DNA from: Actinomycetota bacterium
GTDB taxonomy: Bacteria; Actinomycetota; Thermoleophilia; RBG-16-64-13
Reading direction: 5' to 3'
Assembly (NCBI GenBank): GCA_016278725.1
Contig: JADQBG010000013.1
Location: 62,001 to 126,000, forward strand
DNA: 64,000 nt
Under the pieces are notes generated by a model, which was given only the letters and a program-made list of their open reading frames with translations, had not been told where the DNA came from and did not search any database. How positions within the stretch are numbered: the stretch's first letter is position 1; every line of letters begins with the position of its first letter. The position numbers and the translations under genes were made by a program. Below are positions 1 through 64,000 of the stretch, piece after piece.

Positions 1-216
1 CGTTTCGTCAAATGGTCGTTGGAGCACTATCGGCAGGCCACTCTCACCTTTCTGGTGAGCCTCATGCTGGGCGCGCTTCGGCTGCCGGCGGAGAAGGTGA
101 TTGCCTCGACCGAGGCGTGGAGCGCGGGCGTCATCGGGGTTACGCTGGCCGCGGCTGTGGTGGGCGCCGGTCTGGTGCTGGTCATCGAGCGCTTGGCCGG
201 GGGCATCGAGGTCTAG
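1..216 (+). CDS. DUF368 (PopT-like) membrane protein, C-terminal fragment
   Basis: The reading frame is open from base 1 to the TAG at 214-216, so only the last 71 residues are present and the start lies outside the window. Two hydrophobic segments are visible (TFLVSLMLGALRL and GVTLAAAVVGAGLVLVI). The SLMLGALR-type motif and the short tail after the last helix resemble the C-terminus of DUF368 proteins. Some members of that family (PopT) recycle undecaprenyl phosphate across the membrane. The family call rests on a short piece. It runs towards the minus-strand amino acid transporter operon. Confidence 0.55.
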   Translation, partial: RFVKWSLEHYRQATLTFLVSLMLGALRLPAEKVIASTEAWSAGVIGVTLAAAVVGAGLVLVIERLAGGIEV

Positions 217-250
217 GCTCGGCGCCGAGCCCGTGCAGCGGGGGATCCCG

Positions 251-985
251 CTAGAGCACCATCCCCAGGAACTTCTGCGTGCGCTCCTCGCGCGGGTTCT
301 CGATCATCACCCGGGGGTCGCCTTCCTCCACAACCAAGCCCTCGTCCATGAAGATCAGGCGCGACCCTACCTCGCGGGCGAAGCCCATCTCGTGGGTGAC
401 CACGACCATGGTCATCCCCTCGAGCGCCAGCGTCTTCATCACGTTCAGCACGTCGGCGACCAGTTCGGGGTCGAGGGCGGAGGTGACTTCGTCGAACAGC
501 ATCATGTCCGGCTGCATCGCCAGCGCCCGGGCGATGGCCACCCGCTGCTGCTGCCCGCCGGAAAGCGTGCCTGGATAATCGTCTGCCTTCTCGGAGAGAC
601 CCACCTTATCCAGCAGGTCGCGGGCGATCTGCTCGGCTTCGCTTCGGGACTTACCCTGGACCTTCATCGGCGAGAGCGTCAGATTCTCTATTGCGGTCTT
701 GTGGGGGAAGAGGTTGAACTGCTGAAAGACCATTCCCGCCTTCTGGCGGATCTGGTTGATGTCGGTCTTCGAACTGGTGATATCGACGCCCTCGATGAAG
801 ATCCTGCCGCCCTGAATGGGCTCCAGGCCGTTGATGCAGCGCAGCATGGTGGACTTGCCGGAACCCGAGGGCCCGATTATGACCACCACCTCGCTGCGCC
901 GGACCTCGAGGTCGATGCCCCGCAGCACTTCGAGATCGCCGAAGCGTTTGTGCACACCCTCGAGCCTTATCAGAGGCTGATCCAT
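251..985 (-). CDS. glnQ: Polar amino acid ABC transporter ATP-binding protein (GlnQ/ArtP type)
   Basis: ATPase subunit that powers uptake of a polar amino acid together with the permease and lipoprotein encoded just upstream. All ABC motifs are intact in 244 residues: Walker [10 protein letters not shown] (38-46), Q-loop VFQQFNLFP, signature [15 protein letters not shown] (141-155), Walker [15 protein letters not shown] and switch histidine VVTHEMGFA. Length and sequence fit the glutamine/arginine/histidine subfamily, but the substrate cannot be read from the ATPase. The ATG is preceded by AGGGGGA and lies 8 bases after the permease stop, so the two genes are co-transcribed. Confidence 0.93.
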
Positions 986-993
986 CGTTCCCC

Positions 994-1701
994 CTACATT
1001 CCTATCGGCCGCGTGCCCTTGCCAAAGCGCTTTTCGAGGCGCGAGGCAACGCGGATGAGGGGCAGGGTGAAGATCAGGTAGGCGATCGCAGCCGCGGTCA
1101 GCGGGGTGGGATTGGCCACCCGGCCCATGATCTCGCGGCTCTTCTGCAGCACTTCGGGGACGGTGATAACCGAGGCGAGGGCGGTGTCCTTGATCATGGC
1201 GATCAATTCGTTGGTCAGGGGCGGAACCACCACGCGAATGGCCTGAGGCAGCACGATGTAGCGCATCGACTGGGTGTTGGTCATTCCCAGTGAGCGCGCC
1301 GCCTCCATCTGCCCGTGGGGTATGGAGCCAATTCCCGCGCGAAAGATTTCCGCCGAGTAGGCGCTGTAGGTGAGGGTGATGGCGAGAACCGCCGCGGGAA
1401 TGGGATCCAGGATGAGGAAGTCGAGACCCGCCTCCGAGCCTACGAGCGCCAGTCCATAGTAGATGTAGGTCAGGACCAGTAGGAGGGGCAGTCCCCGGAA
1501 GAGGTCGATGTAGATACCCGCCAGCCAGCGGAACACGCGGATGCGCGAAATGCGCAGCAGGGCCAGGATCAGGCCTCCGACAAAGGAAAAGAGCAGGGCG
1601 AAAAAAAGGATTTCGGCGACCACCACGAGCGCCCGCAGCAGCTGAGGCACGGTGTCGGCGAGAATCTCCGTGTTGAAGTAGTACTTGATGACCTGGTCCA
1701 C
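994..1701 (-). CDS. Polar amino acid ABC transporter permease (HisM/GlnP family)
   Basis: Inner-membrane permease of the amino acid importer, about 235 residues with five or so predicted helices. The EAA-type loop ([23 protein letters not shown]) contacts the ATPase, and the C-terminal helix is followed by a basic tail. I place the start at the GTG at 1701, giving [18 protein letters not shown] lies about 7 bases upstream, whereas the in-frame codon at 1734 has no ribosome-binding site and lies inside a stem-loop. A strong stem-loop at 1731-1764 separates it from the binding-protein gene, which would allow the binding protein to be made in excess. Confidence 0.92.
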
Positions 1702-1730
1702 TGGTTTCCCCCTGGGCCGGTGCTGATAAA

Positions 1731-1764
1731 GCAACGGGGACTGGAACTACCCAGCCCCCGTTGC
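1731..1764 (-). terminator. Intercistronic stem-loop between binding protein and permease genes
   Basis: The arms at 1731-1744 and 1751-1764 pair over 14 positions with one mismatch around a 6-base loop. On the transcribed (minus) strand the hairpin is followed by TTTAT rather than a long U run. Placed between the binding-protein and permease genes, it may act as a partial terminator or an mRNA-stabilising 3' end. The hairpin is seen; its role is inference. Confidence 0.55.
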
Positions 1765-1815
1765 GTTCCTTCTCAGAAGCTCAGTCTAAGCGACGGTGAG
1801 CGGTGCTCGCTGTCG

Positions 1816-2775
1816 TTACTGCTGGGTCGCCGGCAGCTCGCCGAACCACTTCATGAAGATCTTGTCGTACAGGCCATCGTCTTTGACTTCCTGCAGCGCC
1901 TGGTTGATGGCGGTCTGCAGCTCCGTGTTTTCCTGCTTGATCCCGTAGCCGTAGACGTCGCCGGTCTCGATGGTGCCGGTGTTCTCGTAATCCGGCAGCT
2001 CGCGGATGATGTAGGCGTTGACCGGCGCGTCGTTGACCACCGCGTCGATGCGACCGGAATACAGGTCCTGGAAGGCGTTCAGCACGGTTTCGTACTTCTT
2101 GATCTCCTGCACGCCCTCGACCTCTTCAACGGCGAACTGGCCCGTGGTGTCGATCTGCACGCCCACGATCTTGCCGGCCAGACCTTCGGCCGACTCAATG
2201 GGGGCATCGACCGGGGCGGTGATAGCGATGTCGGCCTTGATGTAGGGATCGCTGAAGGCGATCTGTTGCTGGCGCTCTTCGGTGATGGTCATGGCCGACA
2301 TGATTACGTCGTACCGGTCGCTGACCAGGGCGGGGATGATGCCGTCCCAGGCTGTCGATACCACTTCCAGCTCCAGGCCCATCTTCTTGGCCATGGCTGT
2401 CATCAGGTCGACGTCGAAGCCGACGTAGTCGCCCGACTCGTTGGCAAACTCAAAGGGCGGGAACGCGGTGTCCGACCCACCCTGTAGAACGCCTTCTTGA
2501 ACGGTCGGCGGGGTATCGATGTTGTCCGACTTGGTGACGGCCTGGATTTCCGCGTCGACCTCTTCGTTCGTCGGAGCCTGGGTCGTTTCACCCACGGTTG
2601 AGTCGGTGCTCATGGCTTCGGTCGAGTCCGTCGCCATCTCCTCGGTGGTCTCGGTGTCGGTGGCTTGGGTCGTGTCTTCCGTGCTGGTTTCGTCGTCGCC
2701 GCAGCCGACAAGGGCCGGGACGAGAGCGAGCGCAAGCGCCAAGAGAACGACGATCCACAGGTGATTCCTCTTCAA
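1816..2775 (-). CDS. Amino acid ABC transporter substrate-binding lipoprotein
   Basis: Extracytoplasmic receptor of the importer, SBP_bac_3 fold, about 319 residues. I use the TTG at 2775 because GAGGAGG lies just upstream and translation from it gives a classical lipoprotein signal: KRNH, a hydrophobic stretch, then the lipobox LVGC. After the lipidated Cys comes a Thr/Ser/Glu/Asp-rich linker of about 60 residues, then two lobes with FPPFEF, GFDVDLMTAMAKKMG and VVNDAPVNAYI, typical of polar amino acid receptors. Residues upstream of 2775 in the same frame look untranslated. First gene of a three-gene minus-strand operon. Confidence 0.93.
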   Translation of the reverse strand: MKRNHLWIVVLLALALALVPALVGCGDDETSTEDTTQATDTETTEEMATDSTEAMSTDSTVGETTQAPTNEEVDAEIQAVTKSDNIDTPPTVQEGVLQGGSDTAFPPFEFANESGDYVGFDVDLMTAMAKKMGLELEVVSTAWDGIIPALVSDRYDVIMSAMTITEERQQQIAFSDPYIKADIAITAPVDAPIESAEGLAGKIVGVQIDTTGQFAVEEVEGVQEIKKYETVLNAFQDLYSGRIDAVVNDAPVNAYIIRELPDYENTGTIETGDVYGYGIKQENTELQTAINQALQEVKDDGLYDKIFMKWFGELPATQQ

Positions 2776-2951
2776 GCGGGCCTCCTCGAATTCGAGTTGG
2801 TTCGTTGCATAAGGATACGACGGTCGGAATAGCCGACTGTTAGGCGCCATTGATACCACACCGGTTGTGAAGCTGTCTACGAGGTAAGTGGAGCCGGGAA
2901 CGGTCTGGTAGGGTTTGGCTTTGAGGTATTGGCCCCCACCGAAGGAGTAGT

Positions 2952-3983
2952 TTGAAGCGTCGCCCCTTCCCCCACTGGCTGACGCCCCTGGTCGACGAAC
3001 TCACCGCCGAGGTGAGAGGCGTGGTCGCCCCGCACCTGGGGCACAGCGGGGCCAAGGGCCTGGCCGGTCGCGCTGAGGGAGGAGACACCACCTTCTCCAT
3101 CGACGTCCTTGCCGAACAGAGGGTGGCCGCATTTCTCGAGGAGCGGCAGGCGCCCGTGGCCCTCTATTCCGAAGACCAGGGCCTCAAGACCTTCGCAGGC
3201 TCCGGGAAGGCGGAGTACGTTCTGATCGTGGATCCCATCGACGGCACTCGTCCCGCTGCGGCCGGATTCGAGGCGGCCTGCGTGAGCGTGGCCGCCGCCG
3301 ATCTGGGGGGACGGCCGCTCGAGGCGGCCGTCCCGGTGATGGGGGACGTGGTCTACGGCGTGGTCCACGAGATCAAAGAGGGCGGCCGGTTTCGGGCGGC
3401 GCGCGGTGAGGGCGTCGAGGCGCTCGACGGCGAGGGCGGCTCCCGGCCGCTGGCCCCTTCGGTTAGCGAGGATCTGTCTCGACTCTTCTGGGCGCTCGGC
3501 TTTCGCGGCCGGCCCGCCCGGGAGCTCACCGCCGTCCTGGGAGATTTGATCGATCTCTCCTCGGTAGATGGCGGGGTGTTCGATTTAGGGAGTGCCACCT
3601 ACTGCATGACCCGCATCCTCACCGGGCAGCTCGACTGCTTCATCGACCCGGGGCCCCGAATGATCGAAGTCGCCCCCTGGGTAGAGGAACGCTTTCGCCA
3701 GGTGGGGAAAGGAGCCGTGTTGAACAACGCCCCCTATGACGTGGCGGCTTCCACTCTGATTCTCGAAGAGGCGGGTTGCCCGGTGACAGACGCGACCGGT
3801 GGGAGCCTGCATGACCGGCCTTTGCTCGGTGCGGGCAGGGAATACCAGATGGCGGTGGTTGCCTCCGCCAACGCACCACTGCACCGGTTGGTCCTGGCAG
3901 AGCTAGAGCGCGGCTTGAAGGCCTTCTCGCTCGGGGGGCCGGCCGGAGGAATGCCGAACCCCCGGGAAGGGGCACGGGCATGA
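2952..3983 (+). CDS. Inositol monophosphatase-family protein
   Basis: Mg-dependent sugar-phosphatase fold, 343 residues. Motifs seen: a metal-binding Glu in ALYSEDQG, the DPIDGT signature in LIVDPIDGTRP, and APYDVAASTLILEEAG near the C-terminus, matching the family's W-D-x-A-A-G motif with Tyr for Trp. The segment after DPIDGT (RPAAAGFE) departs from the usual N-F-x-x-G, so the substrate may not be inositol phosphate. The TTG start follows AAGGAG with 4 bases between. The stop overlaps the start of the radical SAM gene (ATGA), so the two are translationally coupled. Confidence 0.82.
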   Translation: MKRRPFPHWLTPLVDELTAEVRGVVAPHLGHSGAKGLAGRAEGGDTTFSIDVLAEQRVAAFLEERQAPVALYSEDQGLKTFAGSGKAEYVLIVDPIDGTRPAAAGFEAACVSVAAADLGGRPLEAAVPVMGDVVYGVVHEIKEGGRFRAARGEGVEALDGEGGSRPLAPSVSEDLSRLFWALGFRGRPARELTAVLGDLIDLSSVDGGVFDLGSATYCMTRILTGQLDCFIDPGPRMIEVAPWVEERFRQVGKGAVLNNAPYDVAASTLILEEAGCPVTDATGGSLHDRPLLGAGREYQMAVVASANAPLHRLVLAELERGLKAFSLGGPAGGMPNPREGARA

Positions 3984-5008
3984 TCGCCGAGTTCTGGGAG
4001 CCCGCCGCAGGTGGACGCACCAAGTGCACGCTCTGCCCGCATTTCTGCGTGATCGACGAGGGCCGCGAAGGTTTGTGCAAGGTTCGGGGCACCCGCGGCG
4101 GCCGGCTCGAGAGCCTGGTCTACGGACGGGTGGCCACCGTGGTTTCGGACAGCATCGAGCGCAAGCCCTTTTACCACTTTCATCCGGGCACGTTTGTCCT
4201 TTCGCTGAGCACTCTGGGATGCAACGTGCTCTGTTCCGGCTGCAACACTTGGCAGCTCTCGCATGCCACCGCCGCCCGCGGGGCGGCGGAGAAGTTATCC
4301 TTCATGACACCCGAAGAAGCGGTTGCCATGGCCGAGAAGCACAAGCTGCCGGGGATCGCCTTCGCCTTCGGCGAGGCGGCCATCTGGGCCGAGTACGTCC
4401 ACGACGTCTGTGTCGCGGCGAAGGAAGCCGGCCTCTTCACCTGCTTCGTCACCGCCGGCTACATGAACGTGAAGACGCTCGATTATCTGGCCCCGCATAT
4501 CGACGCCTTCAAGTACGACCTCAAAGCCCCGGACGGGCGGGGTTGGGGATGGCTGACGAAGGTCGAGGATCCCGAAATCACTCTCGACATGGCGGTCCGT
4601 GCCAAGGAGGATCACGGATGCCACGTGGAAGTGGTGAGCAATCTGGTCCCCGGCATGAACGATGACGACGAGAGTCTGACGAAGATGGCAAACCAGGTGC
4701 TCGAGCGCTTTGGAGCCGGAACCGCGTGGCACGTGACCCGTTTTCTGCCCGAGTTCGAACTCTCGTACGTGCCGGCAACTCCGGTGAAGACACTGGAAAG
4801 AGCGGCCCAGATCGGACGCAAGGCCGGCTTGGAGTTTGTCTACGTGGGTAACGTCCCCGGCCATCCCGGCCGGCACACCGTCTGCCCGGAGTGCGGGCGC
4901 ACCGTGATCCGGCGCGGGGACCAGCGCGCTGAGGAAAACTGGGTCCGGGAGGGCCGCTGCCCCGACTGCGGCTTGGATCTGGGGATCGTGGGCGGCGAGA
5001 AGCCGTGA
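3980..5008 (+). CDS. AmmeMemoRadiSam-type radical SAM enzyme (PflA-like)
   Basis: Radical SAM protein of 342 residues. N-terminal Cys motif CTLCPHFCVIDEGREGLC, then the cluster-binding loop LGCNVLCSGCNTW (C-x3-C-x2-C), a PflA-like barrel, and a C-terminal rubredoxin-like knuckle with CPECGR and CPDCGL. This arrangement is that of the radical SAM partner of the AMMECR1/Memo system. Neither AMMECR1 nor Memo is in this window; the partner gene is an IMPase-like phosphatase that overlaps it by 4 bases. Reaction and substrate are unknown for the family. Confidence 0.85.
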   Translation: MIAEFWEPAAGGRTKCTLCPHFCVIDEGREGLCKVRGTRGGRLESLVYGRVATVVSDSIERKPFYHFHPGTFVLSLSTLGCNVLCSGCNTWQLSHATAARGAAEKLSFMTPEEAVAMAEKHKLPGIAFAFGEAAIWAEYVHDVCVAAKEAGLFTCFVTAGYMNVKTLDYLAPHIDAFKYDLKAPDGRGWGWLTKVEDPEITLDMAVRAKEDHGCHVEVVSNLVPGMNDDDESLTKMANQVLERFGAGTAWHVTRFLPEFELSYVPATPVKTLERAAQIGRKAGLEFVYVGNVPGHPGRHTVCPECGRTVIRRGDQRAEENWVREGRCPDCGLDLGIVGGEKP

Positions 5009-5015
5009 GGGGGTT

Positions 5016-5036
5016 CGCGTCCGTTGCGCGGACGCG
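5016..5036 (+). terminator. Possible terminator hairpin after the radical SAM gene
   Basis: An 8-bp perfect stem (5016-5023 with 5029-5036, loop TTGCG) begins 8 bases after the radical SAM stop. No U run follows, so it may be only a weak terminator or an mRNA 3' stabiliser. Confidence 0.35.
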
Positions 5037-5144
5037 TTACGAACGGGGTTTGCGGCAGGCGAGAGGAACCGATATAACTGACAGGCTTCCCAGGGGACTG
5101 GGAGGTCAGTCTGTGCATCGGAACCATTAGGTTAGGAGATCCAC

Positions 5145-5582
5145 TTGGAGGCCGCCCGGCGAGTCGTTCTCACACTTCCGGCCAAAGCGGAGTACGTAGC
5201 CCTATCACGCCTGGCCACATCCGGGCTCGGCAGCGGATCCGACATGGCGGAGGACGTGGTGGAGGATCTCAAAGTTGCGGTCAGCGAGGCCTGTTCCTAC
5301 TTCCTCCGGGAGGCCCCCGCTGAGAGCGAGACGGACAGTTCATCCTCTCGACCGGACCAGGAGGCGGAGGAGCTTCGTATCGAGTACGAACTGGGGGACG
5401 AGGTCCTCCAGATATCGGTCTCCGGATGCAGCGATGTCAATGCTGCCGGGACCGTCGAAGTCGATCCTTTTTCAGAGTTTGGCCTGGGGATGACGATCAT
5501 CAGGGCGCTCGTCGACAAGCTCGAGCTTTCCGAAGCGCCCGAATCGCGCACGTTGCTCCGTTTGACCAAACGCTTGAAATGA
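5145..5582 (+). CDS. HATPase (anti-sigma/GHKL-type) regulator lacking the N-box Asn
   Basis: A 145-residue single-domain ATPase of the RsbW/GHKL superfamily, with no dimerisation or sensor domain. The helix that should carry the metal-chelating Asn reads AVSEACSYF, where anti-sigma kinases have AVSEAxTNA, so the Asn appears replaced by Tyr. A glycine-rich lid (GLGMTIIRALVDKLEL) is present. TTG start with AGGAG 6 bases upstream. Its stop overlaps the ATG of the LytTR response regulator (ATGA), so it should act with it. It may bind a partner without phosphorylating it; that is inference. Confidence 0.7.
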   Translation: MEAARRVVLTLPAKAEYVALSRLATSGLGSGSDMAEDVVEDLKVAVSEACSYFLREAPAESETDSSSSRPDQEAEELRIEYELGDEVLQISVSGCSDVNAAGTVEVDPFSEFGLGMTIIRALVDKLELSEAPESRTLLRLTKRLK

Positions 5583-6319
5583 AGGACCTCTACAGGGCTC
5601 TCATCGTAGACGATGAGCCCCCGGCCCGAGCCGAACTCAGGTTCATGCTCGCGCGCCACAGCCGGATCAAGGTAGTGGGGGAGGCCGGGGGCGCCGAAGA
5701 GGCCCTCGCGCTCGCCGAGAACCTCTCGTACGACGTCATCTTCCTCGACGTCAATCTGCCCGACATGGACGGCATCGAGGTGGCCCGGCGGCTGGCCGAG
5801 CTCGCCGAGCAACCCTACGTTGTATTCATCACTGCATATTCCGAGTTTGCGGTTCGGGCTTTCGAAGTGAGCGCCTTCGACTACTTGGTGAAACCGGTGA
5901 CCGAGCGCCGCATGGACCAGACGGTCAATCGCCTGCTCTCCACGCTCGATGCCACGCCTTCGGCGGTGGAGCAGGCCCCGAGGCAACTCGACCGCCTCCC
6001 GGTCAGCCGGGGCGACAAAACGGTTCTGCTGGACATGCAGGAGATTTTCTACTTCCAGGCTGAGGGAGACTACGCCCGCGTGTTCACGAACAAAGCGGGC
6101 TATCTGGTCAATTACTCCCTTAAATCGCTGGACGAGCGTCTGGATTCCCGTTCGTTCTTCAGGTGCCACCGGAGCTATATAGTCAATCTGCAGCATGTCT
6201 CGGAGATAATCTCCCTCCCCTCCAACCTCTACGAACTCAGGCTCGACGACGACCGGCGCACCGTGCTGCCGCTGAGCCGCCGGCAGACCAGGGAGTTGCG
6301 CAAGCGCCTCGATTTCTGA
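5579..6319 (+). CDS. LytTR-family response regulator
   Basis: Two-domain DNA-binding regulator of 246 residues. The receiver domain shows the acidic pair in VDDE, the phosphoacceptor Asp in VIFLDVNLPDMDGIEVA, Thr/Ser in FITAYS and the conserved Lys in YLVKPV. The LytTR domain (about 145-246) has FYFQAEGDYARVFT, SLDERLDSRSFFRCHRSYIVN and a basic end. The usual LytS-type sensor kinase is not adjacent; instead the preceding gene encodes a stand-alone HATPase that overlaps it by 4 bases. The ATG at 5579 is chosen over longer in-frame extensions because it starts exactly at the receiver domain. Confidence 0.92.
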   Translation: MKDLYRALIVDDEPPARAELRFMLARHSRIKVVGEAGGAEEALALAENLSYDVIFLDVNLPDMDGIEVARRLAELAEQPYVVFITAYSEFAVRAFEVSAFDYLVKPVTERRMDQTVNRLLSTLDATPSAVEQAPRQLDRLPVSRGDKTVLLDMQEIFYFQAEGDYARVFTNKAGYLVNYSLKSLDERLDSRSFFRCHRSYIVNLQHVSEIISLPSNLYELRLDDDRRTVLPLSRRQTRELRKRLDF

Positions 6320-6329
6320 GGCTCTCCCG

Positions 6330-6401
6330 CCCGGGGCTCGCCTGCTGGCCCGCCTGTCCTGCCGGCCCGGGGCTCGCCTGCCGGCCCGCCTGTCCTGCCC
6401 G
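6330..6401. repeat. Tandem 36-bp repeat, about two copies
   Basis: Two consecutive 36-bp units (starting near 6330 and 6366) differ at very few positions. They lie between the LytTR gene and the terminator, in a convergent intergenic region, and no gene covers them. Confidence 0.8.
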
Positions 6402-6434
6402 CCCTCGATTGGAGTCCGCTCGCTTGTGGCAGAG

Positions 6435-6465
6435 AAAGGGCCCTCCGTTTCCGGAGGGCCCTTTT
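6435..6465. terminator. Bidirectional intrinsic terminator
   Basis: A 13-bp perfect stem (6435-6447 with 6452-6464, loop TTTC) starts with AAA and ends with TTTT, so it can terminate on both strands. It sits between the convergent LytTR and symporter genes. Confidence 0.9.
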
Positions 6466-6525
6466 CGATTCGTCCCGTGAGGAACGAGGTTCCTGGCCGA
6501 ATATGCTTCGGCGCTTTGGCGGGAA

Positions 6526-8196
6526 CTAGTGGACGTCGGCGCCACCCGCGCCGCGGGGCACGCGCACACCTTCAACCATCTCTTGGATGTGCAGGGGCGG
6601 AGCCGGGGTTACCCGGGAGACCACGAAGGCCACGATGAAGTTCATCGCCGCACCCACGGTGCCGATACCCTGAGCGTTGATGTCGAAGAACCAGAGGCTC
6701 ATGTCGAAGAACTGGGCTCCGACGATGTAGAAGGTGGTGAACCCGAGGCCGACCACCATACCGGCGATGGCGCCCTCCCGGTTCATCCTCTTGTCGAAGA
6801 TACCGAGGATGATGATCGGGAAGAAACTGGCCGCCGCGAGACCGAAGGCGAAGGCCACCACCTCGGCCACGAACCCGGGTGGGTTGATGCCGAAGTACCC
6901 TGCCACGATGACCGCGCCCAGGATCACCAGACGGCCCACGAGCAGACGTTCACCCTCACTCGCTGCCGGGTGAATCAGCTTGTAGTAGATGTCATGGGAT
7001 AGTGAGCTCGAGATGACCAGCAGCAGTCCGGCCGCGGTGGAGAGGGCTGCTGCCAGACCGCCGGCTGCCACCAGGGCGATGACGATGGCCGGGAGGCCCG
7101 CCACCTCGGGGGTGGACAGGACGATGATGTCGCGGTCGATGGTGATTTCGCTGGTTTCCGGGTCGGCCGTCATCTCTAGGACGCCGTCGGTATTCTTGTC
7201 CTCGAGGCCCAAGAGGCCGGTTTCCGACCAGCTATCGACCCACTCGATCTCATTGACTTCCTCGACGCTCTTGCCCTGCAGTTCATCGATCAGGTTGTAT
7301 TTGGCGAACACGGCGATGGCCGGAGCCGTGGTGTAGAGGATGGCGATGAACAACAACGCCCATCCCGCCGAGTACCGTGCGGCGCGGACGCTGCGCACGG
7401 TGTAGAAGCGGATGATGACGTGGGGCAGACCGGCGGTCCCGATCATCAATGACATTGTCACCATAAACACGTTCAGACCGGATAAGTTCGTAAACGGCTG
7501 GGTGTAGTTGGTCAATCCCAGATCCGTCTGTATCTGATTCAGGCGACTGGTGATGTCGCTGAAGGTCAGAGCCAACTGGGGGATCGGAATGTCGGTCAGG
7601 ATGACCGCGATGGCGACCGCGGGCACCAGGTAGGCGATGATGAGCACCGTGTACTGCGCCACCTGGGTCCAGGTGATGCCCTTCATTCCACCGAGCACGG
7701 CGAAGAAGGCCACGATGAGCACACCGACGACAACCCCCCACTCGATGGACAAACCGAGGAAACGGCTGAAGACGATGCCGACGCCGCGCATCTGACCGGC
7801 GACGTAGGTGAAAGAAACGAACATGGCCGCGATGGCCGCCACCACTCTGGCTACGTTCGAGTAGTAGCGGTCGCCGACGAAGTCGGGCACTGTGTACTTT
7901 CCGAACTTCCGCAGGTACGGGGCCAGGAGCAGCGCCAGCAGCACGTAGCCGCCGGTCCATCCCATCAGATAGATGGCTCCGTCATACCCCAAGAAAGAAA
8001 TGAGACCGGCCATGGAGATGAACGACGCGGCCGACATCCAGTCGGCCGCGGTGGCCGCTCCGTTGGCTATGGCGGGAACGCCGCGGCCGGCGACGTAGAA
8101 ACCGCTGGTCTCCTTAACGCGGCTGGCGTACCCGATGTAGATGTAGCCGGCGAATGTCAGCCCGACCAGTAGATAAGTCCAAGCTTCAACAGACAT
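6526..8196 (-). CDS. Sodium:solute symporter large subunit (VC_2705 subfamily)
   Basis: Membrane transporter of the SSS family, 556 residues with about 13 hydrophobic segments. Typical SSS features are the N-terminal segment ADWMSAASFISMAG, the core GITWTQVAQYTVLI and LSTAAGLLLVISSSLSHD. The about 70-residue loop between two helices (ELQGKSVEEVNEIEWVDS onward) and the paired DUF4212 gene identify the two-subunit VC_2705 subfamily. Likely substrates are short organic acids such as acetate; the sequence does not prove this. The ATG follows AAGGGG and lies 10 bases after the small-subunit stop. Confidence 0.9.
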   Translation of the reverse strand: MSVEAWTYLLVGLTFAGYIYIGYASRVKETSGFYVAGRGVPAIANGAATAADWMSAASFISMAGLISFLGYDGAIYLMGWTGGYVLLALLLAPYLRKFGKYTVPDFVGDRYYSNVARVVAAIAAMFVSFTYVAGQMRGVGIVFSRFLGLSIEWGVVVGVLIVAFFAVLGGMKGITWTQVAQYTVLIIAYLVPAVAIAVILTDIPIPQLALTFSDITSRLNQIQTDLGLTNYTQPFTNLSGLNVFMVTMSLMIGTAGLPHVIIRFYTVRSVRAARYSAGWALLFIAILYTTAPAIAVFAKYNLIDELQGKSVEEVNEIEWVDSWSETGLLGLEDKNTDGVLEMTADPETSEITIDRDIIVLSTPEVAGLPAIVIALVAAGGLAAALSTAAGLLLVISSSLSHDIYYKLIHPAASEGERLLVGRLVILGAVIVAGYFGINPPGFVAEVVAFAFGLAAASFFPIIILGIFDKRMNREGAIAGMVVGLGFTTFYIVGAQFFDMSLWFFDINAQGIGTVGAAMNFIVAFVVSRVTPAPPLHIQEMVEGVRVPRGAGGADVH

Positions 8197-8206
8197 CGTC
8201 TACCCC

Positions 8207-8506
8207 TTACTCGTGCACGTCGAATTCTTTATCGATACGGTCCATCCAGCGCGCGTACACAAAGATCAGGATCACGAAGACTACGATCGATCCTTGATGC
8301 GCGAACCAGAAGGAGAGCGGCACACTAAAGAAGTTAATGTCCGCGAGCGGCTCCGCCAGAAGGATTCCGGCGACGAAGGAAACGAGCGCCCAGACCACGA
8401 GCAGGCCGATGATCAGAGTGATGTTCTTGCGCCAGTAGGCCTTTCCGGCGGGGCTGTTGTAGTCGTATGCCGCGCGTTCTGGCGGTGTTTGCAGATCAGG
8501 TTCCAT
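8207..8506 (-). CDS. DUF4212 symporter small subunit
   Basis: Small membrane protein with two predicted helices (ITLIIGLLVVWALVSFVAGI and HQGSIVVFVILIFVYARWMD) and the hallmark FPLSFWFA-like segment VPLSFWFAHQGS. This is the obligatory small subunit of VC_2705-type symporters. Two in-frame ATGs exist at 8515 and 8506. I choose 8506 because the run of five G ends 9 bases before it, whereas it abuts the first ATG. First gene of a two-gene operon. Confidence 0.88.
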   Translation of the reverse strand: MEPDLQTPPERAAYDYNSPAGKAYWRKNITLIIGLLVVWALVSFVAGILLAEPLADINFFSVPLSFWFAHQGSIVVFVILIFVYARWMDRIDKEFDVHE

Positions 8507-8863
8507 GAGAGGCATCCCCCTTAGACGAATCGAGGAGCTTCGCCGGAGCCTCCGGTATGGAAGCTTCCCCCCGGCGAGTGGGACCGGCTTTGGGCCGGTC
8601 CGGGTGATGGTCTGTCATCTACCTCCCTTCCGCCGAAGTCCGCGGGCCGAAAGTTGCAGGATGAAGAGAGTGTAGTGCAGAGGCTTCACCGCCGAGAATC
8701 CCGGCGGTTCAGTGGTGAGGCTGTGCCGACGAACGGTGAGAATTACCGGGGATGCGGCGGAGGCCGCCGAAGTCCGCCCGACGAATGGCCTTCTAACGGC
8801 TTTCTAAGGCCGCCTCTTCCTCCATGCATGGCGACTTTTGGCCCTTTTTGACAGAATGACCCC
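8507..8863. other. Divergent intergenic region with two hairpins
   Basis: 357 bases between divergent operons, with no credible gene. It contains a perfect 8-bp hairpin (8581-8588 with 8594-8601, loop TTTGG) and a smaller one (CCGGA/TCCGG near 8542-8555). Both would lie in the 5' leader of the symporter mRNA. The 14-mer CCGCCGAAGTCCGC occurs twice (near 8628 and 8766). Near the plus-strand gene, CAGAAT at 8852-8857 ends 6 bases before the ATG at 8864, compatible with a leaderless transcript. Confidence 0.5.
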
Positions 8864-10588
8864 ATGGCGACGTCAAACAAGCAGCAGGGGGAGGCGCCTC
8901 AGACACCGCTTGGCGGGCGTCTGGTGGAGCGAGCGCTGCAGGGTGAGCGTCTGGAGGCGGCGCTGGAGCGCGCCCAAGGACTCCCCCGGATCATGATCGA
9001 CCGCGAGGCCGAGATCACCTTCGAAATGGTGGCCACCGGGGTCTTCTCCCCCCTTACCGGCACACTCGGCCGCGCCGACAGCGAGACGGTTATCGAGCAC
9101 GGCCGGCTGGCCGATGGCACGCCTTGGCCCATCCCCCTTACGTTTGCTCCCGCCGGGCGGCGGAACCACGAAGTGATCGAGAAGCTGCGCGAGGGCGACG
9201 AGGTGCTGCTCGTCGGGCAGAACGGACAACCGGTGGCGCTGCAGCGGGTCAGCGAGATCTTCACCTATGACCGCGAGAAACGGGCGCAGCGGCTCTTCGG
9301 CACCACTTCTCCCGAGGTTCACCCGGGCGTGGACGCCATCTTCAGGCGGATGGGCGAACTCTCGATCGCAGGCGAAATCGAACTTCTCGACCGGCCGAGC
9401 TGGGGATCGTTCGAGCGCTACCGCATGACGCCCCGGGAGACCTATCGACTGTTGTATGAGGAGCGGGGATACCGTTCCGTCGCGGGTTTCATCACCGGGG
9501 CCAATCCCCCGCATGTCGGCCATGAGTACATGCATCGCACCGCCCTCGAGGTGGTCGACGCCATCCTGCTCCTGCCGCAGGTGGAACTGGAGCGGCCGGA
9601 GTACGTCAAACCCGAGTACCGGATCCAGGCGCTGGAAGCGCTGACAGACGTCTACTATCCGCCCTTCCGAGTGGTCATGTCGGCGCTCCGCACCAACTAT
9701 CTGTTCGCCGGCCCCCGCGAGGCGGTGCTCCACGCGATCATCATGCGCAACTACGGCTGCACCCACGCCTTGATAGGACGTGATCACGCCGGCGTGGGCG
9801 ACGTCTATGACATGTACGCCAGCCACCGCATCTTCGACGAATACTCGCCCGAGGAGCTCGGCATCAAGATCGTGGCCTTCTCGGAGGTCTTCTACTGCGC
9901 GCGCTGCCGCATGCCCGCCACGGAAAACACCTGCCCGCACGACACGCGCTACCGGATGCAGATCTCCGGCACGGGAATCCGCGAGGTGCTCCGCCGAGGG
10001 TTCTTCCCGCCCAAAGAGATCTGCCGCCCAGAGGTCAGCCACATTGCCATGCAGGGGGTCGTGCCCAGCGGCAGCGGCATGGGAGACGGTGCCAGACGCG
10101 GAGTCTACGCGCCGGGGCAGACCATCCACAGCCTCTTTTCCTTCTATGAGGTGGCGCACAGGCTGGGCGGTTATCTGCGTCCGGAGATCATCGGGGAAGC
10201 GTCCCTCGGAGAACGCGACCTCGAGGCGGCGTTGCTCGACGTGCGCAGCCATGCGGACCGGGTTTACGAGGCCGTCTTCGACGAGATGGCCGAAGCAGGG
10301 GAGACCAACCGCAGCCTGGCTGCCCGTTGGCGCACCGAAGCCCGCGAGATCCTGATCGACCACCAGGCCGATCTGCTGGCGCATCTCGAGGAAAAGCGGC
10401 GGTTGTTGCATGCCGGCGAAGGGCTCGATCAGTCTCAGGAGGGACTGGAGCGAGACATCTCCCGCGCCGAACGCGTTCTCGAGCAACACCCTCGGCCCCT
10501 GCACCCTGACGCCGTCCGGGCCCGCCTGTCCGATCCGGGCTCTCTCAACTGGAGCGCTGCCAAGGAAGGGGAGAAGGCGGGGGAGTGA
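8864..10588 (+). CDS. ATP-sulfurylase-like nucleotidyltransferase with altered sulfate loop and C-terminal extension
   Basis: 574 residues. Family hallmarks of sulfate adenylyltransferase: VATGVFSPLTG (56-66), LFGTTSPEVHPGV, the histidine motif NPPHVGH (214-220), GRDHAGVGD (305-313), the zinc-binding CARC...CPH (345-359) and ISGTGIREVL. In known enzymes the loop before the histidines is Q-T-R-N, whose Gln and Arg hold sulfate; here the four aligned residues are T-G-A-N (211-214). About 170 mostly helical residues follow the catalytic domain, which normally ends near residue 390-400. No APS kinase, APS reductase or DsrAB gene is in the window. It leads an operon with two CBS-type proteins. Family is clear; substrate is open. 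Confidence 0.8.
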   Translation: MATSNKQQGEAPQTPLGGRLVERALQGERLEAALERAQGLPRIMIDREAEITFEMVATGVFSPLTGTLGRADSETVIEHGRLADGTPWPIPLTFAPAGRRNHEVIEKLREGDEVLLVGQNGQPVALQRVSEIFTYDREKRAQRLFGTTSPEVHPGVDAIFRRMGELSIAGEIELLDRPSWGSFERYRMTPRETYRLLYEERGYRSVAGFITGANPPHVGHEYMHRTALEVVDAILLLPQVELERPEYVKPEYRIQALEALTDVYYPPFRVVMSALRTNYLFAGPREAVLHAIIMRNYGCTHALIGRDHAGVGDVYDMYASHRIFDEYSPEELGIKIVAFSEVFYCARCRMPATENTCPHDTRYRMQISGTGIREVLRRGFFPPKEICRPEVSHIAMQGVVPSGSGMGDGARRGVYAPGQTIHSLFSFYEVAHRLGGYLRPEIIGEASLGERDLEAALLDVRSHADRVYEAVFDEMAEAGETNRSLAARWRTEAREILIDHQADLLAHLEEKRRLLHAGEGLDQSQEGLERDISRAERVLEQHPRPLHPDAVRARLSDPGSLNWSAAKEGEKAGE

Positions 10589-10592
10589 GGCG

Positions 10593-11039
10593 ATGAAGAG
10601 CATATGCGCCTTTGACTTCGCCACCCTCGACTACCCGCGGGTCGGTTTCGACGACAAAGCGTTGGAAGCCCTCGAACTCATGGTGCAGTACGAGCGCAAC
10701 TACGCCATGATCGTCGAGGCCGGCGACATCGTGGGAGTGATAGAGCAAGGCGAGATCGTGGCGGCCTACGGGCGGGGTCAACTGCACACCGACACCCCGG
10801 TTTCGGCTCTCGCCCAAGACCGCCCGTGCGTCGATAAGGCAGCCAGCTTCGATGACGTCGTGCAGTTCATGGCGGCTTTCGACCTCTTCCAGATCTGCCT
10901 GGAGGATCGGGTGCTGGACGATTTCATGCTGCTGCGGGCGATCTGGACCGAACAGCTAGCGGTTGCCAAGGAGTTTCGTGAGTATGAAGCCCCCGCCGCC
11001 CCGATAGAGGAAGGCAGCTATGGCATCGGGTATGGGTAA
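10593..11039 (+). CDS. Degenerate CBS-pair-like protein
   Basis: 148 residues, starting 4 bases after the ATP-sulfurylase-like gene and overlapping the next gene by 20 bases. The pattern ALELMVQYERNYAMIVEAG, then IVGVIEQGEIVAAYG, then a second half with FDDVVQFMAAFDLFQICLE looks like two weakly conserved CBS motifs, without the usual Thr/Asp nucleotide contacts. A Gly/Tyr tail (GSYGIGYG) closes it. CBS pairs usually bind AMP, ATP or SAM and regulate a partner, so I infer a regulator of the upstream enzyme. I do not recognise a named family. Confidence 0.6.
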   Translation: MKSICAFDFATLDYPRVGFDDKALEALELMVQYERNYAMIVEAGDIVGVIEQGEIVAAYGRGQLHTDTPVSALAQDRPCVDKAASFDDVVQFMAAFDLFQICLEDRVLDDFMLLRAIWTEQLAVAKEFREYEAPAAPIEEGSYGIGYG

Positions 11040-11481
11040 CGGGACGGGAGCCCGCCGGGAGCAGGGCCGGCCCCCCCTGGTGGGAGAGTTGGCCACGGCC
11101 AACTACATCCGGGTTTCGCGCCGGCAGCGGGTGGTCGAGGTGGCGCGGCTCATGGCCGAGCGTTGGATATCCTCGGTGCTGGTCCTCGAGGCACGGCGAC
11201 CGGTGGGCATTCTGACCAAACGGACCATCATCAAGGATGTCCTGGCCCGCGGGTACACGGGCATGGAGTTGACCGCCGGCGAGATCATGCACTCTCCGAT
11301 CATCACCATAAGTGCGGACGCCGGCGTCGATGAGGCTGCGGCGATGATGGCGAGGACCGGTCTTCGCCACCTGGCGGTGGTGAGGGACGGCGAGCTCATC
11401 GGAGTGCTTTCGCACTACCACCTGGCCCCGATTCTGCCCGACCTGGTGCGCAACCGGGAGGCGGCCAAGCCCCAAGCCTAG
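11020..11481 (+). CDS. CBS-domain pair protein
   Basis: 153 residues with a well-conserved pair of CBS motifs: about residues 20-75 (VSRRQRVVEVARLMAERWISS then PVGILTKRTIIKDVL) and about 90-140 (IITISADAGVDEAAAMMA then GELIGVLSHYHL). No catalytic domain is attached, so it is probably an adenylate-sensing regulatory subunit. The ATG at 11020 lies 20 bases inside the preceding gene, and the tight three-gene arrangement ties it to the ATP-sulfurylase-like enzyme. Its TAG stop lies in a CCTAGG that starts a 13-bp repeat. Confidence 0.85.
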   Translation: MASGMGNGTGARREQGRPPLVGELATANYIRVSRRQRVVEVARLMAERWISSVLVLEARRPVGILTKRTIIKDVLARGYTGMELTAGEIMHSPIITISADAGVDEAAAMMARTGLRHLAVVRDGELIGVLSHYHLAPILPDLVRNREAAKPQA

Positions 11482-11512
11482 GCCCCAAGCCGAGGCCCCG
11501 CGCCTAGGCCCC
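11477..11512. repeat. Three 10-bp repeats at 13-bp spacing across convergent stops
   Basis: CCTAGGCCCC at 11477, CCGAGGCCCC at 11490 and CCTAGGCCCC at 11503 repeat at exactly 13 bp. The palindromic CCTAGG of the first copy carries the plus-strand stop and that of the third carries the minus-strand stop of the facing gene. Confidence 0.8.
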
Positions 11513-12334
11513 GCGCTGTTCCCGAGTGAGTCCCGTCACGCCCTCCGCCCAGCGCACGAAGTCTTTGAGCGCCCCTGCGATTCCTCCCTCGTGCGGCTGA
11601 AGGTATTCGGGGAACACCTCGAGGGTCAGCAGCCCGCTGAAACCCATGCCCAGGGCTCGGTCCACGAAATCTGCCAGATCCAGGTCGCCCTGGTCAAAGG
11701 GAAGATGCTCCTGGAATTCCTTCTTAGAGAAATTGGAGAGGTGGATGGTGCGGACCCTGTCCCGGAACTGGGCATAGGCGGCCACCAGATTCTCGCCTGC
11801 GGTGCCAAAGTGCGTGGTGTCGAAGGTCATGAACAGGTTCTGCTCTTCCAGCAACTCCCAGAGCTCGTCCCGTTCTTGGTAGCGGTAGGGTGACGTCGCG
11901 AAGGGCACCTTGATCCCGCGCCAACTCTTGGAACGCGGCATGTTCTCCACGGTGATCACGACGTCGCCACCGCCGACGGTTTTCTGGAAGTCGTCGACCC
12001 CGACCATCCAGCGGTGAAAGGTGACTCCGTCCACCGCCCGCTCGGGGGGATGGAAGGTCACGCTGCGGGCCTGGACGGCTCGCGCGACATTGACCGTCGA
12101 GATCAGAGAGGTCACCGGGCCGTCCCATCCGGGCACCGACTGAAAGGGGGCGTGCACGTTGCGGATGGGCATCGCGTAGTGACGGGAGAGCTCTATCAAT
12201 TTGGCGGTGGTTCCGGGGACATGCTCCCGGTTCACCAAGTACTCGAATCCGTCGAACCCGGCCTCGGCCGCAACCTTGAACTGGTCCTCCAGTCCGAGAA
12301 CATGAGCGCAGCCGCTTGAGACGATCAGTTCCAC
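11504..12334 (-). CDS. Sugar phosphate isomerase/epimerase-like TIM-barrel protein
   Basis: 276-residue xylose-isomerase-like TIM barrel (AP endonuclease 2 superfamily). Visible barrel motifs: EAGFDGFEYLV, the metal-site histidines and acids in VTFHPP, VVITVENMPR, FMTFDTTHFG and VRTIHLSNF, and LTLEVFPE at the end. Metal-dependent isomerases or epimerases of this fold act on many sugars, so the substrate is unknown. GTG start at 12334, 7 bases after the stop of the CBS-DUF294 gene, so both probably share a transcript. Confidence 0.78.
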   Translation of the reverse strand: MELIVSSGCAHVLGLEDQFKVAAEAGFDGFEYLVNREHVPGTTAKLIELSRHYAMPIRNVHAPFQSVPGWDGPVTSLISTVNVARAVQARSVTFHPPERAVDGVTFHRWMVGVDDFQKTVGGGDVVITVENMPRSKSWRGIKVPFATSPYRYQERDELWELLEEQNLFMTFDTTHFGTAGENLVAAYAQFRDRVRTIHLSNFSKKEFQEHLPFDQGDLDLADFVDRALGMGFSGLLTLEVFPEYLQPHEGGIAGALKDFVRWAEGVTGLTREQRGA

Positions 12335-12341
12335 AGGCGCT

Positions 12342-13772
12342 CTACAGGTGGAAATGGAATCGGAGGATGTCCGCCAGGTGTTCCACCGCCTTGAAGGCGC
12401 GCTTGAGATTTTGCCGTTCCCATTCCGACCATTCCTCGGGATAGACGAAATACTCGCTGTCTTTGCCGTGCAGCACCTGTTCGAGCGAGTCCTGGATCTT
12501 GAGCCTCAGGAAGAGTTCGTTGGCAAAGAGCAGATTCTCGGCGGATTCCTTTTCCAGGGCGCTGCTCTCCCGCAGCGCTCGGATCCGTTCGGCGGTCTGG
12601 GTCTCCCTGATGCCGTGTTCAATCGCCAGCACCTTGACCGAGGCCATCAGCGGCAACAGGCCGTATCGTTTTACGTTGATGCCCTTGCGGCCGTCGGGTC
12701 CCTTGTCGTACTGGAACCGTCCCAGGAAGTTGAGGGGAACCGGCTTGGCCACGGCGTCTTCGGCCAACGCGCGCACCGCAAAAGGCGCCCGCCCCAACTC
12801 GTCGATGGTGAAGTCCCAGAGCTCGCCGACATGGCGTGATTCTCCCTCGATGGCGCGAAGATCCAGGAAGATGGTGAGATCACGCAGCAGTTCCCCGTCC
12901 TCCATGCCGTGGATCATTCGATAAACTCGATTCTTCCACTCGGTCAGGGTGCCGAACCACCGGTCTTCTCGGGCCATGACACCACCCTGGCACAAGTCGA
13001 AACCGCACGAGTCCAGGTCCTCGTTCACTTCCTGGGCCAGCCGGCGGTAGTAGGCCAACGAGTTGGTGTCCGCGTCGTCGGCGACGATCATCCCGTTGTC
13101 CTGGTCGCCGCGCAGGACCTGCTCGCGACGGCCCTCGGATCCGAAGCATACCCAGGCGAAGGACTGAGCCGGGCGGCGCAGGTCGGGTCTAAGTTCCTGC
13201 TGGGCCAGACGGATGAGCCGCCGCGTGAGCGCATCGTTGTAGTCCGTGAGGATCTCGGTCAGTGATTGGGCGTCCACGTCCCCGAGGAACAGCTTGTGGA
13301 TGAAGCCATCGATCTCCGTACGGGTTCGGCACAGTTCTGTTGTCGACTGGGCACTGCCTATGCGGGAGGTGAGCACCTCCCCCTCGTAACCTTCCACCCG
13401 GATGAGATCCTTCATGGAGACGAAGCCCAGCAGCCGGCCGGCCCCGTCGACGACTACCAAGCGGCGCACCCGGTGGCGCATCATCAGGTAGAGGGCCTCG
13501 TACAGGTGGACGTCCGGCGTGGTGGTGATCAGAGGGCTGGTCATGATTTCCGATGCGGGGGTGCCGATCTCGCCCGTGGTGACGATCTTGTAGACCAGGT
13601 CGCGCTCGGTCACGATTCCCAGGGGTCGCTCGTCGGGATCGGTGACGATGACCGCCACCAATTGCTGGTCCCGCATCAACATGGCCATTTCCTGTGCGCT
13701 CATGTCGGCGGAAACCGTGCACGCCCGGGGAGACAGCACTTCGCCCACTCGGGCCTTGTAGAACAAGCCCAA
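12342..13772 (-). CDS. CBS pair plus DUF294 putative nucleotidyltransferase
   Basis: 476 residues: two CBS motifs (about 10-65 with PLGIVTERDLVYKI, and about 75-130 with LLGFVSMKDLIRVEG), then a DUF294 nucleotidyltransferase-like domain with CFGSEGRREQVLRGDQDN (about 205-222), then a helical DUF294 C-terminal domain. GSxGRxEQ...DQDN is the GlnD-like active-site signature, suggesting transfer of a nucleotide to a protein partner, but no substrate is known. The TTG at 13772 is the first start available and has no clear ribosome-binding site, so the true start may differ by a few codons. It is the fourth CBS-type domain protein within 3 kb counting the convergent operon's degenerate one as one of three neighbours. 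Confidence 0.85.
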   Translation of the reverse strand: MGLFYKARVGEVLSPRACTVSADMSAQEMAMLMRDQQLVAVIVTDPDERPLGIVTERDLVYKIVTTGEIGTPASEIMTSPLITTTPDVHLYEALYLMMRHRVRRLVVVDGAGRLLGFVSMKDLIRVEGYEGEVLTSRIGSAQSTTELCRTRTEIDGFIHKLFLGDVDAQSLTEILTDYNDALTRRLIRLAQQELRPDLRRPAQSFAWVCFGSEGRREQVLRGDQDNGMIVADDADTNSLAYYRRLAQEVNEDLDSCGFDLCQGGVMAREDRWFGTLTEWKNRVYRMIHGMEDGELLRDLTIFLDLRAIEGESRHVGELWDFTIDELGRAPFAVRALAEDAVAKPVPLNFLGRFQYDKGPDGRKGINVKRYGLLPLMASVKVLAIEHGIRETQTAERIRALRESSALEKESAENLLFANELFLRLKIQDSLEQVLHGKDSEYFVYPEEWSEWERQNLKRAFKAVEHLADILRFHFHL

Positions 13773-13921
13773 GCGTTGTTCGGGCGTGACTCCGCCCCCG
13801 AATCCACCGGTTGGCTGGCCTGTAATGTGAGTGTCGATCGGAAACCCCCGTGCCCGGATTCTACCAGTCTAGTCGCTCCCCGCAGAAAGTGCTGCGCTAA
13901 CCGTATGCTAGACTCGCGGCC

Positions 13922-15907
13922 ATGAGGGCAAAAAGCGCCTCGTCCCCCCTCGCCCTCCGTGGCTTCTCGTTCGCGCTCTTGGCGGCGATCGCCGTCTTTT
14001 TGCTGGCGGCGGCTTCGGCCTCCGCCCAGGACGCCCCCGGACTCGAGATGAGTCACGCGCCCCGCCTCGCGCCGAATACGGCACCCGGAATCCTTGCAGT
14101 CGAGGTGCAGACGGACATCCCCTGGAACGCGGGCCGCCTCACCGTTACCATCCGCGGCCCCGGCGATCCCTCTCCCACCGCGGATCCGTTGACCTGGCCG
14201 GTCGCCGCCGAGATCCGTCGGGAACTGGAGTCGGTCGGCTCTAACGTCAATCTCGAGGTGCCCCTGCCGGCGGAATCCTTCGCCAGGCCGGGAGCTTACC
14301 GGGCTTTCGCCGCCCTCACCGGGGAGGGCGGCAGGCGATTGGAGGGCGAGGCCTGGGTCGGCCTGATTCCCGGAGGCGTCACCGTCGACTTGGCCACGGT
14401 GTGGCCGATCGCCACGGGCATCCACCGTGACCCCGATGGCGTCTTCGTCGACGACGTTCTCATGGAAGCCGTCAAGCCGGACGCCCAGGCCGCGGGCAGT
14501 CTCTACGCGCTCTTCCGGGCGGTCGATGACTTCCCCTCCTGGCACCAGACTCTGGCCATCGAACCGGTGCTCCTGACGCAACTCATGGAGATGGCGGACG
14601 GTTTCACGCAGCGCGCTACCGCGGGCGAGGAGATTGCAGTCGATGAAGGCGAAGGGGCCGCCGCCGCGGCGGATCAGGCGCTCTCGTTGATGAAGACCGT
14701 GGCGGCGCTGGACAACGTTCAGATCCTGCCCGCTCCCTACGCCATGCCTTCTCTGCCGTTTCTCGGAAGCCAGGGCTGGATCGACGGCAGGCAGCAGATG
14801 CAGTTGGGCAAACAGCAGGTCCAGGAGGTGCTCGCACTTCCGCAGACTCTCGATGCCGCCTACCCGCCCGGACTGGAACTGACGGACGAGAGCCTGGGCT
14901 CCTTGAGTAACGCCTCCATCGATTACGCGGTGGCTTCGGCGGAGGTCGCCGGCGGTCTGGCCGAGCCCAACGCTGTTTTGGGGGCACCGGTTCGGGTCCG
15001 GGATCGGCAGGGGAACCGGCTGACCCTGGTCTTCGCCCATCCCCGGCTGCGTGCCGCCCTGGTTCCGCCCTGGGACGCAGAGCGGTTTCTGGCGGCCCTC
15101 GCATCGGTGGTGACGGAAACCGGAGGGGGCCCGGTGGTCGCCGTGCCCGCGTTGGACTACGCTCGGCCCCCCGCGCAGTTCCTGGAGGTGGTCGGAGAGG
15201 CACTCGGCGCGAGCGGTCAGATCCGCAGCGTCACGCTGGATGAGTTGCTCGCATCCCGCCCGCCCTCGAGCCGCCCGGTCTTCCTCAACCGCTTCGCCGG
15301 CAATCTCGAGGGTTTCGTCGGCCAGACCTACGCGGAGCGTCTTCAGCGCACACGCCTTCTGGTCGACGATCTGGCTCAGGCGAGCAAATCAGAGCGCTCC
15401 CCGCTCGAATCGTTGAAGCTGCTCCTCTTCGACGCCGAGAGCCGGTACTGGTTCGCGGCAGGCGAGAACCCTTTGGTGGTCAATCTGGGACTCACCTACC
15501 TGGACCGCGCGGCCGAACTGACCCGCGAGGAGTTCGACAAGGTCGACGTCGAAGGGGACAAGTCGGTCATCGTGATGGGATCTAGCGGAGAGGTACCGGT
15601 CGCCATCATCAACCAGACCGGGTATCCGCTCGAGGCGAGACTGGTCCTGCGCGGTGAGGGTCTCGAGGTGCCGGGCGACGCGACCCGGACCGTCAGCCTC
15701 GGTCCCCAGGAGAACATCATCCCGGTGCCGTTGGAAGTGACCGGCTCCACCGGACGCCTGCATGTCGAGGTCTTCCTGGGACAGACCCGCGTGGACCAGG
15801 ACAACATCGAGGTCAGGGGCTTCTCCCTGCTTTCGATCCTTCCCTGGATTCTGATCTCGGTCGCCGTCCTGGCCGTGCTTGGCTTCGTTGTGCTCCGCCT
15901 GCGTTGA
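13922..15907 (+). CDS. Secreted, C-terminally anchored protein (DUF6049-like)
   Basis: 661 residues. Signal peptide at 1-35 (ALLAAIAVFLLAAASASAQ) and one C-terminal helix (about 640-658, LLSILPWILISVAVLAVLGF) ending in LRLR, so the body faces outside and is anchored at the C-terminus. N-terminal beta-rich region, then a central region with deacetylase-barrel-like segments (LLTQLMEMADGF, SLPFLGSQGWIDGRQQM), then a beta-sandwich-like part (PVAIINQTGYPLEARLVL). The order resembles actinobacterial DUF6049 proteins; function unknown. ATG without ribosome-binding site, but TAGACT at 13909-13914 ends 7 bases before it, suggesting a leaderless mRNA. Confidence 0.6.
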   Translation: MRAKSASSPLALRGFSFALLAAIAVFLLAAASASAQDAPGLEMSHAPRLAPNTAPGILAVEVQTDIPWNAGRLTVTIRGPGDPSPTADPLTWPVAAEIRRELESVGSNVNLEVPLPAESFARPGAYRAFAALTGEGGRRLEGEAWVGLIPGGVTVDLATVWPIATGIHRDPDGVFVDDVLMEAVKPDAQAAGSLYALFRAVDDFPSWHQTLAIEPVLLTQLMEMADGFTQRATAGEEIAVDEGEGAAAAADQALSLMKTVAALDNVQILPAPYAMPSLPFLGSQGWIDGRQQMQLGKQQVQEVLALPQTLDAAYPPGLELTDESLGSLSNASIDYAVASAEVAGGLAEPNAVLGAPVRVRDRQGNRLTLVFAHPRLRAALVPPWDAERFLAALASVVTETGGGPVVAVPALDYARPPAQFLEVVGEALGASGQIRSVTLDELLASRPPSSRPVFLNRFAGNLEGFVGQTYAERLQRTRLLVDDLAQASKSERSPLESLKLLLFDAESRYWFAAGENPLVVNLGLTYLDRAAELTREEFDKVDVEGDKSVIVMGSSGEVPVAIINQTGYPLEARLVLRGEGLEVPGDATRTVSLGPQENIIPVPLEVTGSTGRLHVEVFLGQTRVDQDNIEVRGFSLLSILPWILISVAVLAVLGFVVLRLR

Positions 15908-16025
15908 CGATCTCGCACAGGCGCTAAAGTCCGCGCGCGTTTTCCCGATTAAGTGTACGTGCACTGCGCCCCGCTCTTCGGCGCGAGGCCCGTTACCTCT
16001 ACTGCGAACATTCGTTAGGACGGGC

Positions 16026-16379
16026 ATGAGAACTATTTTGAACCTGGCACTGACCTTCCTGGTACTCGCGCTGGTCGTGCTCGACGGCGTGGCCATGTTC
16101 GTCGCCTACCAGTCCTCGCGCGAGGTTGCCGAGGCGGCGGCCCAACAGGCGGTCATCGAATACACGGCAAGCCGAGGCAACCTGGACGCCGCGGAGGCCG
16201 CCGCCCACAGTTACGCTGAGTCCAAGCACACACCCCTGCTCGCGATCGAGTATCACCGTGGTCAGGTTCGTTGGTTCCGGGCGGTAACCGAGTCGTATCC
16301 GGACACCTACCTGTTCAAGTACGTGCCCTTGCTCAAGGACCATCTGGGACAGTCCTACGAAGCGGTGGTCCAGTTCTGA
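16026..16379 (+). CDS. Small membrane-anchored protein of unknown function
   Basis: 117 residues with one N-terminal helix (ILNLALTFLVLALVVLDGVAMFVAY) and a soluble remainder with an Ala-rich helix (EVAEAAAQQAVIEY) and EYHRGQVRWFRAVTESYP. The layout is that of small surface proteins with an uncleaved N-terminal helix. I recognise no family. ATG at 16026 preceded by AGGA. The upstream in-frame extension crosses the intergenic region and is not credible. Confidence 0.55.
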   Translation: MRTILNLALTFLVLALVVLDGVAMFVAYQSSREVAEAAAQQAVIEYTASRGNLDAAEAAAHSYAESKHTPLLAIEYHRGQVRWFRAVTESYPDTYLFKYVPLLKDHLGQSYEAVVQF

Positions 16380-16429
16380 CTTTCCCGCCCCGTCCGCTTG
16401 AGCGGAGAGCGATGCGGTAAAGTGGCGGT

Positions 16430-17206
16430 ATGACCCTTTCTCCTGAGAGCCTCGAGCGGGTCGAGCGGCTTGGCCGGCTACTCGAGGAGTCTGCCTTCAC
16501 CGTTGTCCTCACCGGCGCCGGGATATCCACCGCTTCGGGCATTCCCGACTTCCGCACTCCGGGGACAGGGCTCTGGGAAAAGGCCGATCCGGCCAAGGTG
16601 GCCGCCCTGGATGCTTTCCGCGAGGATGCCCGGGGTTTCTGGCGCTTCTACTCCCAACGGCTGAGCCGGTTGGGAAACGTAGAGCCCAACCCCGCGCACG
16701 TGGCTCTGGCCTGCCTCGAACGAGGCGGCCGCATTCACGGACTAATCACCCAGAACATCGACCGTCTGCACTCCAAGGCCGGCAGCGGCGAGGTGGCCGA
16801 GGTGCACGGATCGATCGATCGCGCGGAGTGTCTTGCCTGCGGCGACGATTACCCCTATGACAGGGTGATGGACGATCTCTCCGCGGGAATCGAAGTGCCG
16901 TGCTGTGACTGTGGCGAGGCTCTCAAGCCGGGGGTGACTCTCTTTGGAGAGGACCTTCCCCCAGACGCGCTCCGCACTGCGGTTGGCTGGGCGCGGAGCG
17001 CGGAATTATTGATCGTCGCGGGCTCCTCCTTGCGGGTTTGGCCGGTCGCCGGTCTGCCCGAGATGACGCTGAACGCAGGAGGACGGTTGGCCGTTCTCAA
17101 TGCGGAGGCCACTCCCTACGACGCGGAGGCCGTGCTCGTCGAACGCTCCCCGCTGGAGGATTTCCTGCCGGTGGTGGCCGAACGGCTGGGCTGTTCCCAG
17201 GCTTAG
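16430..17206 (+). CDS. cobB: NAD-dependent protein deacylase, sirtuin family
   Basis: 258 residues, the full sirtuin core. NAD-binding GAGISTASGIPDFR (about 26-39), TQNIDRLHSKAG, catalytic His in VHGS, zinc-binding CLAC...CCDC and the substrate loop KPGVTLFGEDLP are all present. Bacterial sirtuins remove acetyl or other acyl groups from lysines, restoring enzymes such as acyl-CoA synthetases. The KorA gene begins 8 bases downstream, so it is co-transcribed with a 2-oxoacid:ferredoxin oxidoreductase. TAAAGT at 16418-16423 ends 6 bases before the ATG and no ribosome-binding site is visible, so the transcript may be leaderless. Confidence 0.93.
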   Translation: MTLSPESLERVERLGRLLEESAFTVVLTGAGISTASGIPDFRTPGTGLWEKADPAKVAALDAFREDARGFWRFYSQRLSRLGNVEPNPAHVALACLERGGRIHGLITQNIDRLHSKAGSGEVAEVHGSIDRAECLACGDDYPYDRVMDDLSAGIEVPCCDCGEALKPGVTLFGEDLPPDALRTAVGWARSAELLIVAGSSLRVWPVAGLPEMTLNAGGRLAVLNAEATPYDAEAVLVERSPLEDFLPVVAERLGCSQA

Positions 17207-17214
17207 GAGGCGAC

Positions 17215-18393
17215 TTGGAGCTCTGGTACACGCATCTGCTGCGCGAGAAGCTGGATCAGGACAGCCTGCTGGTCCAGGGCAACCGGGCTTCGGCCTTGGG
17301 CGCGCTCGACGCGGGGGTCCGCTTCTTCGCGGGTTATCCCATCACCCCCAGCTCGGAGATCATGGAGACCATGGCTCGGGAACTGCCCAAGGTGGGCGGA
17401 GTCTTCCTGCAGATGGAGGACGAGATCGCCTCCATCTGCGCCTGCATCGGGGGGTCGCTTACCGGCGAGATCTCCATGACCGCTACCAGCGGGCCCGGCT
17501 TTTCTCTCATGCAGGAGGCCATTGGCTACGCCATCATGGCCGAGGCCCCCCTGGTCATCGTCAACGTGATGCGGGTCGGCCCCTCCACCGGACGCCCCAC
17601 CGCCCCGTCTCAGGGGGACGTGATGCAGGCGCGCTGGGGCACCCACGGAGACCACCCCGCCATAGTGCTCGCCGCATCGAATGTGGTCGATATGTACCGG
17701 CTGACCATGGCTGCGGTGCGCTTCGCCCAGAGGTTCCGCACCCCGGTCACTCTGTTGGCGGACGAGGTGGTGGGCCATATGCGGGAGAGCTTCTCTGCGG
17801 AGAAGGCCGGGCGCTACCGGCTGAGCAGCGGCGACTTCGACTTCACCGAGAACTACTCGCGCCCGGATCTGGTGCGCGAGGTGCATCCCCCCCATCAGTT
17901 GGGCGCCTTCAGGCATCCGCACGTCACCGGCCTGGTGCACGACGAAACCGGCTTTCCCACCAACGATCCGCAGAAGAGCGCGGAGTTCCTGCGCGAACTG
18001 CACGACAAGGTCGCGCACCACCGAGACGAGCTCTGCCTATACGACGTGAAGAACGAGGGCCGGGGCCGGGTCTGCATAGTGGCCTACGGCTCCTGCGCGC
18101 GCAGCGCCCGCGCGGCCATGGATCTGGCGCAGCACGAAGGCATCCCCGTCGAGGTGCTGCATCTCTACACGCTGTTCCCTCTGCCGGTCGAGATCCTGCA
18201 ACGGGTGGCCCGCAGGGTGGAGTTCATGCTGATCCCCGAGCTCAACCTGGGGCAGTACGCCCGGGAAGTGCGCAAGATGGCCGAACAATGGACCACAGTG
18301 ATCAGCATGGGCAAGATCGACGGGACCCTGATCACCCCCCGGGAACTCGTGGACCGGGTGAGCGATCTGGTCGGCAAGTACGAGAACGTGTGA
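17215..18393 (+). CDS. korA: 2-oxoacid:ferredoxin oxidoreductase alpha subunit (KorA)
   Basis: 392 residues. Alpha subunit of a CoA-acylating, ferredoxin-reducing 2-oxoacid dehydrogenase, probably 2-oxoglutarate synthase, which joins or reverses the TCA cycle without NADH. Family motifs: QGNRASALGAL, FFAGYPITPSSEI, MTATSGPGFSLM, RVGPSTGRPTAPSQGDVMQA and a C-terminal transketolase-like domain with VAYGS. The TTG at 17215 is chosen because AGGAGG precedes it by 4 bases and the Kor homology starts there; the longer frame overlaps the sirtuin gene. No delta (ferredoxin) subunit gene is in the operon. Confidence 0.92.
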   Translation: MELWYTHLLREKLDQDSLLVQGNRASALGALDAGVRFFAGYPITPSSEIMETMARELPKVGGVFLQMEDEIASICACIGGSLTGEISMTATSGPGFSLMQEAIGYAIMAEAPLVIVNVMRVGPSTGRPTAPSQGDVMQARWGTHGDHPAIVLAASNVVDMYRLTMAAVRFAQRFRTPVTLLADEVVGHMRESFSAEKAGRYRLSSGDFDFTENYSRPDLVREVHPPHQLGAFRHPHVTGLVHDETGFPTNDPQKSAEFLRELHDKVAHHRDELCLYDVKNEGRGRVCIVAYGSCARSARAAMDLAQHEGIPVEVLHLYTLFPLPVEILQRVARRVEFMLIPELNLGQYAREVRKMAEQWTTVISMGKIDGTLITPRELVDRVSDLVGKYENV

Positions 18394-18405
18394 GGCGGTG
18401 ACTCG

Positions 18406-19239
18406 ATGACTTCGGCGCTCGACCGTTTCCTGCACACCGACCGTCTGCCCCACATCTGGTGCGCCGGTTGCGGCGCCGGCATGGTCACCGGCGCTTTTCT
18501 GCGCGCGGCGGCCAAGCTCGACCTGCATAAGGACACCACCGCCATCATCGGCGGTATCGGCTGTTCGAGCCGCGCCGCCGGCTATCTGGACTTCGGCACG
18601 GTGCACGCCATCCACGGACGCGCGCTCGCCTTCGCCACGGGCATCAAGATGGCGCGCCCCGACTTCACGGTGATCGTGTTCACGGGAGACGGTGATGGGG
18701 CGGCCATCGGCGGCAATCACCTGATCCATGCCTGCCGGCGCAACATCGACATAACCTGCATTCTCTTCAACAACTCCATCTATGGGATGACCGGGGGTCA
18801 GGCCTCGCCCATGTCGCAGGAGGACGACGTCAGCGTGACCGCGCCCTACGGGCAGGCGGAGAGGTCTTTCGATCTTTGCCGCCTGACCGAGGCTGCCGGT
18901 GCCACCTACGTTGCCCGCGGGACCGCCTACGCCGGCCGCGAACTGGAGAGGCTGATCCGCGACGGGGTCCGGCACAAGGGCTTCAGCTTCATCGAGGCGG
19001 TCTCGCAGTGTCCCACGGAGTACGGCAAACGCAATCCGCCCAAGGGCGCGATCGCCATGCTCGAGGATCAGCGGGACCGTTCGGTGAGCGCGAAGGAGGC
19101 CGCCGGCATGACGCCCGAAGAGTTGGAAGGCAAGCTGATCACGGGTTTGATCTACAAAGACGAGAGCGCTCCCGAATTCCAGGAGTCGTACCAGCGCATG
19201 GTGGAGCGCGTTCAGCAGGATTTCGATGGCACAAGCTAG
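18406..19239 (+). CDS. korB: 2-oxoacid:ferredoxin oxidoreductase beta subunit (KorB)
   Basis: 277 residues. Carries the thiamine diphosphate and a [4Fe-4S] cluster: CAGCGAGM and IGCSSRAAGY supply cluster Cys, and GDGDGAAIGGNHLIHACRRN with ILFNNSIYGMTGGQ forms the ThDP/Mg site. The TGGQASP sequence and the YGxTGGQ context fit the 2-oxoglutarate class better than pyruvate synthases. ATG start 12 bases after KorA. Confidence 0.93.
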   Translation: MTSALDRFLHTDRLPHIWCAGCGAGMVTGAFLRAAAKLDLHKDTTAIIGGIGCSSRAAGYLDFGTVHAIHGRALAFATGIKMARPDFTVIVFTGDGDGAAIGGNHLIHACRRNIDITCILFNNSIYGMTGGQASPMSQEDDVSVTAPYGQAERSFDLCRLTEAAGATYVARGTAYAGRELERLIRDGVRHKGFSFIEAVSQCPTEYGKRNPPKGAIAMLEDQRDRSVSAKEAAGMTPEELEGKLITGLIYKDESAPEFQESYQRMVERVQQDFDGTS

Positions 19240-19810
19240 CGCAACCGCAGGCAGGCTCGGTTCGCGCCGGTTCGTAGAAACCCGGCTCGGCGGCAGCGGC
19301 GGACAGGGAGTCATCCTGATGGGGGTGATTCTCGCCGTCGCCGCCGCCCGAGACCACAGGCACGTGGTGCAGACGCAGTCCTACGGACCGGAGGCGCGCG
19401 GCGGCTACAGCCGCGCCGACGTCATCATTGCCAACGAGCAGATCGACTATCCCCAATTGCAGGGCGCGGATTTGCTGGTGACCCTATCCGATCAGGCGGC
19501 CAAGCACTACATCGGGGGGCTCCGCCGGACCGGCGTGTTTCTCTATGACAGCGATGAGGTCTCACCCCCGACGGTCCTGGCTGAGACTTACGCGGTTCCC
19601 CTCATCCGACTGGCGCAGGAAATCACCGGCAGGAGCCAGAGCGCCAACATCCTTACGCTGGGTGCGATCGTCGCCCTCACGGAACTGGTGACCCGGCCTT
19701 CGCTCGAGAGGGCGGTCGCCGAGATGGTCCCGAAAGCCTCCCTAGACCTCAACCTGCGTGCCATGGAAGCCGGGCTCGCCCTGAAGCCGGAGGAGTGGCG
19801 GGTAGTTTGA
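19226..19810 (+). CDS. korC: 2-oxoacid:ferredoxin oxidoreductase gamma subunit (KorC)
   Basis: 194 residues. Gamma domain with the typical GGSGGQGVILMG near the N-terminus (after a short extension), SYGPEARGGYSRADVII and a Rossmann-like body. It completes the KorABC enzyme. Its ATG lies 14 bases inside korB, indicating translational coupling. A 104-base gap with no clear terminator separates it from the 6-phosphogluconate dehydrogenase gene. Confidence 0.92.
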   Translation: MAQASATAGRLGSRRFVETRLGGSGGQGVILMGVILAVAAARDHRHVVQTQSYGPEARGGYSRADVIIANEQIDYPQLQGADLLVTLSDQAAKHYIGGLRRTGVFLYDSDEVSPPTVLAETYAVPLIRLAQEITGRSQSANILTLGAIVALTELVTRPSLERAVAEMVPKASLDLNLRAMEAGLALKPEEWRVV

Positions 19811-19914
19811 TGCCCCGCCCCGGTTAGGGCGAGGTTCTCCAGAGCCCCCGGGATTCTCTCACCGGGCTCGCGGGGATTAGAAGGTCAGACAATCGAGCAA
19901 CGGGAGGGGCTTCC

Positions 19915-20883
19915 GTGAAGATCGGCATGGTGGGTTTGGGCAAGATGGGCGCCAACATGAGCCGGCGTCTGCTGCAGGGGGGGCACGGGGTGGTGGCCTA
20001 CAACCGGTCGCCCGGACCGACTCAGCAGTTGGCGGAGGAGGGTGCCGAAGCCGCGTTCGAACTGCAGGAGTTGGTGGACAAGCTGGAGGCTCCCCGGGTG
20101 GCCTGGGTCATGGTGCCGGCGGGTGCCGCCACCGAAGGGTTGATCCAGGACCTGGCCGAACTGCTGGAACCCGGGGACGTCGTGATTGACGGCGGGAATT
20201 CGTTCTATCAGGACTCGATCCGGCGCGGCGCCTGGCTCAAGGCGCGCGAGCTGCGCTTTCTCGATGTGGGCACCTCCGGGGGAATCTGGGGCCTCAAAGA
20301 GGGCTACAGCATGATGGTCGGCGGCGCCCCGGAGACCGTCGAAATCGTGCGCCCGGCCTTCGAGACTCTCGCGCCGGGACCGGACAAAGGCTGGGGCCAT
20401 CTGGGTGACTCCGGCGCCGGGCACTTCGCCAAGATGGTGCACAACGGCATCGAGTACGGTCTGATGCAGGCTTACGCGGAGGGGTTCGAAATACTCCGGG
20501 GCAAGAAGGAGTTCAACTATGACCTGCATCACGTGGCTCAGGTCTGGAGAACGGGCAGCGTCGTGCGCTCTTGGCTTCTCGATCTGACCGCGACGGCCCT
20601 CGAGGAGGACGCCGAACTCGAGGGAATCGAAGGCTGGGTGGCGGATTCGGGGGAAGGCCGCTGGACGGTCAAGGAAGCGATCGACCTGGATGTTCCGGCG
20701 CCGGTGATCACCCTCGCCCTGCAGATGCGGTTCGTCAGCCGGCAGGACGAGAGCTACGCCGCCAAACTGCTGGCCGCCATGCGCAATCAATTCGGAGGCC
20801 ACGCCATGAAGTACGTCGAGCCGCAGGAGGAACCGCCGGAAGCCTCCCCGGGCGTGATCGGCCGAGGGGAGTCCGGCTCCTAA
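19915..20883 (+). CDS. gnd: 6-phosphogluconate dehydrogenase, decarboxylating (short NAD type)
   Basis: 322 residues, the short GndA-type length. Rossmann motif GMVGLGKMGANMSRRLL at the N-terminus, substrate motif DVGTSGGIWG (about 118-127) and catalytic KMVHNGIEYG (about 172-181). It oxidatively decarboxylates 6-phosphogluconate to ribulose 5-phosphate, giving NAD(P)H. The residues after the second strand (YNRSPG) include an Arg that could bind NADP phosphate, so the cofactor is not settled. GTG start after GGGAGGGG with 5 bases between. Confidence 0.9.
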   Translation: MKIGMVGLGKMGANMSRRLLQGGHGVVAYNRSPGPTQQLAEEGAEAAFELQELVDKLEAPRVAWVMVPAGAATEGLIQDLAELLEPGDVVIDGGNSFYQDSIRRGAWLKARELRFLDVGTSGGIWGLKEGYSMMVGGAPETVEIVRPAFETLAPGPDKGWGHLGDSGAGHFAKMVHNGIEYGLMQAYAEGFEILRGKKEFNYDLHHVAQVWRTGSVVRSWLLDLTATALEEDAELEGIEGWVADSGEGRWTVKEAIDLDVPAPVITLALQMRFVSRQDESYAAKLLAAMRNQFGGHAMKYVEPQEEPPEASPGVIGRGESGS

Positions 20884-20919
20884 CCGGAGTGCGCCGTCGG
20901 AAGGGCGGGAGCTGCTGAG

Positions 20920-21417
20920 ATGGCCGTCATCATTCCCCAACCGGAGCGCGAGTCTTACCTTTTCGGGGTAATCAGCGACACGCACGCCCGGCTCTCGCCG
21001 GACGTGCTCGAGGCTCTCGAGGGAGTCGACGGCATACTGCACGCCGGGGACGTCGGGTCCGCGCAGGTGCTGACCGGCCTCGAGGCGGTCGCGCCGGTGT
21101 GGGCGGTCCGCGGTAACGTGGACCATGCGGCTTGGGCCCTCGAGTTGCCGCACGAGCGGGTTCTCGAGGTGGCGGGGCGGCGCGTTCTGCTCGGCCATAT
21201 CCGTGGCGACCTGACCCGTACGGCCGAGCCGCAGGCTCGGGGGATGGATGCCGTGATCTTTGGGCACAGCCACCGCCCCTTGGTGGAATGGCACGACGGC
21301 GTGCTCTACCTCAACCCCGGGTCTGCCGGTCCTCGTCGCTTCGGGCTCCCCCGCGCGGTTGCCCTTCTGGAAATCGGCGCGGCGGGGCTCGACCCGCGTA
21401 TCCTGATACTCGAGTAG
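20920..21417 (+). CDS. YfcE/MJ0936-family metallophosphoesterase
   Basis: 165-residue calcineurin-like phosphodiesterase. All metal-site motifs are present: VISDTHARL, LHAGDVGS, VRGNVDH, LLGHIRGD and FGHSHRPLV, then LNPGSAGPRRFG. Members hydrolyse phosphodiesters in vitro; their physiological substrates are mostly unknown. ATG preceded by GGGAG, 36 bases downstream of the 6-phosphogluconate dehydrogenase gene. Confidence 0.9.
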   Translation: MAVIIPQPERESYLFGVISDTHARLSPDVLEALEGVDGILHAGDVGSAQVLTGLEAVAPVWAVRGNVDHAAWALELPHERVLEVAGRRVLLGHIRGDLTRTAEPQARGMDAVIFGHSHRPLVEWHDGVLYLNPGSAGPRRFGLPRAVALLEIGAAGLDPRILILE

Positions 21418-21488
21418 GCGCAGCCGGGTTTTGCCGTAAACAAGGCGAGGAAAGTGCAGAACAGACGGGTTAGACAAGCGGGGACGTG

Positions 21489-21968
21489 ATGGAACTCGAG
21501 CAATTCCCTCAGCGGCGAGAAGAGAGCGATTCGGATTGCGCTTGCCCCCCCGCGCGCGGGCATTACCTGGTGGGCGGAATCGTGGGGGCCCTGTTGGTCA
21601 CCGTGGTGGTGGGTGGTCTCTTTCTCGGTTGGTACTTGGGACAGACCGTTGAAAACCGGCCGGGTACCGTCCCTCTGCGCTTCACCCCGGACCTGCCCGT
21701 GGCGCAAGGCGACTGGACGGTGGTGCTCGCCAAGATTCCGGTTCACCGTCCGGGAGCGGAAACTGAAGCGCGGGCGATAGCCCGGCAGGCGCGCGGCAAG
21801 GGGATCCCCGCTCGGGTCTCGCTGGCCACCCCCGAAGGGACGGAGTCCCCCGAGGGCTGGGTGGTCTGGGCGGGAGCCTACCCGGACGAGGCATCGGCAG
21901 ACGCGGAGAGGCTCTCGGTGCAGAGGCTGGGGTTCGGCACCGCGGACTCGTCGGAGGTAGGGCGGTGA
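21489..21968 (+). CDS. Membrane-anchored protein with SPOR-like C-terminal domain
   Basis: 159 residues. Short acidic, Cys-containing cytoplasmic part (DSDCACPPARG), one helix (LVGGIVGALLVTVVVGGLFLG), then a soluble domain whose pattern (DWTVVLAKIP ... ETEARAIARQARGKGIPARVSL ... WVVWAGAYPDEASADAERLSVQ) has the alternating rhythm of a SPOR domain, which binds denuded glycan strands. That assignment is by pattern only. ATG at 21489 with GGGGAC upstream (a GTG directly precedes it). It overlaps the DUF5752 gene by 4 bases. Confidence 0.6.
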   Translation: MELEQFPQRREESDSDCACPPARGHYLVGGIVGALLVTVVVGGLFLGWYLGQTVENRPGTVPLRFTPDLPVAQGDWTVVLAKIPVHRPGAETEARAIARQARGKGIPARVSLATPEGTESPEGWVVWAGAYPDEASADAERLSVQRLGFGTADSSEVGR

Positions 21969-22696
21969 ACGAGGCTCCTTCCTGCCGGTACGCCTTCTAC
22001 CTGAAAGACTGCGCCCTCATCCCCATGGCGGTCGGGGCAAGGGCGCAGAATCTGAAAGAACTGCGCGACGCCCTGCTCTGGGTTCCCGCAGACAGCATCT
22101 ACCATCATTTCTGGGAGCGGCTGCTGCGCCCGCAGTTCGCCGAACCGGAGTACAACAACGACTTTGCCTCGTGGGCGATGCACTCCCTGCACGAGAAGGA
22201 TCTGGCCGAGCGTCTCGCGATCATCAATCCCGTCGACTTCCCGGACCTGGAAAGCCTGCGGCGGGAGGTGGCCGAGGTGGTGGAAGAACGCTTGGACGCC
22301 ATGGAGTACATCCCCTGGGCCCGCGCCGACCAGCAGTTTCATTTTCTGCACTCGCAGATCGTGATCTTCGACACGGGACTCGTGCTGCGCACTCCCAAGG
22401 ACCTGCCCGAGGCCATTTCCCAGCTTTCTACCGGGAGCATCTTCTACCACTTCATCGACGCGCGCCGCCGCACGCCAGGCGCCGTGGACGACTTCAGCGC
22501 CTGGATTGGGGAGTGCGGCGGGGGGATGGAAGAGCTGCGTACGGACCTGGCGAGCATCGATCCGTACTTCTCCAGTCTGGAGTATCTGCGCGATCTCCTG
22601 TGTGAGGTCACCTCCAGTTTCCTGAACGGAACTCGGTGCCGTATTCCGCCGCGGGAGCAACCTCTCTACCGGGGCCGGCGGACGGAGAAAGGCTGA
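21965..22696 (+). CDS. DUF5752-family protein, internally duplicated
   Basis: 243 residues, GTG start inside the preceding stop. Two halves repeat the same pattern: residues about 10-105 (FYLKDCALIPMAVGARAQNL, then ADSIYHHFWERLL, then NDFASWAMHSL, then INPVDFPDLESLRREVAEVV) and about 121-220 (FLHSQIVIFDTGLVLRTPKD, then TGSIFYHFIDARR, then DDFSAWIGECG, then IDPYFSSLEYLRDLLCEVT). The position directly before a TreT-like glycosyltransferase (1 base between stop and start) fits the DUF5752 family and suggests a partner in trehalose or glucoside synthesis. Molecular function is unknown. Confidence 0.65.
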   Translation: MNEAPSCRYAFYLKDCALIPMAVGARAQNLKELRDALLWVPADSIYHHFWERLLRPQFAEPEYNNDFASWAMHSLHEKDLAERLAIINPVDFPDLESLRREVAEVVEERLDAMEYIPWARADQQFHFLHSQIVIFDTGLVLRTPKDLPEAISQLSTGSIFYHFIDARRRTPGAVDDFSAWIGECGGGMEELRTDLASIDPYFSSLEYLRDLLCEVTSSFLNGTRCRIPPREQPLYRGRRTEKG

Positions 22697-22697
22697 C

Positions 22698-23957
22698 GTG
22701 GCCGATATCCTCGAGAAATACGCGGAGGTCGCCGGCTCGACCGTCGTCAGCCACCTGCGCCAACTGGGACGGCTGCTTCGAGGGGTGAGGGTCGTCCATG
22801 TCAATTCGACCAAGGTCGGTGGCGGGGTGGCCGAGCTCCTGGGAGAGCTTCTGCCGCTGATGGACGCTCTGGGGCTGGAAGCCCGGTGGGAGGTGATCGA
22901 AGGTCCCCCCGAGTTCTACCAGACGACCAAAGCCATGCACAATGGGCTGCAGGGTCAGCAGGTCAGCATTCCCGGTTCGGGATACCGCGCCTATGAGGAG
23001 GCCAATGAGGAGACCGCGGAGCGCCTGAGGCCGGTTTTAGAGAATGCGGATTTCGTCTTTATTCATGATCCCCAGCCGGCCCCTCTGCTGTCCCTGATCC
23101 CCAACCGTCGGGGCAGATGGATCTGGCGCTGTCATATCGACGTGCGCCGCCCTTACCGCCCGGTGTGGAAATACATGCGCAACTACGTCGAGTCCTTTGA
23201 TGCCAGTGTCTTCAGCCTGGCCGACTTCGCGCAGGCCCTGCCTCACCCGCAGTACCTGATCCCGCCCAGCATCGACCCCCTCAACGAGAAGAACATCGAA
23301 CTGCCCGAGGAGGAGGTGGCTGCGGCCCGGGAGCAGTTCGGCCTGGACCCGGAGTTACCCTTGATCGTGCAGATCTCCCGCTTCGATCGATTCAAGGACC
23401 CCCTGGGGGTAATCGAGGCCACGAAGATCGCTCAGAAGACCACCCCGGTGCAGCTCGTGCTGGCCGGCGGAGGCGCGACCGACGACCCCGAGAGCGAAGC
23501 CGTGCTGGCCGAGGTGCTCGAGGCCGCCGAGGGAGAAGAGCACATCCGCGTGCTGGAACTGCCTCCCGGCGCGAACCGCACCGTCAACGCGCTGCAGCGA
23601 ACGGCCGACGTGATAATGCAGAAGTCCCTTCGTGAGGGCTTCGGCCTGACCGTCAGCGAGGGCATGTGGAAGAGCAAGCCCGTGATTGGCGGCGACACCG
23701 GAGGTATCCGCCTGCAGGTGGTGGACCACTACACGGGGTTTCTGGTTCGCACTCCCGAAGGAGCTGCTCTACGTATCCGCTACCTGCTGGCCCGGCGGGA
23801 TGTGCTCGAGGACGTCGGTCACCGGGCCCACCGATTTGTGCTCCAGAATTTTCTCATCACCCGCCAACTGCGGGACTACCTGGCTCTGATGGTCGCACTC
23901 CATTACGGCGAACAGGGTAGGCTGGAAGTAGGTACTCCCAATAACCACCCCATCTAG
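22698..23957 (+). CDS. treT: Trehalose synthase TreT-type glycosyltransferase
   Basis: 419 residues, GT4 family, two Rossmann domains. N-terminal VVHVNSTKVGGGVAELLGEL is characteristic of TreT, which joins NDP-glucose and glucose to trehalose; GT4 donor-site motifs ISRFDRFKDPLGVIEA and KSLREGFGLTVSEGMWKSKP follow. IWRCHIDVRRP matches TreT acceptor-domain sequence. GTG start 1 base after the DUF5752 stop. Alternatives within GT4 (sucrose or glucosylglycerate synthases) are less likely given the N-terminal motif and the following otsA gene. Confidence 0.85.
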   Translation: MADILEKYAEVAGSTVVSHLRQLGRLLRGVRVVHVNSTKVGGGVAELLGELLPLMDALGLEARWEVIEGPPEFYQTTKAMHNGLQGQQVSIPGSGYRAYEEANEETAERLRPVLENADFVFIHDPQPAPLLSLIPNRRGRWIWRCHIDVRRPYRPVWKYMRNYVESFDASVFSLADFAQALPHPQYLIPPSIDPLNEKNIELPEEEVAAAREQFGLDPELPLIVQISRFDRFKDPLGVIEATKIAQKTTPVQLVLAGGGATDDPESEAVLAEVLEAAEGEEHIRVLELPPGANRTVNALQRTADVIMQKSLREGFGLTVSEGMWKSKPVIGGDTGGIRLQVVDHYTGFLVRTPEGAALRIRYLLARRDVLEDVGHRAHRFVLQNFLITRQLRDYLALMVALHYGEQGRLEVGTPNNHPI

Positions 23958-23978
23958 CCCGAGAAAGGGGGAGTTGCT

Positions 23979-25487
23979 CTGACTCCCGAGGAGAAGAAAG
24001 GCAAGTCTGCCGGAGCGGACCGAGGCGATGAAATCCTTCGCTTCGTCGCGGTGTCCAACCGGCTCCCCATAGTCATGGAGCGCCGACAGGGAGGCTGGAC
24101 GGCCAAGCCGGGCAGCGGAGGCCTGGTGACCGCGCTGGCGCCGGTTCTGAAGAACCGCGGCGGGCTCTGGATCGGCTGGCCGGGCATAACCGGCGAGGTC
24201 GATCAGCAGGCTCTGGACGACGCCTCTCTAAAGGCGGGCTACCGGCTGCACCCGGTGGAACTCGATGAGGAAGAGGTCGAGGCCTTCTACCGCACCATCT
24301 CCAACGGAGCCATCTGGCCGCTGTTTCACGGTCTGCCCACGCTGGCCAACTACTCACAGGATGCTTGGGACATCTACGAGCGGGTCAACGAACGCTTTGC
24401 CGATGTGATCTACGGCCGCACCAAGCAGACCGACTACGTGTGGGTGCAGGACTACCACCTGATGTTGGTGGGCCGGTACCTGCGGGCCCTCGATCCGGGA
24501 AGGCGGATGGGCTTCTTCCTGCACATCCCCTTCCCGCCCCTGGACATCTTCCTGCAGATTCCTTGGCGGGCGCAGATTTTGAACGCCCTCCTGGACTTCG
24601 ATCTGATTGGCTTCCAGACCATGCGCGACCGGCGCAACTTCCTGGAGGCGGTGCGCCGGGTGGTTCCCGACGTGCGTACCCACGGGGCCGGCAGCGTGGT
24701 TTCGGTTGAGCACCTCGACCGCGAGGTGCGGATCGGAGCATTCCCCATCAGCATCGACTATCAAGAATTCTGCCAGCAGGCGCAGGATTGGCCGGTGGGG
24801 GAGGGCTCGCGCTGGCTAAAGCACGCTTTTGGCGGGCGCTGCATCATCCTGGGGATCGATCGTTTGGATTACACCAAGGGGATTCCCCAACGGCTGGAGG
24901 CCCTGAGAGTCGCCCTGACGCGATATCCCGAGTTGCGGGGGGGCGTGACCTTTATCCAAATTGCCGTCCCCAGCCGCACCGACGTGCCGGAGTACCGCGT
25001 GCTCAAGGAGCAGATCGACCGGCTCGTCGGGGACATCAACGGCCAGTTCACCGAGATGGACTGGACGCCGATCCACTATATGTACCGCAGCGTGTCCCGG
25101 GATCAGCTCTTGACCTTCTACCGCGCGGCCGATATCGGCCTGCTCACCCCCCTCGCCGACGGGATGAACCTGGTGGCCAAGGAGTACGCGGCCGCCAACG
25201 TCGACGAGAACGGCGTGCTCATCCTCAGCGACTTCGCCGGCGCCGCCGCGCAGCTTCACCGTTGGGCCATCACGGTCAATCCGCACAATGTGCTGGAAGT
25301 GGCGGATGCCATCTACGGCGCCTACAAGATGGCTCAGGGCGAGAAGCGCTACCGCATGCGAAGGCTGCGGGCGTCCATCAGGAGAAACGACATCTTCCGC
25401 TGGGTGGACAGCTTCTTGGAGGCGGCGGTGGCCCGGCATCTGGACGACTTTCCCTACCACGAGGACTACGTGCCGCCCCTGGAGTAG
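23979..25487 (+). CDS. otsA: Trehalose-6-phosphate synthase (OtsA), probable CTG start
   Basis: About 502 residues, GT20. Makes trehalose 6-phosphate from UDP/ADP-glucose and glucose 6-phosphate. Motifs: VAVSNRLP (first strand), [26 protein letters not shown], the basic donor site [17 protein letters not shown] and [15 protein letters not shown]. The first standard start (GTG 24051) would begin inside the first strand, at VSNRLP. The CTG at 23979 follows AAGGGGGAG by a few bases, adds [20 protein letters not shown] and restores the strand, so I prefer it. No trehalose-6-phosphatase (OtsB) gene is near. Confidence 0.88.
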
Positions 25488-25502
25488 CCCTCGCCGGATA
25501 GG

Positions 25503-25542
25503 CTAGGGCTGGGCTAGGGCTGGTGGGCTAGGGCTAGGCTAG
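25503..25542. repeat. CTAG-rich microrepeat between convergent genes
   Basis: Five CTAG tetramers lie in 40 bases (25503, 25514, 25528, 25534, 25539) within repeated GGGCTAGGGCT units. The last CTAG contains the minus-strand stop of the CNNM gene. CTAG is under-represented in most bacterial genomes, so the cluster stands out. Confidence 0.8.
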
Positions 25543-26891
25543 ACGTCCTCCTGCCGAGCGCCGTTGGCGCCGTTCGACTCGTACTCGGATTCGGGCGCCG
25601 CAGACCCGGAAACCCGAGGCACCAGCAGAACCCGGGAGATGCGCATGCCGTCGACCTCCAGGATCTGCGCGTCGAAGTTCCCGATCTCGACCCGGTCGCC
25701 GATCCGCGGACGCCGCTGCAGACGCTCGAACACCCGGCCCCCAAGCGTGGGGAAGCCTTCCTCCGGCACCTCCAGGCCCAGCAGTTCCTCCAGCTCGTCC
25801 ACCCGGGCGCTGCCGTCGACGGAGAAGCCGCCATCGTCGGTCTCCTGGACCATGGGGGCTTCGATGTCGAACTCGTCCTGCACCTCGCCAATCAGTTCCT
25901 CGATGATGTCCTGAATGGTGATGATGCCGGCGGTACCCCCGTGCTCGTCGACGACGATGGCAAGGGGGGTGCGCGTCGTCTGGAAGCGGAGCAGAGCAAT
26001 TTCGATGCTGGTCGTCTCGGCGAGGAACCCGATCGGCCGCAGCAAGGTGCGCACCGGCAGGCTCCGGTTGGCCCGGTAGAGTTCCTTGACGTGCACGTAC
26101 CCCACGGTGTCGTCCAGATCTTCTTCGAAGACGGGGTAGCGGGTGTGGTTGGTATCGGCCACATGGTCCAGAGCTTCCTCGATCACCATGTCCGCGGGTA
26201 AGGCCGCCATCTCGGTGCGGGGGACCATGACGTCGGTCACGGCGCGCTCCCCCAGGTAGAGGGCGCGCCGCATGATGGACTGTTCCACCTCGTCGATGTG
26301 GCCGCCCTCCTGGCTGGCGGTGATGATGGCGCGTAACTCCTCTTCGGAATGGGCCAACTGAGCTTCGGTGGCCGGCTGAACCCCGAGGAGGCGAAGAAAA
26401 CCAAGCGCCGCGGTGTTGAAGAGCCAGATCACCGGCACGAACACCCGGTAGAAAGTGCGCAGGGGCAAAGCCACCCAAAGAGAGACCTCTTCCGGCTTTT
26501 GGATCGCCAGAGACTTGGGAGCCAGTTCGCCCAGCACGATGTGCAGGAAGGTGATGACGGCAAAGGCGAGGACCGCCGAGGCGGTGTGGGTCGCTGCATC
26601 AGAGGTGAGCCCCAGCGCCTGCAGCGGAGGTTCGATCAGGTGAGAGAGAGCCGGCTCGCCCACCCAGCCCAGCCCCAGGCTGGCCATGGTGATACCGAGT
26701 TGGGTGGCGGAGAGGTAGGCATCCAGGTGGTCCACGAGATGCTTGGCCATCTTGGCCCGGGATCCGCCGTCCTCGGCCAACTCGTCGATGCGCGTTCCGC
26801 GGACTTTGACGATGGCGAACTCGGCGGCAACGAAGAAACCGTTGACGAGCACCAACCCGAATACAGCGAGGACGCCGAGGACGTCATTCAT
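25539..26891 (-). CDS. CNNM/CBS/CorC-HlyC membrane protein (hemolysin-related family)
   Basis: 450 residues. N-terminal CNNM (DUF21) domain with about four helices (VLAVFGLVLVNGFFVAAEF; VLAFAVITFLHIVLGELAPKS), a CBS pair (about 215-340, with ITIQDIIEELIGEVQDEFD) and a C-terminal CorC/HlyC domain with GDRVEIGNFDAQILEVDGMRI. Family members are linked to Mg export or resistance. ATG at 26891 with AAAGGA 7 bases upstream. It converges on otsA. Confidence 0.92.
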   Translation of the reverse strand: MNDVLGVLAVFGLVLVNGFFVAAEFAIVKVRGTRIDELAEDGGSRAKMAKHLVDHLDAYLSATQLGITMASLGLGWVGEPALSHLIEPPLQALGLTSDAATHTASAVLAFAVITFLHIVLGELAPKSLAIQKPEEVSLWVALPLRTFYRVFVPVIWLFNTAALGFLRLLGVQPATEAQLAHSEEELRAIITASQEGGHIDEVEQSIMRRALYLGERAVTDVMVPRTEMAALPADMVIEEALDHVADTNHTRYPVFEEDLDDTVGYVHVKELYRANRSLPVRTLLRPIGFLAETTSIEIALLRFQTTRTPLAIVVDEHGGTAGIITIQDIIEELIGEVQDEFDIEAPMVQETDDGGFSVDGSARVDELEELLGLEVPEEGFPTLGGRVFERLQRRPRIGDRVEIGNFDAQILEVDGMRISRVLLVPRVSGSAAPESEYESNGANGARQEDV

Positions 26892-27210
26892 CGCTCGGTC
26901 CTTTTCGTCCGGGGTCCGGCCGTATGTCGGCGGCTAGTTCGAGGGTCGTCAGACGTATCCATGCGTCGGCGAAAGAATAGCAAACCTCCGCGAGATGGGT
27001 GCCGGAGGAGCTTCCGCCCCCCTTTGTCGTCGCGCGTTCATCCCTCACTTTCCCCGTGACCGGCCGGTGCGAACGCGGTGCCCCACAACGTGAGGCGCTC
27101 GGACCGATCCCCGGGTCTGTTTCCGGTGACGCCGAGCGTTTGCCCAGGGTCTTGCGATAGGCTGGACGAAAACCGCGGTCTGCCGACGGATGCGACCAGG
27201 AGGAAGCTTC
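26892..27210. other. Divergent intergenic region, no gene seen
   Basis: 319 bases between the CNNM gene and the semialdehyde dehydrogenase gene. Short frames exist but none has a ribosome-binding site or family resemblance. It must hold both divergent promoters; TAGGCT near 27158 is the only weak -10-like element I see for the plus strand. AGGAGG at 27198-27203 serves the dehydrogenase. Confidence 0.4.
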
Positions 27211-28743
27211 ATGGACCAGTCCACTGTCCTCATCCCAGAGTACAAAGCCCACTACGGCACGTTGGCCAACTACGTCGACGGCCGTTGGCTGCAATCGTCG
27301 TCTTCACGCTCCCTGATCGTGGACAATCCCGCGACCGGACAGGAGATCGCCACGGTGCCGCTCTCGGGCGCCGGTGAAGTGGACCAGGCGGTGCGGGCGG
27401 CAGAGCGGGCGTTCGGCGAGTGGAGGCGGGTGCCGCCGCAAGAGAGGGTGCAGCATCTCTACAAGCTCAAGACTCTGATCGAGCAGCGCTTCGAAGATCT
27501 GGCGCGCGTCGTCACCCAGGAACACGGCAAGACCCTGGACGAGGCGCGAGGCTCCGTTCAACGAGGGGTAGACCATCTCGAGGTGGCCGCGGGCATGCCC
27601 TCGCTCATGATGGGCTACAACCTGGAGGACGGCGCCGGGCGGGGGATCGACGAGGAGATGATCCGCCAGCCTCTGGGTGTTTTCGCCTGCATCGCCCCCT
27701 TCAACTTCCCGATGATGGTGCCCTTCTGGTTTTGGCCCTACGCCGTCGCCGCGGGGAACACCTACATCGTCAAGCCCTCGGAGCAGGTTCCCATAGGCCA
27801 GAACCTCCTCTTCGAGCTCATCGGGGAAGCCGGATTTCCGGCGGGAGTGATGAATCTGGTGAACGGCGACCGCGAGGTGGTCGAGGCTCTGCTGACCCAC
27901 CCCACGGTCCGCGGGGTCTCCTTCGTGGGATCGACCAAGGTGGCCCGCATCGTCTACGAGACCTCGGCCAAGCACGGCAAGCGCGTGCAGGCGCAGGGCG
28001 GGGCGAAGAATCATCTGGTGGTGATGCCGGACGCCCTGATCGAGAAGGCTGTGGGCAACTGGATCAATTCCATGTTCGGCTGCGCGGGAGAGCGGTGCCT
28101 GGCCGGAGCAACACTGGTCTGCGTGGGCGATGAGGCGCACCAGAAGACCAGAGAGGCCTTCTTGGCGGCCGCCTCCCCCCTCACGGTCGGTTACGGATTG
28201 GACGAGCGGGTGGACGTGGGTGCGGTGATCTCGCGGGCCGCCCAGGAACGGATCCATTGCTACATAGAAAAAGGGCTGGCAGAGGGTGCCGAGCTCGTCC
28301 TCGATGGGCGGAATCCCGAGATCATCACCCCCGGCTGCGGGGGCGGCTTCTTCGTGGGCCCCACGATTTTCGACAAGGTGACTCCAGACATGACCATCGC
28401 CCAAGAAGAGATCTTCGGGCCGGTGGCCTGCATCATGCAGGTGGAGAATCTCGACCAAGCCCTCGAGATCATCGCCCGCAGCCCCTTCGGCAACGCCGCC
28501 AGCATCTACACGCAGGATGGATGGACCGCACGGCGCTTCAAGTACGAGGCGGACGCCGGTAACATCGGCATCAACGTGGGGGTGCCGGCGGCGATGGCTT
28601 ACTTCCCCTTCGCGGGGCGGAAGGACTCCTTTTTCGGGGACCTGCACGGTCAGGGGCGCGACGCCATCGATTTCTTCACCGACAAGAAGGTGGTGGTCAA
28701 TCGTTGGATCTGGGATGGTAAGGCCGCGGGAACCTGGAGTTGA
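27211..28743 (+). CDS. mmsA: CoA-acylating methylmalonate/malonate-semialdehyde dehydrogenase
   Basis: 510 residues, aldehyde dehydrogenase fold. Motifs: IAPFNFPMMVPFWFWPYA, GVSFVGSTKVARIVYE, catalytic Cys in FGCAGERCLAGA and EEIFGPVACIMQV. FNFPMMVPFWFWP and the absence of the general-base Glu of hydrolytic ALDHs mark the MmsA/IolA class, which makes propionyl-CoA or acetyl-CoA from (methyl)malonate semialdehyde. Start chosen at ATG 27211, where AGGAGG lies 7 bases upstream, not the ATG at 27190. First gene of the catabolic block. Confidence 0.92.
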   Translation: MDQSTVLIPEYKAHYGTLANYVDGRWLQSSSSRSLIVDNPATGQEIATVPLSGAGEVDQAVRAAERAFGEWRRVPPQERVQHLYKLKTLIEQRFEDLARVVTQEHGKTLDEARGSVQRGVDHLEVAAGMPSLMMGYNLEDGAGRGIDEEMIRQPLGVFACIAPFNFPMMVPFWFWPYAVAAGNTYIVKPSEQVPIGQNLLFELIGEAGFPAGVMNLVNGDREVVEALLTHPTVRGVSFVGSTKVARIVYETSAKHGKRVQAQGGAKNHLVVMPDALIEKAVGNWINSMFGCAGERCLAGATLVCVGDEAHQKTREAFLAAASPLTVGYGLDERVDVGAVISRAAQERIHCYIEKGLAEGAELVLDGRNPEIITPGCGGGFFVGPTIFDKVTPDMTIAQEEIFGPVACIMQVENLDQALEIIARSPFGNAASIYTQDGWTARRFKYEADAGNIGINVGVPAAMAYFPFAGRKDSFFGDLHGQGRDAIDFFTDKKVVVNRWIWDGKAAGTWS

Positions 28744-28801
28744 GCATTCGGTGCCCCGTGCGGTGCAGGCCCAAGGTGTGTCGGAGAATTGAAAGAGGCT
28801 G

Positions 28802-30127
28802 ATGACGATGAATCCGGTGGAAAGCCCCCCTCGACAGATGTCCGCGGACGAGATCCGGGCGCTGCACGACGAGTACATGCCGCCTGCCGTGGCCAACTAC
28901 TACGAGGAGGCCCTGCCTATGGTGAAGGGCCGGGGCATGTACCTGACCGATGCGGACGGCATCGAGTACCTCGACTTCTTCGGAGGGATCCTCACCGTCA
29001 GCGTGGGCCACTGCAATCCAGAGGTCACAGCCAAGGTGAATCGCCAGAACGAGACGCTGCAGCACGTCTCGACCCTTTACCCCACACAGCCCCTGGTGGA
29101 GTTCGCACGGAAGCTGGCCCAGATCGCGCCCGGGCCGCTGAAGAAATCCTTCTTCACCAGCTCGGGAACCGAGGCCAATGAGACCGCCGTACTGATGGCC
29201 CGGCTGGCCACGGGGCGCAGCGAGATAATCACCCTGCGGCACGCCTACTCGGGCCGTTCCGAGGTGGCCATGAACCTGACGGCTCAGGCGCCGTGGCGCA
29301 AGGCGGGCAGCACTTCGCCCGCGATCAAGCATGCACATAACGCCTATTGCTACCGCTGCAGCTTCGGGCAGACCTACCCCGCCTGCGATCTGCGTTGCGC
29401 CAAGGACCTGGAAGAGCTGATTCAGACGACCACCTCAGGTGAACCGGCGGCCTTCATGGCCGAGCCGATTCAAGGAGTCGGCGGCTTCGTCACCCCGCCC
29501 AAGGAATTCTTCTCCGAGGTGGTTGGCATCACCCGCAAGTACGGCGGGCTCTTCATCTGCGACGAGGTGCAGACGGGCTTCGGCCGCACGGGCGACCGGT
29601 GGTTCGGTATCGAGCACTGGGGCGTGCAGCCCGATCTGATGACGATGGCCAAGGGCATCGCCAACGGATTGCCCATGGGGGCCACCATCACCACGCCGGA
29701 CGTGGCCGAGAGCTACACCGGCCTCTCCATCTCCACCTTCGGCGGAAACCCGGTGAGTTCGACGGCGGCGCTCGCCACCGTGGAGTACATGGAGGAGCAC
29801 GATCTGAGGACCAACGCCCGGGTGCAAGGCGAGCGCCTGTATGAGGGTTTGCTGGCGCTCAAGGAGAAGTACCCGGTCATTGGCGACGTGCGCGGCATGG
29901 GCCTGATGCGCGCCCTGGAGTTGGTGTATCCGGATTCAGATGACGGCAAGGCCCCCAACCCCGAAGCGGTCGCGCGGGTGTTCGAGGAGACGCGCGAGCG
30001 GCAACTTCTGGTCGGCAAGGGCGGATTGATGAACAACGTCCTGCGGATCACGCCGCCCCTCATCGTCAGCGCCGACGAGGTGGACACCGCCTTGGCCGTG
30101 CTCGATCAGAGCTTGGCCGCCGTCTAG
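28802..30127 (+). CDS. Class III PLP aminotransferase (beta-alanine/4-aminobutyrate type)
   Basis: 441 residues. Class III (ornithine/GABA-type) fold with FFTSSGTEANETAV near the phosphate site, GLFICDEVQTGFGRTG for the PLP Asp and the Schiff-base Lys in MTMAKGIANGLPMG. A CYRCSFGQTYPACDLRC insert is typical of the alanine-glyoxylate/beta-alanine-pyruvate-like branch. With the upstream semialdehyde dehydrogenase it can convert beta-alanine (or 3-aminoisobutyrate) to semialdehyde and then acyl-CoA. A second ATG at 28808 is equally placed relative to GAGG. Confidence 0.88.
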   Translation: MTMNPVESPPRQMSADEIRALHDEYMPPAVANYYEEALPMVKGRGMYLTDADGIEYLDFFGGILTVSVGHCNPEVTAKVNRQNETLQHVSTLYPTQPLVEFARKLAQIAPGPLKKSFFTSSGTEANETAVLMARLATGRSEIITLRHAYSGRSEVAMNLTAQAPWRKAGSTSPAIKHAHNAYCYRCSFGQTYPACDLRCAKDLEELIQTTTSGEPAAFMAEPIQGVGGFVTPPKEFFSEVVGITRKYGGLFICDEVQTGFGRTGDRWFGIEHWGVQPDLMTMAKGIANGLPMGATITTPDVAESYTGLSISTFGGNPVSSTAALATVEYMEEHDLRTNARVQGERLYEGLLALKEKYPVIGDVRGMGLMRALELVYPDSDDGKAPNPEAVARVFEETRERQLLVGKGGLMNNVLRITPPLIVSADEVDTALAVLDQSLAAV

Positions 30128-30180
30128 CCCTGGCCGAGCGCGCCGCGGGCGGCGGGACCGAGGAGCGGGCCGGACTGGGG

Positions 30181-31125
30181 GTGAACGGAGAGTCCCGCCC
30201 CCTGCGGGGCTACGGCTTGGCGCTGCTCGCGGCTTTGCTCTGGGCCTTCTCGGGCAACCTGGGCAAGGTGGTGATGGACGGCGAGGTCCAGGCCCTCACC
30301 CTGGCTCAGGGACGAACGCTGGTGGCCGCCTGCGGGTTGGGTCTTTACGTGTGGGCGCGTGGCGGCATGCGCATCCGCCTGGCGCCGGACACTTGGCTGT
30401 GGATCTTTGTGTTTGGGACCTTCCTGGGACTCGTGCAGTTCTCCTACTTCGCGGCTATCGAGCGGATCCAGGTGGCCCCGGCGATTTTGCTGGAGTACCT
30501 GGCCCCGGCACTGGTGGTGGCCTTCGCCTGGGGGTTTCAGGGCCGCCGCCCCTCGCCGGGCACGGTGGCCGCGGTGATCACCGCCCTGCTCGGTTGCGCT
30601 CTGGTGGTCCGCGCCTTCGACCCCGGCTTTCTCGAGCTCTCTCTGCCCGGGATAGGTTTTGGGCTGATGGCGGCGTTCACCTTCGCCGCCTACATCCTGG
30701 TGGGCGAACACCTGCAGGAGGAGGTCCCGGTCGCGCAGCGCTTGTTCCTGGGCTTCGGGGTTGCCCTGCTCGTGCTGCTGCTCCTGCAGCCGCCCTGGCA
30801 ATTGCCGGCCGCCGTCTGGCAGCCGCGGGCGGTGTTGGGCATCGTCGTGGTCGGGCTCTTCGGCACGTTGGCCCCGTTCTCCGCTTTCATGGCTTCGCTG
30901 GGGTATCTCGATGCGGGCCGGGCGACCACCGTCTCCACCATGGAGCCGGTGTTCGCGGGGGTCATTGCCTTCTTCTGGCTGGGAGAGCGGCTCGGCCCGA
31001 TACAGATCCTCGGAGGGCTTCTGGTGGTGGCCGCCGTCGTCGTCCTGCAGAGGGAAGAACGCAGCCGGCCGGATGATCCCACGTTGGCGGTCTTCGACCC
31101 CGAAACAACGGAGCGCTCCGACTAG
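30181..31125 (+). CDS. EamA-family DMT transporter
   Basis: 314 residues, ten predicted helices in two EamA repeats; the second repeat is seen from VVGLFGTLAPFSAFMASLGY to EPVFAGVIAFFWLGERLGPI. These carriers move amino acids or other metabolites, often outward; substrate unknown. GTG start at 30181, 53 bases after the aminotransferase, with only a G-run as ribosome-binding site. It lies in the same direction as the catabolic genes. Confidence 0.88.
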   Translation: MNGESRPLRGYGLALLAALLWAFSGNLGKVVMDGEVQALTLAQGRTLVAACGLGLYVWARGGMRIRLAPDTWLWIFVFGTFLGLVQFSYFAAIERIQVAPAILLEYLAPALVVAFAWGFQGRRPSPGTVAAVITALLGCALVVRAFDPGFLELSLPGIGFGLMAAFTFAAYILVGEHLQEEVPVAQRLFLGFGVALLVLLLLQPPWQLPAAVWQPRAVLGIVVVGLFGTLAPFSAFMASLGYLDAGRATTVSTMEPVFAGVIAFFWLGERLGPIQILGGLLVVAAVVVLQREERSRPDDPTLAVFDPETTERSD

Positions 31126-31252
31126 GATTTCGCCCGCTTGCGCTTCAGCCCCGAGCGTTGTACCGTACCGCCCGGTTCCTTCCGGGTTGGGGCTCCGAGG
31201 CTCCCGCTTGGAAGCTCCTCACAAGTCGGCACCGTTTCCCCGGGAGGCATCT

Positions 31253-32755
31253 TTGCACTCAGACCAGATCCCCGCCCTGCGCCGGACCCCCTCCGGGCTC
31301 TACGAACTCACGGAGGACGTGTCCGCCAGCCCTCTCTACAATGAGGACATCGGGCCGACCAGCATCGCCCAGCGCAGTTGGAGCACCTACAATCTGGCCG
31401 CGCTCTGGGTGGGAATGAGCGTGCAGGTGCCCACCTACATCATGGCCGCCGGCCTGGTCGAAGGGGGAATGAGCGCCTGGCAGGCCCTGATGACGGTGCT
31501 CCTGGGCAACATGATCGTGCTGGTCCCCATGATTCTGAACGCTGTTCCCGGTACCAAGTTCGGCATCCCCTTCCCGGTGCTTGTGCGCGCCAGCTTCGGC
31601 ACCCTGGGCTCCAACATCCCGGCGCTGCTGCGGGCGGGGGTGGCCGCGGGGTGGTTCGGGATTCAGAACTGGATCGGCGGCTCGGCCCTAAACACCTTGA
31701 TGGGAGCGGTGTGGGCGGGGTGGCCGGTGGACGGCGCGGGCAAGTGGATCGCCTTCGGGGTCTTCTGGCTGATCAATGTGTGGATCATCGTCAAAGGGAT
31801 GGAGACCCTGCGGCGCTTCGAGGCGTGGGCCGCACCGGTCTTGATCGCCATGGGAATCGCGCTCCTCAGTTGGGCGGTGGTCGAGGCCGGCGGTTTCGGC
31901 CCGATCATGTCCCGGCCGAGCAGCTTCGAGAGCGGCGCCGACTTCTGGCGCTTCTTCGTGCCCGGACTGACCGGCGTCATCGGCTTCTGGGCCACGCTTT
32001 CTCTGAACATTCCCGACTTCAGCCGCTATGCCAAGAGCCAGCGTGCCCAGGCGGCCGGGCAGGCGCTCGGGCTGCCGACCACGATGACCCTGTACGCCTT
32101 CATCGGCGTGGCCGTCGCCTCGGCCACGGTGGTGATCTTCGGCGAGGCGGTTTCCGACCCGGTGGCGCTGATATCTCGCTTCGACAATCGGTTGGTGATC
32201 ATCTTCGGCATGTTCTGGATGGCGGTCGCCACGCTGTCCACCAACATCGCGGCGAACGTGGTCTCACCGGCGAACGACTTCCAGAACCTCTGGCCGAAGC
32301 GCATCAACTTCGCCATAGGCGGCGTGATCACGGCGGTCCTCGGCGTGCTGATCATGCCTTGGCGGCTCCTCGAAGATTACGGCTCCTACATCTTCGATTG
32401 GCTGGTCGCATACGGAGGGCTGCTCGGCCCCATCGCCGGCATCATGATCGCCGACTACTATCTGATCCGCCGGGGGCGGCTGAACGTGCGCGACCTGTAC
32501 CTGCGGGGCGGTGAGTACGAGTACTCTTCGGGCTTCAATTGGAAAGCCATAGCCGCCCTGGCCTTGGGCGCCGGAGTGGCGCTCGTGGGGCGCTTCGTCC
32601 CCGCGGTGGAGTGGCTCTACAGCTACTCCTGGTTCGTTGGCTTTGCCATCGCCTTCGGTTTCTACTGGGCGGTTATGCGGGGGACTCGAGAGCTCGATGC
32701 CGATCCCCAGCCGGTTGTGTCGGCCGTGGCCGTGGTGACAGATAAGACACCATGA
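31253..32755 (+). CDS. NCS1-family nucleobase/hydantoin permease
   Basis: 500 residues, about 12 helices. NCS1 features: N-terminal LYNEDIGPTSIAQRSWSTYN, the first-helix segment LWVGMSVQVPTYIMAAGL, and FWATLSLNIPDFSRYAKSQR with the Asn-Ile-Pro-Asp-Phe-Ser-Arg motif. Family members import uracil, cytosine, allantoin or hydantoins with a cation. TTG start at 31253 with GGGAGG about 6 bases upstream; the longer frame reads through the upstream gene. Beside beta-alanine-type genes, import of uracil or a hydantoin is a reasonable guess. Confidence 0.9.
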   Translation: MHSDQIPALRRTPSGLYELTEDVSASPLYNEDIGPTSIAQRSWSTYNLAALWVGMSVQVPTYIMAAGLVEGGMSAWQALMTVLLGNMIVLVPMILNAVPGTKFGIPFPVLVRASFGTLGSNIPALLRAGVAAGWFGIQNWIGGSALNTLMGAVWAGWPVDGAGKWIAFGVFWLINVWIIVKGMETLRRFEAWAAPVLIAMGIALLSWAVVEAGGFGPIMSRPSSFESGADFWRFFVPGLTGVIGFWATLSLNIPDFSRYAKSQRAQAAGQALGLPTTMTLYAFIGVAVASATVVIFGEAVSDPVALISRFDNRLVIIFGMFWMAVATLSTNIAANVVSPANDFQNLWPKRINFAIGGVITAVLGVLIMPWRLLEDYGSYIFDWLVAYGGLLGPIAGIMIADYYLIRRGRLNVRDLYLRGGEYEYSSGFNWKAIAALALGAGVALVGRFVPAVEWLYSYSWFVGFAIAFGFYWAVMRGTRELDADPQPVVSAVAVVTDKTP

Positions 32756-32798
32756 CGGCGTAGTCTGTAACAGATAGTGACGATCGTGTGGCGCCCAG

Positions 32799-32811
32799 GA
32801 ACAATTTGTTC
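32799..32811. promoter_or_regulatory. Palindromic operator candidate upstream of the Lrp gene
   Basis: GAACAATTTGTTC is a perfect 6-1-6 inverted repeat ending 12 bases before the Lrp-family ATG. TAGAGT at 32812-32817 directly follows and ends 6 bases before the ATG, as a -10 element of a leaderless mRNA would. Autorepression by the Lrp-type product is the simplest reading. Confidence 0.5.
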
Positions 32812-32823
32812 TAGAGTGGCGTC

Positions 32824-33351
32824 ATGGAGAAACGCATACCGTTTGGCCTGAGAGGCTTTCAGCGCCCGCCGCCCGCGGAGTCCGGGGGCGTTGACGGCTC
32901 GAGATCTGCGGTCATCGAACTCGACGAGACGGACCAGGCGATCATCGAGGCGCTGGGCGAGGATGCGCGAATGTCGTTCTCCGAGATCGCCCGCCGGTTG
33001 GAGGTCTCCCCCGGCATGGTGCGCAAGCGTTATCACCGCCTGATCGAGGCCGGGCTGGTCCAGGTCCACGCCATCACCAACCCCCTGCTCACCGGGCGCA
33101 ACGTCTGGGCGATGGTGGGGATCAAGGTGGAGGCCGGGCGGCTGCAGGAGGTGTCCGAGCAGATCGCCGCCTTCGAGGAGGTCGTCTACCTGATCGTGGT
33201 GGCCGGCTCCCAGGACCTGATGGCCGAGGTCTTCGCCCGCGACCACGCCCACCTGCTCGACTTCCTCTCTGCCCGCCTGCAGAAACTGGAAGCCGTGCGC
33301 GAGACCGAGGTCTGGATGAATCTGCGCATCGTCAAGGAGACCTACTTCTAG
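32824..33351 (+). CDS. Lrp/AsnC-family transcriptional regulator
   Basis: 175 residues. A 30-residue basic N-terminal extension precedes a winged HTH (about 36-85; LDETDQAIIEALGEDARMSF, then EIARRLEVSPGMVRKRYHRL). The RAM ligand-binding domain follows (about 95-170; VWAMVGIKVEAGRLQEVSEQ, VVAGSQDLMAEVF). Such proteins sense amino acids and control nearby transport and catabolic genes, here probably the flanking permease and dehydrogenase genes. The palindrome just upstream could be its own operator. Confidence 0.92.
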   Translation: MEKRIPFGLRGFQRPPPAESGGVDGSRSAVIELDETDQAIIEALGEDARMSFSEIARRLEVSPGMVRKRYHRLIEAGLVQVHAITNPLLTGRNVWAMVGIKVEAGRLQEVSEQIAAFEEVVYLIVVAGSQDLMAEVFARDHAHLLDFLSARLQKLEAVRETEVWMNLRIVKETYF

Positions 33352-33414
33352 AGGAGCCCGCTCGGACCAGCGAGGCCTTGGCGGGCATCACCACGACAAA
33401 GGGAGCGGAAGCAA

Positions 33415-34647
33415 ATGCACGTCTATCTACTGGGGCTTGGGGCTATCGGGTTCGTGCTGGGGCAGGATCTGGCGCAGAGCGGGGATTTCGACCGCGTCAC
33501 CCTGGCCGACTTCAGCCCGCGGGCCATCGAGCGGGTGCAGGAGCGGCTGGGTAAGCCGGACAAGGTGACCTGGCAACAGATCGACGCCGGCGACCGCGAA
33601 GCTCTGGTGGAGGCTTTTGCCGACGCGGATCTGGTGATCAACGCCCTCGAGCCCAGCTTCAACATCAACGTGATGGAGGCGTGCCTGCGCTCGGGGACCA
33701 ACTACATGGACATGGCGCAGGGAGGGCCCCGCTACCTCACGGGAGTGCCGGACAGCTTTGAGTTCCTGGGCTGGAGCCGGCAGTTCGAAGATCTGGGCCT
33801 GCTGGGCATCCTGGGAATGGGCATGGATCCGGGAGTCACCAACGTCTTCGCCCGTTATGGGGCCGACCGCATGGACGAGGTGACCTACATCGGGGTGCGG
33901 GACGGCGATAGTGGCGAGGTCGCCGGCATGGAGGGCAAGTTCTACACGCTCTGGAGCCCATCCATCGCCATCGAGGAGTGCCTGCTCCCGGCCATGATCT
34001 GGGAAGACGGGGAGTACAAGCGCATCGGCACCTTCGAGGACCCGGAGATCTTTCCCTTCCCCGAGCCGGTGGGCCCGCAGAAGTGCTATGTGGTCGACCA
34101 CGAGGAGGCCAAGACCATCCCCAGTTGGCTGCCGGGGATTCAAGGAAAGGGCCTTCGCCGCTGCGACTTCAAGTACTCCCTGGACGACGACTTCGTCAAC
34201 ACCCTCAAGGTGCTGGGTAATCTCGGGCTGAACTCGCCCTTCCCCATCAACGTGAAGGGGCAGATGGTGGTGCCCCGCGATGTGGTGGTGGCCCTCATGC
34301 CGAACCCGGCCGAGGTAGAGGGGGAAGCCACCGGTTGGGGTCTGATCGGCACGCTGCTCGAGGGCAAAGTGGGCGGCGAGGAGAAGAAGCTCTTCTACTA
34401 TGTGAAGAACTCCTACGAGGCCTGCCGCGAGGAGTTCGGCTCCTCCGCCGTGGCCTACCAGACCGGCCGGCCGCCGGCGGCCATGGCCGAAGTCTTCGCG
34501 CGAGGACAACTGACGATCGACGGCCGGCAGCCCGCGGGGTGCTATCCCTGCGAGAGCTTCGATCCCGAGCCCATCGTCGAGAACCTCAAAGCGCACAACA
34601 TCGTGATGGAACTGGCCGATCTCACCGACCGGCTGAACGCCCGCTAG
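33415..34647 (+). CDS. Saccharopine dehydrogenase-like NAD(P)-binding oxidoreductase
   Basis: 410 residues. N-terminal Rossmann fold (VYLLGLGAIGFVLGQDLA), the DADLVINALEPSFNINVMEAC segment and MGMDPGVTNVFARY typical of saccharopine dehydrogenase/carboxynorspermidine synthase-like proteins, and an all-alpha/beta C-terminal domain. The reaction likely reduces or oxidises an imine between an amino acid and a keto acid. The substrate is unknown. ATG preceded by GGGAG; follows the Lrp gene by 63 bases. Confidence 0.8.
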   Translation: MHVYLLGLGAIGFVLGQDLAQSGDFDRVTLADFSPRAIERVQERLGKPDKVTWQQIDAGDREALVEAFADADLVINALEPSFNINVMEACLRSGTNYMDMAQGGPRYLTGVPDSFEFLGWSRQFEDLGLLGILGMGMDPGVTNVFARYGADRMDEVTYIGVRDGDSGEVAGMEGKFYTLWSPSIAIEECLLPAMIWEDGEYKRIGTFEDPEIFPFPEPVGPQKCYVVDHEEAKTIPSWLPGIQGKGLRRCDFKYSLDDDFVNTLKVLGNLGLNSPFPINVKGQMVVPRDVVVALMPNPAEVEGEATGWGLIGTLLEGKVGGEEKKLFYYVKNSYEACREEFGSSAVAYQTGRPPAAMAEVFARGQLTIDGRQPAGCYPCESFDPEPIVENLKAHNIVMELADLTDRLNAR

Positions 34648-34650
34648 TAG

Positions 34651-36120
34651 TTGGAGCGGATCGGCGCCAGTGAACGCTCGGCGGACGGGGGCGAGGCCCC
34701 GGCCGGCGAGAGGGGCCGCGAGGCCGCTTTGACTCGAGGGGAAGGCAACCGCGGCCTCAGCCTCTGGCACGACACCAGCGGGGAAGCTTTCGCGCCGCGG
34801 CCCCGGCTACCCGGTAACCGCGAGGTGGACGTGGCCATCGTTGGCGCCGGCTACAGCGGTCTCTGGACCGCCTACTACCTGAAGCGGGCCGACCCCTCCG
34901 TTCGCGTGTGCGTAATCGAGCGCGAGGTTGCGGGTTTCGGGGCTTCCGGGCGGAACGGAGGCTGGTGCTCCTCCCTCTTTGCCACTCCCCGGGAGAAGCT
35001 GGCGGAATTGGGCGGACGTTCGGGCGCGGTCGCCATGCAGCGCGCGCTGTTCGAGACCGTTTCCGAAGTGGGCCGAGTGGCCGCGCACGAGGGCATCGAC
35101 TGTGACTATCGGCGGGGCGGCTGTCTCGTTTTCGCCCGCAATCCTTCGCAGAGGGAGCGCCTGCGAACCGAGGTCGAGCGGGAGCGTTCCTGGGGCTTCG
35201 GTGAGGATGACTACCGCTGGCTGTCCCCCGAAGAGGCCGCCCGGCACATCGAAGTGCGCGGTAACCTGGGCGCTCTTTTCACCCCTCACTGCGCCCGGGT
35301 GCACCCGGCCAAGCTGGTCCGCGGGCTGGCCCGTGCGGTGGAGAGACTGGGCGTTCCCATTTACGAGCACACCGAGGTGACTAAGATCGGCCCCGGGAGG
35401 GCGGGGACACCGCACGGAACTGTTGCCGCCGAAGTGGTGGTTCGCGCCACCGAGAGCTTCACCGTGGGGTTTCCCGGCGAGCGGCGTTCCTTGCTCCCGG
35501 TCTACTCCTTGATGGTGGCTACCGAACCACTCGGGTCCGAGCTTTGGGAGGCGATCGGCTGGGATGGCGAGGAGTGCTGGAGCGACGGTCGGCATCTCTT
35601 GGTCTACCTCAGCCGGACCGCGGACGGGCGCATCGCCCTGGGAGGTCGCGGCGCCCCCTACCACTTCGGTTCGCGGATGGCCCCCCGCTTCGACCGCGAC
35701 GAACGCGTGGCCGCCATGCTTCGAAGGGCGCTTGGCGAACTGCTGCCCGAGACCCGGAAATATCGCCTGACTCACCATTGGGGGGGCGCCGTGGCGCTCC
35801 CCCGGGATTGGGTGACCTCGGTCGGGCTGGACCGGCCCAGCGGGTTGGGCTGGGCCGGAGGCTACGTCGGTGACGGGGTCTCCACCACCAACCTGGCGGG
35901 CCGGACGCTGGCCGATCTGATTCTCCAGCGGGAATCGGAACTGGTCCGTCTGCCCTGGGTGGGCCACCATTCCCGCCGCTGGGAACCGGAGCCTTTCCGC
36001 TGGCTGGGGGTGAACGCCGTCATGAAAGGGTTGAGGGACCAGGATAGGGCCGAAGAGCGGGGCGGCGCCGACTCCCCGCTCTTCCGGCTCACAGAGAAGC
36101 TCGCCGCCCGATCCGGTTGA
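34651..36120 (+). CDS. FAD-dependent amine/amino acid oxidase (DAO family)
   Basis: 489 residues. About 45 polar residues precede the dinucleotide motif VAIVGAGYSGLWTAYYL. Other DAO features: the segment VAGFGASGRNGGWCSS, typical of gamma-glutamylputrescine oxidase-like enzymes, LPVYSLMVATEPL, and the C-terminal FAD loop GYVGDGVSTTNLAGRTLADL. It would oxidise an amine or amino acid to imine with release of hydrogen peroxide. TTG start 3 bases after the preceding stop, with no clear ribosome-binding site, so a start further downstream (before VDVAIVGAG) is possible. Confidence 0.85.
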   Translation: MERIGASERSADGGEAPAGERGREAALTRGEGNRGLSLWHDTSGEAFAPRPRLPGNREVDVAIVGAGYSGLWTAYYLKRADPSVRVCVIEREVAGFGASGRNGGWCSSLFATPREKLAELGGRSGAVAMQRALFETVSEVGRVAAHEGIDCDYRRGGCLVFARNPSQRERLRTEVERERSWGFGEDDYRWLSPEEAARHIEVRGNLGALFTPHCARVHPAKLVRGLARAVERLGVPIYEHTEVTKIGPGRAGTPHGTVAAEVVVRATESFTVGFPGERRSLLPVYSLMVATEPLGSELWEAIGWDGEECWSDGRHLLVYLSRTADGRIALGGRGAPYHFGSRMAPRFDRDERVAAMLRRALGELLPETRKYRLTHHWGGAVALPRDWVTSVGLDRPSGLGWAGGYVGDGVSTTNLAGRTLADLILQRESELVRLPWVGHHSRRWEPEPFRWLGVNAVMKGLRDQDRAEERGGADSPLFRLTEKLAARSG

Positions 36121-36157
36121 TCGGGGGAAGCCTTGTCGGAGCCGCCCAGGACCGCGC

Positions 36158-37507
36158 TTAGAGCGCCCGGCGGTCGATGACCCGCTGGGACTTGCCCTCG
36201 CTACGTTCGATGCTGCCCGGCTCTTGGAGGACCACGTCGGTGGTGACCCCGATCAGGTCCTTGATGTTCTTGCGGATGCGGTCGCGCAGTTCCACCAGGA
36301 CGTGGTACTCGTGGATCACCTCTTCCTCGTCCAGGCTGAGGACGGCCTCCTTGGCCTCTTTGTAGACTCTGGGATTGATCTCGACCTGTACCTCGAGTTG
36401 GTCCATCGAGCCTTTGCGGTCCACCACCAGGCGGTAGTGGGGCTCCACCAGTTTCTCCATCAGAAGCACCGATTCGACCTGGGTGGGGAAGACGTTCACG
36501 CCGCGGATGATGAGCATATCGTCGCTGCGACCCGAGACGCGGGCCATGCGCACCGTGGTGCGGCCGCATGCGCAGGGCTCCTCGATCAGCCGGCTGATGT
36601 CGCCGGTGCGGTAGCGGATAAGGGGGATTCCCTCCTTGGAAAGGGTGGTGATCACCAACTCGCCCTGTTCCCCCGCCGGGAGCACCTCACCGGTATCCGG
36701 ATCGATGATTTCGGGATAGAAGTGGTCTTCGTTCACGTGGAGGCCGCTTTGAGCCTCCAAGCATTCGAAACTGACGCCGGGACCGGTGATCTCGGAAAGA
36801 CCGTAGATATCCAGCGCCTTGATGTTCAGCTTGGCCTCGATCTCGCGGCGCATTTCCTCAGACCAGGGCTCCGCCCCAAAGACGCCGACGCGCAGGGGCA
36901 GGCTGGGTAGATCGACTCCCATCTCCGCCGCCACGTCCGCGATGTACAGGGCAAAGGAAGGCGTCGAGCAGAGCACGTCGGATTCATAGTCCTGCAGCAG
37001 CATCAGCTGCTTCTTGGTGTTGCCCCCCGAGATGGGCACCACGGCCGCGCCGATGAGTTCCGAGCCGTAGTGGGCCCCCAGTCCCCCGGTGAAAAGCCCG
37101 TAGCCGTATGCGTTCTGCACCACGTCGTCCTCGCCGGTGCCCGCGCCGGCAAGGGTCCGCGCCATGCATTCCGCCCAGACCGCGATGTCTTTCCGGGTGT
37201 AGCCCACGGTCGTGGGTTTACCGGTAGTGCCTGAAGAAGCGTGAATGCGGATGATTTCGCGCATGGGCACGGCGAACATACCGAAGGGATACTGGTCGCG
37301 CAGGTCGCGCTTGTAGGTGAAAGGCAGCCTGGACAGGTCGTCTATGGATTCCACCCGGCCGACCTCGACCCCGTTTTCGTTGAAGAGGTCTCGGTAGAAG
37401 GAGACGTTGTCGTAGGCCCGGTTGGCGACTTCGGCCAAACGCGCGCTCTGGAGGCGGCGCAACTCATGCCGCTCCATCGTCTCGTGCTGCTGATCCCAAA
37501 TGGGCAC
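36158..37507 (-). CDS. paaK: Phenylacetate-CoA ligase
   Basis: 449 residues, adenylate-forming enzyme of the PaaK family. AMP-binding loop [15 protein letters not shown] (about 93-107), [26 protein letters not shown] and the C-terminal region with [21 protein letters not shown], then [12 protein letters not shown]. Makes aryl-acetyl-CoA from an aryl acetate, ATP and CoA. The IorAB genes on the same strand produce aryl-acetyl-CoA from aryl pyruvates, so together they could interconvert aromatic amino acids and aryl acetates. GTG start at 37507 with AAGGGGG 4 bases upstream. Confidence 0.93.
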
Positions 37508-37665
37508 GGTTCCCCCTTCTTAGGTCTTATGCCTGCGCGGCGGCGTTTGCCGGGGCGGCGCGTAGCGAGAAGCACCCATTATAGGACGGCAACTCGCCGG
37601 GAGACCAGGTGTGGCCTGGACTTGCGCCGTTATTGCCGGGGCGGCTCGGTGGGGTGCGGAGCGGG

Positions 37666-38340
37666 CTAGAAGGTGAACGCCGAGGGACAGATGTCGTTCA
37701 GCACGCAGTCGGGGCAGTTCGGACGACGCGCGGAGCAGACGGCCCGCCCATGGTCGATCAGCAGGTAGGTGATGTCCCGGCGCTTGTCGCGGGGCACCAC
37801 CTCGAGCAACTCCTGCTCCGTGGTCTGGGGGTTCTTGCCCGAGCCCAATCCCAGTCTCTCGGCCAGACGGTGCACGTGGGTGTCCACCGCGATGCCCGAG
37901 TCCGGATCGCGGGCAAAGGCGTCCGGATCGATGTTCTGCAGCACCACGTTCGCGGTCTTGCGGGCGACTCCCGGCAGGGTGAGCAGGTCCTTCATGTTGT
38001 GCGGCACCCGCCCGTCGTACTCGCTGAGCAGCTTCTGCGCGGCTCCCAGCACGCTTTTCGTCTTGTTGCGGAAGAACCCGGTTTGGTGGATGTCCTGCTC
38101 GAACTCGGCGGGATCGGCGGCGGCGTAATCCTCGAGTGATCGATACTTCTCGAAGAGGGTGCGGGTGACCTCGTTGACCTTCTTGTCCGTGGCCTGCGCG
38201 GACAGGATGACCGCGACCAGCAGTTCCCAGTCGCTTCGGTAGTCGAGCGCCGTCCGCTTCTGTTCGTACTCGCGGTCGAGGCGCAGGAGCACGGTTTCGG
38301 CCTGTTGCCTGCGCCACTTCTTGGCTTTCATCCTGGCCAA
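37666..38340 (-). CDS. nth: Endonuclease III
   Basis: 224 residues. DNA glycosylase/AP lyase for oxidised pyrimidines. Helix-hairpin-helix LPGVARKTANVV, catalytic Lys within LSAQATDKKVNEVT region and Asp in AVDTHVHRLAERL, and the [4Fe-4S] loop C-x6-C-x2-C-x5-C (CSARRPNCPDCVLNDIC) are intact. TTG start at 38340; an ATG lies 9 bases further in. It follows iorB by 12 bases and probably shares its transcript, an arrangement with no obvious functional link. Confidence 0.95.
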   Translation of the reverse strand: MARMKAKKWRRQQAETVLLRLDREYEQKRTALDYRSDWELLVAVILSAQATDKKVNEVTRTLFEKYRSLEDYAAADPAEFEQDIHQTGFFRNKTKSVLGAAQKLLSEYDGRVPHNMKDLLTLPGVARKTANVVLQNIDPDAFARDPDSGIAVDTHVHRLAERLGLGSGKNPQTTEQELLEVVPRDKRRDITYLLIDHGRAVCSARRPNCPDCVLNDICPSAFTF

Positions 38341-38352
38341 GTTGGGCCGCCC

Positions 38353-38961
38353 CTAGGCCTTCCCCGCCTGCCGCCCGAGCGCGAAGGCGCGGTGGTTGGC
38401 CTCCACCGTTTTGGGGGGGACGTTCTCCTCGATCACCGAGAGCCAGGCCTCTTCGGAGAAGGTCAGGTGAACCGAGACTGCGCCCAGCAGCACCACGTTT
38501 GCCGTCTTGGGGTTGCCGGCCTGCTGGGCGAGGGCGTTGCCGTCCACCGGGAGCGTTCTCTCCCAGGAGGCTTCGATTCGCTCCCGGACGTCCCCGGGGT
38601 ACTCGGCGAAGCCGGCGGCCACCGTGCTCGGGTTTATCCGCAGGAGGTTGTAGATGAGCAGCCCTCCAGGACGCAACCAGTGCATGTACCGCAGAGCCTC
38701 CAGCATCTCGAAAGAGAGCAGCAGGTCGGCCGCTCCGGCACTCACCAGGGGCGAGGCGACTTCCTGCCCGAAACGCAGGTGGCTGACCACGCTGCCGCCT
38801 CGTTGGCTCATCCCCACCACATCGTTTTGCTTGACGTCGTAGCCTTCGGCCAAGGCCACCTGGCTGAGCAGGTGGGTGGCCGTGATCACGCCCTGTCCGC
38901 CGACCCCCGCCACCAGCAGGTTGGTGGTCTTCGTGGCTGTCTCCTGCATCTTTTCCGTCAT
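38353..38961 (-). CDS. iorB: Indolepyruvate ferredoxin oxidoreductase beta subunit
   Basis: 202 residues, the gamma-type domain of 2-oxoacid oxidoreductases. GVGGQGVITATHLLSQVAL near the N-terminus, SQRGGSVVSHLRFG and LLSFEMLEALRYM. Pairs with IorA to convert indolepyruvate and other aryl pyruvates to aryl-acetyl-CoA with reduction of ferredoxin. Start 3 bases after the iorA stop, with GAGG upstream. Stop lies in a CCTAGG. Confidence 0.93.
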   Translation of the reverse strand: MTEKMQETATKTTNLLVAGVGGQGVITATHLLSQVALAEGYDVKQNDVVGMSQRGGSVVSHLRFGQEVASPLVSAGAADLLLSFEMLEALRYMHWLRPGGLLIYNLLRINPSTVAAGFAEYPGDVRERIEASWERTLPVDGNALAQQAGNPKTANVVLLGAVSVHLTFSEEAWLSVIEENVPPKTVEANHRAFALGRQAGKA

Positions 38962-38964
38962 CCC

Positions 38965-40761
<1,797 letters not shown>

Positions 40762-40945
40762 CGGCGCAGTCCCCCCGAAATGCTTCAGCTTCAGTCTTGG
40801 CTGCAGGCAGCCGGAAGTTTGGACTATACAGGAGGGGCCCAGCCGCCTGCCATCGCCCGGCCATGGTCCGCCCTCGCCCTTAATCGCCTGCCTCGCCGGC
40901 GGCGAACGCGCACCCGGCGCGCAAGACCGCATGAGGAGCGGTACC

Positions 40946-41641
40946 ATGGGGAGCATGGACAGGAACCTGGACAAACCGATGCCCGCCAATCCGGCCCCTT
41001 CACCCCCGGCCAGTGCGGCTCGCGCCTCTGTAGTTCCCGAGGAATGGCCAAGGCTGAGCTCCCGGATAGAGACCCAGAACCGGGTGTTCCGGCTGCGTCA
41101 CGACCTCTCGGTATCCCCGCGGACCGGGCAGGCCCACGAGTTCGTGGTGCTCGAAGCCGGTGATTGGGTTTCCGTCGTCGCCCTGACCGGGGACGGCAGG
41201 CTGGTCGGCATTCATCAGTATCGCCACGGCTCCGGCGAGGTGACCCTCGAGATCCCCGGCGGACTGGTGGAGCCCGGCTCGTCTCCGTTACAGGCCGCGC
41301 AAGAGGAGCTTCGCCAGGAGACAGGTTACGGCGGCGGACGCTGGCGCAAGCTGGGGGAGCTGAATGCGGCCCCGGCGCTTTTCAGCAACCACCTGCACGT
41401 CTTCCTGGCCGAGGATGTGAAACTGCTGGGCGGTCAGGAGCTGGACGAGGCCGAGGACATCACCGTGGAACTCTTGGACCGAGACGAGATTACCCGGAGG
41501 GTGCTTGCCGGCGAGATCACCCACGCCCAGGTGGTGGGTTCCCTCTATCTCTGGGAACTCGCGGGACGTGGCGAGGTCCACAGGACGTGGCGGAACGAGC
41601 CGCCGGAACGCGGCCGGGAAAGCGGGGAGCAATCAAAGTGA
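40946..41641 (+). CDS. Nudix hydrolase (ADP-ribose pyrophosphatase-like) with degenerate Nudix box
   Basis: 231 residues. N-terminal beta region with VLEAGDWVSVVALTGDGRLV and HQYRHGSGEVTLEIPGG matches ADP-ribose pyrophosphatases. The Nudix helix reads GLVEPGSSPLQAAQEELRQE: relative to G-x5-E-x7-R-E-U-x-E-E-x-G-U the first Glu is Ser, Arg is Glu, and one of the paired Glu is Gln. It may be inactive or use other ligands. Of three in-frame ATGs (40931, 40946, 40955) the second is best, with AGGAG 7 bases upstream. Its stop overlaps the ubiX GTG. Confidence 0.8.
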   Translation: MGSMDRNLDKPMPANPAPSPPASAARASVVPEEWPRLSSRIETQNRVFRLRHDLSVSPRTGQAHEFVVLEAGDWVSVVALTGDGRLVGIHQYRHGSGEVTLEIPGGLVEPGSSPLQAAQEELRQETGYGGGRWRKLGELNAAPALFSNHLHVFLAEDVKLLGGQELDEAEDITVELLDRDEITRRVLAGEITHAQVVGSLYLWELAGRGEVHRTWRNEPPERGRESGEQSK

Positions 41642-42204
41642 GCTCCATTGGACGACTGGCGGTGGGCATTTCAGGGGCGTCGGGGACGGTGTACGGAGTA
41701 CGCCTGCTCGAGGTGCTACGCGACGCCGGAATCGAGACCCACTTGATCCTCACCACAGCCGCGGAAGAGGTCGCCCGGCGCGAACTGGACCAGACCCCGG
41801 ACCAGATCCGGGCCCTGGGGACCTATGTGTACGCCGACGACGACATGGCGGCCCCTCTAGCCTCGGGATCGTTTCCGGTAGACGGGATGGTCATCGTCCC
41901 CTGCTCGATCAAGAGCCTCTCGGCCGTCGCCAACAGCTACTGTGACTCGCTGCTGGTGCGGGCGGCCGACGTGAACCTCAAAGAGGGCAGACCCCTGATC
42001 CTGGTCGTCCGCGAGACGCCCCTGCACCTGGGGCACCTGCGCTTGATGGAGCGGGCGGCCGAGCAGGGAGCCGTCATCCTCCCGCCGATGCCCGCTTTCT
42101 ATCACCGGCCCACCTCCATCCAAGACCTGGTGGATCAAACCGTGGGCAAGATCCTGGACCGTCTGGGGGTACCCCACGATCTCTATCGCCGGTGGCGTGG
42201 TTGA
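41638..42204 (+). CDS. ubiX: Flavin prenyltransferase UbiX
   Basis: 188 residues. Makes prenylated FMN, the cofactor of UbiD decarboxylases. Flavoprotein fold with AVGISGASGTVYGVRLL at the N-terminus, IVPCSIKSLSAVANSYCDSL, VVRETPLHLGHLRLM and PPMPAFYHRPTSIQDLVD, all hallmarks of UbiX. GTG start at 41638 overlaps the Nudix stop (GTGA). No UbiD gene is in the window. The upstream frame extension runs through the Nudix gene and is not used. Confidence 0.95.
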   Translation: MSSIGRLAVGISGASGTVYGVRLLEVLRDAGIETHLILTTAAEEVARRELDQTPDQIRALGTYVYADDDMAAPLASGSFPVDGMVIVPCSIKSLSAVANSYCDSLLVRAADVNLKEGRPLILVVRETPLHLGHLRLMERAAEQGAVILPPMPAFYHRPTSIQDLVDQTVGKILDRLGVPHDLYRRWRG

Positions 42205-42238
42205 TGGGGGCCGTCCGGCCGCGAAAGCAGTTTGGGAA

Positions 42239-42940
42239 GTGAACACCGAGGACCGCGCAGCCGCGCTGCGCCGTACGGTGCACTCCTATCTGGCGGAACG
42301 TTACGTCGCCACCATCTCCACGGTGGCGCGTCCCCACGACCAGTCCGATGCCGCAAAGGCGGATTGGGAGGCACTCGAGGTCATCTGGGGGCCGATCAGT
42401 GCGCCCGTTCGCCCGTCACCGAGAGGGGACGAAGGCGGGGAGGCCGCAGGCGCCGCCGACGCCGCGGACACCCCCGACGCTGCGGACACCGCCGGCGCCG
42501 CTGACCCCGGACCGGAGCCCTGCGAGCCGCTTCCCGAGGGCTTCCCTCACGCCGCCACCGTCTTCTATGCGCTCGACGGTGAGTTCGATCTGCTCTTCCT
42601 GAGCCGGGAAGACAGCCGGCACGCTCGGGACATCGCGCAGTCGGGACGGGTGGCCGCCACGGTGACCGACTCCGCCCAGGAGTGGCGAGACGTGCGGGGG
42701 CTGCAACTCTGGGGCCGCGCCCGGGTTCTTCGGGGTAATCAACGCCTCTCCGCCCTGACCCGCTACGTCACCCGGCTCCCGCTCCTGAAAGAGGTGGCGC
42801 GCGACCCCCGCACCGCGGCCGCCCTCAAGAATGTGGGAGTTTTCCAGGTGAACCCTGAGCGTATCGCCTGGACCGACAATCGCTCGGGTTTGTTCGGAAG
42901 GGAGATCATCGATTTGCGGGAGAATCCCCGGGGGAGCTGA
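42239..42940 (+). CDS. Pyridoxamine 5'-phosphate oxidase-like flavin protein with Ala/Asp-rich insert
   Basis: 233 residues from GTG 42239 (an upstream GTG at 42197 would overlap ubiX). N-terminal ATISTV, then FYALDGEFDLLFLSREDSRH and VAATVTDSAQEWRDVRGLQLWG, the split-barrel FMN-binding pattern. Between the first two strands lies a low-complexity insert of about 60 residues rich in Ala, Asp, Thr and Pro (coding 42416-42530), probably a disordered loop. Function likely oxidoreductase or flavin/F420 binding; substrate unknown. Confidence 0.75.
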   Translation: MNTEDRAAALRRTVHSYLAERYVATISTVARPHDQSDAAKADWEALEVIWGPISAPVRPSPRGDEGGEAAGAADAADTPDAADTAGAADPGPEPCEPLPEGFPHAATVFYALDGEFDLLFLSREDSRHARDIAQSGRVAATVTDSAQEWRDVRGLQLWGRARVLRGNQRLSALTRYVTRLPLLKEVARDPRTAAALKNVGVFQVNPERIAWTDNRSGLFGREIIDLRENPRGS

Positions 42941-42959
42941 GCCCGCCCCACGGGCCGGC

Positions 42960-43925
42960 CTAGGTCGGCCGCCGCCAGAGCAGGCGCCCGCCCTCGATCA
43001 CCGGGATAAGCCGGCGGCGCGCGACCAGATGGGAAAGATGAGCCTGCACGCAGGCCCTGGCCAGGAAGTAGTCCGGTAGACCTCGGAATTGGTGATCCCA
43101 TTCGCGCGCGAGAGCGGCCAGCACCGCCTCGGTGGAAGCACCCTCGTCCGTCCGCTCCGCCACCTGGGCCACGGCGCGGCTCAGATTCTCGATGCCTTCG
43201 CGGTTCGCGGCCGCCAGTGAGGCCACGTCGTCGCTCGGTTCGCCGTGTCCGGGGATCAGCAACCGCGGAGCCGCCGTGGCGATGGCCTGAATCGAAGCCA
43301 GGGCGCCGTCCACGGAAGCGTGATAGACGAACCCGTGCTTGGCCCATACGGCCGGCGGGAAGAGGGCATCGGCGGCGAACAGAATGTCTCCGATTCGGAG
43401 TCCGCACTGCCCGGGGGCATGTCCCCCCAGGTCGACGATTTCGGTCTCGACCGGATCTGCCTTTCTGCCCTCCCGCAACTCGGCGGTGGCCGGCTCCTCC
43501 AACCTCGGTTCGGCCGAAGGCGGAGTCCACGGTCCCGGCTCGAGTTCGAGGTCGACCTCCAAGGGTGGAGCCTGGAGGAACTTGGTGCGTAGCCCGGGGG
43601 GCGGCTCGGCCAGACCGTAGAGCGCGAAGGGTTCCAGGCGGGGCCTGCGGATAAAAGCCGCCTCTTCGGCCGGAGCCGCCACCAGCACGCCGGCACGCTT
43701 GGCTAGTAGCGCTCCTCCGCCAAAATGGTCCGCGTGGGAATGGGTCAGGAAGAGAACGGAGGGCCGCAATCGCTCGGCCTCGAGCGCGCGGAGAACCTTC
43801 TTGCCCCGATCCCCGTCCAATCCCGCATCGATCACCAGGGCCTCATCCCGGCCCAGGCGGACGACCCCGACATTTACGGGACCGGGAAGGTAGCCTACCG
43901 TTTGGTTCATCCAGCGGATTGTCAT
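42960..43925 (-). CDS. Metallo-beta-lactamase-fold hydrolase
   Basis: About 321 residues. Metal-binding motif LTHSHADHFGG (H-x-H-x-D-H), then HAPGQCGLRIGD for the next His, AADALFP for the Asp and LIPGHGEPSDDV. A C-terminal helical domain with LAREWDHQFRGLPDYFLARACVQ (shown in part) resembles the LACTB2/glyoxalase II-like hydrolases. Start at ATG 43925 because the homology begins there and TAGTAT ends 7 bases before it, a likely leaderless promoter; the frame itself is open to 43970. The stop lies in a CCTAGG. Confidence 0.85.
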   Translation of the reverse strand: MTIRWMNQTVGYLPGPVNVGVVRLGRDEALVIDAGLDGDRGKKVLRALEAERLRPSVLFLTHSHADHFGGGALLAKRAGVLVAAPAEEAAFIRRPRLEPFALYGLAEPPPGLRTKFLQAPPLEVDLELEPGPWTPPSAEPRLEEPATAELREGRKADPVETEIVDLGGHAPGQCGLRIGDILFAADALFPPAVWAKHGFVYHASVDGALASIQAIATAAPRLLIPGHGEPSDDVASLAAANREGIENLSRAVAQVAERTDEGASTEAVLAALAREWDHQFRGLPDYFLARACVQAHLSHLVARRRLIPVIEGGRLLWRRPT

Positions 43926-44341
43926 CGCGCGGATACTAACACCGCGTAAACGTTGACCACCTCTCGCCATGATCCGGCTCGGCGCGCCGCCGCCGGCGCT
44001 GGGCGCCGCGCGCCGCGCGCGTTCCCGAGCCTGCGCCCGCGTAGCTTTATCTCACGGGAAGCGCGCCCTGGTGCCGCGAGGAGGAACTCGAGAGAAAAAA
44101 GAATCCGGCCTTCTCCGGGGGGATGAAGAAGGCCGGCATAGGGGGGTCTCATTCGTTTGTGCCATCGTTCACAGCACGTTATGGATGCGATAGTACTCCG
44201 TGTCATAGGAGCTGTAAAGGGTCAATTGGGATTTTTTTGTGTAGGTATGACCGCTAGACCGCGATTTTGCGCCACTGATCGGCAGTGGCGACCGCTTCCC
44301 CAAAAGTTCGGTAATGGACAGTCCATTTCCCGGGATGCTGT
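43926..44341. other. Intergenic region with GC hairpin and AT-richer 3' untranslated segment
   Basis: 416 bases without a credible gene. It holds the promoter of the metallo-hydrolase gene (minus strand), a very GC-rich inverted repeat (43980-43987 with 44008-44015), the minus-strand terminator at 44095-44136 and a segment at 44160-44300 with clearly more A and T (including a run of seven T near 44229) than its surroundings. The last part would be the 3' untranslated region of the HD-GYP transcript. Confidence 0.5.
44095..44136 (-). terminator. Intrinsic terminator of the HEAT/HD-GYP operon
   Basis: A 10-bp perfect stem (44105-44114 with 44127-44136) with a 12-base loop is followed on the minus strand by ATTCTTTTTT. 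It lies about 205 bases after the HD-GYP stop. Confidence 0.75.
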
Positions 44342-45829
44342 CTAGCGCGCCACCGGCAGCCTTGCAGGCGGATCGGGCACCTCTTCGGCTATCATCGCGC
44401 CGATCGGGCCCAGCGCCTCGATTTCCGCGCCGCAGAGCGCGGGCAACTGGCCATCGTCGTCGGGGTTCAGGACCGCCACCACACTGCGCGGATGCTTTCC
44501 GGCGGCGTCCCTGTCCGCCAGGTCCAGGATCGTTCCCGGGTCGCCCCCTCTGACCACCCTGATCTGGGGACGGCTCAAGGCCGAGCCGGGCAGCGGCGGG
44601 CGGCGCACCACGCCCACTTCTCCGCTGCTCAATCCGACCACCGTCCCGGGCGGATAGACGCCCAGCATCTCGAGGAAGAGCTTTACCAGCACCGGTTCGA
44701 ATTGAGTTCCGGAATGTTCCAGCAAGAAGCGCACGCCCTCGTGAGGGGTGCTCGTGGTCTTGCGGTAGCTTCGCCGGGTGGTGATCGCGTCGTAGCGGTC
44801 GGCCACGCAGATGATGCGCCCGAAGAGGGTGACCGAATTCTTCCGCGTCAAGCGGGGGTAACCGGACAAGTCCAGGTTGATGTGGTGCTCGAACCCGGCC
44901 ACGATGGCCCGCAGCGTCGATTGGTTGAGCTGTTCTTGCTCGAGAAGCAGGATGACGGCGTGAATGGGGTGCTGCTGTATCTGCGCCCGTTCGCCGGGGT
45001 CCAACTGAGTCGGCTTCTCCAGGATCCCCTTGGGCACGAGGATCTTTCCCAGGTCGTGCAAAAAGGCCGCCAGACACAGGTCGCCCAGGGTTCTCTTGTC
45101 GAATCCCAGTCGCTGCCCCAAGGCCACCGAGAGAATGGCGACATTGGTGGAATGGGTGAAGAGGTAGTCGTCGAATTCCTTGATGGTCGTCATCGAAAGC
45201 AGCGCCGATTCGTCCTCCAGCAACTGGTCCACGACCGCCTGCGTGACCCGGCGCAGACGCCGGGTGCGGATGTGCCGGTGCTCTCGTACGGTTTCCTGGA
45301 TCTCCCGGCATACGTCGAGGCAGGCGGAGTAGGTGCGCAGCGGGAGGTGGGCCGCCGGCTCTTCCGATTCCCTCTCGGGTTCGGTGAGCTCGACATGTTT
45401 CAGGCCCAGGGCCCGCGCCCGCGCCGCCAACTCCTCCAAGCCGCGCTCGCTCTTCTGGTTGAGCTCGTAGAGCACCGAGCGCATCTCTGCGTCCCGTACC
45501 CCGGGCTGGAAGGTGATGCCGCCCAGGTTCCACCGATCGAAGGTATCCATGAGGTAGCGCACGTTGAGATAGTCGGAGGGGCCGATGCGCAGCCTCTCGT
45601 CGTTGACGAAGACGCAGCGGTTGCGCACGCCCACCCAAACCTGCTCATGGGCCCAGCGGGTGCGGACCGTGCGCAAGAACTCGGCGATGGCTCCCTGAAC
45701 AGCGGTGTTGCCGGGGTCGTGGAAGCCGGTGGTCCGCAAGGCGACCGCCAGGCGGTGAACCAGGCGACGCTCGTCTTCGCGGGCTGCGGCGTCGCAGCGA
45801 GGCAGAGGGGTGATCGGCTGCCCGCTCAC
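44342..45829 (-). CDS. HD-GYP domain protein
   Basis: 495 residues. N-terminal region of about 200 residues related to the partner protein's ends (LVHRLAVALRTTGFHDPGNT), then an HD-GYP domain with THSTNVAILSVALG, FLHDLGKILVPKGILEKP, HPIHAV, FEHHINLDLSGYPR and RYDAITTRRSYRK. HD-GYP enzymes hydrolyse cyclic di-GMP. The HHE triad reads HHI here; the two His ligands remain. GTG start at 45829 overlaps the HEAT-protein stop by 4 bases (GTGA); the frame upstream runs through that gene. Confidence 0.85.
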   Translation of the reverse strand: MSGQPITPLPRCDAAAREDERRLVHRLAVALRTTGFHDPGNTAVQGAIAEFLRTVRTRWAHEQVWVGVRNRCVFVNDERLRIGPSDYLNVRYLMDTFDRWNLGGITFQPGVRDAEMRSVLYELNQKSERGLEELAARARALGLKHVELTEPERESEEPAAHLPLRTYSACLDVCREIQETVREHRHIRTRRLRRVTQAVVDQLLEDESALLSMTTIKEFDDYLFTHSTNVAILSVALGQRLGFDKRTLGDLCLAAFLHDLGKILVPKGILEKPTQLDPGERAQIQQHPIHAVILLLEQEQLNQSTLRAIVAGFEHHINLDLSGYPRLTRKNSVTLFGRIICVADRYDAITTRRSYRKTTSTPHEGVRFLLEHSGTQFEPVLVKLFLEMLGVYPPGTVVGLSSGEVGVVRRPPLPGSALSRPQIRVVRGGDPGTILDLADRDAAGKHPRSVVAVLNPDDDGQLPALCGAEIEALGPIGAMIAEEVPDPPARLPVAR

Positions 45830-47508
45830 TGGGATGCGGCCTCCTGGCGATTCGCTTCCCACAGTCCCCGCCTTGCCTGCCGTCTGACGGCGTTGTCGGA
45901 TGAGCGGAGCGCACGGGACAGGCTCTGGCGCGCGCTGGCCGTCCCAATTTGGCCCAAGGCGCGCAGGGCGAAGAGGCGCAGGTGAAGCGGCTTCGGCCGG
46001 AAGAAGGATCTCCCTCGCCAAAGCTCGTCCAGCAGCGGTACCGCCGAATCATCGCCCAGCTGACCCAACGTATCGAGAAAGGCGTCGATCTCGCCTTCGG
46101 AGCGCGTGCTGAAGTCCCGAGCGCGAACCTGAAGCAGCAGCCGGGAAAGAACCTCGGCCGGAGGACGCAGGCGCCCCAGCTGCCGCACGGCGACCACGCG
46201 CACCGCGGGACTGGGGTCGCTCAGAAGCGCGGCGAGCACCGGCACGGAGGACCGCTCACCGATGGCGCCCACCGAGCGCGCCGCTTCCTTCCGCACGCGC
46301 TCGTCGGAGTGCGCGAGCACAGGCTCCAGATGGGGCATCGCCCTCGGGTCTTTCATCCGGCCGAGCAGATAGACCATGTTGCGCGCGACATACCATCTGG
46401 GGTCGCCGAGATGAGGCAAGACCAGTTCCAAGGGAACGCCGGCTCCTGCGGTCAGCACGTCCAGAAGCACGTGGCGCGACTGCTTTCCCCCGGACTCGAT
46501 CAGCAACTCGATGAGCAGCCGGTGGGCCCGTTCTCCCAAGATAAGGAGGAATGCCGTGAGCTCCTGCCGTCCCCCCGGGCCGGCAGCGTCCAGAGAATCG
46601 AGGGAGGCGCGGAGCCTCTCCTTGTCGAGCATTCCCTCGAATACGTCGTCCACGAGGTCCGCATGCTCCCCCAAGTCGGCCTGGACGGCCGCGGTCTCCT
46701 GAAGCAGATGGGTCAGCCGGGCAAGATCCCCCCACTCGAGAAGCGAAGACGCCAGGTCCTCGAGGCCCCTCACCGCCACGATTCTGTCTTCGTCCGAGGT
46801 GGCGTTGGCCAGAATCTCCAGGAGAACGATCCCGAATTCCGCGAGAATGTCCTGTTCGGGCTCGAGTTCGCGTTCGAGCTGGATCAGTTCCTCCTCCGGG
46901 ACCACGTTGCCTACCAGGACTTCGTCCCCGGGAGCATCAAGCTCGAGTGATTCTGTCAGATCGGCATGCGGCGTCCGCACGAGGCGCGCCCGTTTCTCCT
47001 CCTCCAGTTTGCCCTGCAGTTGCGAGGCCAGCTGCCTCAGGCCGTCGGCGGAGCTCTCTCCTTCGAGCAAGGGGTCGGCAACCTGGTACTCCAGATGGGG
47101 CAGATTTCTCTCCCAGAGGATGGTGACCAGGTCGTGATCGGCCTTGTCCACCTCCTGGGCCTGGCCGAGGGCTTCGATCAGCTCCGCGGCCTCATCGCGG
47201 CCCAAGCCGTTGCGGAAGGTGAGAGAGCGGATGCCGTCACGGAAGAGGATGAAGGGAATGCTTTCCCGCAGGTCGTCGGTGGTGAAGACCGGCTCTTCTT
47301 CGTAGGTCAGTGAGTTCTCGGACACCGCGAGCCGCAGCGTGCCGTCGGCAAGCGCGCGATCGAATGCACCAGCGAGCTCGTCGAGGCAGTGGTTGGCGAG
47401 GGGATGATCCGGCGGGTAGAAGCGGATCGCCCTGTAGGCCTTCTGCAAAGAGGAGCAAAGGTCGATCGCAGGGTTCTGGAAGCCGTGAGATGTCGAGAGT
47501 CTGACCAG
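45826..47508 (-). CDS. HEAT-repeat protein, probable CTG start
   Basis: About 560 residues. N-terminal domain (AYRAIRFYPPDHPLANHCL, then LTYEEEPVF and FILFRDGIRSLTF) is like that of HEAT proteins paired with HD-GYP proteins. The C-terminal half has repeated HEAT units (LPHLGDPRWYVARNMVYLLG; VRKEAARSVGAIGERSSVPV; VRVVAVRQLGRLRPPAEVLS). In frame there is no ATG near the start of homology. The CTG at 47508 follows AGGGGAGG by 8 bases and gives LVRLSTSHGFQNPAID. A TTG 21 codons further is the alternative. Likely scaffold or regulator of the overlapping HD-GYP protein. Confidence 0.75.
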   Translation of the reverse strand: MVRLSTSHGFQNPAIDLCSSLQKAYRAIRFYPPDHPLANHCLDELAGAFDRALADGTLRLAVSENSLTYEEEPVFTTDDLRESIPFILFRDGIRSLTFRNGLGRDEAAELIEALGQAQEVDKADHDLVTILWERNLPHLEYQVADPLLEGESSADGLRQLASQLQGKLEEEKRARLVRTPHADLTESLELDAPGDEVLVGNVVPEEELIQLERELEPEQDILAEFGIVLLEILANATSDEDRIVAVRGLEDLASSLLEWGDLARLTHLLQETAAVQADLGEHADLVDDVFEGMLDKERLRASLDSLDAAGPGGRQELTAFLLILGERAHRLLIELLIESGGKQSRHVLLDVLTAGAGVPLELVLPHLGDPRWYVARNMVYLLGRMKDPRAMPHLEPVLAHSDERVRKEAARSVGAIGERSSVPVLAALLSDPSPAVRVVAVRQLGRLRPPAEVLSRLLLQVRARDFSTRSEGEIDAFLDTLGQLGDDSAVPLLDELWRGRSFFRPKPLHLRLFALRALGQIGTASARQSLSRALRSSDNAVRRQARRGLWEANRQEAASQ

Positions 47509-47588
47509 CGACTTTGCCTCCCCTGGGATACCTACGGTACTTCGGACAACTAGGAGCCGAACTTTAGGAGCGGCCCGCACTCCTTTGG

Positions 47589-47615
47589 TCGACACACAAC
47601 TAAAAGACGTATACT
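47589..47615 (+). promoter_or_regulatory. Candidate promoter for tatA
   Basis: TATACT (47610-47615) resembles a -10 box. TCGACA (47589-47594) matches the -35 box at five of six positions, with a short 15-base spacer. The predicted transcript would start about 60 bases before tatA. Confidence 0.35.
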
Positions 47616-47683
47616 TGTCCCCCAGGGTAACGATGTGCGTCCACTTTGCTGCTAGTCCGCGGACGCGAAGGGAGAGTTGCGCG

Positions 47684-47896
47684 ATGCCGAATATCGGATG
47701 GATGGAGATCGGGGTTCTGGTGGTCCTGGCCCTCATCATCTTCGGTCCCAAGCGTCTTCCCGAGCTGGGCAATTCCGTCGGTAAGGCGATCACCAACTTC
47801 AAACGGGGGCTCAAGGAAGGCGAGGACGAACTGCGCAAGGCGGTATCCGAGACCTCCGAAGTCGACGCTGAAGCAAAAGCCGAAGTCAAGAAGTAG
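47684..47896 (+). CDS. tatA: Twin-arginine translocase subunit TatA/E
   Basis: 70 residues. N-terminal helix (IGVLVVLALIIFGPKRLPELG) with the FGPKRLPELG hinge, then the amphipathic helix (SVGKAITNFKRGLKE) and an acidic/Lys tail. Pore-forming subunit for export of folded proteins; TatC is not in the window. ATG at 47684 with GGGAG upstream. Confidence 0.95.
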   Translation: MPNIGWMEIGVLVVLALIIFGPKRLPELGNSVGKAITNFKRGLKEGEDELRKAVSETSEVDAEAKAEVKK

Positions 47897-47936
47897 GCAA
47901 CACGGCGGACCTTCGGGCTCGAGCCGTCCTCTCCAG

Positions 47937-48947
47937 GTGACTTCGCCGCCCGCCCTGGCGGAACAGGTCCTCGAGGGCAGCACTCGCGCGATCGCGCGGA
48001 CAATCAGCCTGCTCGAGGACCACGATCCGTTGGGCCGGCAGATCGTCCGCACTCTCTATCCGCGCACCGGACGGGCGTCCCGCGTGGGGGTTACCGGTCC
48101 GCCCGGTGTCGGCAAGTCCACTTTGCTCTCCGCGCTTACCCGCGTGGTGCGCCGCGCCGAGCTTGCTGTGGGGGTCATCTCGGTGGATCCCTCCAGTCCT
48201 TTCTCGGAAGGGGCGGTTCTGGGCGATCGCCTGCGCCTGAGCGAGCATTTCCTGGACAGTGGGGTGTTCATCCGTTCGATGGGCACGCGCGGGCACCTGG
48301 GGGGCCTGTCCGAAGCCGCTGCGCAATCCGCGCTGGTGCTCGATGCCGCGGGCATGAACGTGGTCTTTCTCGAGACGGTGGGGGTCGGCCAGAGCGAGGT
48401 CGAGGTTGCCAGCGTGGTTGATACGGTCGTGCTCGTGCTCATGCCCGGATCGGGCGACTCGATTCAGGCGCTCAAGGCGGGCGTGATGGAGATCCCCGAT
48501 ATCATCGTGATCAACAAGAAGGACCACCCCCGCGCTATGGCCACCGCCCGCGATATCCAAGCGTTCCTCAACCTCTCGGAAGAAGAGGATAGTCCCTGGG
48601 CCCCCCCGGTGCTCCTGACCGACGCGGTGGGCGGTGAGGGCGTCGAGGAGCTTTGGGAGGCGATCCAGGATCACGGACGCTGGTTAAGCGAGGAGGGCCG
48701 CCTGGAGCGGAGGCGCCAGAACAATGTCGAGGCCGAGGTCGCCGCACTTGCCGCGAATCGGCTCCAGGCCAAGATCAAAGACATGATGCGGGACGACCCC
48801 CGGGTGAGCCGGCTTCTCGCCGAGGTTCACGAAGGCCGGCTGGACCCGTTTTCCGTGGTTGAGTATCTGATCGCTTCCTTTGGCGGGCCCGCCGCCGGAG
48901 GCGCGCCTGAATTTCCCGGCCCCCCGCCGAACCCGAATGTTAGGTGA
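47937..48947 (+). CDS. meaB: Methylmalonyl-CoA mutase-associated GTPase MeaB
   Basis: 336 residues. G3E-type GTPase that protects and loads adenosylcobalamin on methylmalonyl-CoA mutase. Walker A GVTGPPGVGKSTLL, VISVDPSSPFSEGAVLGDR, FLETVGVGQSEVEVASVVD, and INKKDHPRA for base recognition. GTG start at 47937 with AGG just upstream, chosen because family homology (EQVLEGSTRAIARTISLLED) begins a few residues later. The B12-binding mutase subunit gene lies 389 bases downstream. Confidence 0.93.
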   Translation: MTSPPALAEQVLEGSTRAIARTISLLEDHDPLGRQIVRTLYPRTGRASRVGVTGPPGVGKSTLLSALTRVVRRAELAVGVISVDPSSPFSEGAVLGDRLRLSEHFLDSGVFIRSMGTRGHLGGLSEAAAQSALVLDAAGMNVVFLETVGVGQSEVEVASVVDTVVLVLMPGSGDSIQALKAGVMEIPDIIVINKKDHPRAMATARDIQAFLNLSEEEDSPWAPPVLLTDAVGGEGVEELWEAIQDHGRWLSEEGRLERRRQNNVEAEVAALAANRLQAKIKDMMRDDPRVSRLLAEVHEGRLDPFSVVEYLIASFGGPAAGGAPEFPGPPPNPNVR

Positions 48948-49239
48948 CGTGCTCCATGGATCGAGGTCTGCTGCCGATGATTGCCCAGTGAACCTTGACG
49001 GAGACCTCCCCCAGCCCATTTCGCACTCCCGACCCGTCACTTGTCCGGGTTGTGGTGAGCCGGTGATGATTCCTGGGGCAGGAGGCCCGCCCGGAGACGG
49101 ATCTCCGCAACCCTCCGATGCCCGGGTGGCCCACGCTCTTTGCGGTTGCTACCTTTTCGCCATGCCGGAGGCGTCATTCAATCGCCTGTTGGACGCCATT
49201 TTCACCTCGGCCCGGCCCTTTTCGGGGGGTGAAGTCTGA
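48937..49239 (+). CDS. Small Cys-containing protein of unknown function
   Basis: Up to 100 residues. The frame is open between meaB and the mutase subunit gene, and the ATG at 48937 overlaps the meaB end by 11 bases. A GTG at 48988 would give 83 residues. It contains CPGCGEPVMIPGAGG and a later CGC, so a small zinc knuckle is possible. Neither start has a clear ribosome-binding site, and I recognise no family. Confidence 0.4.
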   Translation: MLGDVLHGSRSAADDCPVNLDGDLPQPISHSRPVTCPGCGEPVMIPGAGGPPGDGSPQPSDARVAHALCGCYLFAMPEASFNRLLDAIFTSARPFSGGEV

Positions 49240-49257
49240 TCCTGCTCCCGGGAGTCC

Positions 49258-49286
49258 TTGGACCTGCCGCGCCGGTCATCTAGAAT
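49258..49286 (+). promoter_or_regulatory. Candidate promoter for the B12-binding mutase subunit gene
   Basis: TTGGAC (49258-49263) and TAGAAT (49281-49286) are separated by 17 bases, about 50 bases before the GTG. The -10 box is strong, the -35 box only partly matches. Confidence 0.45.
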
Positions 49287-49335
49287 CAGCATCCTCCGGG
49301 CCGGGGGGTCCCGGGAAACGGGAAGAGGAGGAGCC

Positions 49336-49746
49336 GTGGCAAGGAAGATCAGGGTCCTGATGGCCAAGCCGGGCCTGGACGGGCACGACCGGGGGATCAA
49401 GGTCCTCAGCAGGGCCATGCGCGACGCCGGGATGGAGGTGGTCTATACGGGCCTGCATCAGACGGCCGAGCAGATTGCGCAGGCGGCCATCCAGGAAGAT
49501 GTCGATGTCGTCGGTCTCTCCATCCTGTCCGGCGCCCACATGACTTTGGTGCCCAAGGTCGTGGACTGTCTGCGCGCACTCGAGGCGGAGGACATAATGG
49601 TGCTCGCCGGGGGGACCATACCCCAGGAAGACCGTGAAGCCCTGCTTGCGAAGGGCGTGGCCGCCGTTTACACACCCGGTGCCATGACCCGCGACATCGT
49701 CGCCTTCGTCAAAGAGAAGGCCGGCGGGGAAGAACTCGGTGAGTGA
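49336..49746 (+). CDS. Cobalamin-binding subunit of methylmalonyl-CoA mutase
   Basis: 136 residues, a free-standing B12-binding domain. The DGHDRG motif in PGLDGHDRGIKVLSRAM carries the His that ligates cobalt; VVGLSILSGAHMTLVPKVV and VLAGGTIPQEDREALLAKGV complete the Rossmann-like domain. It is the small subunit of a two-subunit mutase of the type found in archaea and some bacteria; the catalytic subunit is not in the window. GTG at 49336 with GAGGAGGAG upstream. It overlaps the thioesterase gene by 8 bases. Confidence 0.9.
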   Translation: MARKIRVLMAKPGLDGHDRGIKVLSRAMRDAGMEVVYTGLHQTAEQIAQAAIQEDVDVVGLSILSGAHMTLVPKVVDCLRALEAEDIMVLAGGTIPQEDREALLAKGVAAVYTPGAMTRDIVAFVKEKAGGEELGE

Positions 49747-50158
49747 AGAAGCGGATGAGGCCCCGGCGCGTCACCACACCGAGCTCCGGGTCCGCTACGC
49801 CGAGACCGATGCACAAGGCGTCGTCTACCACGCCAACTATCTGGTCTATTTCGAGGTCGCCCGCTCGACTTTCACCCGCTCGCGGGGCCTTGCCTACCAG
49901 CAGATGGAGGAAGCGGGCTGGTATCTCATGGTGGTGGAGGCTTCGCTCCGCTTCAAGGCTCCCGCCCGGTACGACGATCGTCTGACGGTCGGCACCAGGG
50001 TCGCCAAGCTGCGGGGGAAGCTGTTGGGCTTCGATTACGAAATCCGTCAGGCCGACAGCGGGCTGCTTCTGGTGACCGGGGAGACGCTTCACATTTGCCT
50101 GGATGAAGACAAGCGCCCCCGGGAGTTGCCGGCGCAGGTGTTGGAGGCCTTCGCCTGA
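49739..50158 (+). CDS. 4-hydroxybenzoyl-CoA thioesterase-family (YbgC/FadM-like) thioesterase
   Basis: 139 residues, hotdog fold. VRYAETDAQGVVYHANYLVYFEVAR carries the conserved Asp and the Tyr/His segment (shown in part), followed by RYDDRLTVGTRVAKLRGK. Hydrolyses acyl-CoA thioesters; exact substrate unknown. GTG start inside the end of the B12-binding subunit gene, so it is translationally coupled, suggesting a role in acyl-CoA turnover with the mutase. Confidence 0.9.
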   Translation: MSEEADEAPARHHTELRVRYAETDAQGVVYHANYLVYFEVARSTFTRSRGLAYQQMEEAGWYLMVVEASLRFKAPARYDDRLTVGTRVAKLRGKLLGFDYEIRQADSGLLLVTGETLHICLDEDKRPRELPAQVLEAFA

Positions 50159-50252
50159 GGAAGCCACTCTCTGGTGGACCGACTTCTGATGGGACCATTT
50201 TCCCGCTCATGGTAGAATCTGCGGCTCAACCCTCCCTCAGCTAGGAGAACCC

Positions 50253-50594
50253 TTGGCCGGTCATGAAGCAGTGGTCTGCGGTTACGCCAAACTGCCGAGC
50301 GGGACCGCTGCCGGACAGGTGTATCAGATGCTCGTCCTGGTCGCGCGGGTCGACCGGCGCACTCATATCGTTCAAGCCGCGTCGATCACGCTGATCACGC
50401 CCGTGGCCCGTGAATGGGTGGAGGACATTCTCGTCGGCAGCCATTTGGTCGACGGACAGGCCGCCGTGCTCGACGAGTTTGAGACCAACTACATCGGCGG
50501 TGCGCAAAAGGCCATAAAGCAGGCTTACCGCGATCTGTGCGAGCGCTATTCCGAACTGCGCAACGCCCCCCGGCCGACCCTCGAGGGTCAGTAG
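50253..50594 (+). CDS. DUF3870-like protein
   Basis: 113 residues. Pattern VCGYAKLPSGTAAGQVYQML, then SITLITPVAREWVEDILVGS and NYIGGAQKAIKQAYRDLCER fits the small DUF3870 family of unknown function, often found near amide or acyl-CoA catabolism. TTG start at 50253 with AGGAG upstream; TAGAAT at 50213-50218 may be its -10 box. It overlaps the convergent LiaF-like gene by 7 bases. Confidence 0.65.
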   Translation: MAGHEAVVCGYAKLPSGTAAGQVYQMLVLVARVDRRTHIVQAASITLITPVAREWVEDILVGSHLVDGQAAVLDEFETNYIGGAQKAIKQAYRDLCERYSELRNAPRPTLEGQ

Positions 50595-51487
50595 AGATCC
50601 ACTTCGACCGAGCTGACTCCGGTGTTGATCTTCACCCGCAGGTCGTTGCCGCCCCCTTCGTAGACGTATAGACCCCCTTCGTCACGGAATGCATCGGGGA
50701 CGTCGGTGGAAGAGAGCGCGTTGTCGGTCTCGAGCGTGATGTCCAATTCCGAGGGCAGCCGCAGATTGTAGTCGCCGGCTCCCCCCTCGATCGTCACTTC
50801 GGCATCTCCGCTCGCGACCACTTCTCCGACGGTGACGTCGAGCGAACTCGCCCCCGCGTCGACGTTGAGCGCGCGCAAAACGGTCTGCTCCAGGTCGATG
50901 TCCGCGCTCGCCGCCCCGATGTTGACGTCCAGGCTCCAGGCTATCCCGTCCGCCAGGGTGAGTTCGACGAACTGGCCTCCATCGCCAAAAGGCAGAAGGT
51001 CGAAGTCGAATCCTTGGCCTTCGCCCGCGGAGATGTCCAGGGCATAGGCGTCACCGGCCTGCTCTCTGATCTCCGCGGAGTCGCCGAGCCGGTAGCGGCC
51101 CTCCACGACTCTGGGGATATCCCCAGAATTGATTTCCAGGTCCAACGCCCCGAGGTCTATGCTCAAGGAGGCTTCCTCGACCCCGCGCGCCCGGGGGCCC
51201 TGGAGATCGCCCTCGGTCAGATTGCCGTTGCCGTTATCCCAGCCCACCTGCCAGGCAAGCACCGCGAGCGCGACACCCACGAGCAGTACGGCCAAGATCA
51301 CTGCGGCCGCCCTTCCGCCTCGCGATCTGTCAAAAAGCAGGTAGACGCCGAGGATCACCAAGAACAAAGGCCAAAGCCGCCAGGCGGCGGCGACGAAATC
51401 CCAATCCAGGTAGCCCAGGTTGGCAAGAAGGAGCAGCGCCCCCAGGCCGATGAGCAGTAGCGCGATCAGCAGTCTGCCGGCGTTCAT
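50588..51487 (-). CDS. LiaF/toastrack-type membrane protein
   Basis: 299 residues. Two or three N-terminal helices of the LiaI-LiaF type (LLIALLLIGLGALLLLANLGY, LWPLFLVILGVYLLF, AAAVILAVLLVGVALAVLAW), then an exposed beta-helix-like toastrack domain with repeated strands (LSIDLGALDLEINSG, LDVNIGAASADIDLE, LNVDAGASSLDVTVG, VKINTGVSSVEVDLY). LiaF-type proteins sense cell-envelope damage. Start 4 bases after the partner gene, forming a two-gene operon. The regular spacing of the beta strands is visible by eye. Confidence 0.82.
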   Translation of the reverse strand: MNAGRLLIALLLIGLGALLLLANLGYLDWDFVAAAWRLWPLFLVILGVYLLFDRSRGGRAAAVILAVLLVGVALAVLAWQVGWDNGNGNLTEGDLQGPRARGVEEASLSIDLGALDLEINSGDIPRVVEGRYRLGDSAEIREQAGDAYALDISAGEGQGFDFDLLPFGDGGQFVELTLADGIAWSLDVNIGAASADIDLEQTVLRALNVDAGASSLDVTVGEVVASGDAEVTIEGGAGDYNLRLPSELDITLETDNALSSTDVPDAFRDEGGLYVYEGGGNDLRVKINTGVSSVEVDLY

Positions 51488-51491
51488 CGGC

Positions 51492-51956
51492 CTACCGCCG
51501 GAAGAGCAGCAGTAGTCCGAGCAGAATCAGCAGAACCGGCCAAAGTTCACCCCAGTTCCAGAAATCGAAGAATTGGTCCAGGAAGAACCAAGCGCCCAGT
51601 GCGATGAGGATGATGCCCACCGTCCTGCGCGGCCTGTCGTGATCCTCCTCGGTTTCGGCCGGTTCCTCGACTGGGCGTGGGGGAGCCGCTGCGGCCGGTG
51701 GAGGCGGGGGCGGAGGCGGAGTATCGGCCGGCGGTTCCGCTGGGGGCACCGGCGGTAAGGCGTCCTCAGGGGGTGGCGATGTGTCCGCACCGACCTCGGG
51801 CCCCGACTCGGCCGAGGCCACGGTGCCGGGCACGGGCTCTGCCTCGGCTCCGGGCTCCACGTTCGGAACGGGCTCCACCTTTGGGACGGGTTCGACCACT
51901 GCCGGCGGGACTTCCTCCGGGGTTTCGCCGGCGCCGCTCTGCTCCCTGTCGCTCAT
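51492..51956 (-). CDS. LiaI-LiaF-type two-helix membrane protein with Pro-rich N-terminus
   Basis: 154 residues from ATG 51956 (AAGGAG 7 bases upstream). The first 105 residues are acidic and Pro-rich with repeats (VEPVPKVEPVPNVEP, then a run of eight Pro), probably disordered and cytoplasmic. Two C-terminal helices follow (TVGIILIALGAWFFLDQFF; ELWPVLLILLGLLLLF), the LiaI-LiaF-TM pattern, ending in RR. The same helix pair opens the following gene. Confidence 0.75.
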   Translation of the reverse strand: MSDREQSGAGETPEEVPPAVVEPVPKVEPVPNVEPGAEAEPVPGTVASAESGPEVGADTSPPPEDALPPVPPAEPPADTPPPPPPPPAAAAPPRPVEEPAETEEDHDRPRRTVGIILIALGAWFFLDQFFDFWNWGELWPVLLILLGLLLLFRR

Positions 51957-52031
51957 ATTGGCGCTCCTTCGCAGTAGCTTCCGCGGGGTTGTTCCCATTT
52001 TAAACGCCCCACAAATACGTGATGGGCCGGG

Positions 52032-53780
52032 CTAGCGCTGCGATCGGCGCAGAAGCCCTCGGAAATCCTCCAGGGGCCGGGTGTTCGCGACATCCTTGGC
52101 CTCCAACCACCCGCGCCGGGCCTCGCCCACCCCGTAGGGCAGAAGATCGAAGCCGCGCGGCGAGTGGGCGTCGCTCGAGATCACGACAAGCGCTCCCAAC
52201 TCCTTGGCCCGGCGGGCATGAGCCGCCCGAAGATCCAACCGGTCGTAGGAGGCGTTGATCTCGAGCATGGTGCCCGTGGCTGCCGCCGTCCCGGCCAACT
52301 CCTCGATGTCCAAGGCATAGCCCTCCCGCCTCCCCAGGAGCCGGCCGGATGGATGACCGATCGCGTCCACGAACGGGTTCTCCAGAGCCGAGCGAAACCT
52401 GGCCATGATCCGCTCAACCGGTTGCTGAAAGCCCGAGTGTATGCTGGCCACCACGAAGCCGAGCGAGGCCAGGAGGTCGTCGGGCAGATCGATTTCCCCG
52501 TCGGCCAGGATGTCCACCTCCGAGCCGGCCAGCAACTCGATACCGTCCAGGCGGGCGTTCAGTAAGCGGATCTCTTCGCTCTGCCGGCGCAGATCGTCGT
52601 CGCTGACGCCGATCCCCATGCCGATCGACTTGGAGTGGTCGGAAATGCAGATGTACTCGAGCCCGCGGTCCCGGGCGGCGATCGCCATGTCCTCTATCGT
52701 CCGGCGGCCGTCCGACCAGTCCGAATGCACGTGGAGGTCACCGCGCAGATCTTCCCGGTTCACGAGGTTGGGGAGCGCACCTTCCAGGGCTGCCTGGATC
52801 TCGCCCCGCCCTTCCCGCAGCTCCGGGGGAATCCAGGAGAGACCCAGGAGTTCGTAAACCGCAGCCTCTTCCGCGCAGGGATGCGCCTTTCCGGTCTGGA
52901 CCTCTTCGACGTTGTACTCGTTCACGCGCAGCCCGCGCTTTTGGGAGAAGCCCCTGAGCTCGACGTTGTGCTGCGCACTGCCCGTCGCGTGCTGCAGCAG
53001 GTTCCCGAAGGAGGCCGGGGGAACCAGGCGCAGGTCCACGTCGAGATCGTTGTGGGTGTGGATTAGAACCTTGGTCAGGCCCGACTGCTCTACCCGGGCG
53101 ACCAGTGGCAAAGCGCCGAAGAACCGCCCGACCGTCTCCGGCTCGTCGGTGGAGGCCACCAGGTCCAGATCGCGCACCGTGGAACGGCGGCGGCGAAAAC
53201 TTCCGGCGATCTCCGCCTGCGCGACGGCCGGGTGATCGAGCAGGGCCTGCAGCAGCCTGCGGGCCGGTTCTTCGACGTGCCCGAGCAGCCGCCGCGGAGC
53301 CGGCGCGGGACCGCGCGCCAGGGCAGTCTCGGCAGAAGACAACAGCTTGGCTTCGGACTTGGCGCCCATACCCTTGAGGGCCCGGATGCGGCCCGCCTCC
53401 GCCGCCGCCTTCACGGCCAGGAGACTGTCGATCCGCAACTCGTCCCAAAGCCGTCGGGCCGTCTTGGGTCCGGCTCCGTCCAGTTCGGCCACTTCCAACA
53501 CGCCCTCGGGATAGCTCGAGCGGAGCTTCTCGAGCTGGGCGATGCGGCCGGTCTCCACGTACTCACGCACCTTGGCCTCTATGGCCGGGCCCACTCCCGG
53601 GAGCTCGGTCAAGCGCCCCTCGAGAGTGGCCAGGGCCACCGAATCGGTCAGTTGGCCGAACTCCCGCGCCGCCTTCTGGTAGGCGAGAACGCGGTAGATC
53701 GACTGCCCCTCGAAGGCCAGGTATGCCGCCAAGACGCGGAGTTCCTGAGCGATCTCCCCATTCCCGGGGAGGGAGGTCAT
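52032..53780 (-). CDS. polX: PolX-family DNA polymerase/3'-5' exonuclease
   Basis: 582 residues, the usual bacterial PolX length. N-terminal helix-hairpin-helix (TELPGVGPAIEAKVREYVE), pol beta palm with GSFRRRRSTVRDLDLVAST for the catalytic Asp pair, and a C-terminal PHP domain with DLHVHSDWSDG, SDHSKSIGMGIG, ASIHSGFQQ, IGHPSG and ISSDAHSPRGFDLL, a full set of metal ligands. Role in base-excision repair gap filling. ATG at 53780; an in-frame TTG at 53804 is possible and the longer frame is not credible. Confidence 0.92.
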   Translation of the reverse strand: MTSLPGNGEIAQELRVLAAYLAFEGQSIYRVLAYQKAAREFGQLTDSVALATLEGRLTELPGVGPAIEAKVREYVETGRIAQLEKLRSSYPEGVLEVAELDGAGPKTARRLWDELRIDSLLAVKAAAEAGRIRALKGMGAKSEAKLLSSAETALARGPAPAPRRLLGHVEEPARRLLQALLDHPAVAQAEIAGSFRRRRSTVRDLDLVASTDEPETVGRFFGALPLVARVEQSGLTKVLIHTHNDLDVDLRLVPPASFGNLLQHATGSAQHNVELRGFSQKRGLRVNEYNVEEVQTGKAHPCAEEAAVYELLGLSWIPPELREGRGEIQAALEGALPNLVNREDLRGDLHVHSDWSDGRRTIEDMAIAARDRGLEYICISDHSKSIGMGIGVSDDDLRRQSEEIRLLNARLDGIELLAGSEVDILADGEIDLPDDLLASLGFVVASIHSGFQQPVERIMARFRSALENPFVDAIGHPSGRLLGRREGYALDIEELAGTAAATGTMLEINASYDRLDLRAAHARRAKELGALVVISSDAHSPRGFDLLPYGVGEARRGWLEAKDVANTRPLEDFRGLLRRSQR

Positions 53781-53943
53781 GCCGATTTCGTAGTCCGGTT
53801 TCAAAGGCCACCTGGGTTCGAGGCTTCGGCCCGCCGTGTGGGAAACGCCGGTGGGGGGGATAGCCCGGGACACACCCCGACCGTTTACCCAAAATCGCAT
53901 GCCGGGTAAAAAATAGCCGAAGACCAACCACAAGGAGGGTTCC

Positions 53944-54210
53944 GTGGCCGACAAAAGGGTCGAGCGCAACGTGAGGTCCTCGGACCAAGAACATCCCCGC
54001 ACTCCCACCGAGAAGCTGACGGCTTCTCTATCATCTGAAGGAACGCTCAACATCGAGAACGCGGAAAACGACAAGGCGCGGGCGACTCTCTTGGATAAGT
54101 TCAAAGAGAGAGACGAGCGCTACCGCCGGGAACACGGCTCCCCCCCGGGCGGGTCCGCCAAGAAGGCTCCGGCTGAGGAAGACAAGGAAGACAAGGAAGA
54201 CAAGGAATAG
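53944..54210 (+). CDS. Small hydrophilic, probably disordered protein
   Basis: 88 residues. Almost no hydrophobic residues; charged throughout, with a helix-prone middle (ARATLLDKFKERDERYRREH) and a C-terminal EEDKEDKEDKE tail encoded by three 9-bp repeats. GTG start with AAGGAGG 5 bases upstream, so expression is likely. It is 70 bases upstream of the baeRF gene on the same strand. No family recognised. Confidence 0.6.
   Translation: MADKRVERNVRSSDQEHPRTPTEKLTASLSSEGTLNIENAENDKARATLLDKFKERDERYRREHGSPPGGSAKKAPAEEDKEDKEDKE
54178..54204 (+). repeat. Three 9-bp in-frame repeats (GAAGACAAG)
   Basis: Three identical copies end the reading frame of the small charged protein, coding Glu-Asp-Lys each. 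Copy number could vary by slippage. Confidence 0.85.
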
Positions 54211-54280
54211 GCCGCGCAGCGTCCCTTCTCGCGCTTTCCCGCTGATTCACCAGCCGTTCCCTCAATAGAAAGGGGCGAAG

Positions 54281-55417
54281 ATGATAATAGACAGGGAGAA
54301 GATCAAGTCTCTCGCAGCAGCGCAGAGCTCCAACGGCGGTTACTACATGTCCGCCTTTGTCTCCACCAGCAGTCTCGAGAACTGGAGAAAGAACACCCCC
54401 ACCTTCCTCAACAGCGCTTTCACCGAGATGATGAAGGAGCGCGACTTCTCGCACGAAGAGAAGCGCTCGCTGGAAGGAGATCTCGAGCGCATACGCGGTG
54501 TGCTCAGTTATGACATCACGCCGCAGACGGAAGGATTGGCGGTTTTTGCCGATCAGGCGGGCGGCGTGTTCGAGCGCATCGAACTGCCCGTTCGTTTCGA
54601 AGACCGGCTGGTCGTGGGCAAGTCGCCTTATCTGCGCCCCCTGCTGTGCGTGCTCTCCCTGTTCGAGCCGTTCGTGGTTGCTCAGGTAAGCAAGGACGAC
54701 AGTCACCTCTACTTGGTCGATGAGTTGCGCGTGGTGCGCTCGGAGGACTTCACCGGTCCCTATCTGAAGTCCAGCAATCAGGAAACCGGCGAGGTGCCGG
54801 TCAAGGAGTACTACGCCGCGAATCGGCAGGAGTCGCTGATCGACCAGCACCACAAAGAAGTGGCGGCAGCCATCGACAAGATGATCGAGGAGCTGGGCAT
54901 CCACTGGGTGGTCCTCAACGGCAACCATGACATCGTCAGCGGCTTCCGCAGGGCCCTGAGCCAGCGGGTGGCGGCTCGGGTTGTCGGTGAATTCCCGCTG
55001 GACGCCACGGCGAGTATCAAGCAGACCATCTCCCGGGCCCGCGAGGCCATGAAGGCAGGCCGTGCTCACGGCCGTCAGGCATTGGCCGAGCGCATCCGCG
55101 AGTCGCTGGGGGCGGGCGGCCGCGGTGTCGCCGGCTTCAGCGACACCGCCGGAGCGCTCTTCCGGGGCCAGGTGCAGCGTCTGTTGGTCGATCAGGAATA
55201 CCGGCCCAGCGGTTTCCGTTGCGTCGAGTGCGATTTCGTCAGTCTCACGCAGTCGGACCCGTGCCCGGTCTGCGGCGGCGGGATGCTGCCGGTCGAGGAT
55301 GCCGCCGGCGAAGCAATGAGAGTCGCGGTACGGCAGGGCACCTACGTGGAGATCGGGGAGGACATCCCCGCGCTCAAGGAGTTGGGCGAGATCGCCGGTC
55401 TGCTTCGGTACGGCTAG
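54281..55417 (+). CDS. Bacterial release-factor-like (baeRF, eRF1 family) protein with zinc ribbon
   Basis: 378 residues. Domain order as in bacterial archaeo-eukaryotic release factor homologues: N-terminal domain (about 1-130), middle RNase H-like domain with FVVAQVSKDDSHLYLVDELR (about 128-147) and HWVVLNGNHDIVSGFRRAL, and C-terminal L7Ae-like domain with ALFRGQVQRLLVDQEY, plus a zinc ribbon C-x2-C-x10-C-x2-C (CVEC...CPVC). No GGQ motif is visible, so peptidyl-tRNA hydrolysis by the eRF1 mechanism is not expected. Family members are thought to act on ribosomes or tRNA under stress. ATG after AAAGGGG. Confidence 0.7.
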   Translation: MIIDREKIKSLAAAQSSNGGYYMSAFVSTSSLENWRKNTPTFLNSAFTEMMKERDFSHEEKRSLEGDLERIRGVLSYDITPQTEGLAVFADQAGGVFERIELPVRFEDRLVVGKSPYLRPLLCVLSLFEPFVVAQVSKDDSHLYLVDELRVVRSEDFTGPYLKSSNQETGEVPVKEYYAANRQESLIDQHHKEVAAAIDKMIEELGIHWVVLNGNHDIVSGFRRALSQRVAARVVGEFPLDATASIKQTISRAREAMKAGRAHGRQALAERIRESLGAGGRGVAGFSDTAGALFRGQVQRLLVDQEYRPSGFRCVECDFVSLTQSDPCPVCGGGMLPVEDAAGEAMRVAVRQGTYVEIGEDIPALKELGEIAGLLRYG

Positions 55418-55487
55418 CCCAGGGCGGACCCGGCTTCCCCGCCGTCCGCCCGGCAGTTCCGGAGCGCATCAGGCGGCACCTGTAACC

Positions 55488-55514
55488 CGGGGCCCACTAA
55501 GGGAGTGGGCCCCG
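55488..55514. terminator. Strong stem-loop between the baeRF gene and the zinc-ribbon operon
   Basis: 11-bp perfect stem (55488-55498 with 55504-55514, loop AAGGG). No U run follows on either strand. It could end the baeRF transcript, protect its 3' end or form part of the 5' leader of the downstream operon. Confidence 0.5.
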
Positions 55515-55550
55515 ATGCCGATATCCACCTGGTAGTCGTATTTCCTCTCG

Positions 55551-56399
55551 ATGAGGACGACCGGCGGAACGCCGCCGCGGGTGGTGGTCGAAGTCCCGAG
55601 TCCACAGCAGATGCCGTCGCCGGCCCAAGAGATAACCCCAAAACTCGATCTCTCCCCGCTCGAGGATTTCGCGTGCCCCCAATGCGGAGGGGTCGTGGCG
55701 GTTCCCCGTGGAGTCGATCGCTTTGACTGCTCCTGGTGTGGGTCGCTGCTGGACCCTGGGGGAAGCCTGCGCTTCTATCGCCGCTACGAGGAGGTGCATG
55801 TCTCATCAACTGAGGCCGCACAGCTGTTTCGCGCCTGGCTATCCTCACCGGTCATGCCCCGGGACCTAGCGAGCGAAGTCTCTTTTGATTTGGGTCAACT
55901 CCAGTTCTTTCCCTTCCTCCGCCTTAAGGGCGAAGGGGAGGATCGTTTGCTGCCGATGGCCGAGGTGCCGGTTCCCGAGGTGCTAGATCTGGCGCGGGTT
56001 CCGGCGACCCTCAGGGAAAGCACTGCAGAAAGTGGAGAGATAGACGACTCGCCGCATCCGGAGGTCGACCGCGTTCGTTTGGCAGAAGCTCTGCGGCGGG
56101 CCCAGGCGGAGCCGTACTACGAAGCCGTCTTGGAACAGCGGGGTTACTACGTAGCCGTCTATGACTATCGGGGCCAGCCCTACCGGGCGCTCATCGACGC
56201 GGCAGCCGGACGGGTCTGGTCTTCACGACGCCCCGCCCGGCTGCGCTCGAACCGCGAGATCCCGGTTTCTCTGGGCGCCGCCGCGCTTCTCGCCGCCGAA
56301 GCATTGTTGATCCCCGGCTTTCTCCTTGCCTCGGCGGCGGTTTTGGCCAGCGCATTAGTCCTCTTCTTCGCATTGAGGCCTTGGGTGCGCAATGGCTGA
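55551..56399 (+). CDS. Zinc-ribbon membrane protein, paralogue A
   Basis: 282 residues from ATG 55551 (an ATG at 55611 is possible). Zinc ribbon C42-x2-C-x14-C-x2-C (CPQC...CSWC), then a soluble region with LQFFPFLRL and GYYVAVYDYRGQPYRALIDA, then two C-terminal helices (about 230-275; LGAAALLAAEALLIPGFLLA, VLASALVLFFAL). The ribbon spacing equals that of the next two proteins, so the three are paralogues or share a module. It overlaps the following gene by 8 bases. No named family; the layout resembles the zinc-ribbon partner (YdjG-like) of SPFH proteins. Confidence 0.7.
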   Translation: MRTTGGTPPRVVVEVPSPQQMPSPAQEITPKLDLSPLEDFACPQCGGVVAVPRGVDRFDCSWCGSLLDPGGSLRFYRRYEEVHVSSTEAAQLFRAWLSSPVMPRDLASEVSFDLGQLQFFPFLRLKGEGEDRLLPMAEVPVPEVLDLARVPATLRESTAESGEIDDSPHPEVDRVRLAEALRRAQAEPYYEAVLEQRGYYVAVYDYRGQPYRALIDAAAGRVWSSRRPARLRSNREIPVSLGAAALLAAEALLIPGFLLASAAVLASALVLFFALRPWVRNG

Positions 56400-57372
56400 G
56401 CCCGCTCTCGAGCTCACCTCGATCAGCTGTCCGCGGTGCGCGGGCTCGCTGGAGTCGCATCCCGGCGAACCCGTTCTCGAGTGCCGCCACTGCCGGACTC
56501 CGTACTTGATCGCCGGTTCCGGCGAGGGATTTGAGCGCCGCCACTTCCCGAAGAAGGTGGATCGTCTGAGGGCGGTGGGCGCAGCCACGCGCTGGTTGCT
56601 CGATTGTGCCGACGCTCCGGACGACATCGCGGCGGCTGCCTTCGTGGATGCCAGGCTGCTCTACCTGCCGATATGGGAGGCCCGCGCTTACCTGGTGGGC
56701 TGGGAGTTTGGGCGAAGGTACCGAACCCGGCGGGAATCCCGGCGCGTGGGCGAATCCGAGGTGATCGACCTCGAACTCGTGGACGAGACGGTCGAGGCGG
56801 GATTCTTCGACGAGCGCCGCCAATACCGAGAGGCGGTGGACCTGCGGGCGCTGGGCGTTGGGCGGCCGCACATCACGGGCAGAGATTTCAGTCACCCATT
56901 CCTGCCGGGGGAAATGGAGGACGAAGCCGCCGTTCTCGAACCTCAGGGTGACCGCGAGCGGCTGCAGCAGGATGCTCGGTCTTCGTTCCTGCAACCACCC
57001 ACGGGGACTCTGCAGCGTGACGGCCGCTACTTCCTGATGCGGGAGTCGCTCGCGCTGCTCTATTACCCTTTGTGGCATCTGCGTTACGAGTACCGGGAAC
57101 GCCTCTACGACGTGATGGTCGACGGTCGGAACGCCGTGATCCACGCGGCGCACGCGCCGGCGGATAACAATAGACGCCTCGCCTGGCTGCTCGCTTCCTA
57201 CGCCGGCCTCGCGCTTCTGTTGGCCCTGGCCGTGTCGCTTTGGCGGAGCGGCGGAATCCTGGCACCAGTGGGTCCCTACCTCGGGCTGCTGGCCTTGGTC
57301 CTGGGGGCGGGTGTCCACTGGCGCTTCGAGTTGCTGGGGGAGGTGGAGCACCATGAGCCCTTCGCCTCCTGA
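56392..57372 (+). CDS. Zinc-ribbon membrane protein, paralogue B
   Basis: 326 residues. Zinc ribbon C13-x2-C-x14-C-x2-C (CPRC...CRHC), then two copies of an aromatic-Pro motif (LLYLPIWEARAYLVGWEFG and LLYYPLWHLRYEYRERLYD) and two C-terminal helices (LAWLLASYAGLALLLALAV; LGLLALVLGAGVHW). The second copy continues into VMVDGRNAVIHA, parallel to VAVYDYRGQPYRALIDA of paralogue A. Translationally coupled with both neighbours: it starts 8 bases inside A, and C starts 20 bases inside its end. Confidence 0.7.
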   Translation: MAEPALELTSISCPRCAGSLESHPGEPVLECRHCRTPYLIAGSGEGFERRHFPKKVDRLRAVGAATRWLLDCADAPDDIAAAAFVDARLLYLPIWEARAYLVGWEFGRRYRTRRESRRVGESEVIDLELVDETVEAGFFDERRQYREAVDLRALGVGRPHITGRDFSHPFLPGEMEDEAAVLEPQGDRERLQQDARSSFLQPPTGTLQRDGRYFLMRESLALLYYPLWHLRYEYRERLYDVMVDGRNAVIHAAHAPADNNRRLAWLLASYAGLALLLALAVSLWRSGGILAPVGPYLGLLALVLGAGVHWRFELLGEVEHHEPFAS

Positions 57373-58090
57373 GCACGCCGCCCGGCCTTTGCGGAGACCG
57401 CGGGTGGCGCCGCAACTGCTCGCCTTGGTTTGTCCCGGCTGCGCCTCCGCGCTCACGCTCTCTCCGGGGGCGGCCGCCTACCCCTGTCGGTTGTGCGGAC
57501 GCGTCTGCGAACCTGACGGCCACAGCCTTCGCTCGGTTCCCGTCGGTTACGTCGACCCCACCAGTGCGATCGCACCGCGAGGGCAGGTCCAACTGCTGCC
57601 CGTGTGGCGGTTCGGGGCGCGCGTGGACGTGCGGAGCAAGCGGGCGGCCCATCCCGCTGCTCCCGGCTACGTCTGGGAGCAGGTCAGGAAGAGCGCGGCC
57701 CGGGCCGGCGGTCGTTCGGACCTGCCCTCGATTTTCGTCCCGGCGTTCGCGCTCGAAAGAACCGTAATCGCCCGGCTTGGCCTGAGGCTGCTCCGGGCCC
57801 AACCCGCGCTACCTCGGCCCGAGCCCGCATTCTCTTCCCAGGGGGGACCCTCGCAGGGCGGAGGCGACCTTCTTCCCATCTTGCTGTCCGAGTCCGATGC
57901 CCGCATCGCCGCGCACTTCGTCTATCTCGCGCTCGAATCCGACGCGACCCCCGATTTGCGGGCGATTGACTACGAACTGGACCTGCAAGACGGAAGCTTG
58001 CTGGTCATACCGGCCGATTATGACCGGCGATTCGTCCATGACGCCAATTGGCGTCTGCTCCTCAGGGAGTTCGATGGTTTGCTTGCCTGA
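57353..58090 (+). CDS. Zinc-ribbon protein, paralogue C (no membrane helix)
   Basis: 245 residues. Zinc ribbon C27-x2-C-x14-C-x2-C (CPGC...CRLC) and the motifs VQLLPVWRFGARVDV and SIFVPAFALERTVIARLGL, matching the Pro-aromatic motifs of paralogues A and B, but no transmembrane helix. A Pro/Gln/Gly-rich linker (about 158-177) precedes a C-terminal part with LDLQDGSLLVIPADYDRRFV. ATG at 57353 after GGAGGTGGAG, within the end of paralogue B. Confidence 0.7.
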   Translation: MSPSPPEHAARPLRRPRVAPQLLALVCPGCASALTLSPGAAAYPCRLCGRVCEPDGHSLRSVPVGYVDPTSAIAPRGQVQLLPVWRFGARVDVRSKRAAHPAAPGYVWEQVRKSAARAGGRSDLPSIFVPAFALERTVIARLGLRLLRAQPALPRPEPAFSSQGGPSQGGGDLLPILLSESDARIAAHFVYLALESDATPDLRAIDYELDLQDGSLLVIPADYDRRFVHDANWRLLLREFDGLLA

Positions 58091-58131
58091 TGACCGAGCA
58101 CGCCGGCCGCGTGCGAGATGAAGGAGGATTC

Positions 58132-58647
58132 GTGAACGACGTGCCTGAGCGCATAGACGAGAGCCGCGGCGCATTCGAGAAGGCCGCGGAGAAGCTGCCC
58201 GGTTATCGGGGCTACAAGGAGCGGGAACTGCGCCGCGAAGCGGACAGGCTCCAGCGGGATTACGTGGCCGAGAGGCTCGAGGCGGCCCGGCGCAAGATGG
58301 AGGAACTGGAATTGGCCTTGAGCCGAGCCGGCGACCTGGCGTTACTCGGGCAGATAGACAACACGGCGCGTAAGCTGCGCACGGTCACCGATCGCTTCCG
58401 CTTTGCCGACTATGGTTATGCCGGGCTGTTTTCGGCGGTGAAGGTCGACCAGAAGGTCCTCGAAAGGTTGTATGAGCATGACGTCCACCAGCAGGCCCAG
58501 GCCCGCGGCATCGAGGAATTGACCGAGGCGCTCGGGGTGGAAAGCCCGAGCCTGAGAAGCGACGTGCAGTTGCTCGACGAGCGCGTCGAAGCCCTGGACG
58601 AGTCCTTCGTCGAACGCGAGCATCTGATCACCGGAGTCGGGAGGTAG
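58132..58647 (+). CDS. Coiled-coil protein of the SPFH operon
   Basis: 171 residues. Highly charged helices with coiled-coil rhythm (LRREADRLQRDYVAERLEAA, RKMEELELALSRAG), a short middle segment with FRFADYGYAGLFSAVKVD, and a second helical part. GTG at 58132 is chosen because AAGGAGG lies 4 bases upstream; the ATG at 58090 has none. It ends 2 bases before the SPFH gene. Position and helical character recall PspA-type partners of SPFH proteins, but the length (PspA is about 220) and sequence do not match PspA. Confidence 0.6.
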   Translation: MNDVPERIDESRGAFEKAAEKLPGYRGYKERELRREADRLQRDYVAERLEAARRKMEELELALSRAGDLALLGQIDNTARKLRTVTDRFRFADYGYAGLFSAVKVDQKVLERLYEHDVHQQAQARGIEELTEALGVESPSLRSDVQLLDERVEALDESFVEREHLITGVGR

Positions 58648-58649
58648 AT

Positions 58650-59795
58650 ATGGCCCTCATGCAGATCATCGAGTACATGGACGAGGGGCCCGATGAAATG
58701 ATGCATCGGATCCCCAGCGAAGGTTCGGGCGAGTTCCGGCTCGGCTCTCAACTCGTGGTTCAGGAACCTCAATGGGCGGTCTTCTTCCGCGACGGCAAAG
58801 CTCTGGACGTATTCGGCCCCGGCCGCCACGTGCTGACCACGCAGAACATCCCCCTGCTCACGGCACTCCTGACTCATCCGCTTTACGGCGACACTCCTTT
58901 CCGCTCATCCGTCTGCTTTGTCAGCAGGCGGGTCTTCACCGATTTGAAATGGGGCACCTCGGAGCCGATTCTCTTCCGCGATTCCGAATTCGCCATGATC
59001 CGCCTGCGCGCATTCGGCATTTACACACTCCAGGTGACGGACCCCAAGTTGTTGGTGATGAAGCTGGCGGGGACGCGCGCCATTTATCGCAACGAGCAGA
59101 TCGAGGACTTCGCCCGAGGCATAATAGTGGGCCGGTTGGCCGACCTCCTCGGCGAGAATCTCGACTCGGTCCTCGATCTGCCCAGATACTTCGACGAGTT
59201 GGCGGCCGCGCTCAAGGCCCGGGTCAAGGATGACTTCTACCAGTACGGGCTGTCGCTGATCGACTTCGTAGTGAACGCCATCACCCCGCCCCAGGAAGTG
59301 CAGAAACGGATCGATGAGCGCAGCGGCATGGAGGCGGTGGGGGGCATGGAGCGCTACTTCCGCTTCAAGACCGCGGCCGCCATCGGCGACCTGGCAAAGT
59401 CCGGAGGGGATGGCACCGGGGGCGGCGTTGCGGATGGCGGACTCGCCGGGACGGCGGCTGCCGGCCTCGGGCTTGGCGCGGGTGCAGGGCTGGGATTCAT
59501 GATTCCGGGCATGATGCAGCAGGCCATGGCGGAGGGCCATCAGCCCAGGATGAGGTGTCCGGGTTGTCAGGCCGATGTCGTCTTCGGCAGTCGCTTCTGC
59601 CCCCAGTGTGGGACCAATCTGGCCGCCGGAGCCGCCTGCCCCCAATGTGGGGCTCAGGTCGCCGCCGGATCCAAGTTCTGCATGAATTGCGGTCAGCGGC
59701 TGGGCGCTGAAGCACCGGCAGCGGCGCCAGAGGCCGCAGCGGCGGCGGAAGCGGCGGAGCGGAAGCCGGAAGCCGGCCCGGGACAGGGAGAGTAA
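58650..59795 (+). CDS. SPFH-domain protein with C-terminal double zinc ribbon (YdjI-like)
   Basis: 381 residues. N-terminal EYMDEGPDEMMHRIPSEGSG, then SPFH/band 7 domain with QLVVQEPQWAVFFRDGKALD, FGPGRHVLTTQNIPLL and YQYGLSLIDFVVNAITPPQE, then a Gly/Ala-rich hydrophobic stretch (about 255-285), then two zinc ribbons (CPGC...CPQC and CPQC...CMNC) and an Ala/Glu-rich tail. This is the virion-core-like (YdjI) SPFH architecture, which in Bacillus works with YdjG/YdjH and PspA at the membrane. Last gene of a five-gene run with overlaps or 2-41 base gaps. Confidence 0.82.
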   Translation: MALMQIIEYMDEGPDEMMHRIPSEGSGEFRLGSQLVVQEPQWAVFFRDGKALDVFGPGRHVLTTQNIPLLTALLTHPLYGDTPFRSSVCFVSRRVFTDLKWGTSEPILFRDSEFAMIRLRAFGIYTLQVTDPKLLVMKLAGTRAIYRNEQIEDFARGIIVGRLADLLGENLDSVLDLPRYFDELAAALKARVKDDFYQYGLSLIDFVVNAITPPQEVQKRIDERSGMEAVGGMERYFRFKTAAAIGDLAKSGGDGTGGGVADGGLAGTAAAGLGLGAGAGLGFMIPGMMQQAMAEGHQPRMRCPGCQADVVFGSRFCPQCGTNLAAGAACPQCGAQVAAGSKFCMNCGQRLGAEAPAAAPEAAAAAEAAERKPEAGPGQGE

Positions 59796-59832
59796 CCGGT
59801 TTACCGCAGGTCGCGGGCGACTGGGAGGAGCG

Positions 59833-59857
59833 AGGGCGTCCCCGGCGGGGGCGCCCT
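59833..59857. terminator. GC-rich hairpin between convergent genes
   Basis: 11-bp stem (59833-59843 with 59847-59857, one G-T pair, 3-base loop), overlapping the minus-strand stop of the sigma gene. No T run is present, so termination would be inefficient or need a factor. Confidence 0.4.
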
Positions 59858-60464
59858 AGGTGAATATGATTTCCTCGGTGAGCAACTGGTGCAGGTTATC
59901 GAGGGCGCGAAACTGGAGGGCCTTCACCGCACCCTCGGTCTTACCCATGAGCAGTGCGGTCTCGAGGATCGAAAGCTCGAAGAAGAAACGGCACTCTATG
60001 ACCTCGCGCTGGTCCGTGGTCAGCTCCTTCAGGGCTTCCCTCAGCGTGCGCTTCCGCTCCTCGAGCAGAACCTGCGCCTCTGGATCGCTGGTGGGATCGT
60101 TCATCGGGAGCGCCGCGGCCTCGGCCTCGTCATCCACCGGCAGCCGCCGCTTGCGGTAGTAGTCGATGATGCAGTTCTTCGCGATGGTGTAGAGCCAGGT
60201 GGAGAACTGTGCCGGCTTGGGCCGGTAGCGGTCGATGGCGCCCAAGGCCTTCTCGAAGACGGTGTTGGCCAGGTCCTCGGCATCCTCGCGATTGGAAATG
60301 CGGAAGTTGATGAAGGTGAAGACCTGCGAGAAGTAGAGGCGATAGAGATAGGTGAAAGCGTCGGGATCGTTCCGCGAGGCCTTGACTGCAATCAGCTTGA
60401 TGGCGGTTTCGGTGACCTCGCGGGGCTCGGGTTCGACGCAGATTGTGGCGGCTGACATCGACAT
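59856..60464 (-). CDS. ECF-type sigma-70 family RNA polymerase sigma factor
   Basis: 202 residues. Region 2 (YLYRLYFSQVFTFINFRISN, then EDAEDLANTVFEKALGAIDR, then FSTWLYTIAKNCIIDYYRKR) and region 4 (LTTDQREVIECRFFFELSIL, then ETALLMGKTEGAVKALQFRA) are complete. No anti-sigma gene is adjacent; the downstream neighbour on the opposite strand is the SPFH operon, upstream is the VanW-family gene. Two ATGs (60464, 60458); neither has a strong ribosome-binding site. Confidence 0.9.
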   Translation of the reverse strand: MSMSAATICVEPEPREVTETAIKLIAVKASRNDPDAFTYLYRLYFSQVFTFINFRISNREDAEDLANTVFEKALGAIDRYRPKPAQFSTWLYTIAKNCIIDYYRKRRLPVDDEAEAAALPMNDPTSDPEAQVLLEERKRTLREALKELTTDQREVIECRFFFELSILETALLMGKTEGAVKALQFRALDNLHQLLTEEIIFT

Positions 60465-60733
60465 CTGGCGGGCGGACCTCTCTTCCCGTAGCGCTTCTCG
60501 CCCTGCTTATCGGCGGAGGAGGCTGCGTTCTTGAGCACCAGGGAGAAATATTCTCTCTATGCCATCACAATTCGCGTTTGGCGAAAGTCAGGACAGTCGA
60601 AGAAGGTTTCGGCGGTTGGAGCGGAGGGTGGCGGCGGGGGAACTGGGCCTGCGGTGAATTGTGGAAAGCCGCCCCGAAGTGCCGCGCGATGTACGGTTGA
60701 GCCGGGGGTAGGCGCCCGGCTCGATGTACGGCC

Positions 60734-62590
60734 TTAGTTCGCGGCGGTCGTGACGGGCGTGTTCGTCGCCTCGGTGGTCGAAGTGCTCGACTTGGGAGGC
60801 GAACTGGTCTTCGGGGGAGCGGTGGTCGTCGTCGGGGCGGGTCTGGTTCCCACCTCGATCACCTTGGGTTTCATGGGGTAGTTGCTCACGAAGGTGTCAT
60901 CGTGGACTACCTGGCCGTTCGCGGTCACTTTGCGGGTGACTTTGATCTTGCGGCCGGTCTGTCCTTCATCTACCAGCCGGGTCTGACCCTCGAGGAGAGC
61001 GTCGGTTTTGACTCGAGTCTCGGTCGGAGGCTGCACGTCGTACCAGTCCCCGGTGGAGTAGTCCACCGTGCGCCCGGTGGGCTTGCCGTAGATTGCGAAG
61101 GTCAGGCTGCTCCGGGAGGCTGCCGATTTGATCAGGATCCAGCTGTCGGTGTCGTTGCGGAAGCGGAACTCGGGCCCGCCCCAACTGACGGTCGCGTCAC
61201 GGCCCTTCGGGTAATGGCTGATGTAGAGCGAGTGATTCGTGCGCGCAGTAATGTCCAACCCGGCAAAGAAGGCCGCGTTGTAGAGCGTGGTCGATACCTG
61301 GCAGATTCCTCCGCCCAGGGAGTCCTCCAGCTTGCCGCCGATGATCACCGGAGCGGTCTTGAAACCGTTGTCGGCCGTGCGCTGGCCGACCACGTTGTTG
61401 AAGTCGAAGGTCTCACCCGGTCCGATCAGGGTGCCGTTGATGAGTTCCGCCGCCCGCTGGACATTGTCCCGCCGGTTGTCCGAGCCGCCGAACTCCGTGT
61501 TGAACCGTCCAAGCGCCACCTCAATGCCCATGTTCTTGGCTTCTTCGGTGGTGCGCTGCGGTTCGGTTTCGGTCACCACGGCATTGGCGACCCGGTTGGA
61601 GGTCGATTTGGCCGCGGCGGTCAAGGCCGCCGCCGTCTTCTCGTGGTCGAGTGCCAAGCCGGTCTGGTGCGGAACGATGGTGGCGGTCTCGCCGTTGGTC
61701 TCCCACGTGGCTTTTTTCGCCGGATGATCGATCGTTTGGCCGGCTTCGGTCAGCAGAGGTTCCGCCTTCGCCGCGGATATGATGGGAATCAGCCGTGCCC
61801 CATCGCCTTCGCCCTCGACGGCAAAGTCAATGTACGCGGCTATCTGAGCCGGGTCGAGCGTCCACACCTGGTCTTGATACTCCAGAGCGACGTTGTCGCT
61901 GATCATGGTTTGGGCCTCGGCAACGGCCCGGGCCGTATCGCCACCCTTGATCGCGGGTTCGCGCACGGTCATGGGGATAGGGAGATCGGTCGCGTGCAGC
62001 GAAAAGAGCAGAGCCTTTAGCTCGTTCTTGAGTTGACCCTGGTCGACCACGAACCCATCGGATCCCTCGGTGATCTTCACCTGCCCGTCGTGGATGGCCA
62101 GGCTGGCGTTCACCGGGGGTTTGTCGAGGGTCTGCGCAACCTCCGCGATCAGCGTGTCCAGCCTTTCCGACTCGACGGTGCCTTGCAGCGGCACTTCGAA
62201 ATCGGTGAAGTAGAGCGCGAAGCGGCGGGCAACGTCGCGGAATATGTTTCGCTCACGGGTCGAGGAGAAGGCTGCCTGTACGCTGGATTCGACATCGAGT
62301 ACGGTTCCCAGGCTGGTGGGCATGACCGGCCACTCCTGGCCGCCACCCTTTAGTATGATGGCGCTCGCCTGCGTCTTCTGGGCGCGGGCGTCCAGTTGAG
62401 CGACGGCTTCCTCGCGGGTGAGGCCGCCCACGTCGTAGCCGGCAATGGCGACGCCGGAGTGGATCTTGTCGTAGTGGACCAGTGCGTCGCCGGCGAACAA
62501 CACCAGAGCGAACACCAGAAAAAAAGCGCCGCCGAGCGCAAGAAGTCTCTTCCGGCGTGAATACCGGTGGGGTTTTTTGGTGGCGGGCAA
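60734..62590 (-). CDS. VanW-family protein with peptidoglycan-binding-like domains
   Basis: 618 residues. Basic N-terminus, one helix (LLALGGAFFLVFALVLFAGDA), two PG-binding-4-like regions (VGGLTREEAVAQLDARAQ; GLALDHEKTAAALTAAA), a VanW domain (FNTEFGGSDNRRDNVQRAAE, GPGETFDFNNVVG, GGGICQVSTTLYNAA) and a Thr/Ser/Pro tail of about 45 residues. Extracellular, membrane-anchored wall protein of the YoaR type; VanW's activity is unknown. TTG start at 62590 with GGAGG 10 bases upstream; the frame beyond it has no plausible start. Confidence 0.85.
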   Translation of the reverse strand: MPATKKPHRYSRRKRLLALGGAFFLVFALVLFAGDALVHYDKIHSGVAIAGYDVGGLTREEAVAQLDARAQKTQASAIILKGGGQEWPVMPTSLGTVLDVESSVQAAFSSTRERNIFRDVARRFALYFTDFEVPLQGTVESERLDTLIAEVAQTLDKPPVNASLAIHDGQVKITEGSDGFVVDQGQLKNELKALLFSLHATDLPIPMTVREPAIKGGDTARAVAEAQTMISDNVALEYQDQVWTLDPAQIAAYIDFAVEGEGDGARLIPIISAAKAEPLLTEAGQTIDHPAKKATWETNGETATIVPHQTGLALDHEKTAAALTAAAKSTSNRVANAVVTETEPQRTTEEAKNMGIEVALGRFNTEFGGSDNRRDNVQRAAELINGTLIGPGETFDFNNVVGQRTADNGFKTAPVIIGGKLEDSLGGGICQVSTTLYNAAFFAGLDITARTNHSLYISHYPKGRDATVSWGGPEFRFRNDTDSWILIKSAASRSSLTFAIYGKPTGRTVDYSTGDWYDVQPPTETRVKTDALLEGQTRLVDEGQTGRKIKVTRKVTANGQVVHDDTFVSNYPMKPKVIEVGTRPAPTTTTAPPKTSSPPKSSTSTTEATNTPVTTAAN

Positions 62591-62720
62591 GCTGCAACTA
62601 CCTCCGCGGAGGACAGAACCTAATGAAAAAGACAAGGAAACATAGCAGAAGCGGTCTGCTGCGAACAGCGAATCGGTCCCTTTTCCCGGGTATTTTTTCG
62701 TGCCAAGGGATCCACCCCCG

Positions 62721-63896
62721 ATGAGCCAGACGGAAGCCCTCGACTTCTCGCTGGCCGACCGACGACTGACCGAGGCCGGGACCGCGGGTCTGCTGGATTC
62801 GGGCGTGGTGCAACGAGCCCGCATCGTGGCAAGAATGTATGGAAGCGGGCGGACCTCCGGGCAGGCCCTTGCCGATTCCCTCCGCGTCTCTCGCGCCGCG
62901 GTGCACAAACACGTCGAGCACCTGCGCCGGGACGGGTTCAACATCTCTTCGCAATCCGGTGCCGGATACGTCCTGGATTCGCCGACGGACCTCTTGCTCC
63001 CCGAAGCGTTCCTACCCAGGCATCTGGCGGTCCCCGGGGGCCCCGGAGAGACCCGGCGGCACACGCTAGGCTGCGGGCGGGGCAAACTGATGCCGGCGGA
63101 CCTCTGCCGCTCGGGTCTTCCTTACCATTACCTGCCAACCGTAGGTTCGACGAACGACGTGCTCAGGCAGTTGGCGCAGACGGGGGCTCCCGCCGGTACC
63201 ACGGCCGTTACCGACTATCAGGCGGCGGGCCGGGGGCGGCTGGAACGGCAGTGGATCAGCCGGGAAGGCCTCGATCTTACTTTCTCGTTGCTCCTCCGCC
63301 CGCACGCCGAGCCCCGAGCGCTCCGCCTGGTCGTGCTGGCGGCGGGCACGGCCGTCGCGGAAACGCTTGCGGCGCTGCCTGGCCTCTCCGGCGAAGTGGG
63401 GCTGAAATGGCCCAACGACGTGATCGTCGGGGGCAGGAAGGTTTGCGGGCTGCTCTCTGAGGCTTCGCTCGATATGGACGAGATCCATTGGGTCGTGGTC
63501 GGTATCGGGATCAACGTAAACGGACGGCTGGATCACTCCGTCGTGGTCCCCGAGGGTGCCCTGCCTGCGGGTACGCTTGCCGAGGTTTCCGGGAGCAGCC
63601 TCCCGCGGACTCCGCTTCTCAGCCGCCTGCTCCACAGGCTCGAAGACCGCATCGGCCAGACTCTCGAGGGCCGGCAGGCCGAGATCATCGCCGCTTTCAG
63701 CGAGTACGATGTTCTTCACGGCCGCCGAGTGCTGGTCAAACAGGGGGATTCGGCAGAAGCGGAGCTAGCCGACGGCGTCGTCGAAGGTATCGGTGGGGAC
63801 GGTGAACTTCTGCTGCGGACCTCCGGGGGTCGCGTGGCTCTGCCCTTTGGGGAGGCGACCGTAATACCGGAGAGCGGTAAACCGCGAGGCGGATAA
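62721..63896 (+). CDS. birA: Bifunctional biotin-[acetyl-CoA-carboxylase] ligase/repressor
   Basis: 391 residues. N-terminal winged HTH (about 35-80; ALADSLRVSRAAVHKHVEHL), then after a linker the ligase domain with GSTNDVLRQLA, the biotinyl-AMP loop GRGRLERQW (usual GRGRxGRxW with Glu for Gly), LKWPNDVIVGGRKVCGLL and VGIGINVN, and a C-terminal SH3-like domain. Attaches biotin to carboxylases and probably represses biotin genes. ATG at 62721 with AAGGGA upstream; a GTG at 62700 is the alternative. Confidence 0.93.
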   Translation: MSQTEALDFSLADRRLTEAGTAGLLDSGVVQRARIVARMYGSGRTSGQALADSLRVSRAAVHKHVEHLRRDGFNISSQSGAGYVLDSPTDLLLPEAFLPRHLAVPGGPGETRRHTLGCGRGKLMPADLCRSGLPYHYLPTVGSTNDVLRQLAQTGAPAGTTAVTDYQAAGRGRLERQWISREGLDLTFSLLLRPHAEPRALRLVVLAAGTAVAETLAALPGLSGEVGLKWPNDVIVGGRKVCGLLSEASLDMDEIHWVVVGIGINVNGRLDHSVVVPEGALPAGTLAEVSGSSLPRTPLLSRLLHRLEDRIGQTLEGRQAEIIAAFSEYDVLHGRRVLVKQGDSAEAELADGVVEGIGGDGELLLRTSGGRVALPFGEATVIPESGKPRGG

Positions 63897-63935
63897 GGGT
63901 TGACAACGTGGCCTTTCAACCTTAGCCTCTGACTC

Positions 63936-64000
63936 ATGTCCCGCAATCCGCGAAAGAGCCGAAAGCAATCAGAGCCCCCCGCCCCGCCGCATTGGTCGAC
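63936..64000 (+). CDS. Possible start of a further gene, cut by the window end
   Basis: ATG at 63936 opens a frame with a basic start (MSRNPRKSRKQSEPPAPPHW) that runs off the window. No ribosome-binding site is obvious, and the product cannot be named from 21 residues. Confidence 0.3.
   Translation, partial: MSRNPRKSRKQSEPPAPPHWS

Follow-up and report, generated by a model that had tools for sequence, protein, structure and literature searches.

We found a homologue of ATP sulfurylase, here called SatX, in which the residues that bind ATP and pyrophosphate are retained and those that bind sulfate are replaced. SatX is encoded in a window of 64,000 nucleotides (the whole stretch of DNA analyzed) from a genome of the Actinomycetota. 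We think it a little more likely than not that SatX is a still-active adenylyltransferase whose acceptor is not sulfate and is probably organic, and whose activity is perhaps gated by neighboring CBS domains.

SatX and its substrate sites

SatX is a clear ATP-sulfurylase homologue of 574 amino acids, encoded by an open reading frame at 8864-10588 (+ strand) that includes GFITGANPPHVGHEY. Pfam assigns a PUA_2 domain to residues 14-176 (PF14306, 3.3e-39, 134.5 bits) and an ATP-sulfurylase domain to residues 185-395 (PF01747, 1.7e-68, 230.6 bits), both over cut-off. The nearest relatives of solved structure in the PDB are the zinc-type sulfurylases 8a8d (1.9e-76) and 1v47 (5.4e-67). The curated sulfate adenylyltransferase models of NCBIfam match SatX, none of them over cut-off; TIGR00339 scored 284.1 vs an equivalog cut-off of 322.95, and NF003166 was narrowly below (383.7 vs 387). 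A C-terminal extension (about residues 400-574; 10061-10588, + strand) is absent from the sulfurylases compared and conserved in the orthologues and in a distant relative, L048 (below). It matched no Pfam family and gave only a chance match in the PDB. An AlphaFold model made with the SatX of the window and the L032 sequences had a mean pLDDT of 33, too poor for inspection of the pocket.

The preliminary description of this DNA held that SatX lacks the Gln and Arg with which characterized sulfurylases contact sulfate, their QTRN loop being TGAN in SatX. We confirmed that both residues are absent, using a gapped alignment of eight SatX sequences and 32 sulfurylases. However, the change is not a plain substitution. 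Anchoring on the histidine pair reads TGAN for QTRN, and the gapped alignment reveals a one-residue insertion, such that F-Q-T-R-N becomes F-[I/V]-T-G-A-N: Gln is replaced by Ile or Val, Arg by Ala, one Gly is inserted, and the Thr and Asn are kept. All eight SatX sequences have these three changes, and all 32 comparison sulfurylases have QTRN. The replaced loop and the intact HxGH motif that follows it occupy residues 208-222 (9485-9529, + strand). Residues 208-221 read GFITGANPPHVGHE, with residue 208 beginning at 9485, and coordinates 9488-9529 correspond to residues 209-222 (FITGANPPHVGHEY).

A second loop is also replaced. In the enzyme of A. vinosum, a GxxKxxD loop (231-237) shuts over the phosphosulfate, and its Asp237 is bonded to Arg201 (PMC3779200). 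The equivalent SatX residues 237-248 (LPQVELERPEYV; 9572-9607, + strand) include E241, R244 and Y247, and the loop reads E-x-E-[RH]-x-x-[YF] across the SatX sequences. The Gly and Asp are gone from 8/8 and the Lys is retained in 1/8. The Asp lost here is the hydrogen-bonding partner of the Arg missing from the first loop. All SatX sequences also share the replacements M279Y, Y281F and R294M, so the alteration is larger than the Q-T-R loop first described.

The other half of the active site is intact, as the preliminary description had it for HxGH, GRDHAGVG, ISGTGIREVL and the zinc site. The histidines of HxGH are H217 and H220. GRDHAGVG, the ribose/nucleotide loop, spans residues 305-312 (9776-9799, + strand), and ISGTGIREVL, which contains the SGTxxR pyrophosphate motif, spans residues 367-376 (9962-9991, + strand). 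The HxxH, GRD and SGTxxR motifs are invariant in 8/8 SatX sequences. The zinc ligands C345, C348, C357 and H359 lie within residues 345-359 (9896-9940, + strand); they correspond to the three Cys and the single His of domain III that mark the zinc-binding subgroup of sulfurylases, with C345, C357 and H359 present in 8/8 sequences and C348 in 7/8.

We mapped both sides of the site onto the contacts reported for A. vinosum (PMC3779200). There, sulfate oxygens are contacted by Gln199, Arg201 and the backbone of Ala299; the alpha-phosphate by Thr200, the Arg201 backbone and Asn202; the ribose by Gly295, Arg296 and His298; and pyrophosphate by Asn202, His205, His208 and Arg365. All five sulfate-side positions (Gln199, Arg201, Gly231, Lys234 and Asp237) are lost in SatX, except that one sequence retains the Lys. 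All 11 nucleotide- and pyrophosphate-side positions are invariant in the eight SatX sequences, which have one common origin; we chose the positions from the published contacts and placed Ala309 (Ala299), whose contact is through the backbone, on the nucleotide side. A Fisher test does no more than repeat this split of 5-0 against 0-11 and, given the common origin, we give it no weight. The change is not limited to the acceptor side, as approximately 14 further positions that are invariant in sulfurylases are altered. At least six of the eight SatX sequences retain the residue in 52 of 72 such columns, and most of the eight have lost it in 19.

Distribution, ancestry and selection

We found SatX in seven of the 18 genomes of its family. 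The same seven were the only ones among 399 genomes sampled across the class, and a degenerate motif search of 396 genomes sampled across the phylum found no SatX outside the family. Searches of viral contigs found no TGAN match and no relative (nor any match to a degenerate QTRN pattern), and none was found in phages. Among openly licensed PubMed Central papers, we found none that deals with a sulfurylase-like protein carrying this loop.

The sole SatX found beyond the family was L048 (NZ_CP081281, labeled a Phaeobacter inhibens plasmid), which shares 50% identity across 84% of the protein. It is split into several frames, as are the neighboring genes. Its pieces were aligned with an X marking each break, the frames themselves being left unmended. 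Positions 1-16705 of NZ_CP081281.1 carry no annotation; frames are broken at many points, and genes of chromosome type are present (ActP, a histidine kinase and an AdoMet decarboxylase-spermidine synthase). Part of the record shares approximately 75% identity with Azospirillum DNA. The contig may be of low quality or wrongly assigned. The altered loop is fixed in the seven genomes, which represent four genera, and is also present in this unrelated contig, so it is neither chance nor a sequencing slip.

The suggestion that homologues with TGAN form their own clade was borne out. The SatX sequences grouped together with 100/100 support on all columns, and equally when the loop regions were stripped. 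The clade lies nearest to 1v47 and 8a8d on a long stem, the long branches leaving its exact attachment unsure. These zinc-type, homo-oligomeric enzymes (T. thermophilus 1V47 and M. thermolithotrophicus 8A8D) are the nearest characterized relatives in the tree, and share with SatX the PUA_2 and ATP-sulfurylase domains, HxxH, GRDHAG, SGTxxR and the zinc ligands. In contrast to them, SatX lacks the sulfate-binding Gln and Arg and GxxKxxD, has one inserted Gly and an extension of approximately 175 residues, and resides in a genome in which no sulfate pathway was found.

Measurements of dN/dS indicate that satX is a functional gene under strong purifying selection. Between the host genome (G000) and G001, dN/dS was 0.142 for the whole gene, 0.067 for the sulfurylase domains and 0.33 for the C-terminal extension, which evolves faster. 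Between G004 and G013 it was 0.078 over the satX gene.

Sulfate genes and the satX neighborhood

The preliminary description took the absence of sulfate genes nearby as support for a non-sulfate role, and for PAPS reductase/CysD, APS kinase and AprA the absence, judged by the model cut-offs, extends to the whole genome. The host genome is 99.65% complete and its one PF01747 gene is satX. It has no match to PF01507 (PAPS reductase/CysD), a lone PF01583 (APS kinase) match below cut-off, and only weak matches to the AprA model, which fall far short of its cut-off, just as they do in genomes that lack SatX (at most 72 bits across the family vs a cut-off of 642). G001 likewise has no PF01507 match and no AprA match over cut-off, and has no PF01583 match whatever.

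Other members of the family have sulfate genes apart from satX. PF01507 and APS kinase matches are clustered together in G004 and G013. By NCBIfam, the G004 cluster contains CysD (NF003587) and adenylyl-sulfate kinase (CysC), both over cut-off, and also, scoring below cut-off, a CysN-like GTPase that ends in part of an APS kinase. Separate CysD, CysN-like and CysC genes imply that G004 has another enzyme to activate sulfate. The CysD/CysN heterodimer is a sulfate adenylyltransferase of the same reaction class as Sat, but from different protein families, and the CysD of G004 (with the matching cluster in G013) sits outside the satX locus. G013 and G006 also carry CysH-like genes, and G014 has one further PF01507 gene.

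We found that satX lies in a conserved gene order: IMPase-like, radical SAM, HATPase, LytTR, SatX, CBS1, CBS2, TIM barrel and DUF294-CBS, judged as far as the contigs extend; LytTR was not found beside satX in G006. In the window, upstream of satX on the + strand, are genes for an Inositol_P (IMPase superfamily) protein (2952-3983; PF00459, 1.7e-21), an AmmeMemoRadiSam-type radical SAM protein (3980-5008; TIGR04337, 255.7 bits, cut-off 220), a HATPase_c_2 protein (5145-5582; Pfam) and a LytTR response regulator (5576-6319; Pfam), whose close orthologues occur only in genomes with SatX. Downstream on the + strand are CBS1 (10593-11039, 148 amino acids; CBS, 9.2e-5, 23.2 bits vs the Pfam cut-off of 24) and CBS2, a CBS pair (11020-11481, 153 amino acids; Pfam CBS, 7e-22), followed on the - strand by an AP_endonuc_2 TIM-barrel protein (11504-12334) and a CBS-DUF294 nucleotidyltransferase-like protein (12342-13772). 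Adjoining the locus is a conserved 661-residue protein (13922-15907) with no Pfam or NCBIfam match; by eye, it has a signal-like N-terminus and a C-terminal membrane segment.

CBS1 was present in six genomes, every one of which has SatX; in the remaining SatX genome, G012, the contig stops at the 3' end of satX. A single open frame holds both SatX and CBS1 in G014 and G006, the fusion being less certain in G006, where satX has an upstream frame break.

A symporter gene pair lies between LytTR and satX in the window, on the - strand: the large subunit of a VC_2705-family sodium/solute symporter (6526-8196; TIGR03648, 802 bits vs 321) and its DUF4212 small subunit (8207-8515; TIGR03647, 2.1e-32). 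The VC_2705 symporter scored over cut-off in 5/7 genomes with SatX and in none without it. It adjoins satX in the window and in G001; for most orthologues in the family, it is encoded at another place in the genome or was not detected. In G012 (C148, 80-2757), a further LytTR copy with 74% identity lies directly next to the symporter. Beside its SatX, L048 encodes an ActP-type symporter (NF006903, 850 bits), a response regulator of LuxR type, and a PAS/HisKA/HATPase/REC kinase whose N-terminal piece is SSF-like. This arrangement resembles the CrbS/CrbR acetate system with its ActP or VC_2705 symporters, as described in the abstracts of two papers (PMC5436829, PMC5715377), which mention no sulfurylase-like gene. 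The counterpart in the window to such acetate uptake and regulation loci is the VC_2705 pair with DUF294-CBS. Both contexts of SatX point towards monocarboxylate uptake and control, although neighborhood is not function.

Possible functions of SatX

If SatX is an active adenylyltransferase, the GRDHAG loop, which is unchanged, would bind ATP together with Asn214, the HxGH histidines and Arg373. A non-sulfate acceptor would attack the alpha-phosphate of ATP, and pyrophosphate would leave. We infer that a small organic molecule is the likeliest acceptor and that it would be bound without the cage of Gln, Arg and GxxKxxD. CBS domains commonly bind adenylates. It is therefore plausible that the adjacent CBS domains, in the SatX frame in two genomes, gate activity by adenylate level; catalysis, the organic acceptor and gating are each a proposed step.

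The main rival is that SatX is a pseudoenzyme that binds ATP or an adenylate without turnover, senses nucleotides together with the CBS proteins, and regulates the neighboring uptake and signaling genes. We regard this as a serious possibility, though clearly less likely than an active enzyme. The Arg of the catalytic loop is lost, CBS, HATPase, LytTR and DUF294-CBS genes are close by, the extra C-terminal region is conserved, and in two genomes SatX and CBS1 share a frame. In addition, the main chain of the sulfurylase Arg touches the alpha-phosphate, and the loop that carries this Arg shifts upon binding (PMC3779200), so its replacement together with the insertion could abolish the chemistry too. 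However, the pyrophosphate-side residues, which serve leaving-group binding and catalysis and not adenine recognition, are invariant in all eight sequences, including that of the distant contig. The conservation of the nucleotide side and a dN/dS of 0.07 favor an enzyme over a regulator.

A bolder form of the adenylyltransferase reading is that SatX founded a group of enzymes that adenylate organic acids (carboxylate or other) on the ATP-sulfurylase fold, with an acyl-adenylate or adenylylated metabolite as the intermediate or signal through which monocarboxylate uptake and control would run, and with CBS domains for sensing or gating. We consider this speculative and rather improbable. A role for SatX as a substitute for acetyl-CoA synthetase is disfavored. 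AcsA-type genes scored over cut-off in 16/18 genomes of the family, with or without SatX, and with such genes in nearly all of the family SatX is not needed for acetyl-CoA.

The preliminary description had left open a different oxyanion, an acid, or a regulator. The place of SatX among CBS-domain and signaling genes would fit a regulator, but an enzyme is favored, and a different oxyanion has become less likely. Selenate, molybdate, arsenate, phosphate or phosphite could be adenylylated on a fold and nucleotide site that are those of an oxyanion adenylyltransferase, with the backbone donor Ala309 kept. Against this, sulfurylases grip the tetrahedral oxyanion, or close over it, with the Gln, the Arg and the shield-loop Lys and Asp, which are replaced in SatX; the cationic Arg has become Ala and its orienting Asp has become Tyr or Phe, and on these grounds we think another inorganic acceptor quite improbable. 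Least probable is that SatX is still an ATP sulfurylase with a divergent sulfate site, or one that makes ATP from APS in reverse: its overall homology is above the Pfam cut-offs and its genome has no other PF01747 gene, but the invariant sulfate contacts are lost, no APS-using enzyme was found in that genome, a sister genome also has CysD, CysN-like and CysC, and the score of 284 falls below the NCBIfam cut-off of 323.

A structural comparison in 2013 described the ATP-sulfurylase substrate site as virtually identical whatever the metabolic function (PMC3779200). A clade that has kept the nucleotide half of this site and replaced the sulfate half would show that the ATP-sulfurylase fold is retargetable. 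SatX-like genes, which score far above the Pfam domain cut-offs, can be mistaken for a sign of sulfur metabolism even when the genome yields no sulfate pathway.

Follow-up and report, generated by a model that had tools for sequence, protein, structure and literature searches.

A CBS-coupled ATP-sulfurylase-like protein predicted to have lost its sulfate pocket in one family of Actinomycetota

Introduction

To our knowledge, ATP sulfurylase (Sat) has been treated as a single-purpose enzyme. Its fungal form carries a C-terminal APS-kinase-like regulatory domain (structures 1I2D and 1M8P). The residues that handle substrates are described in the available part of a structural study of the A. vinosum enzyme: the sulfate oxygens are bound through the side chains of Gln199 and Arg201, the latter being paired with Asp237 in the crystal structure, and pyrophosphate is served by Asn202, His205, His208 and Arg365 (PMC3779200). 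In the human enzyme, Arg421, which precedes the initial His of HNGH by four residues, adjoins the docked sulfate, according to the accessible portion of the report (PMC11697783).

CBS proteins have been connected with adenylate binding and with acetate metabolism. AcuB binds ribose via an Asp in both of its sites, Asp52 and Asp122 (PMC13121692, available part), and AMPK CBS2, which is devoid of the ribose-binding Asp, fails to bind nucleotide (PMC5535039, available part). In P. fluorescens, ActP and a cAMP-binding/CBS/nucleotidyltransferase protein are listed among the CrbS/R targets in the accessible sections on the acetate regulon (PMC5715377). Among the papers listed by our searches of the open-licence PMC literature, none dealt with a Sat–CBS operon or with a Sat paralogue without the sulfate residues. 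Here we describe a locus of the Actinomycetota in which a Sat-like gene is coupled to two genes for CBS-type proteins.

Results

The window analysed here is a stretch of 64,000 nucleotides (contig JADQBG010000013.1, positions 62,001 to 126,000). Three open reading frames, already recognised in the sequence by the initial annotation, follow one another on its forward strand and encode a Sat-like protein of 574 residues (8864–10588), a degenerate CBS-type protein of 148 residues, CBS1 (10593–11039), and a CBS pair of 153 residues, CBS2 (11020–11481). A 4-base gap separates the Sat-like gene from CBS1, CBS1 and CBS2 overlap by 20 bases, and a purine-rich stretch lies just 5′ of each CBS start. 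Comparison of the window with a 92%-identical orthologue (L030) yielded dN/dS values of 0.14, 0.24 and 0.27 for Sat-like, CBS1 and CBS2, respectively, which indicates that all three are real genes under purifying selection.

The Sat-like protein is built from a PUA_2 domain and an ATP-sulfurylase core (residues about 14–399), both scoring far above their Pfam cut-offs, followed by a C-terminal extension of about 175 residues that is predicted to be helical. Its predicted model adopts the Sat fold and superimposes on 8a8d with a Z score of 46.5 and an r.m.s.d. of 2.0 over 374 aligned residues (36% identity); pLDDT falls below 50 over residues 403–419, 426–500 and 544–574. The extension matched no Pfam family and nothing significant among PDB profiles (best E 0.04). 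The protein scores below all three listed NCBIfam sulfate adenylyltransferase cut-offs (383.7 against 387, 284.1 against 322.95 and 234.4 against 669). Pfam domains alone would label it a sulfate adenylyltransferase, so that sulfate activation could be miscredited to the genomes that carry it.

We aligned the seven Sat-like orthologues with 20 relatives of the class whose motifs could be read, all of them canonical Sats (27 sequences). The RNP loop, which reads FQT-RNPxHRxHE in canonical Sats, is altered in the window copy (residues 205–226, SVAGFITGANPPHVGHEYMHRT, positions 9476–9541, forward strand): F[IV]TGANPPH replaces FQT-RNPxH in all seven Sat-like proteins, with one extra residue, and the Gln and Arg of QxRN, present in 20/20 canonical sequences, occur in none of the seven. 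The lid loop is likewise changed (residues 241–248, ELERPEYV instead of GxxKxxD, positions 9584–9607, forward strand), the lid Asp being Tyr or Phe in every Sat-like protein and Asp in every canonical one; the lid Lys is found in 19 of the 20 canonical Sats. By contrast, all 27 sequences have the Asn, the two histidines of HxxH, GRDHAG and SGTxxR. Read against the residue roles in the A. vinosum enzyme, this table indicates that the sulfate-holding Arg and its lid partner Asp were lost together, with retention of the nucleotide half. At the level of sequence, loss of the sulfate pocket and coupling to CBS proteins are well supported, and the best explanation of the Sat-like protein is a distinct, conserved ATP-sulfurylase paralogue that has kept the ATP/PPi site. 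The initial annotation had supposed ordinary Sat chemistry, which is at odds with the disappearance of the sulfate-holding residues from all seven orthologues.

Such a protein might instead be a catalytically silent Sat fold that binds ATP/PPi as a sensor or provides the CBS proteins and a regulator with a scaffold. The combination of a missing acceptor pocket with preserved nucleotide residues, the location beside regulators and the presence of a C-terminal extension and a CBS fusion all fit this explanation, and an extension together with a CBS fusion is typical of regulatory proteins. However, none of the seven orthologues departs from HxxH, GRDHAG, SGTxxR or the new TGANPPH loop, so that the active site looks re-specialised rather than decayed, and we consider a silent fold doubtful.

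The distribution of the Sat-like gene was surveyed in several sets of genomes. Our first search set comprised 61 genomes, namely the window's own genome and 60 relatives, 18 of which belong to the window's family. A long orthologue (58–100% identity) occurs in 7/18 family genomes, the copy of genome G006 being split by a frame break, and in the other 11 nothing matched Sat at E ≤ 0.001. Class members outside the family gave matches of 34–42% identity, most of which stop around residue 400. The pattern TGANPPHxGHE was detected in two of 396 genomes of the phylum, a sample that included four family genomes, and both belong to the window's genus. A peptide-pattern scan of species genomes, which detects close relatives only, returned just the 92% relative, and viral contigs contained no Sat-like gene. 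Among 369 Gammaproteobacteria, 213 of which had matches, no Sat-like orthologue stood out: the best match (41%) has the canonical motif, and QTRNP and the lid are retained in all 30 loci whose motifs were listed.

One further copy was found in the plasmid record NZ_CP081281.1 (L082), which is unannotated, contains frame breaks and bears a doubtful Phaeobacter inhibens label. It is about 50% identical, includes the C-terminal extension and keeps FITGAN. In a phylogenetic tree, the Sat-like sequences, including the piece from this plasmid, form one clade with 100/100 support and a long stem. The plasmid gene adjoins ActP (above cut-off), an ErdR-like regulator and an NahK/ErcS-like hybrid kinase (both under cut-off). 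No match to CBS1, CBS2 or DUF294 was obtained in this record; the Sat-like core can thus exist without these three partners, which counts against the main reading put forward below.

The genomic context of sulfur metabolism was also surveyed. No ATP-sulfurylase domain other than that of the Sat-like protein occurs in the window's genome (99.65% complete). This genome also gave no PF01507 match, and its APS kinase and AprA matches lie under cut-off; sulfate assimilation was rejected for it on the last three results. Within the family, PF01507 is above cut-off in 4/18 genomes, all of which bear the Sat-like gene. G004 and G013 encode CysD with an adjacent APS kinase (G013 has a CysN-like neighbour that scores below the TIGR cut-off), and CysH-type reductases occur in G013, G014 and G006, that of G014 falling slightly short of the NCBIfam cut-off. 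The CysH-containing genomes G006 (91% complete) and G014 (64% complete) yielded no CysD and no canonical Sat; in G006 the Sat-like protein could therefore be the only sulfate activator, unless the assembly has a gap.

This last observation bears on the proposal that the Sat-like protein is still an ATP sulfurylase, or one using a sulfate-like anion, which supplies APS through an altered binding loop. The Sat fold, with its Z score of 46.5 to 8a8d, and the preserved adenosine and pyrophosphate residues agree with such an activity, as do G006 and G014, where CysH is present and no CysD or canonical Sat was found. It is nevertheless unlikely, given that every orthologue has lost the Gln, the Arg and the lid Asp, that no enzyme using APS or PAPS was found in the window's genome, that G004 and G013 have CysD and APS kinase besides, and that G014 is only 64% complete.

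The linkage of the Sat-like gene with CBS1 and CBS2, proposed from the window by the initial annotation, holds in relatives and is not confined to this genome. The complete triplet is present in six of the seven Sat-bearing genomes (the window's genome, G001, G004, G013, G014 and G006), and in the seventh, G012, the contig ends inside the Sat-like gene. In G014, a single stop-free frame of 661 residues runs from Sat-like into CBS1, and in G006 the Sat-like gene likewise continues in frame into CBS1 after the upstream frame break, the CBS1 start having no ATG or GTG but a TTG nearby. The Sat/CBS1 and CBS1/CBS2 junctions of G004 and G013 are start/stop overlaps or abutments. Since the junctions are either kept or turned into start/stop overlaps and Sat–CBS1 is in frame in two genomes, the adjacency of the triplet is not due to chance.

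The triplet is part of a larger cassette. To its left, a conserved gene for an RsbW-like HATPase_c_2 protein (5145–5582, forward strand), which is present also where the cassette is missing, precedes a LytTR response regulator gene (5579–6319, forward), the first of the cassette. The large subunit of a VC_2705 family sodium/solute symporter (6526–8196, reverse; TIGR03648, 802 bits against a cut-off of 320.75) and its small subunit (8207–8515, reverse; DUF4212/TIGR03647) follow; of the stretches seen, only those from genus g1, the genus of the window, have this pair inside the cassette. Beyond CBS2 are an AP_endonuc_2-type TIM barrel gene (11504–12334, reverse), whose weak CbiR similarity is under cut-off and which starts 7 bases after the last cassette gene, encoding a DUF294 nucleotidyltransferase with a CBS pair (12342–13772, reverse; DUF294 and DUF294_C). 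The conserved right flank is ORF13922 (13922–15907, forward), without a Pfam match in the window copy; in L129, a relative of it comes close to DUF6049.

The LytTR regulator was matched at E ≤ 1e-60 in 6/7 Sat-bearing genomes, G006 being the exception, and in 0/11 Sat-less family genomes. The Sat-less relatives share the flanks, which consist upstream of an inositol-phosphatase family gene, an AmmeMemoRadiSam enzyme gene and the RsbW-like gene, and downstream of ORF13922. The AmmeMemoRadiSam gene is followed by RsbW in 10/11 of them, and ORF13922 comes directly after RsbW in all eight whose stretch reaches it, the contigs of the other two ending earlier; the spacing at these empty sites is about 28 to 324 bases, counting the unmatched start of ORF13922. 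The LytTR distribution and the empty sites together indicate that LytTR–(symporter pair)–Sat–CBS1–CBS2–TIM barrel–DUF294 comes and goes as a block. Besides its truncated Sat-like contig, the G012 assembly holds a second contig (C148) with LytTR, a VC_2705 symporter above cut-off and then an ORF13922 relative, without Sat; this contig may belong to a different strain represented in the assembly.

Direct repeats of the LytTR type were found neither in the intergenic region shared by the Sat-like and symporter genes (8516–8863) nor upstream of Sat in G004 and G013. Some LytTR-like direct repeats are present upstream of RsbW in G004.

A shared gene order could also reflect descent within one bacterial family, without any joint function. 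All seven genomes do belong to a single family with wider synteny, and the plasmid copy has no CBS neighbours. Against this stand the start/stop overlaps, the in-frame fusion and the gain or loss of the genes as one block, and we regard mere common descent as highly improbable.

The initial annotation had taken CBS1 and CBS2 for adenylate sensors and CBS2 for a canonical CBS protein. The latter description is borne out for the fold, as CBS2 has two CBS stretches (78 bits, well above the Pfam cut-off), and fails for the ligand motif. Adenylate-binding CBS proteins carry the motif G-h-h-[TS]-x-x-D. In CBS2, the ribose-binding Asp is missing from both halves in 5/5 aligned orthologues, the first half reading TKRT, TKHS or TKQT (T-K-[RHQ]-[TS]) and the second SHYH, SDLH or SEGH (S-x-x-H). 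CBS1 gave a single CBS stretch slightly short of the Pfam cut-off (23.2 bits against 24), and a profile search reached CBS chains weakly over both halves; its model is poor (pLDDT 41.6), and hhalign gave a probability of 28% for CBS1 against CBS2. The five aligned CBS1 orthologues have E-x-x-[EA] at the first ligand site and no such motif at the second. Five weak matches to CBS1 were detected in the 396 phylum genomes besides the window's genus, none with a Sat-like match nearby within the stretches examined.

An adenylate-sensing role of the two proteins is thus not supported, as every CBS half compared is without the ribose-binding Asp (five orthologues each). This weighs directly on the model of the initial annotation, a nucleotidyltransferase complex tuned by AMP or ATP binding to CBS1 and CBS2. 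The triplet is conserved and partly fused, and CBS proteins tune acetate activation elsewhere, AcuB being an adenylate binder in the part of the report available (PMC13121692). With no ribose-binding Asp in either CBS2 half and no such motif in CBS1, 5/5 orthologues in each case, we judge that model quite improbable. The DUF294–CBS protein, in comparison, retains both ribose-binding Asp residues, in TERD and SMKD in the window and in TERD and SMKD or SMRD in the 5/5 genomes seen. If adenylates are sensed at all, this protein is the better candidate for the task and, judging by these motifs, may be the adenylate-type sensor of the cassette.

Discussion

Our main reading, to which we assign a probability of roughly 0.45, is that a Sat without a sulfate pocket forms a unit with CBS1 and CBS2 and works as a non-sulfate adenylyltransferase or as an ATP/PPi sensor in monocarboxylate control. 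The activity, acceptor, complex and regulated process that we infer are as follows. The Sat-like core would use ATP to adenylylate an acceptor different from sulfate, or would read ATP/PPi, and would act as a unit with CBS1, to which it is fused in two genomes, and with CBS2. The two CBS proteins would be structural or regulatory subunits, responding to something besides free adenylates in their customary binding mode, the DUF294–CBS protein would provide the adenylate-sensing arm, and LytTR would set expression. The most likely job of the cassette would be to regulate the uptake or activation of acetate-type monocarboxylates.

A more specific version sees in the Sat-like protein a new AMP-transferring enzyme derived from ATP sulfurylase, its sulfate binding erased and a CBS protein attached or fused to it. 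As sensor or output of a cassette controlling monocarboxylate use, it would adenylylate a protein, a carboxylate or some other metabolite; we put this forward as a tentative possibility that may well not hold. The connection of the Sat-like gene with acetate-type carboxylates is one of association only. It draws on the VC_2705 symporter of the window, on LytTR next to a VC_2705 symporter in G012 C148, on the ActP, ErdR-like and NahK/ErcS-like neighbours in L082, and on the CBS/nucleotidyltransferase protein of the CrbS/R regulon. The main reading is weakened by the restriction of the symporter within the cassette to genus g1, by the failure to find LytTR-type repeats upstream of Sat or the symporter, and by G006, where the Sat-like protein could be the only sulfate activator. 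A conserved Sat branch that is predicted to have no sulfate pocket, is fused or coupled to CBS-type proteins and lies near carboxylate-uptake genes in two settings offers a test of whether the Sat fold has been put to use in a different adenylylation or in the sensing of energy status.

The relation to described systems can be followed along the fold, the regulation and the genomic setting. Homo-oligomeric Zn-type Sats (M. thermolithotrophicus 8A8D, T. thermophilus 1V47) have in common with the Sat-like protein the fold, the PUA_2 and catalytic domains, the zinc-type Cys/His set, HxxH, GRDHAG and SGTxxR; the Sat-like protein differs by the replacement of QxRN and GxxKxxD, by its C-terminal helical extension and by its CBS partners, and the window's genome differs in that no sulfate-assimilation enzymes were detected. 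Like the fungal enzyme, the Sat-like protein joins a Sat core to an added C-terminal part and to putative regulation, but its extension has no Pfam APS-kinase match and its partner is of the CBS type.

The CrbS/CrbR (MxtR/ErdR) acetate switch resembles the cassette in combining a symporter, a response regulator and a CBS/nucleotidyltransferase protein, and on the NZ_CP081281.1 plasmid the Sat-like gene adjoins a symporter and a two-component set of this kind. The window, however, encodes an RsbW-like protein and LytTR rather than an SLC5 kinase and a LuxR-type CrbR/ErdR, and a Sat-like gene is not mentioned in the available part of the CrbS/CrbR regulon description (PMC5715377). AcuB, a CBS and ACT energy-charge sensor of acetyl-CoA synthesis, provides a precedent for a CBS protein serving acetate activation, and differs from CBS1 and CBS2 in possessing the ribose-binding Asp52 and Asp122 that neither of them has.

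Genomic boundaries of the cassette

The block that is present or absent among relatives ends on the 5' side of ORF13922 (positions 13922–15907 of the window), whose large product is conserved but matches no Pfam family. The flanks of the cassette also include an inositol-phosphatase-family gene and an overlapping AmmeMemoRadiSam radical SAM gene (positions 2952–5008; TIGR04337, over the cut-off), the latter being retained across the family whether the cassette is present or absent.

Genome G012 has a second LytTR copy (L129, G012:C148:1-4763); after it come a VC_2705 symporter gene and then a relative of ORF13922 that is close to DUF6049, under the cut-off. This locus carries no Sat, CBS or DUF294 gene, and its arrangement may represent a strain variant or contamination.

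Related loci and sulfur genes

LytTR is not present at the G006 locus (L036, G006:C1:2432000-2451500). In this assembly of 10 contigs the Sat-like and DUF294 genes are each split over two frames, which suggests read errors.

The 16.7 kb record L082 (NZ_CP081281.1; 56% G+C), labelled as a Phaeobacter inhibens M650 plasmid, lacks annotation, contains several frame breaks and has chromosomal-type gene content (speE-like, MFS and LysR, assigned partly by eye). It may be wrongly labelled or a contaminant.

In G004 and G013 (L050, L052), the APS kinase gene adjoins cysD. As the only PF01507 match in G004 is CysD, this genome lacks CysH, and its PAPS may be used for sulfation.

Follow-up and report, generated by a model that had tools for sequence, protein, structure and literature searches.

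A conserved SPFH gene block in one family of Actinomycetota carries paralogous zinc-ribbon membrane proteins of putative YdjG type and a third, soluble ribbon protein

The DNA analysed in this study is a stretch of 64,000 nucleotides from an Actinomycetota bacterium, referred to here in its full length as the window. It contains a block of genes on the forward strand, named R, A, B, C, K and S, which is followed by a convergent sigma factor gene. The genes and their features are as follows.

54281..55417, forward strand: R, 378 aa, baeRF / ribosome-hibernation-factor-like, with a C-terminal x10 zinc ribbon; first gene in the conserved block
55551..56399, forward strand: A, 282 aa; zinc ribbon, soluble domain and predicted C-terminal TM hairpin
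55674..55739, forward strand: ribbon C-x2-C-x14-C-x2-C of A (residues 42-63); cysteines invariant in 10 relatives
56256..56390, forward strand: hydrophobic hairpin of A (residues 236-280), from hydropathy
56392..57372, forward strand: B, 326 aa; zinc ribbon, beta-rich YdjG-like domain and predicted C-terminal TM hairpin
56428..56493, forward strand: ribbon C-x2-C-x14-C-x2-C of B (residues 13-34); kept in relatives with a sequenced N-terminus
57169..57324, forward strand: transmembrane helices of B (residues 260-285 and 293-311), from model helices and hydropathy
57353..58090, forward strand: C, 245 aa, ATG start; zinc ribbon and soluble alpha/beta protein, no TM
57431..57496, forward strand: ribbon C-x2-C-x14-C-x2-C of C (residues 27-48); cysteines invariant in 15 relatives
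58132..58647, forward strand: K, 171 aa, helical/coiled-coil partner; GTG start after GGAGG
58650..59795, forward strand: S, SPFH/Band_7_1 protein with a C-terminal double zinc ribbon and no evident TM
59856..60464, reverse strand: sigma-70-family (ECF-like) sigma factor, convergent with the block; Sigma70_r2 E=3.8e-17

The start of C is taken here as the ATG at 57353; the listing of open reading frames gives an upstream GTG at 57311. An earlier reading of the letters alone (the sequence-only reading) had reported that the genes overlap by 8 and 20 bases, and both values were reproduced, 8 nt for A/B and 20 nt for B/C. The same reading had placed a C-x2-C-x14-C-x2-C ribbon near the N-terminus of A, B and C, and our analysis found exactly one in each protein, intact in all relatives of the three whose N-terminus is present in the sequence. 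When the 64 kb window was translated in six frames and open reading frames of 60 aa or longer were searched, the x14 spacing was found three times, once per gene; of the other spacings from x8 to x21 in the same frames, x10 also occurs three times and all others zero times or once. All the proline-aromatic motifs quoted earlier (FFPFLRL, LYLPIWEA, LYYPLWHL, LLPVWRF and FVPAFAL) were found, with core residues invariant or nearly so in 10-16 relatives: F122/L123/R124 are nearly invariant in A, while P93/I94/W95 and P226 in B and W85, P130 and F132 in C are invariant. Analysis of hydropathy for A, and of hydropathy and the structural model for B, agreed with the reported two C-terminal hydrophobic helices in each, and none is predicted in C. 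A promoter and terminator scan gave no signal above shuffles. The feature is considered real because its genes are conserved throughout a bacterial family.

Relatives of B were identified in 16 of the 61 genomes searched, all within the window's own family, on contigs of MAGs labelled Thermoleophilia, Gaiellales or Actinomycetota. The order R-A-B-C-K-S is shared by the loci of the relatives, barring fusions and contig ends, and R stands at the head of the block in nearly all of them. A search for the trio upstream of SPFH genes, as proposed in the sequence-only reading, showed that the block precedes an SPFH gene throughout this family. Of the 17 family genomes that have the locus, 15 encode a DUF2207 membrane protein and a small protein with a zinc ribbon downstream of S. 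The same pair follows K-S in three genomes of other families and is therefore part of a wider module. It is present in most of the family but absent from the window's genus, where no DUF2207 was found in either of the two genomes searched. The small ribbon protein after DUF2207 (L074:13434-14042) is strongly conserved, at 64-85% identity, and a stretch between its TM part and its ribbon seems helix-turn-helix-like. Two further families of the phylum have the core K-S-DUF2207-small ribbon but no A, B or C beside it, and a full-length profile of C gave no match outside the family among 297 genomes of the phylum. The trio, a family-specific addition as far as searched, was therefore added in front of an older K-S-DUF2207 module.

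Profile comparisons of the three proteins were performed with the ribbons removed and were scored against shuffled profiles (20 shuffles; those of C were repeated with 100). Comparison of A with B gave a score of 47.7, the best of 20 shuffles reaching 21.7. With a score so far above the shuffles, A and B are, on profile evidence, true paralogs beyond the ribbon. The link is further supported by the fusion of an A ribbon to B in one clade.

The relationship of these proteins to a known system came from a protein with two ribbons whose motifs follow the pattern seen in B (L091); in a genome of the same phylum it is encoded beside a more distantly related SPFH gene. Homologs of this protein occur on plasmids of Tsukamurella, Vibrio, Comamonas, Paracoccus and Enterococcus, in every case directly adjoining an SPFH gene, and the Enterococcus gene order, SPFH-ribbon protein-TPM, represents the gene content of ydjI/ydjG/ydjH. 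We infer from architecture and from this gene order that the comparison family is YdjG; its naming here as YdjG-like rests on these two features and not on the sequence of Bacillus subtilis YdjG. The published architecture of YdjG comprises two zinc ribbons, a domain related to YpeB and a TM segment (PMC11237479). Homologs of YdjG elsewhere are annotated as 'TFIIB-type zinc ribbon-containing protein' beside SPFH genes. Profile comparison aligned B with the YdjG-like family from the ribbon to the TM boundary (98.4%). Without ribbons the score was 62.6 against 22.6 for the best shuffle, over almost the whole soluble part, and a repeat with 14 sequences gave 63.6 versus 21.1 for shuffled profiles. 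Common to both are the x14 ribbon spacing, a membrane-proximal proline-aromatic strand and an '(N/D)GxxGxV' turn before the TM segment. By profile comparison B is a distant YdjG-type protein, and the earlier statement that the family has no known name was wrong for B. A matched the YdjG-like family weakly and in the C-terminal unit only (28.2-28.5 versus about 19 shuffled). Nearly all YdjG-like ribbons examined have the x14 spacing, with x15 in one protein and no full motif in the first ribbon of L099. For all three proteins of the trio, the best-scoring counterpart of the ribbon is YdjG-like ribbon 1. The best explanation of these profile results is that B is probably the copy closest to the YdjG type and A a divergent, shortened duplicate.

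Several differences from the YdjG system were observed. The YdjG family carries two N-terminal ribbons, whereas A and B carry one each, two being found only in the fusion of a derived clade; YdjG-like proteins have one C-terminal TM segment, whereas A and B have a predicted two-helix hairpin and C none. Both systems lie near an SPFH gene whose product ends in zinc ribbon sequence. Here C and K separate B from S, which lies downstream, and the ribbon protein is duplicated as A and B with C and K added. The B. subtilis system includes PspA and TPM, whereas the block contains neither gene. A PspA identity for K was rejected, as Pfam gave no PspA_IM30 match; one PspA occurs in the G000 genome, on another contig, and none in over half of the family genomes searched. 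For the TPM-domain protein YdjH, no PF04536 match was found in the G000 genome. The trio is ordinary in kind and new in its expanded form.

Unlike A and B, C cannot be placed from its non-ribbon part by pairwise comparison. Without ribbons, A versus C scored 15.7 and B versus C 18.0, values equalled by 15 and 12 of 100 shuffles, respectively. The tandem duplication proposed in the sequence-only reading thus stands for A and B and not for C, whose firm ribbon is joined to a borderline match elsewhere, so that a triple duplication is not shown. A tentative reading, to which we give somewhat less than an even chance, is that C is a third paralog with a non-ribbon part diverged past recognition and not a separate protein that shares the ribbon. 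The ribbon of C aligns with the ribbons of A, B and the YdjG-like family with probabilities of 89-97%. Outside the ribbon, the best alignment of C lies on its LLPVWRF strand whichever of the three profiles (A, B or YdjG-like) it is compared with. The score against the YdjG-like one is borderline, being reached by 0-2 of 100 shuffles; the shared position and this score make distant common descent possible. Against the reading stand the shuffle-level scores with A and B alone, a predicted order of helices and strands unlike that of B, and the lack of TM segments in C.

Analysis of the other genes revealed matches of R to Pfam baeRF_family10 (E=5.6e-17) and to the NCBIfam MSMEG_1130-type hibernation factor (E=2e-18), the latter far below the model's cut-off. 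The position of R at the head of the block links translation arrest with the SPFH operon. All 15 of 15 members of the K group matched NCBIfam LIMLP_15305 (NF047596) weakly, the best at 6.8e-12 and far below the curated cut-off. S is a strong member of PF13421 (E=4.9e-55) with a DZR match (E=3.9e-10), and like YdjI (Band_7_1, PF13421) it has C-terminal zinc ribbons and no evident TM. Relatives of S accompanied by K are at least 55% identical to S in three families, whereas identity to S is about 30-35% for SPFH proteins encoded beside YdjG-like genes in other parts of the phylum. The sigma factor is found near the block in six relatives (54-79% identity). The pspA-ydjGHI operon of B. subtilis is controlled by sigma-W, and by analogy the convergent sigma factor may therefore be a regulator of the block.

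Gene states within the family were placed on a tree of S and K. Separate A and B genes occur across the deeper lineages. In one supported clade (98/92), the ribbon is all that is left of A and is joined to the N-terminal end of B in G010, G015, G016 and G017 (loci L027, L028, L032 and L033, L032 being that of G010), the clade members truncated by contig edges being unscorable. Survival of an ancestral YdjG double ribbon in this clade was rejected because separate A and B lie outside it on the tree and because the ribbons of A, B and C all resemble YdjG-like ribbon 1 most. The fused B of G010 has lost the TM hairpin and kept the tail, and is the only relative of B without TM helices. Both A and B have been lost from G002, where C begins some 20 bases downstream of R (L074:8980-9780). 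These two losses indicate that the anchor is not indispensable. DUF2207 is kept in both G002 and G010, and the two genomes of the window's genus without DUF2207 keep A and B with TM segments. At least one candidate membrane partner, A/B or DUF2207, always remains, an observation on small numbers and not a test. The C protein of G002 has an extra N-terminal CxxC overlapping its own ribbon, possibly a remnant of A.

Searches for solved folds found no significant PDB structure match for B or C, and PDB sequence matches were mainly to ribbons or zinc fingers and otherwise weak. Fold comparison of the B model gave only two significant matches, both to giant-virus proteins annotated as 'DnaJ-like subfamily C member 3' (E about 4e-6, TM-score about 0.3); they suggest that J-domain proteins of giant viruses may contain a YdjG-like domain. 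A search for viral relatives of B found none, and a plasmid search with B itself as query gave no match. A phage origin was rejected, as the viral search with B was negative and PHROG gave no match for any of A, B, C and K; anti-phage defence was rejected on marginal PADLOC matches.

Overall, our analysis favours, at a probability of about 0.5, the reading that A and B are YdjG-type membrane adaptors that tether the soluble SPFH/coiled-coil pair S/K, with C as an accessory part. The role is proposed because of the homology and gene context shared with the YdjG-like family. In B. subtilis, where YdjI itself lacks a TM, loss of YdjG or YdjH abolishes membrane foci of YdjI and PspA (PMC8581546); A and B would do for S and K what YdjG and YdjH do for YdjI/PspA. 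The retention of either A/B with TM segments or DUF2207 also speaks for this reading. Against it weigh the losses in G002 and G010, the absence of PspA from the block and of TPM from the genome, the failure of C to show established homology beyond its ribbon, and the lack of a solved fold matching the B model. The ribbon and soluble domain of A and B, beta-rich in the B model, would be cytoplasmic with the hairpin in the membrane, and A, B and C together with K would hold soluble S at the cytoplasmic membrane. The ribbons would probably serve protein-protein contacts, and C would act as a soluble ribbon protein of the operon.

An unlikely alternative reading makes the ribbon proteins an assembly or quality-control module of chaperone-like kind, with clients held by ribbons and beta domains and delivered to the SPFH ring. 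It draws on the argument that band-7, TPM and CesT/Tir partners of PspA aid chaperone-like assembly of membrane-linked complexes (PMC11237479) and on the giant-virus fold matches of B; however, the TM-score of these matches is low, the viral names are annotation only, and no client or chaperone motif was found. Less likely again is a nucleic-acid role, in which TFIIB-like ribbons would make A and B membrane-tethered regulators of transcription or translation, possibly with R and the sigma factor. The ribbon family of YdjG is known for DNA binding (PMC9239133), members of the C family match the HVO_2753 Zn pocket and ribosome-associated ribbon proteins, and R and the sigma factor are conserved neighbours. 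These matches are confined to the ribbon, though, such ribbons are very common in protein-contact roles, and S itself carries ribbons. An extension of the adaptor reading that we consider improbable has A, B and C as an obligate three-subunit adaptor that docks R and the SPFH/coiled-coil scaffold at the membrane, where A-B and DUF2207 would be anchors able to replace each other; if true, it would represent a membrane-stress platform coupled to translation arrest.

The adaptor reading bears on a poorly understood topic, namely how soluble YdjI-type SPFH proteins are delivered to the membrane and what the ribbon proteins contribute. The unnamed proteins A and B gain a place in a known family. 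Within the family the adaptor is found duplicated, fused, without membrane helices or lost, each with or without DUF2207, and these natural experiments make the question of the anchor directly testable.
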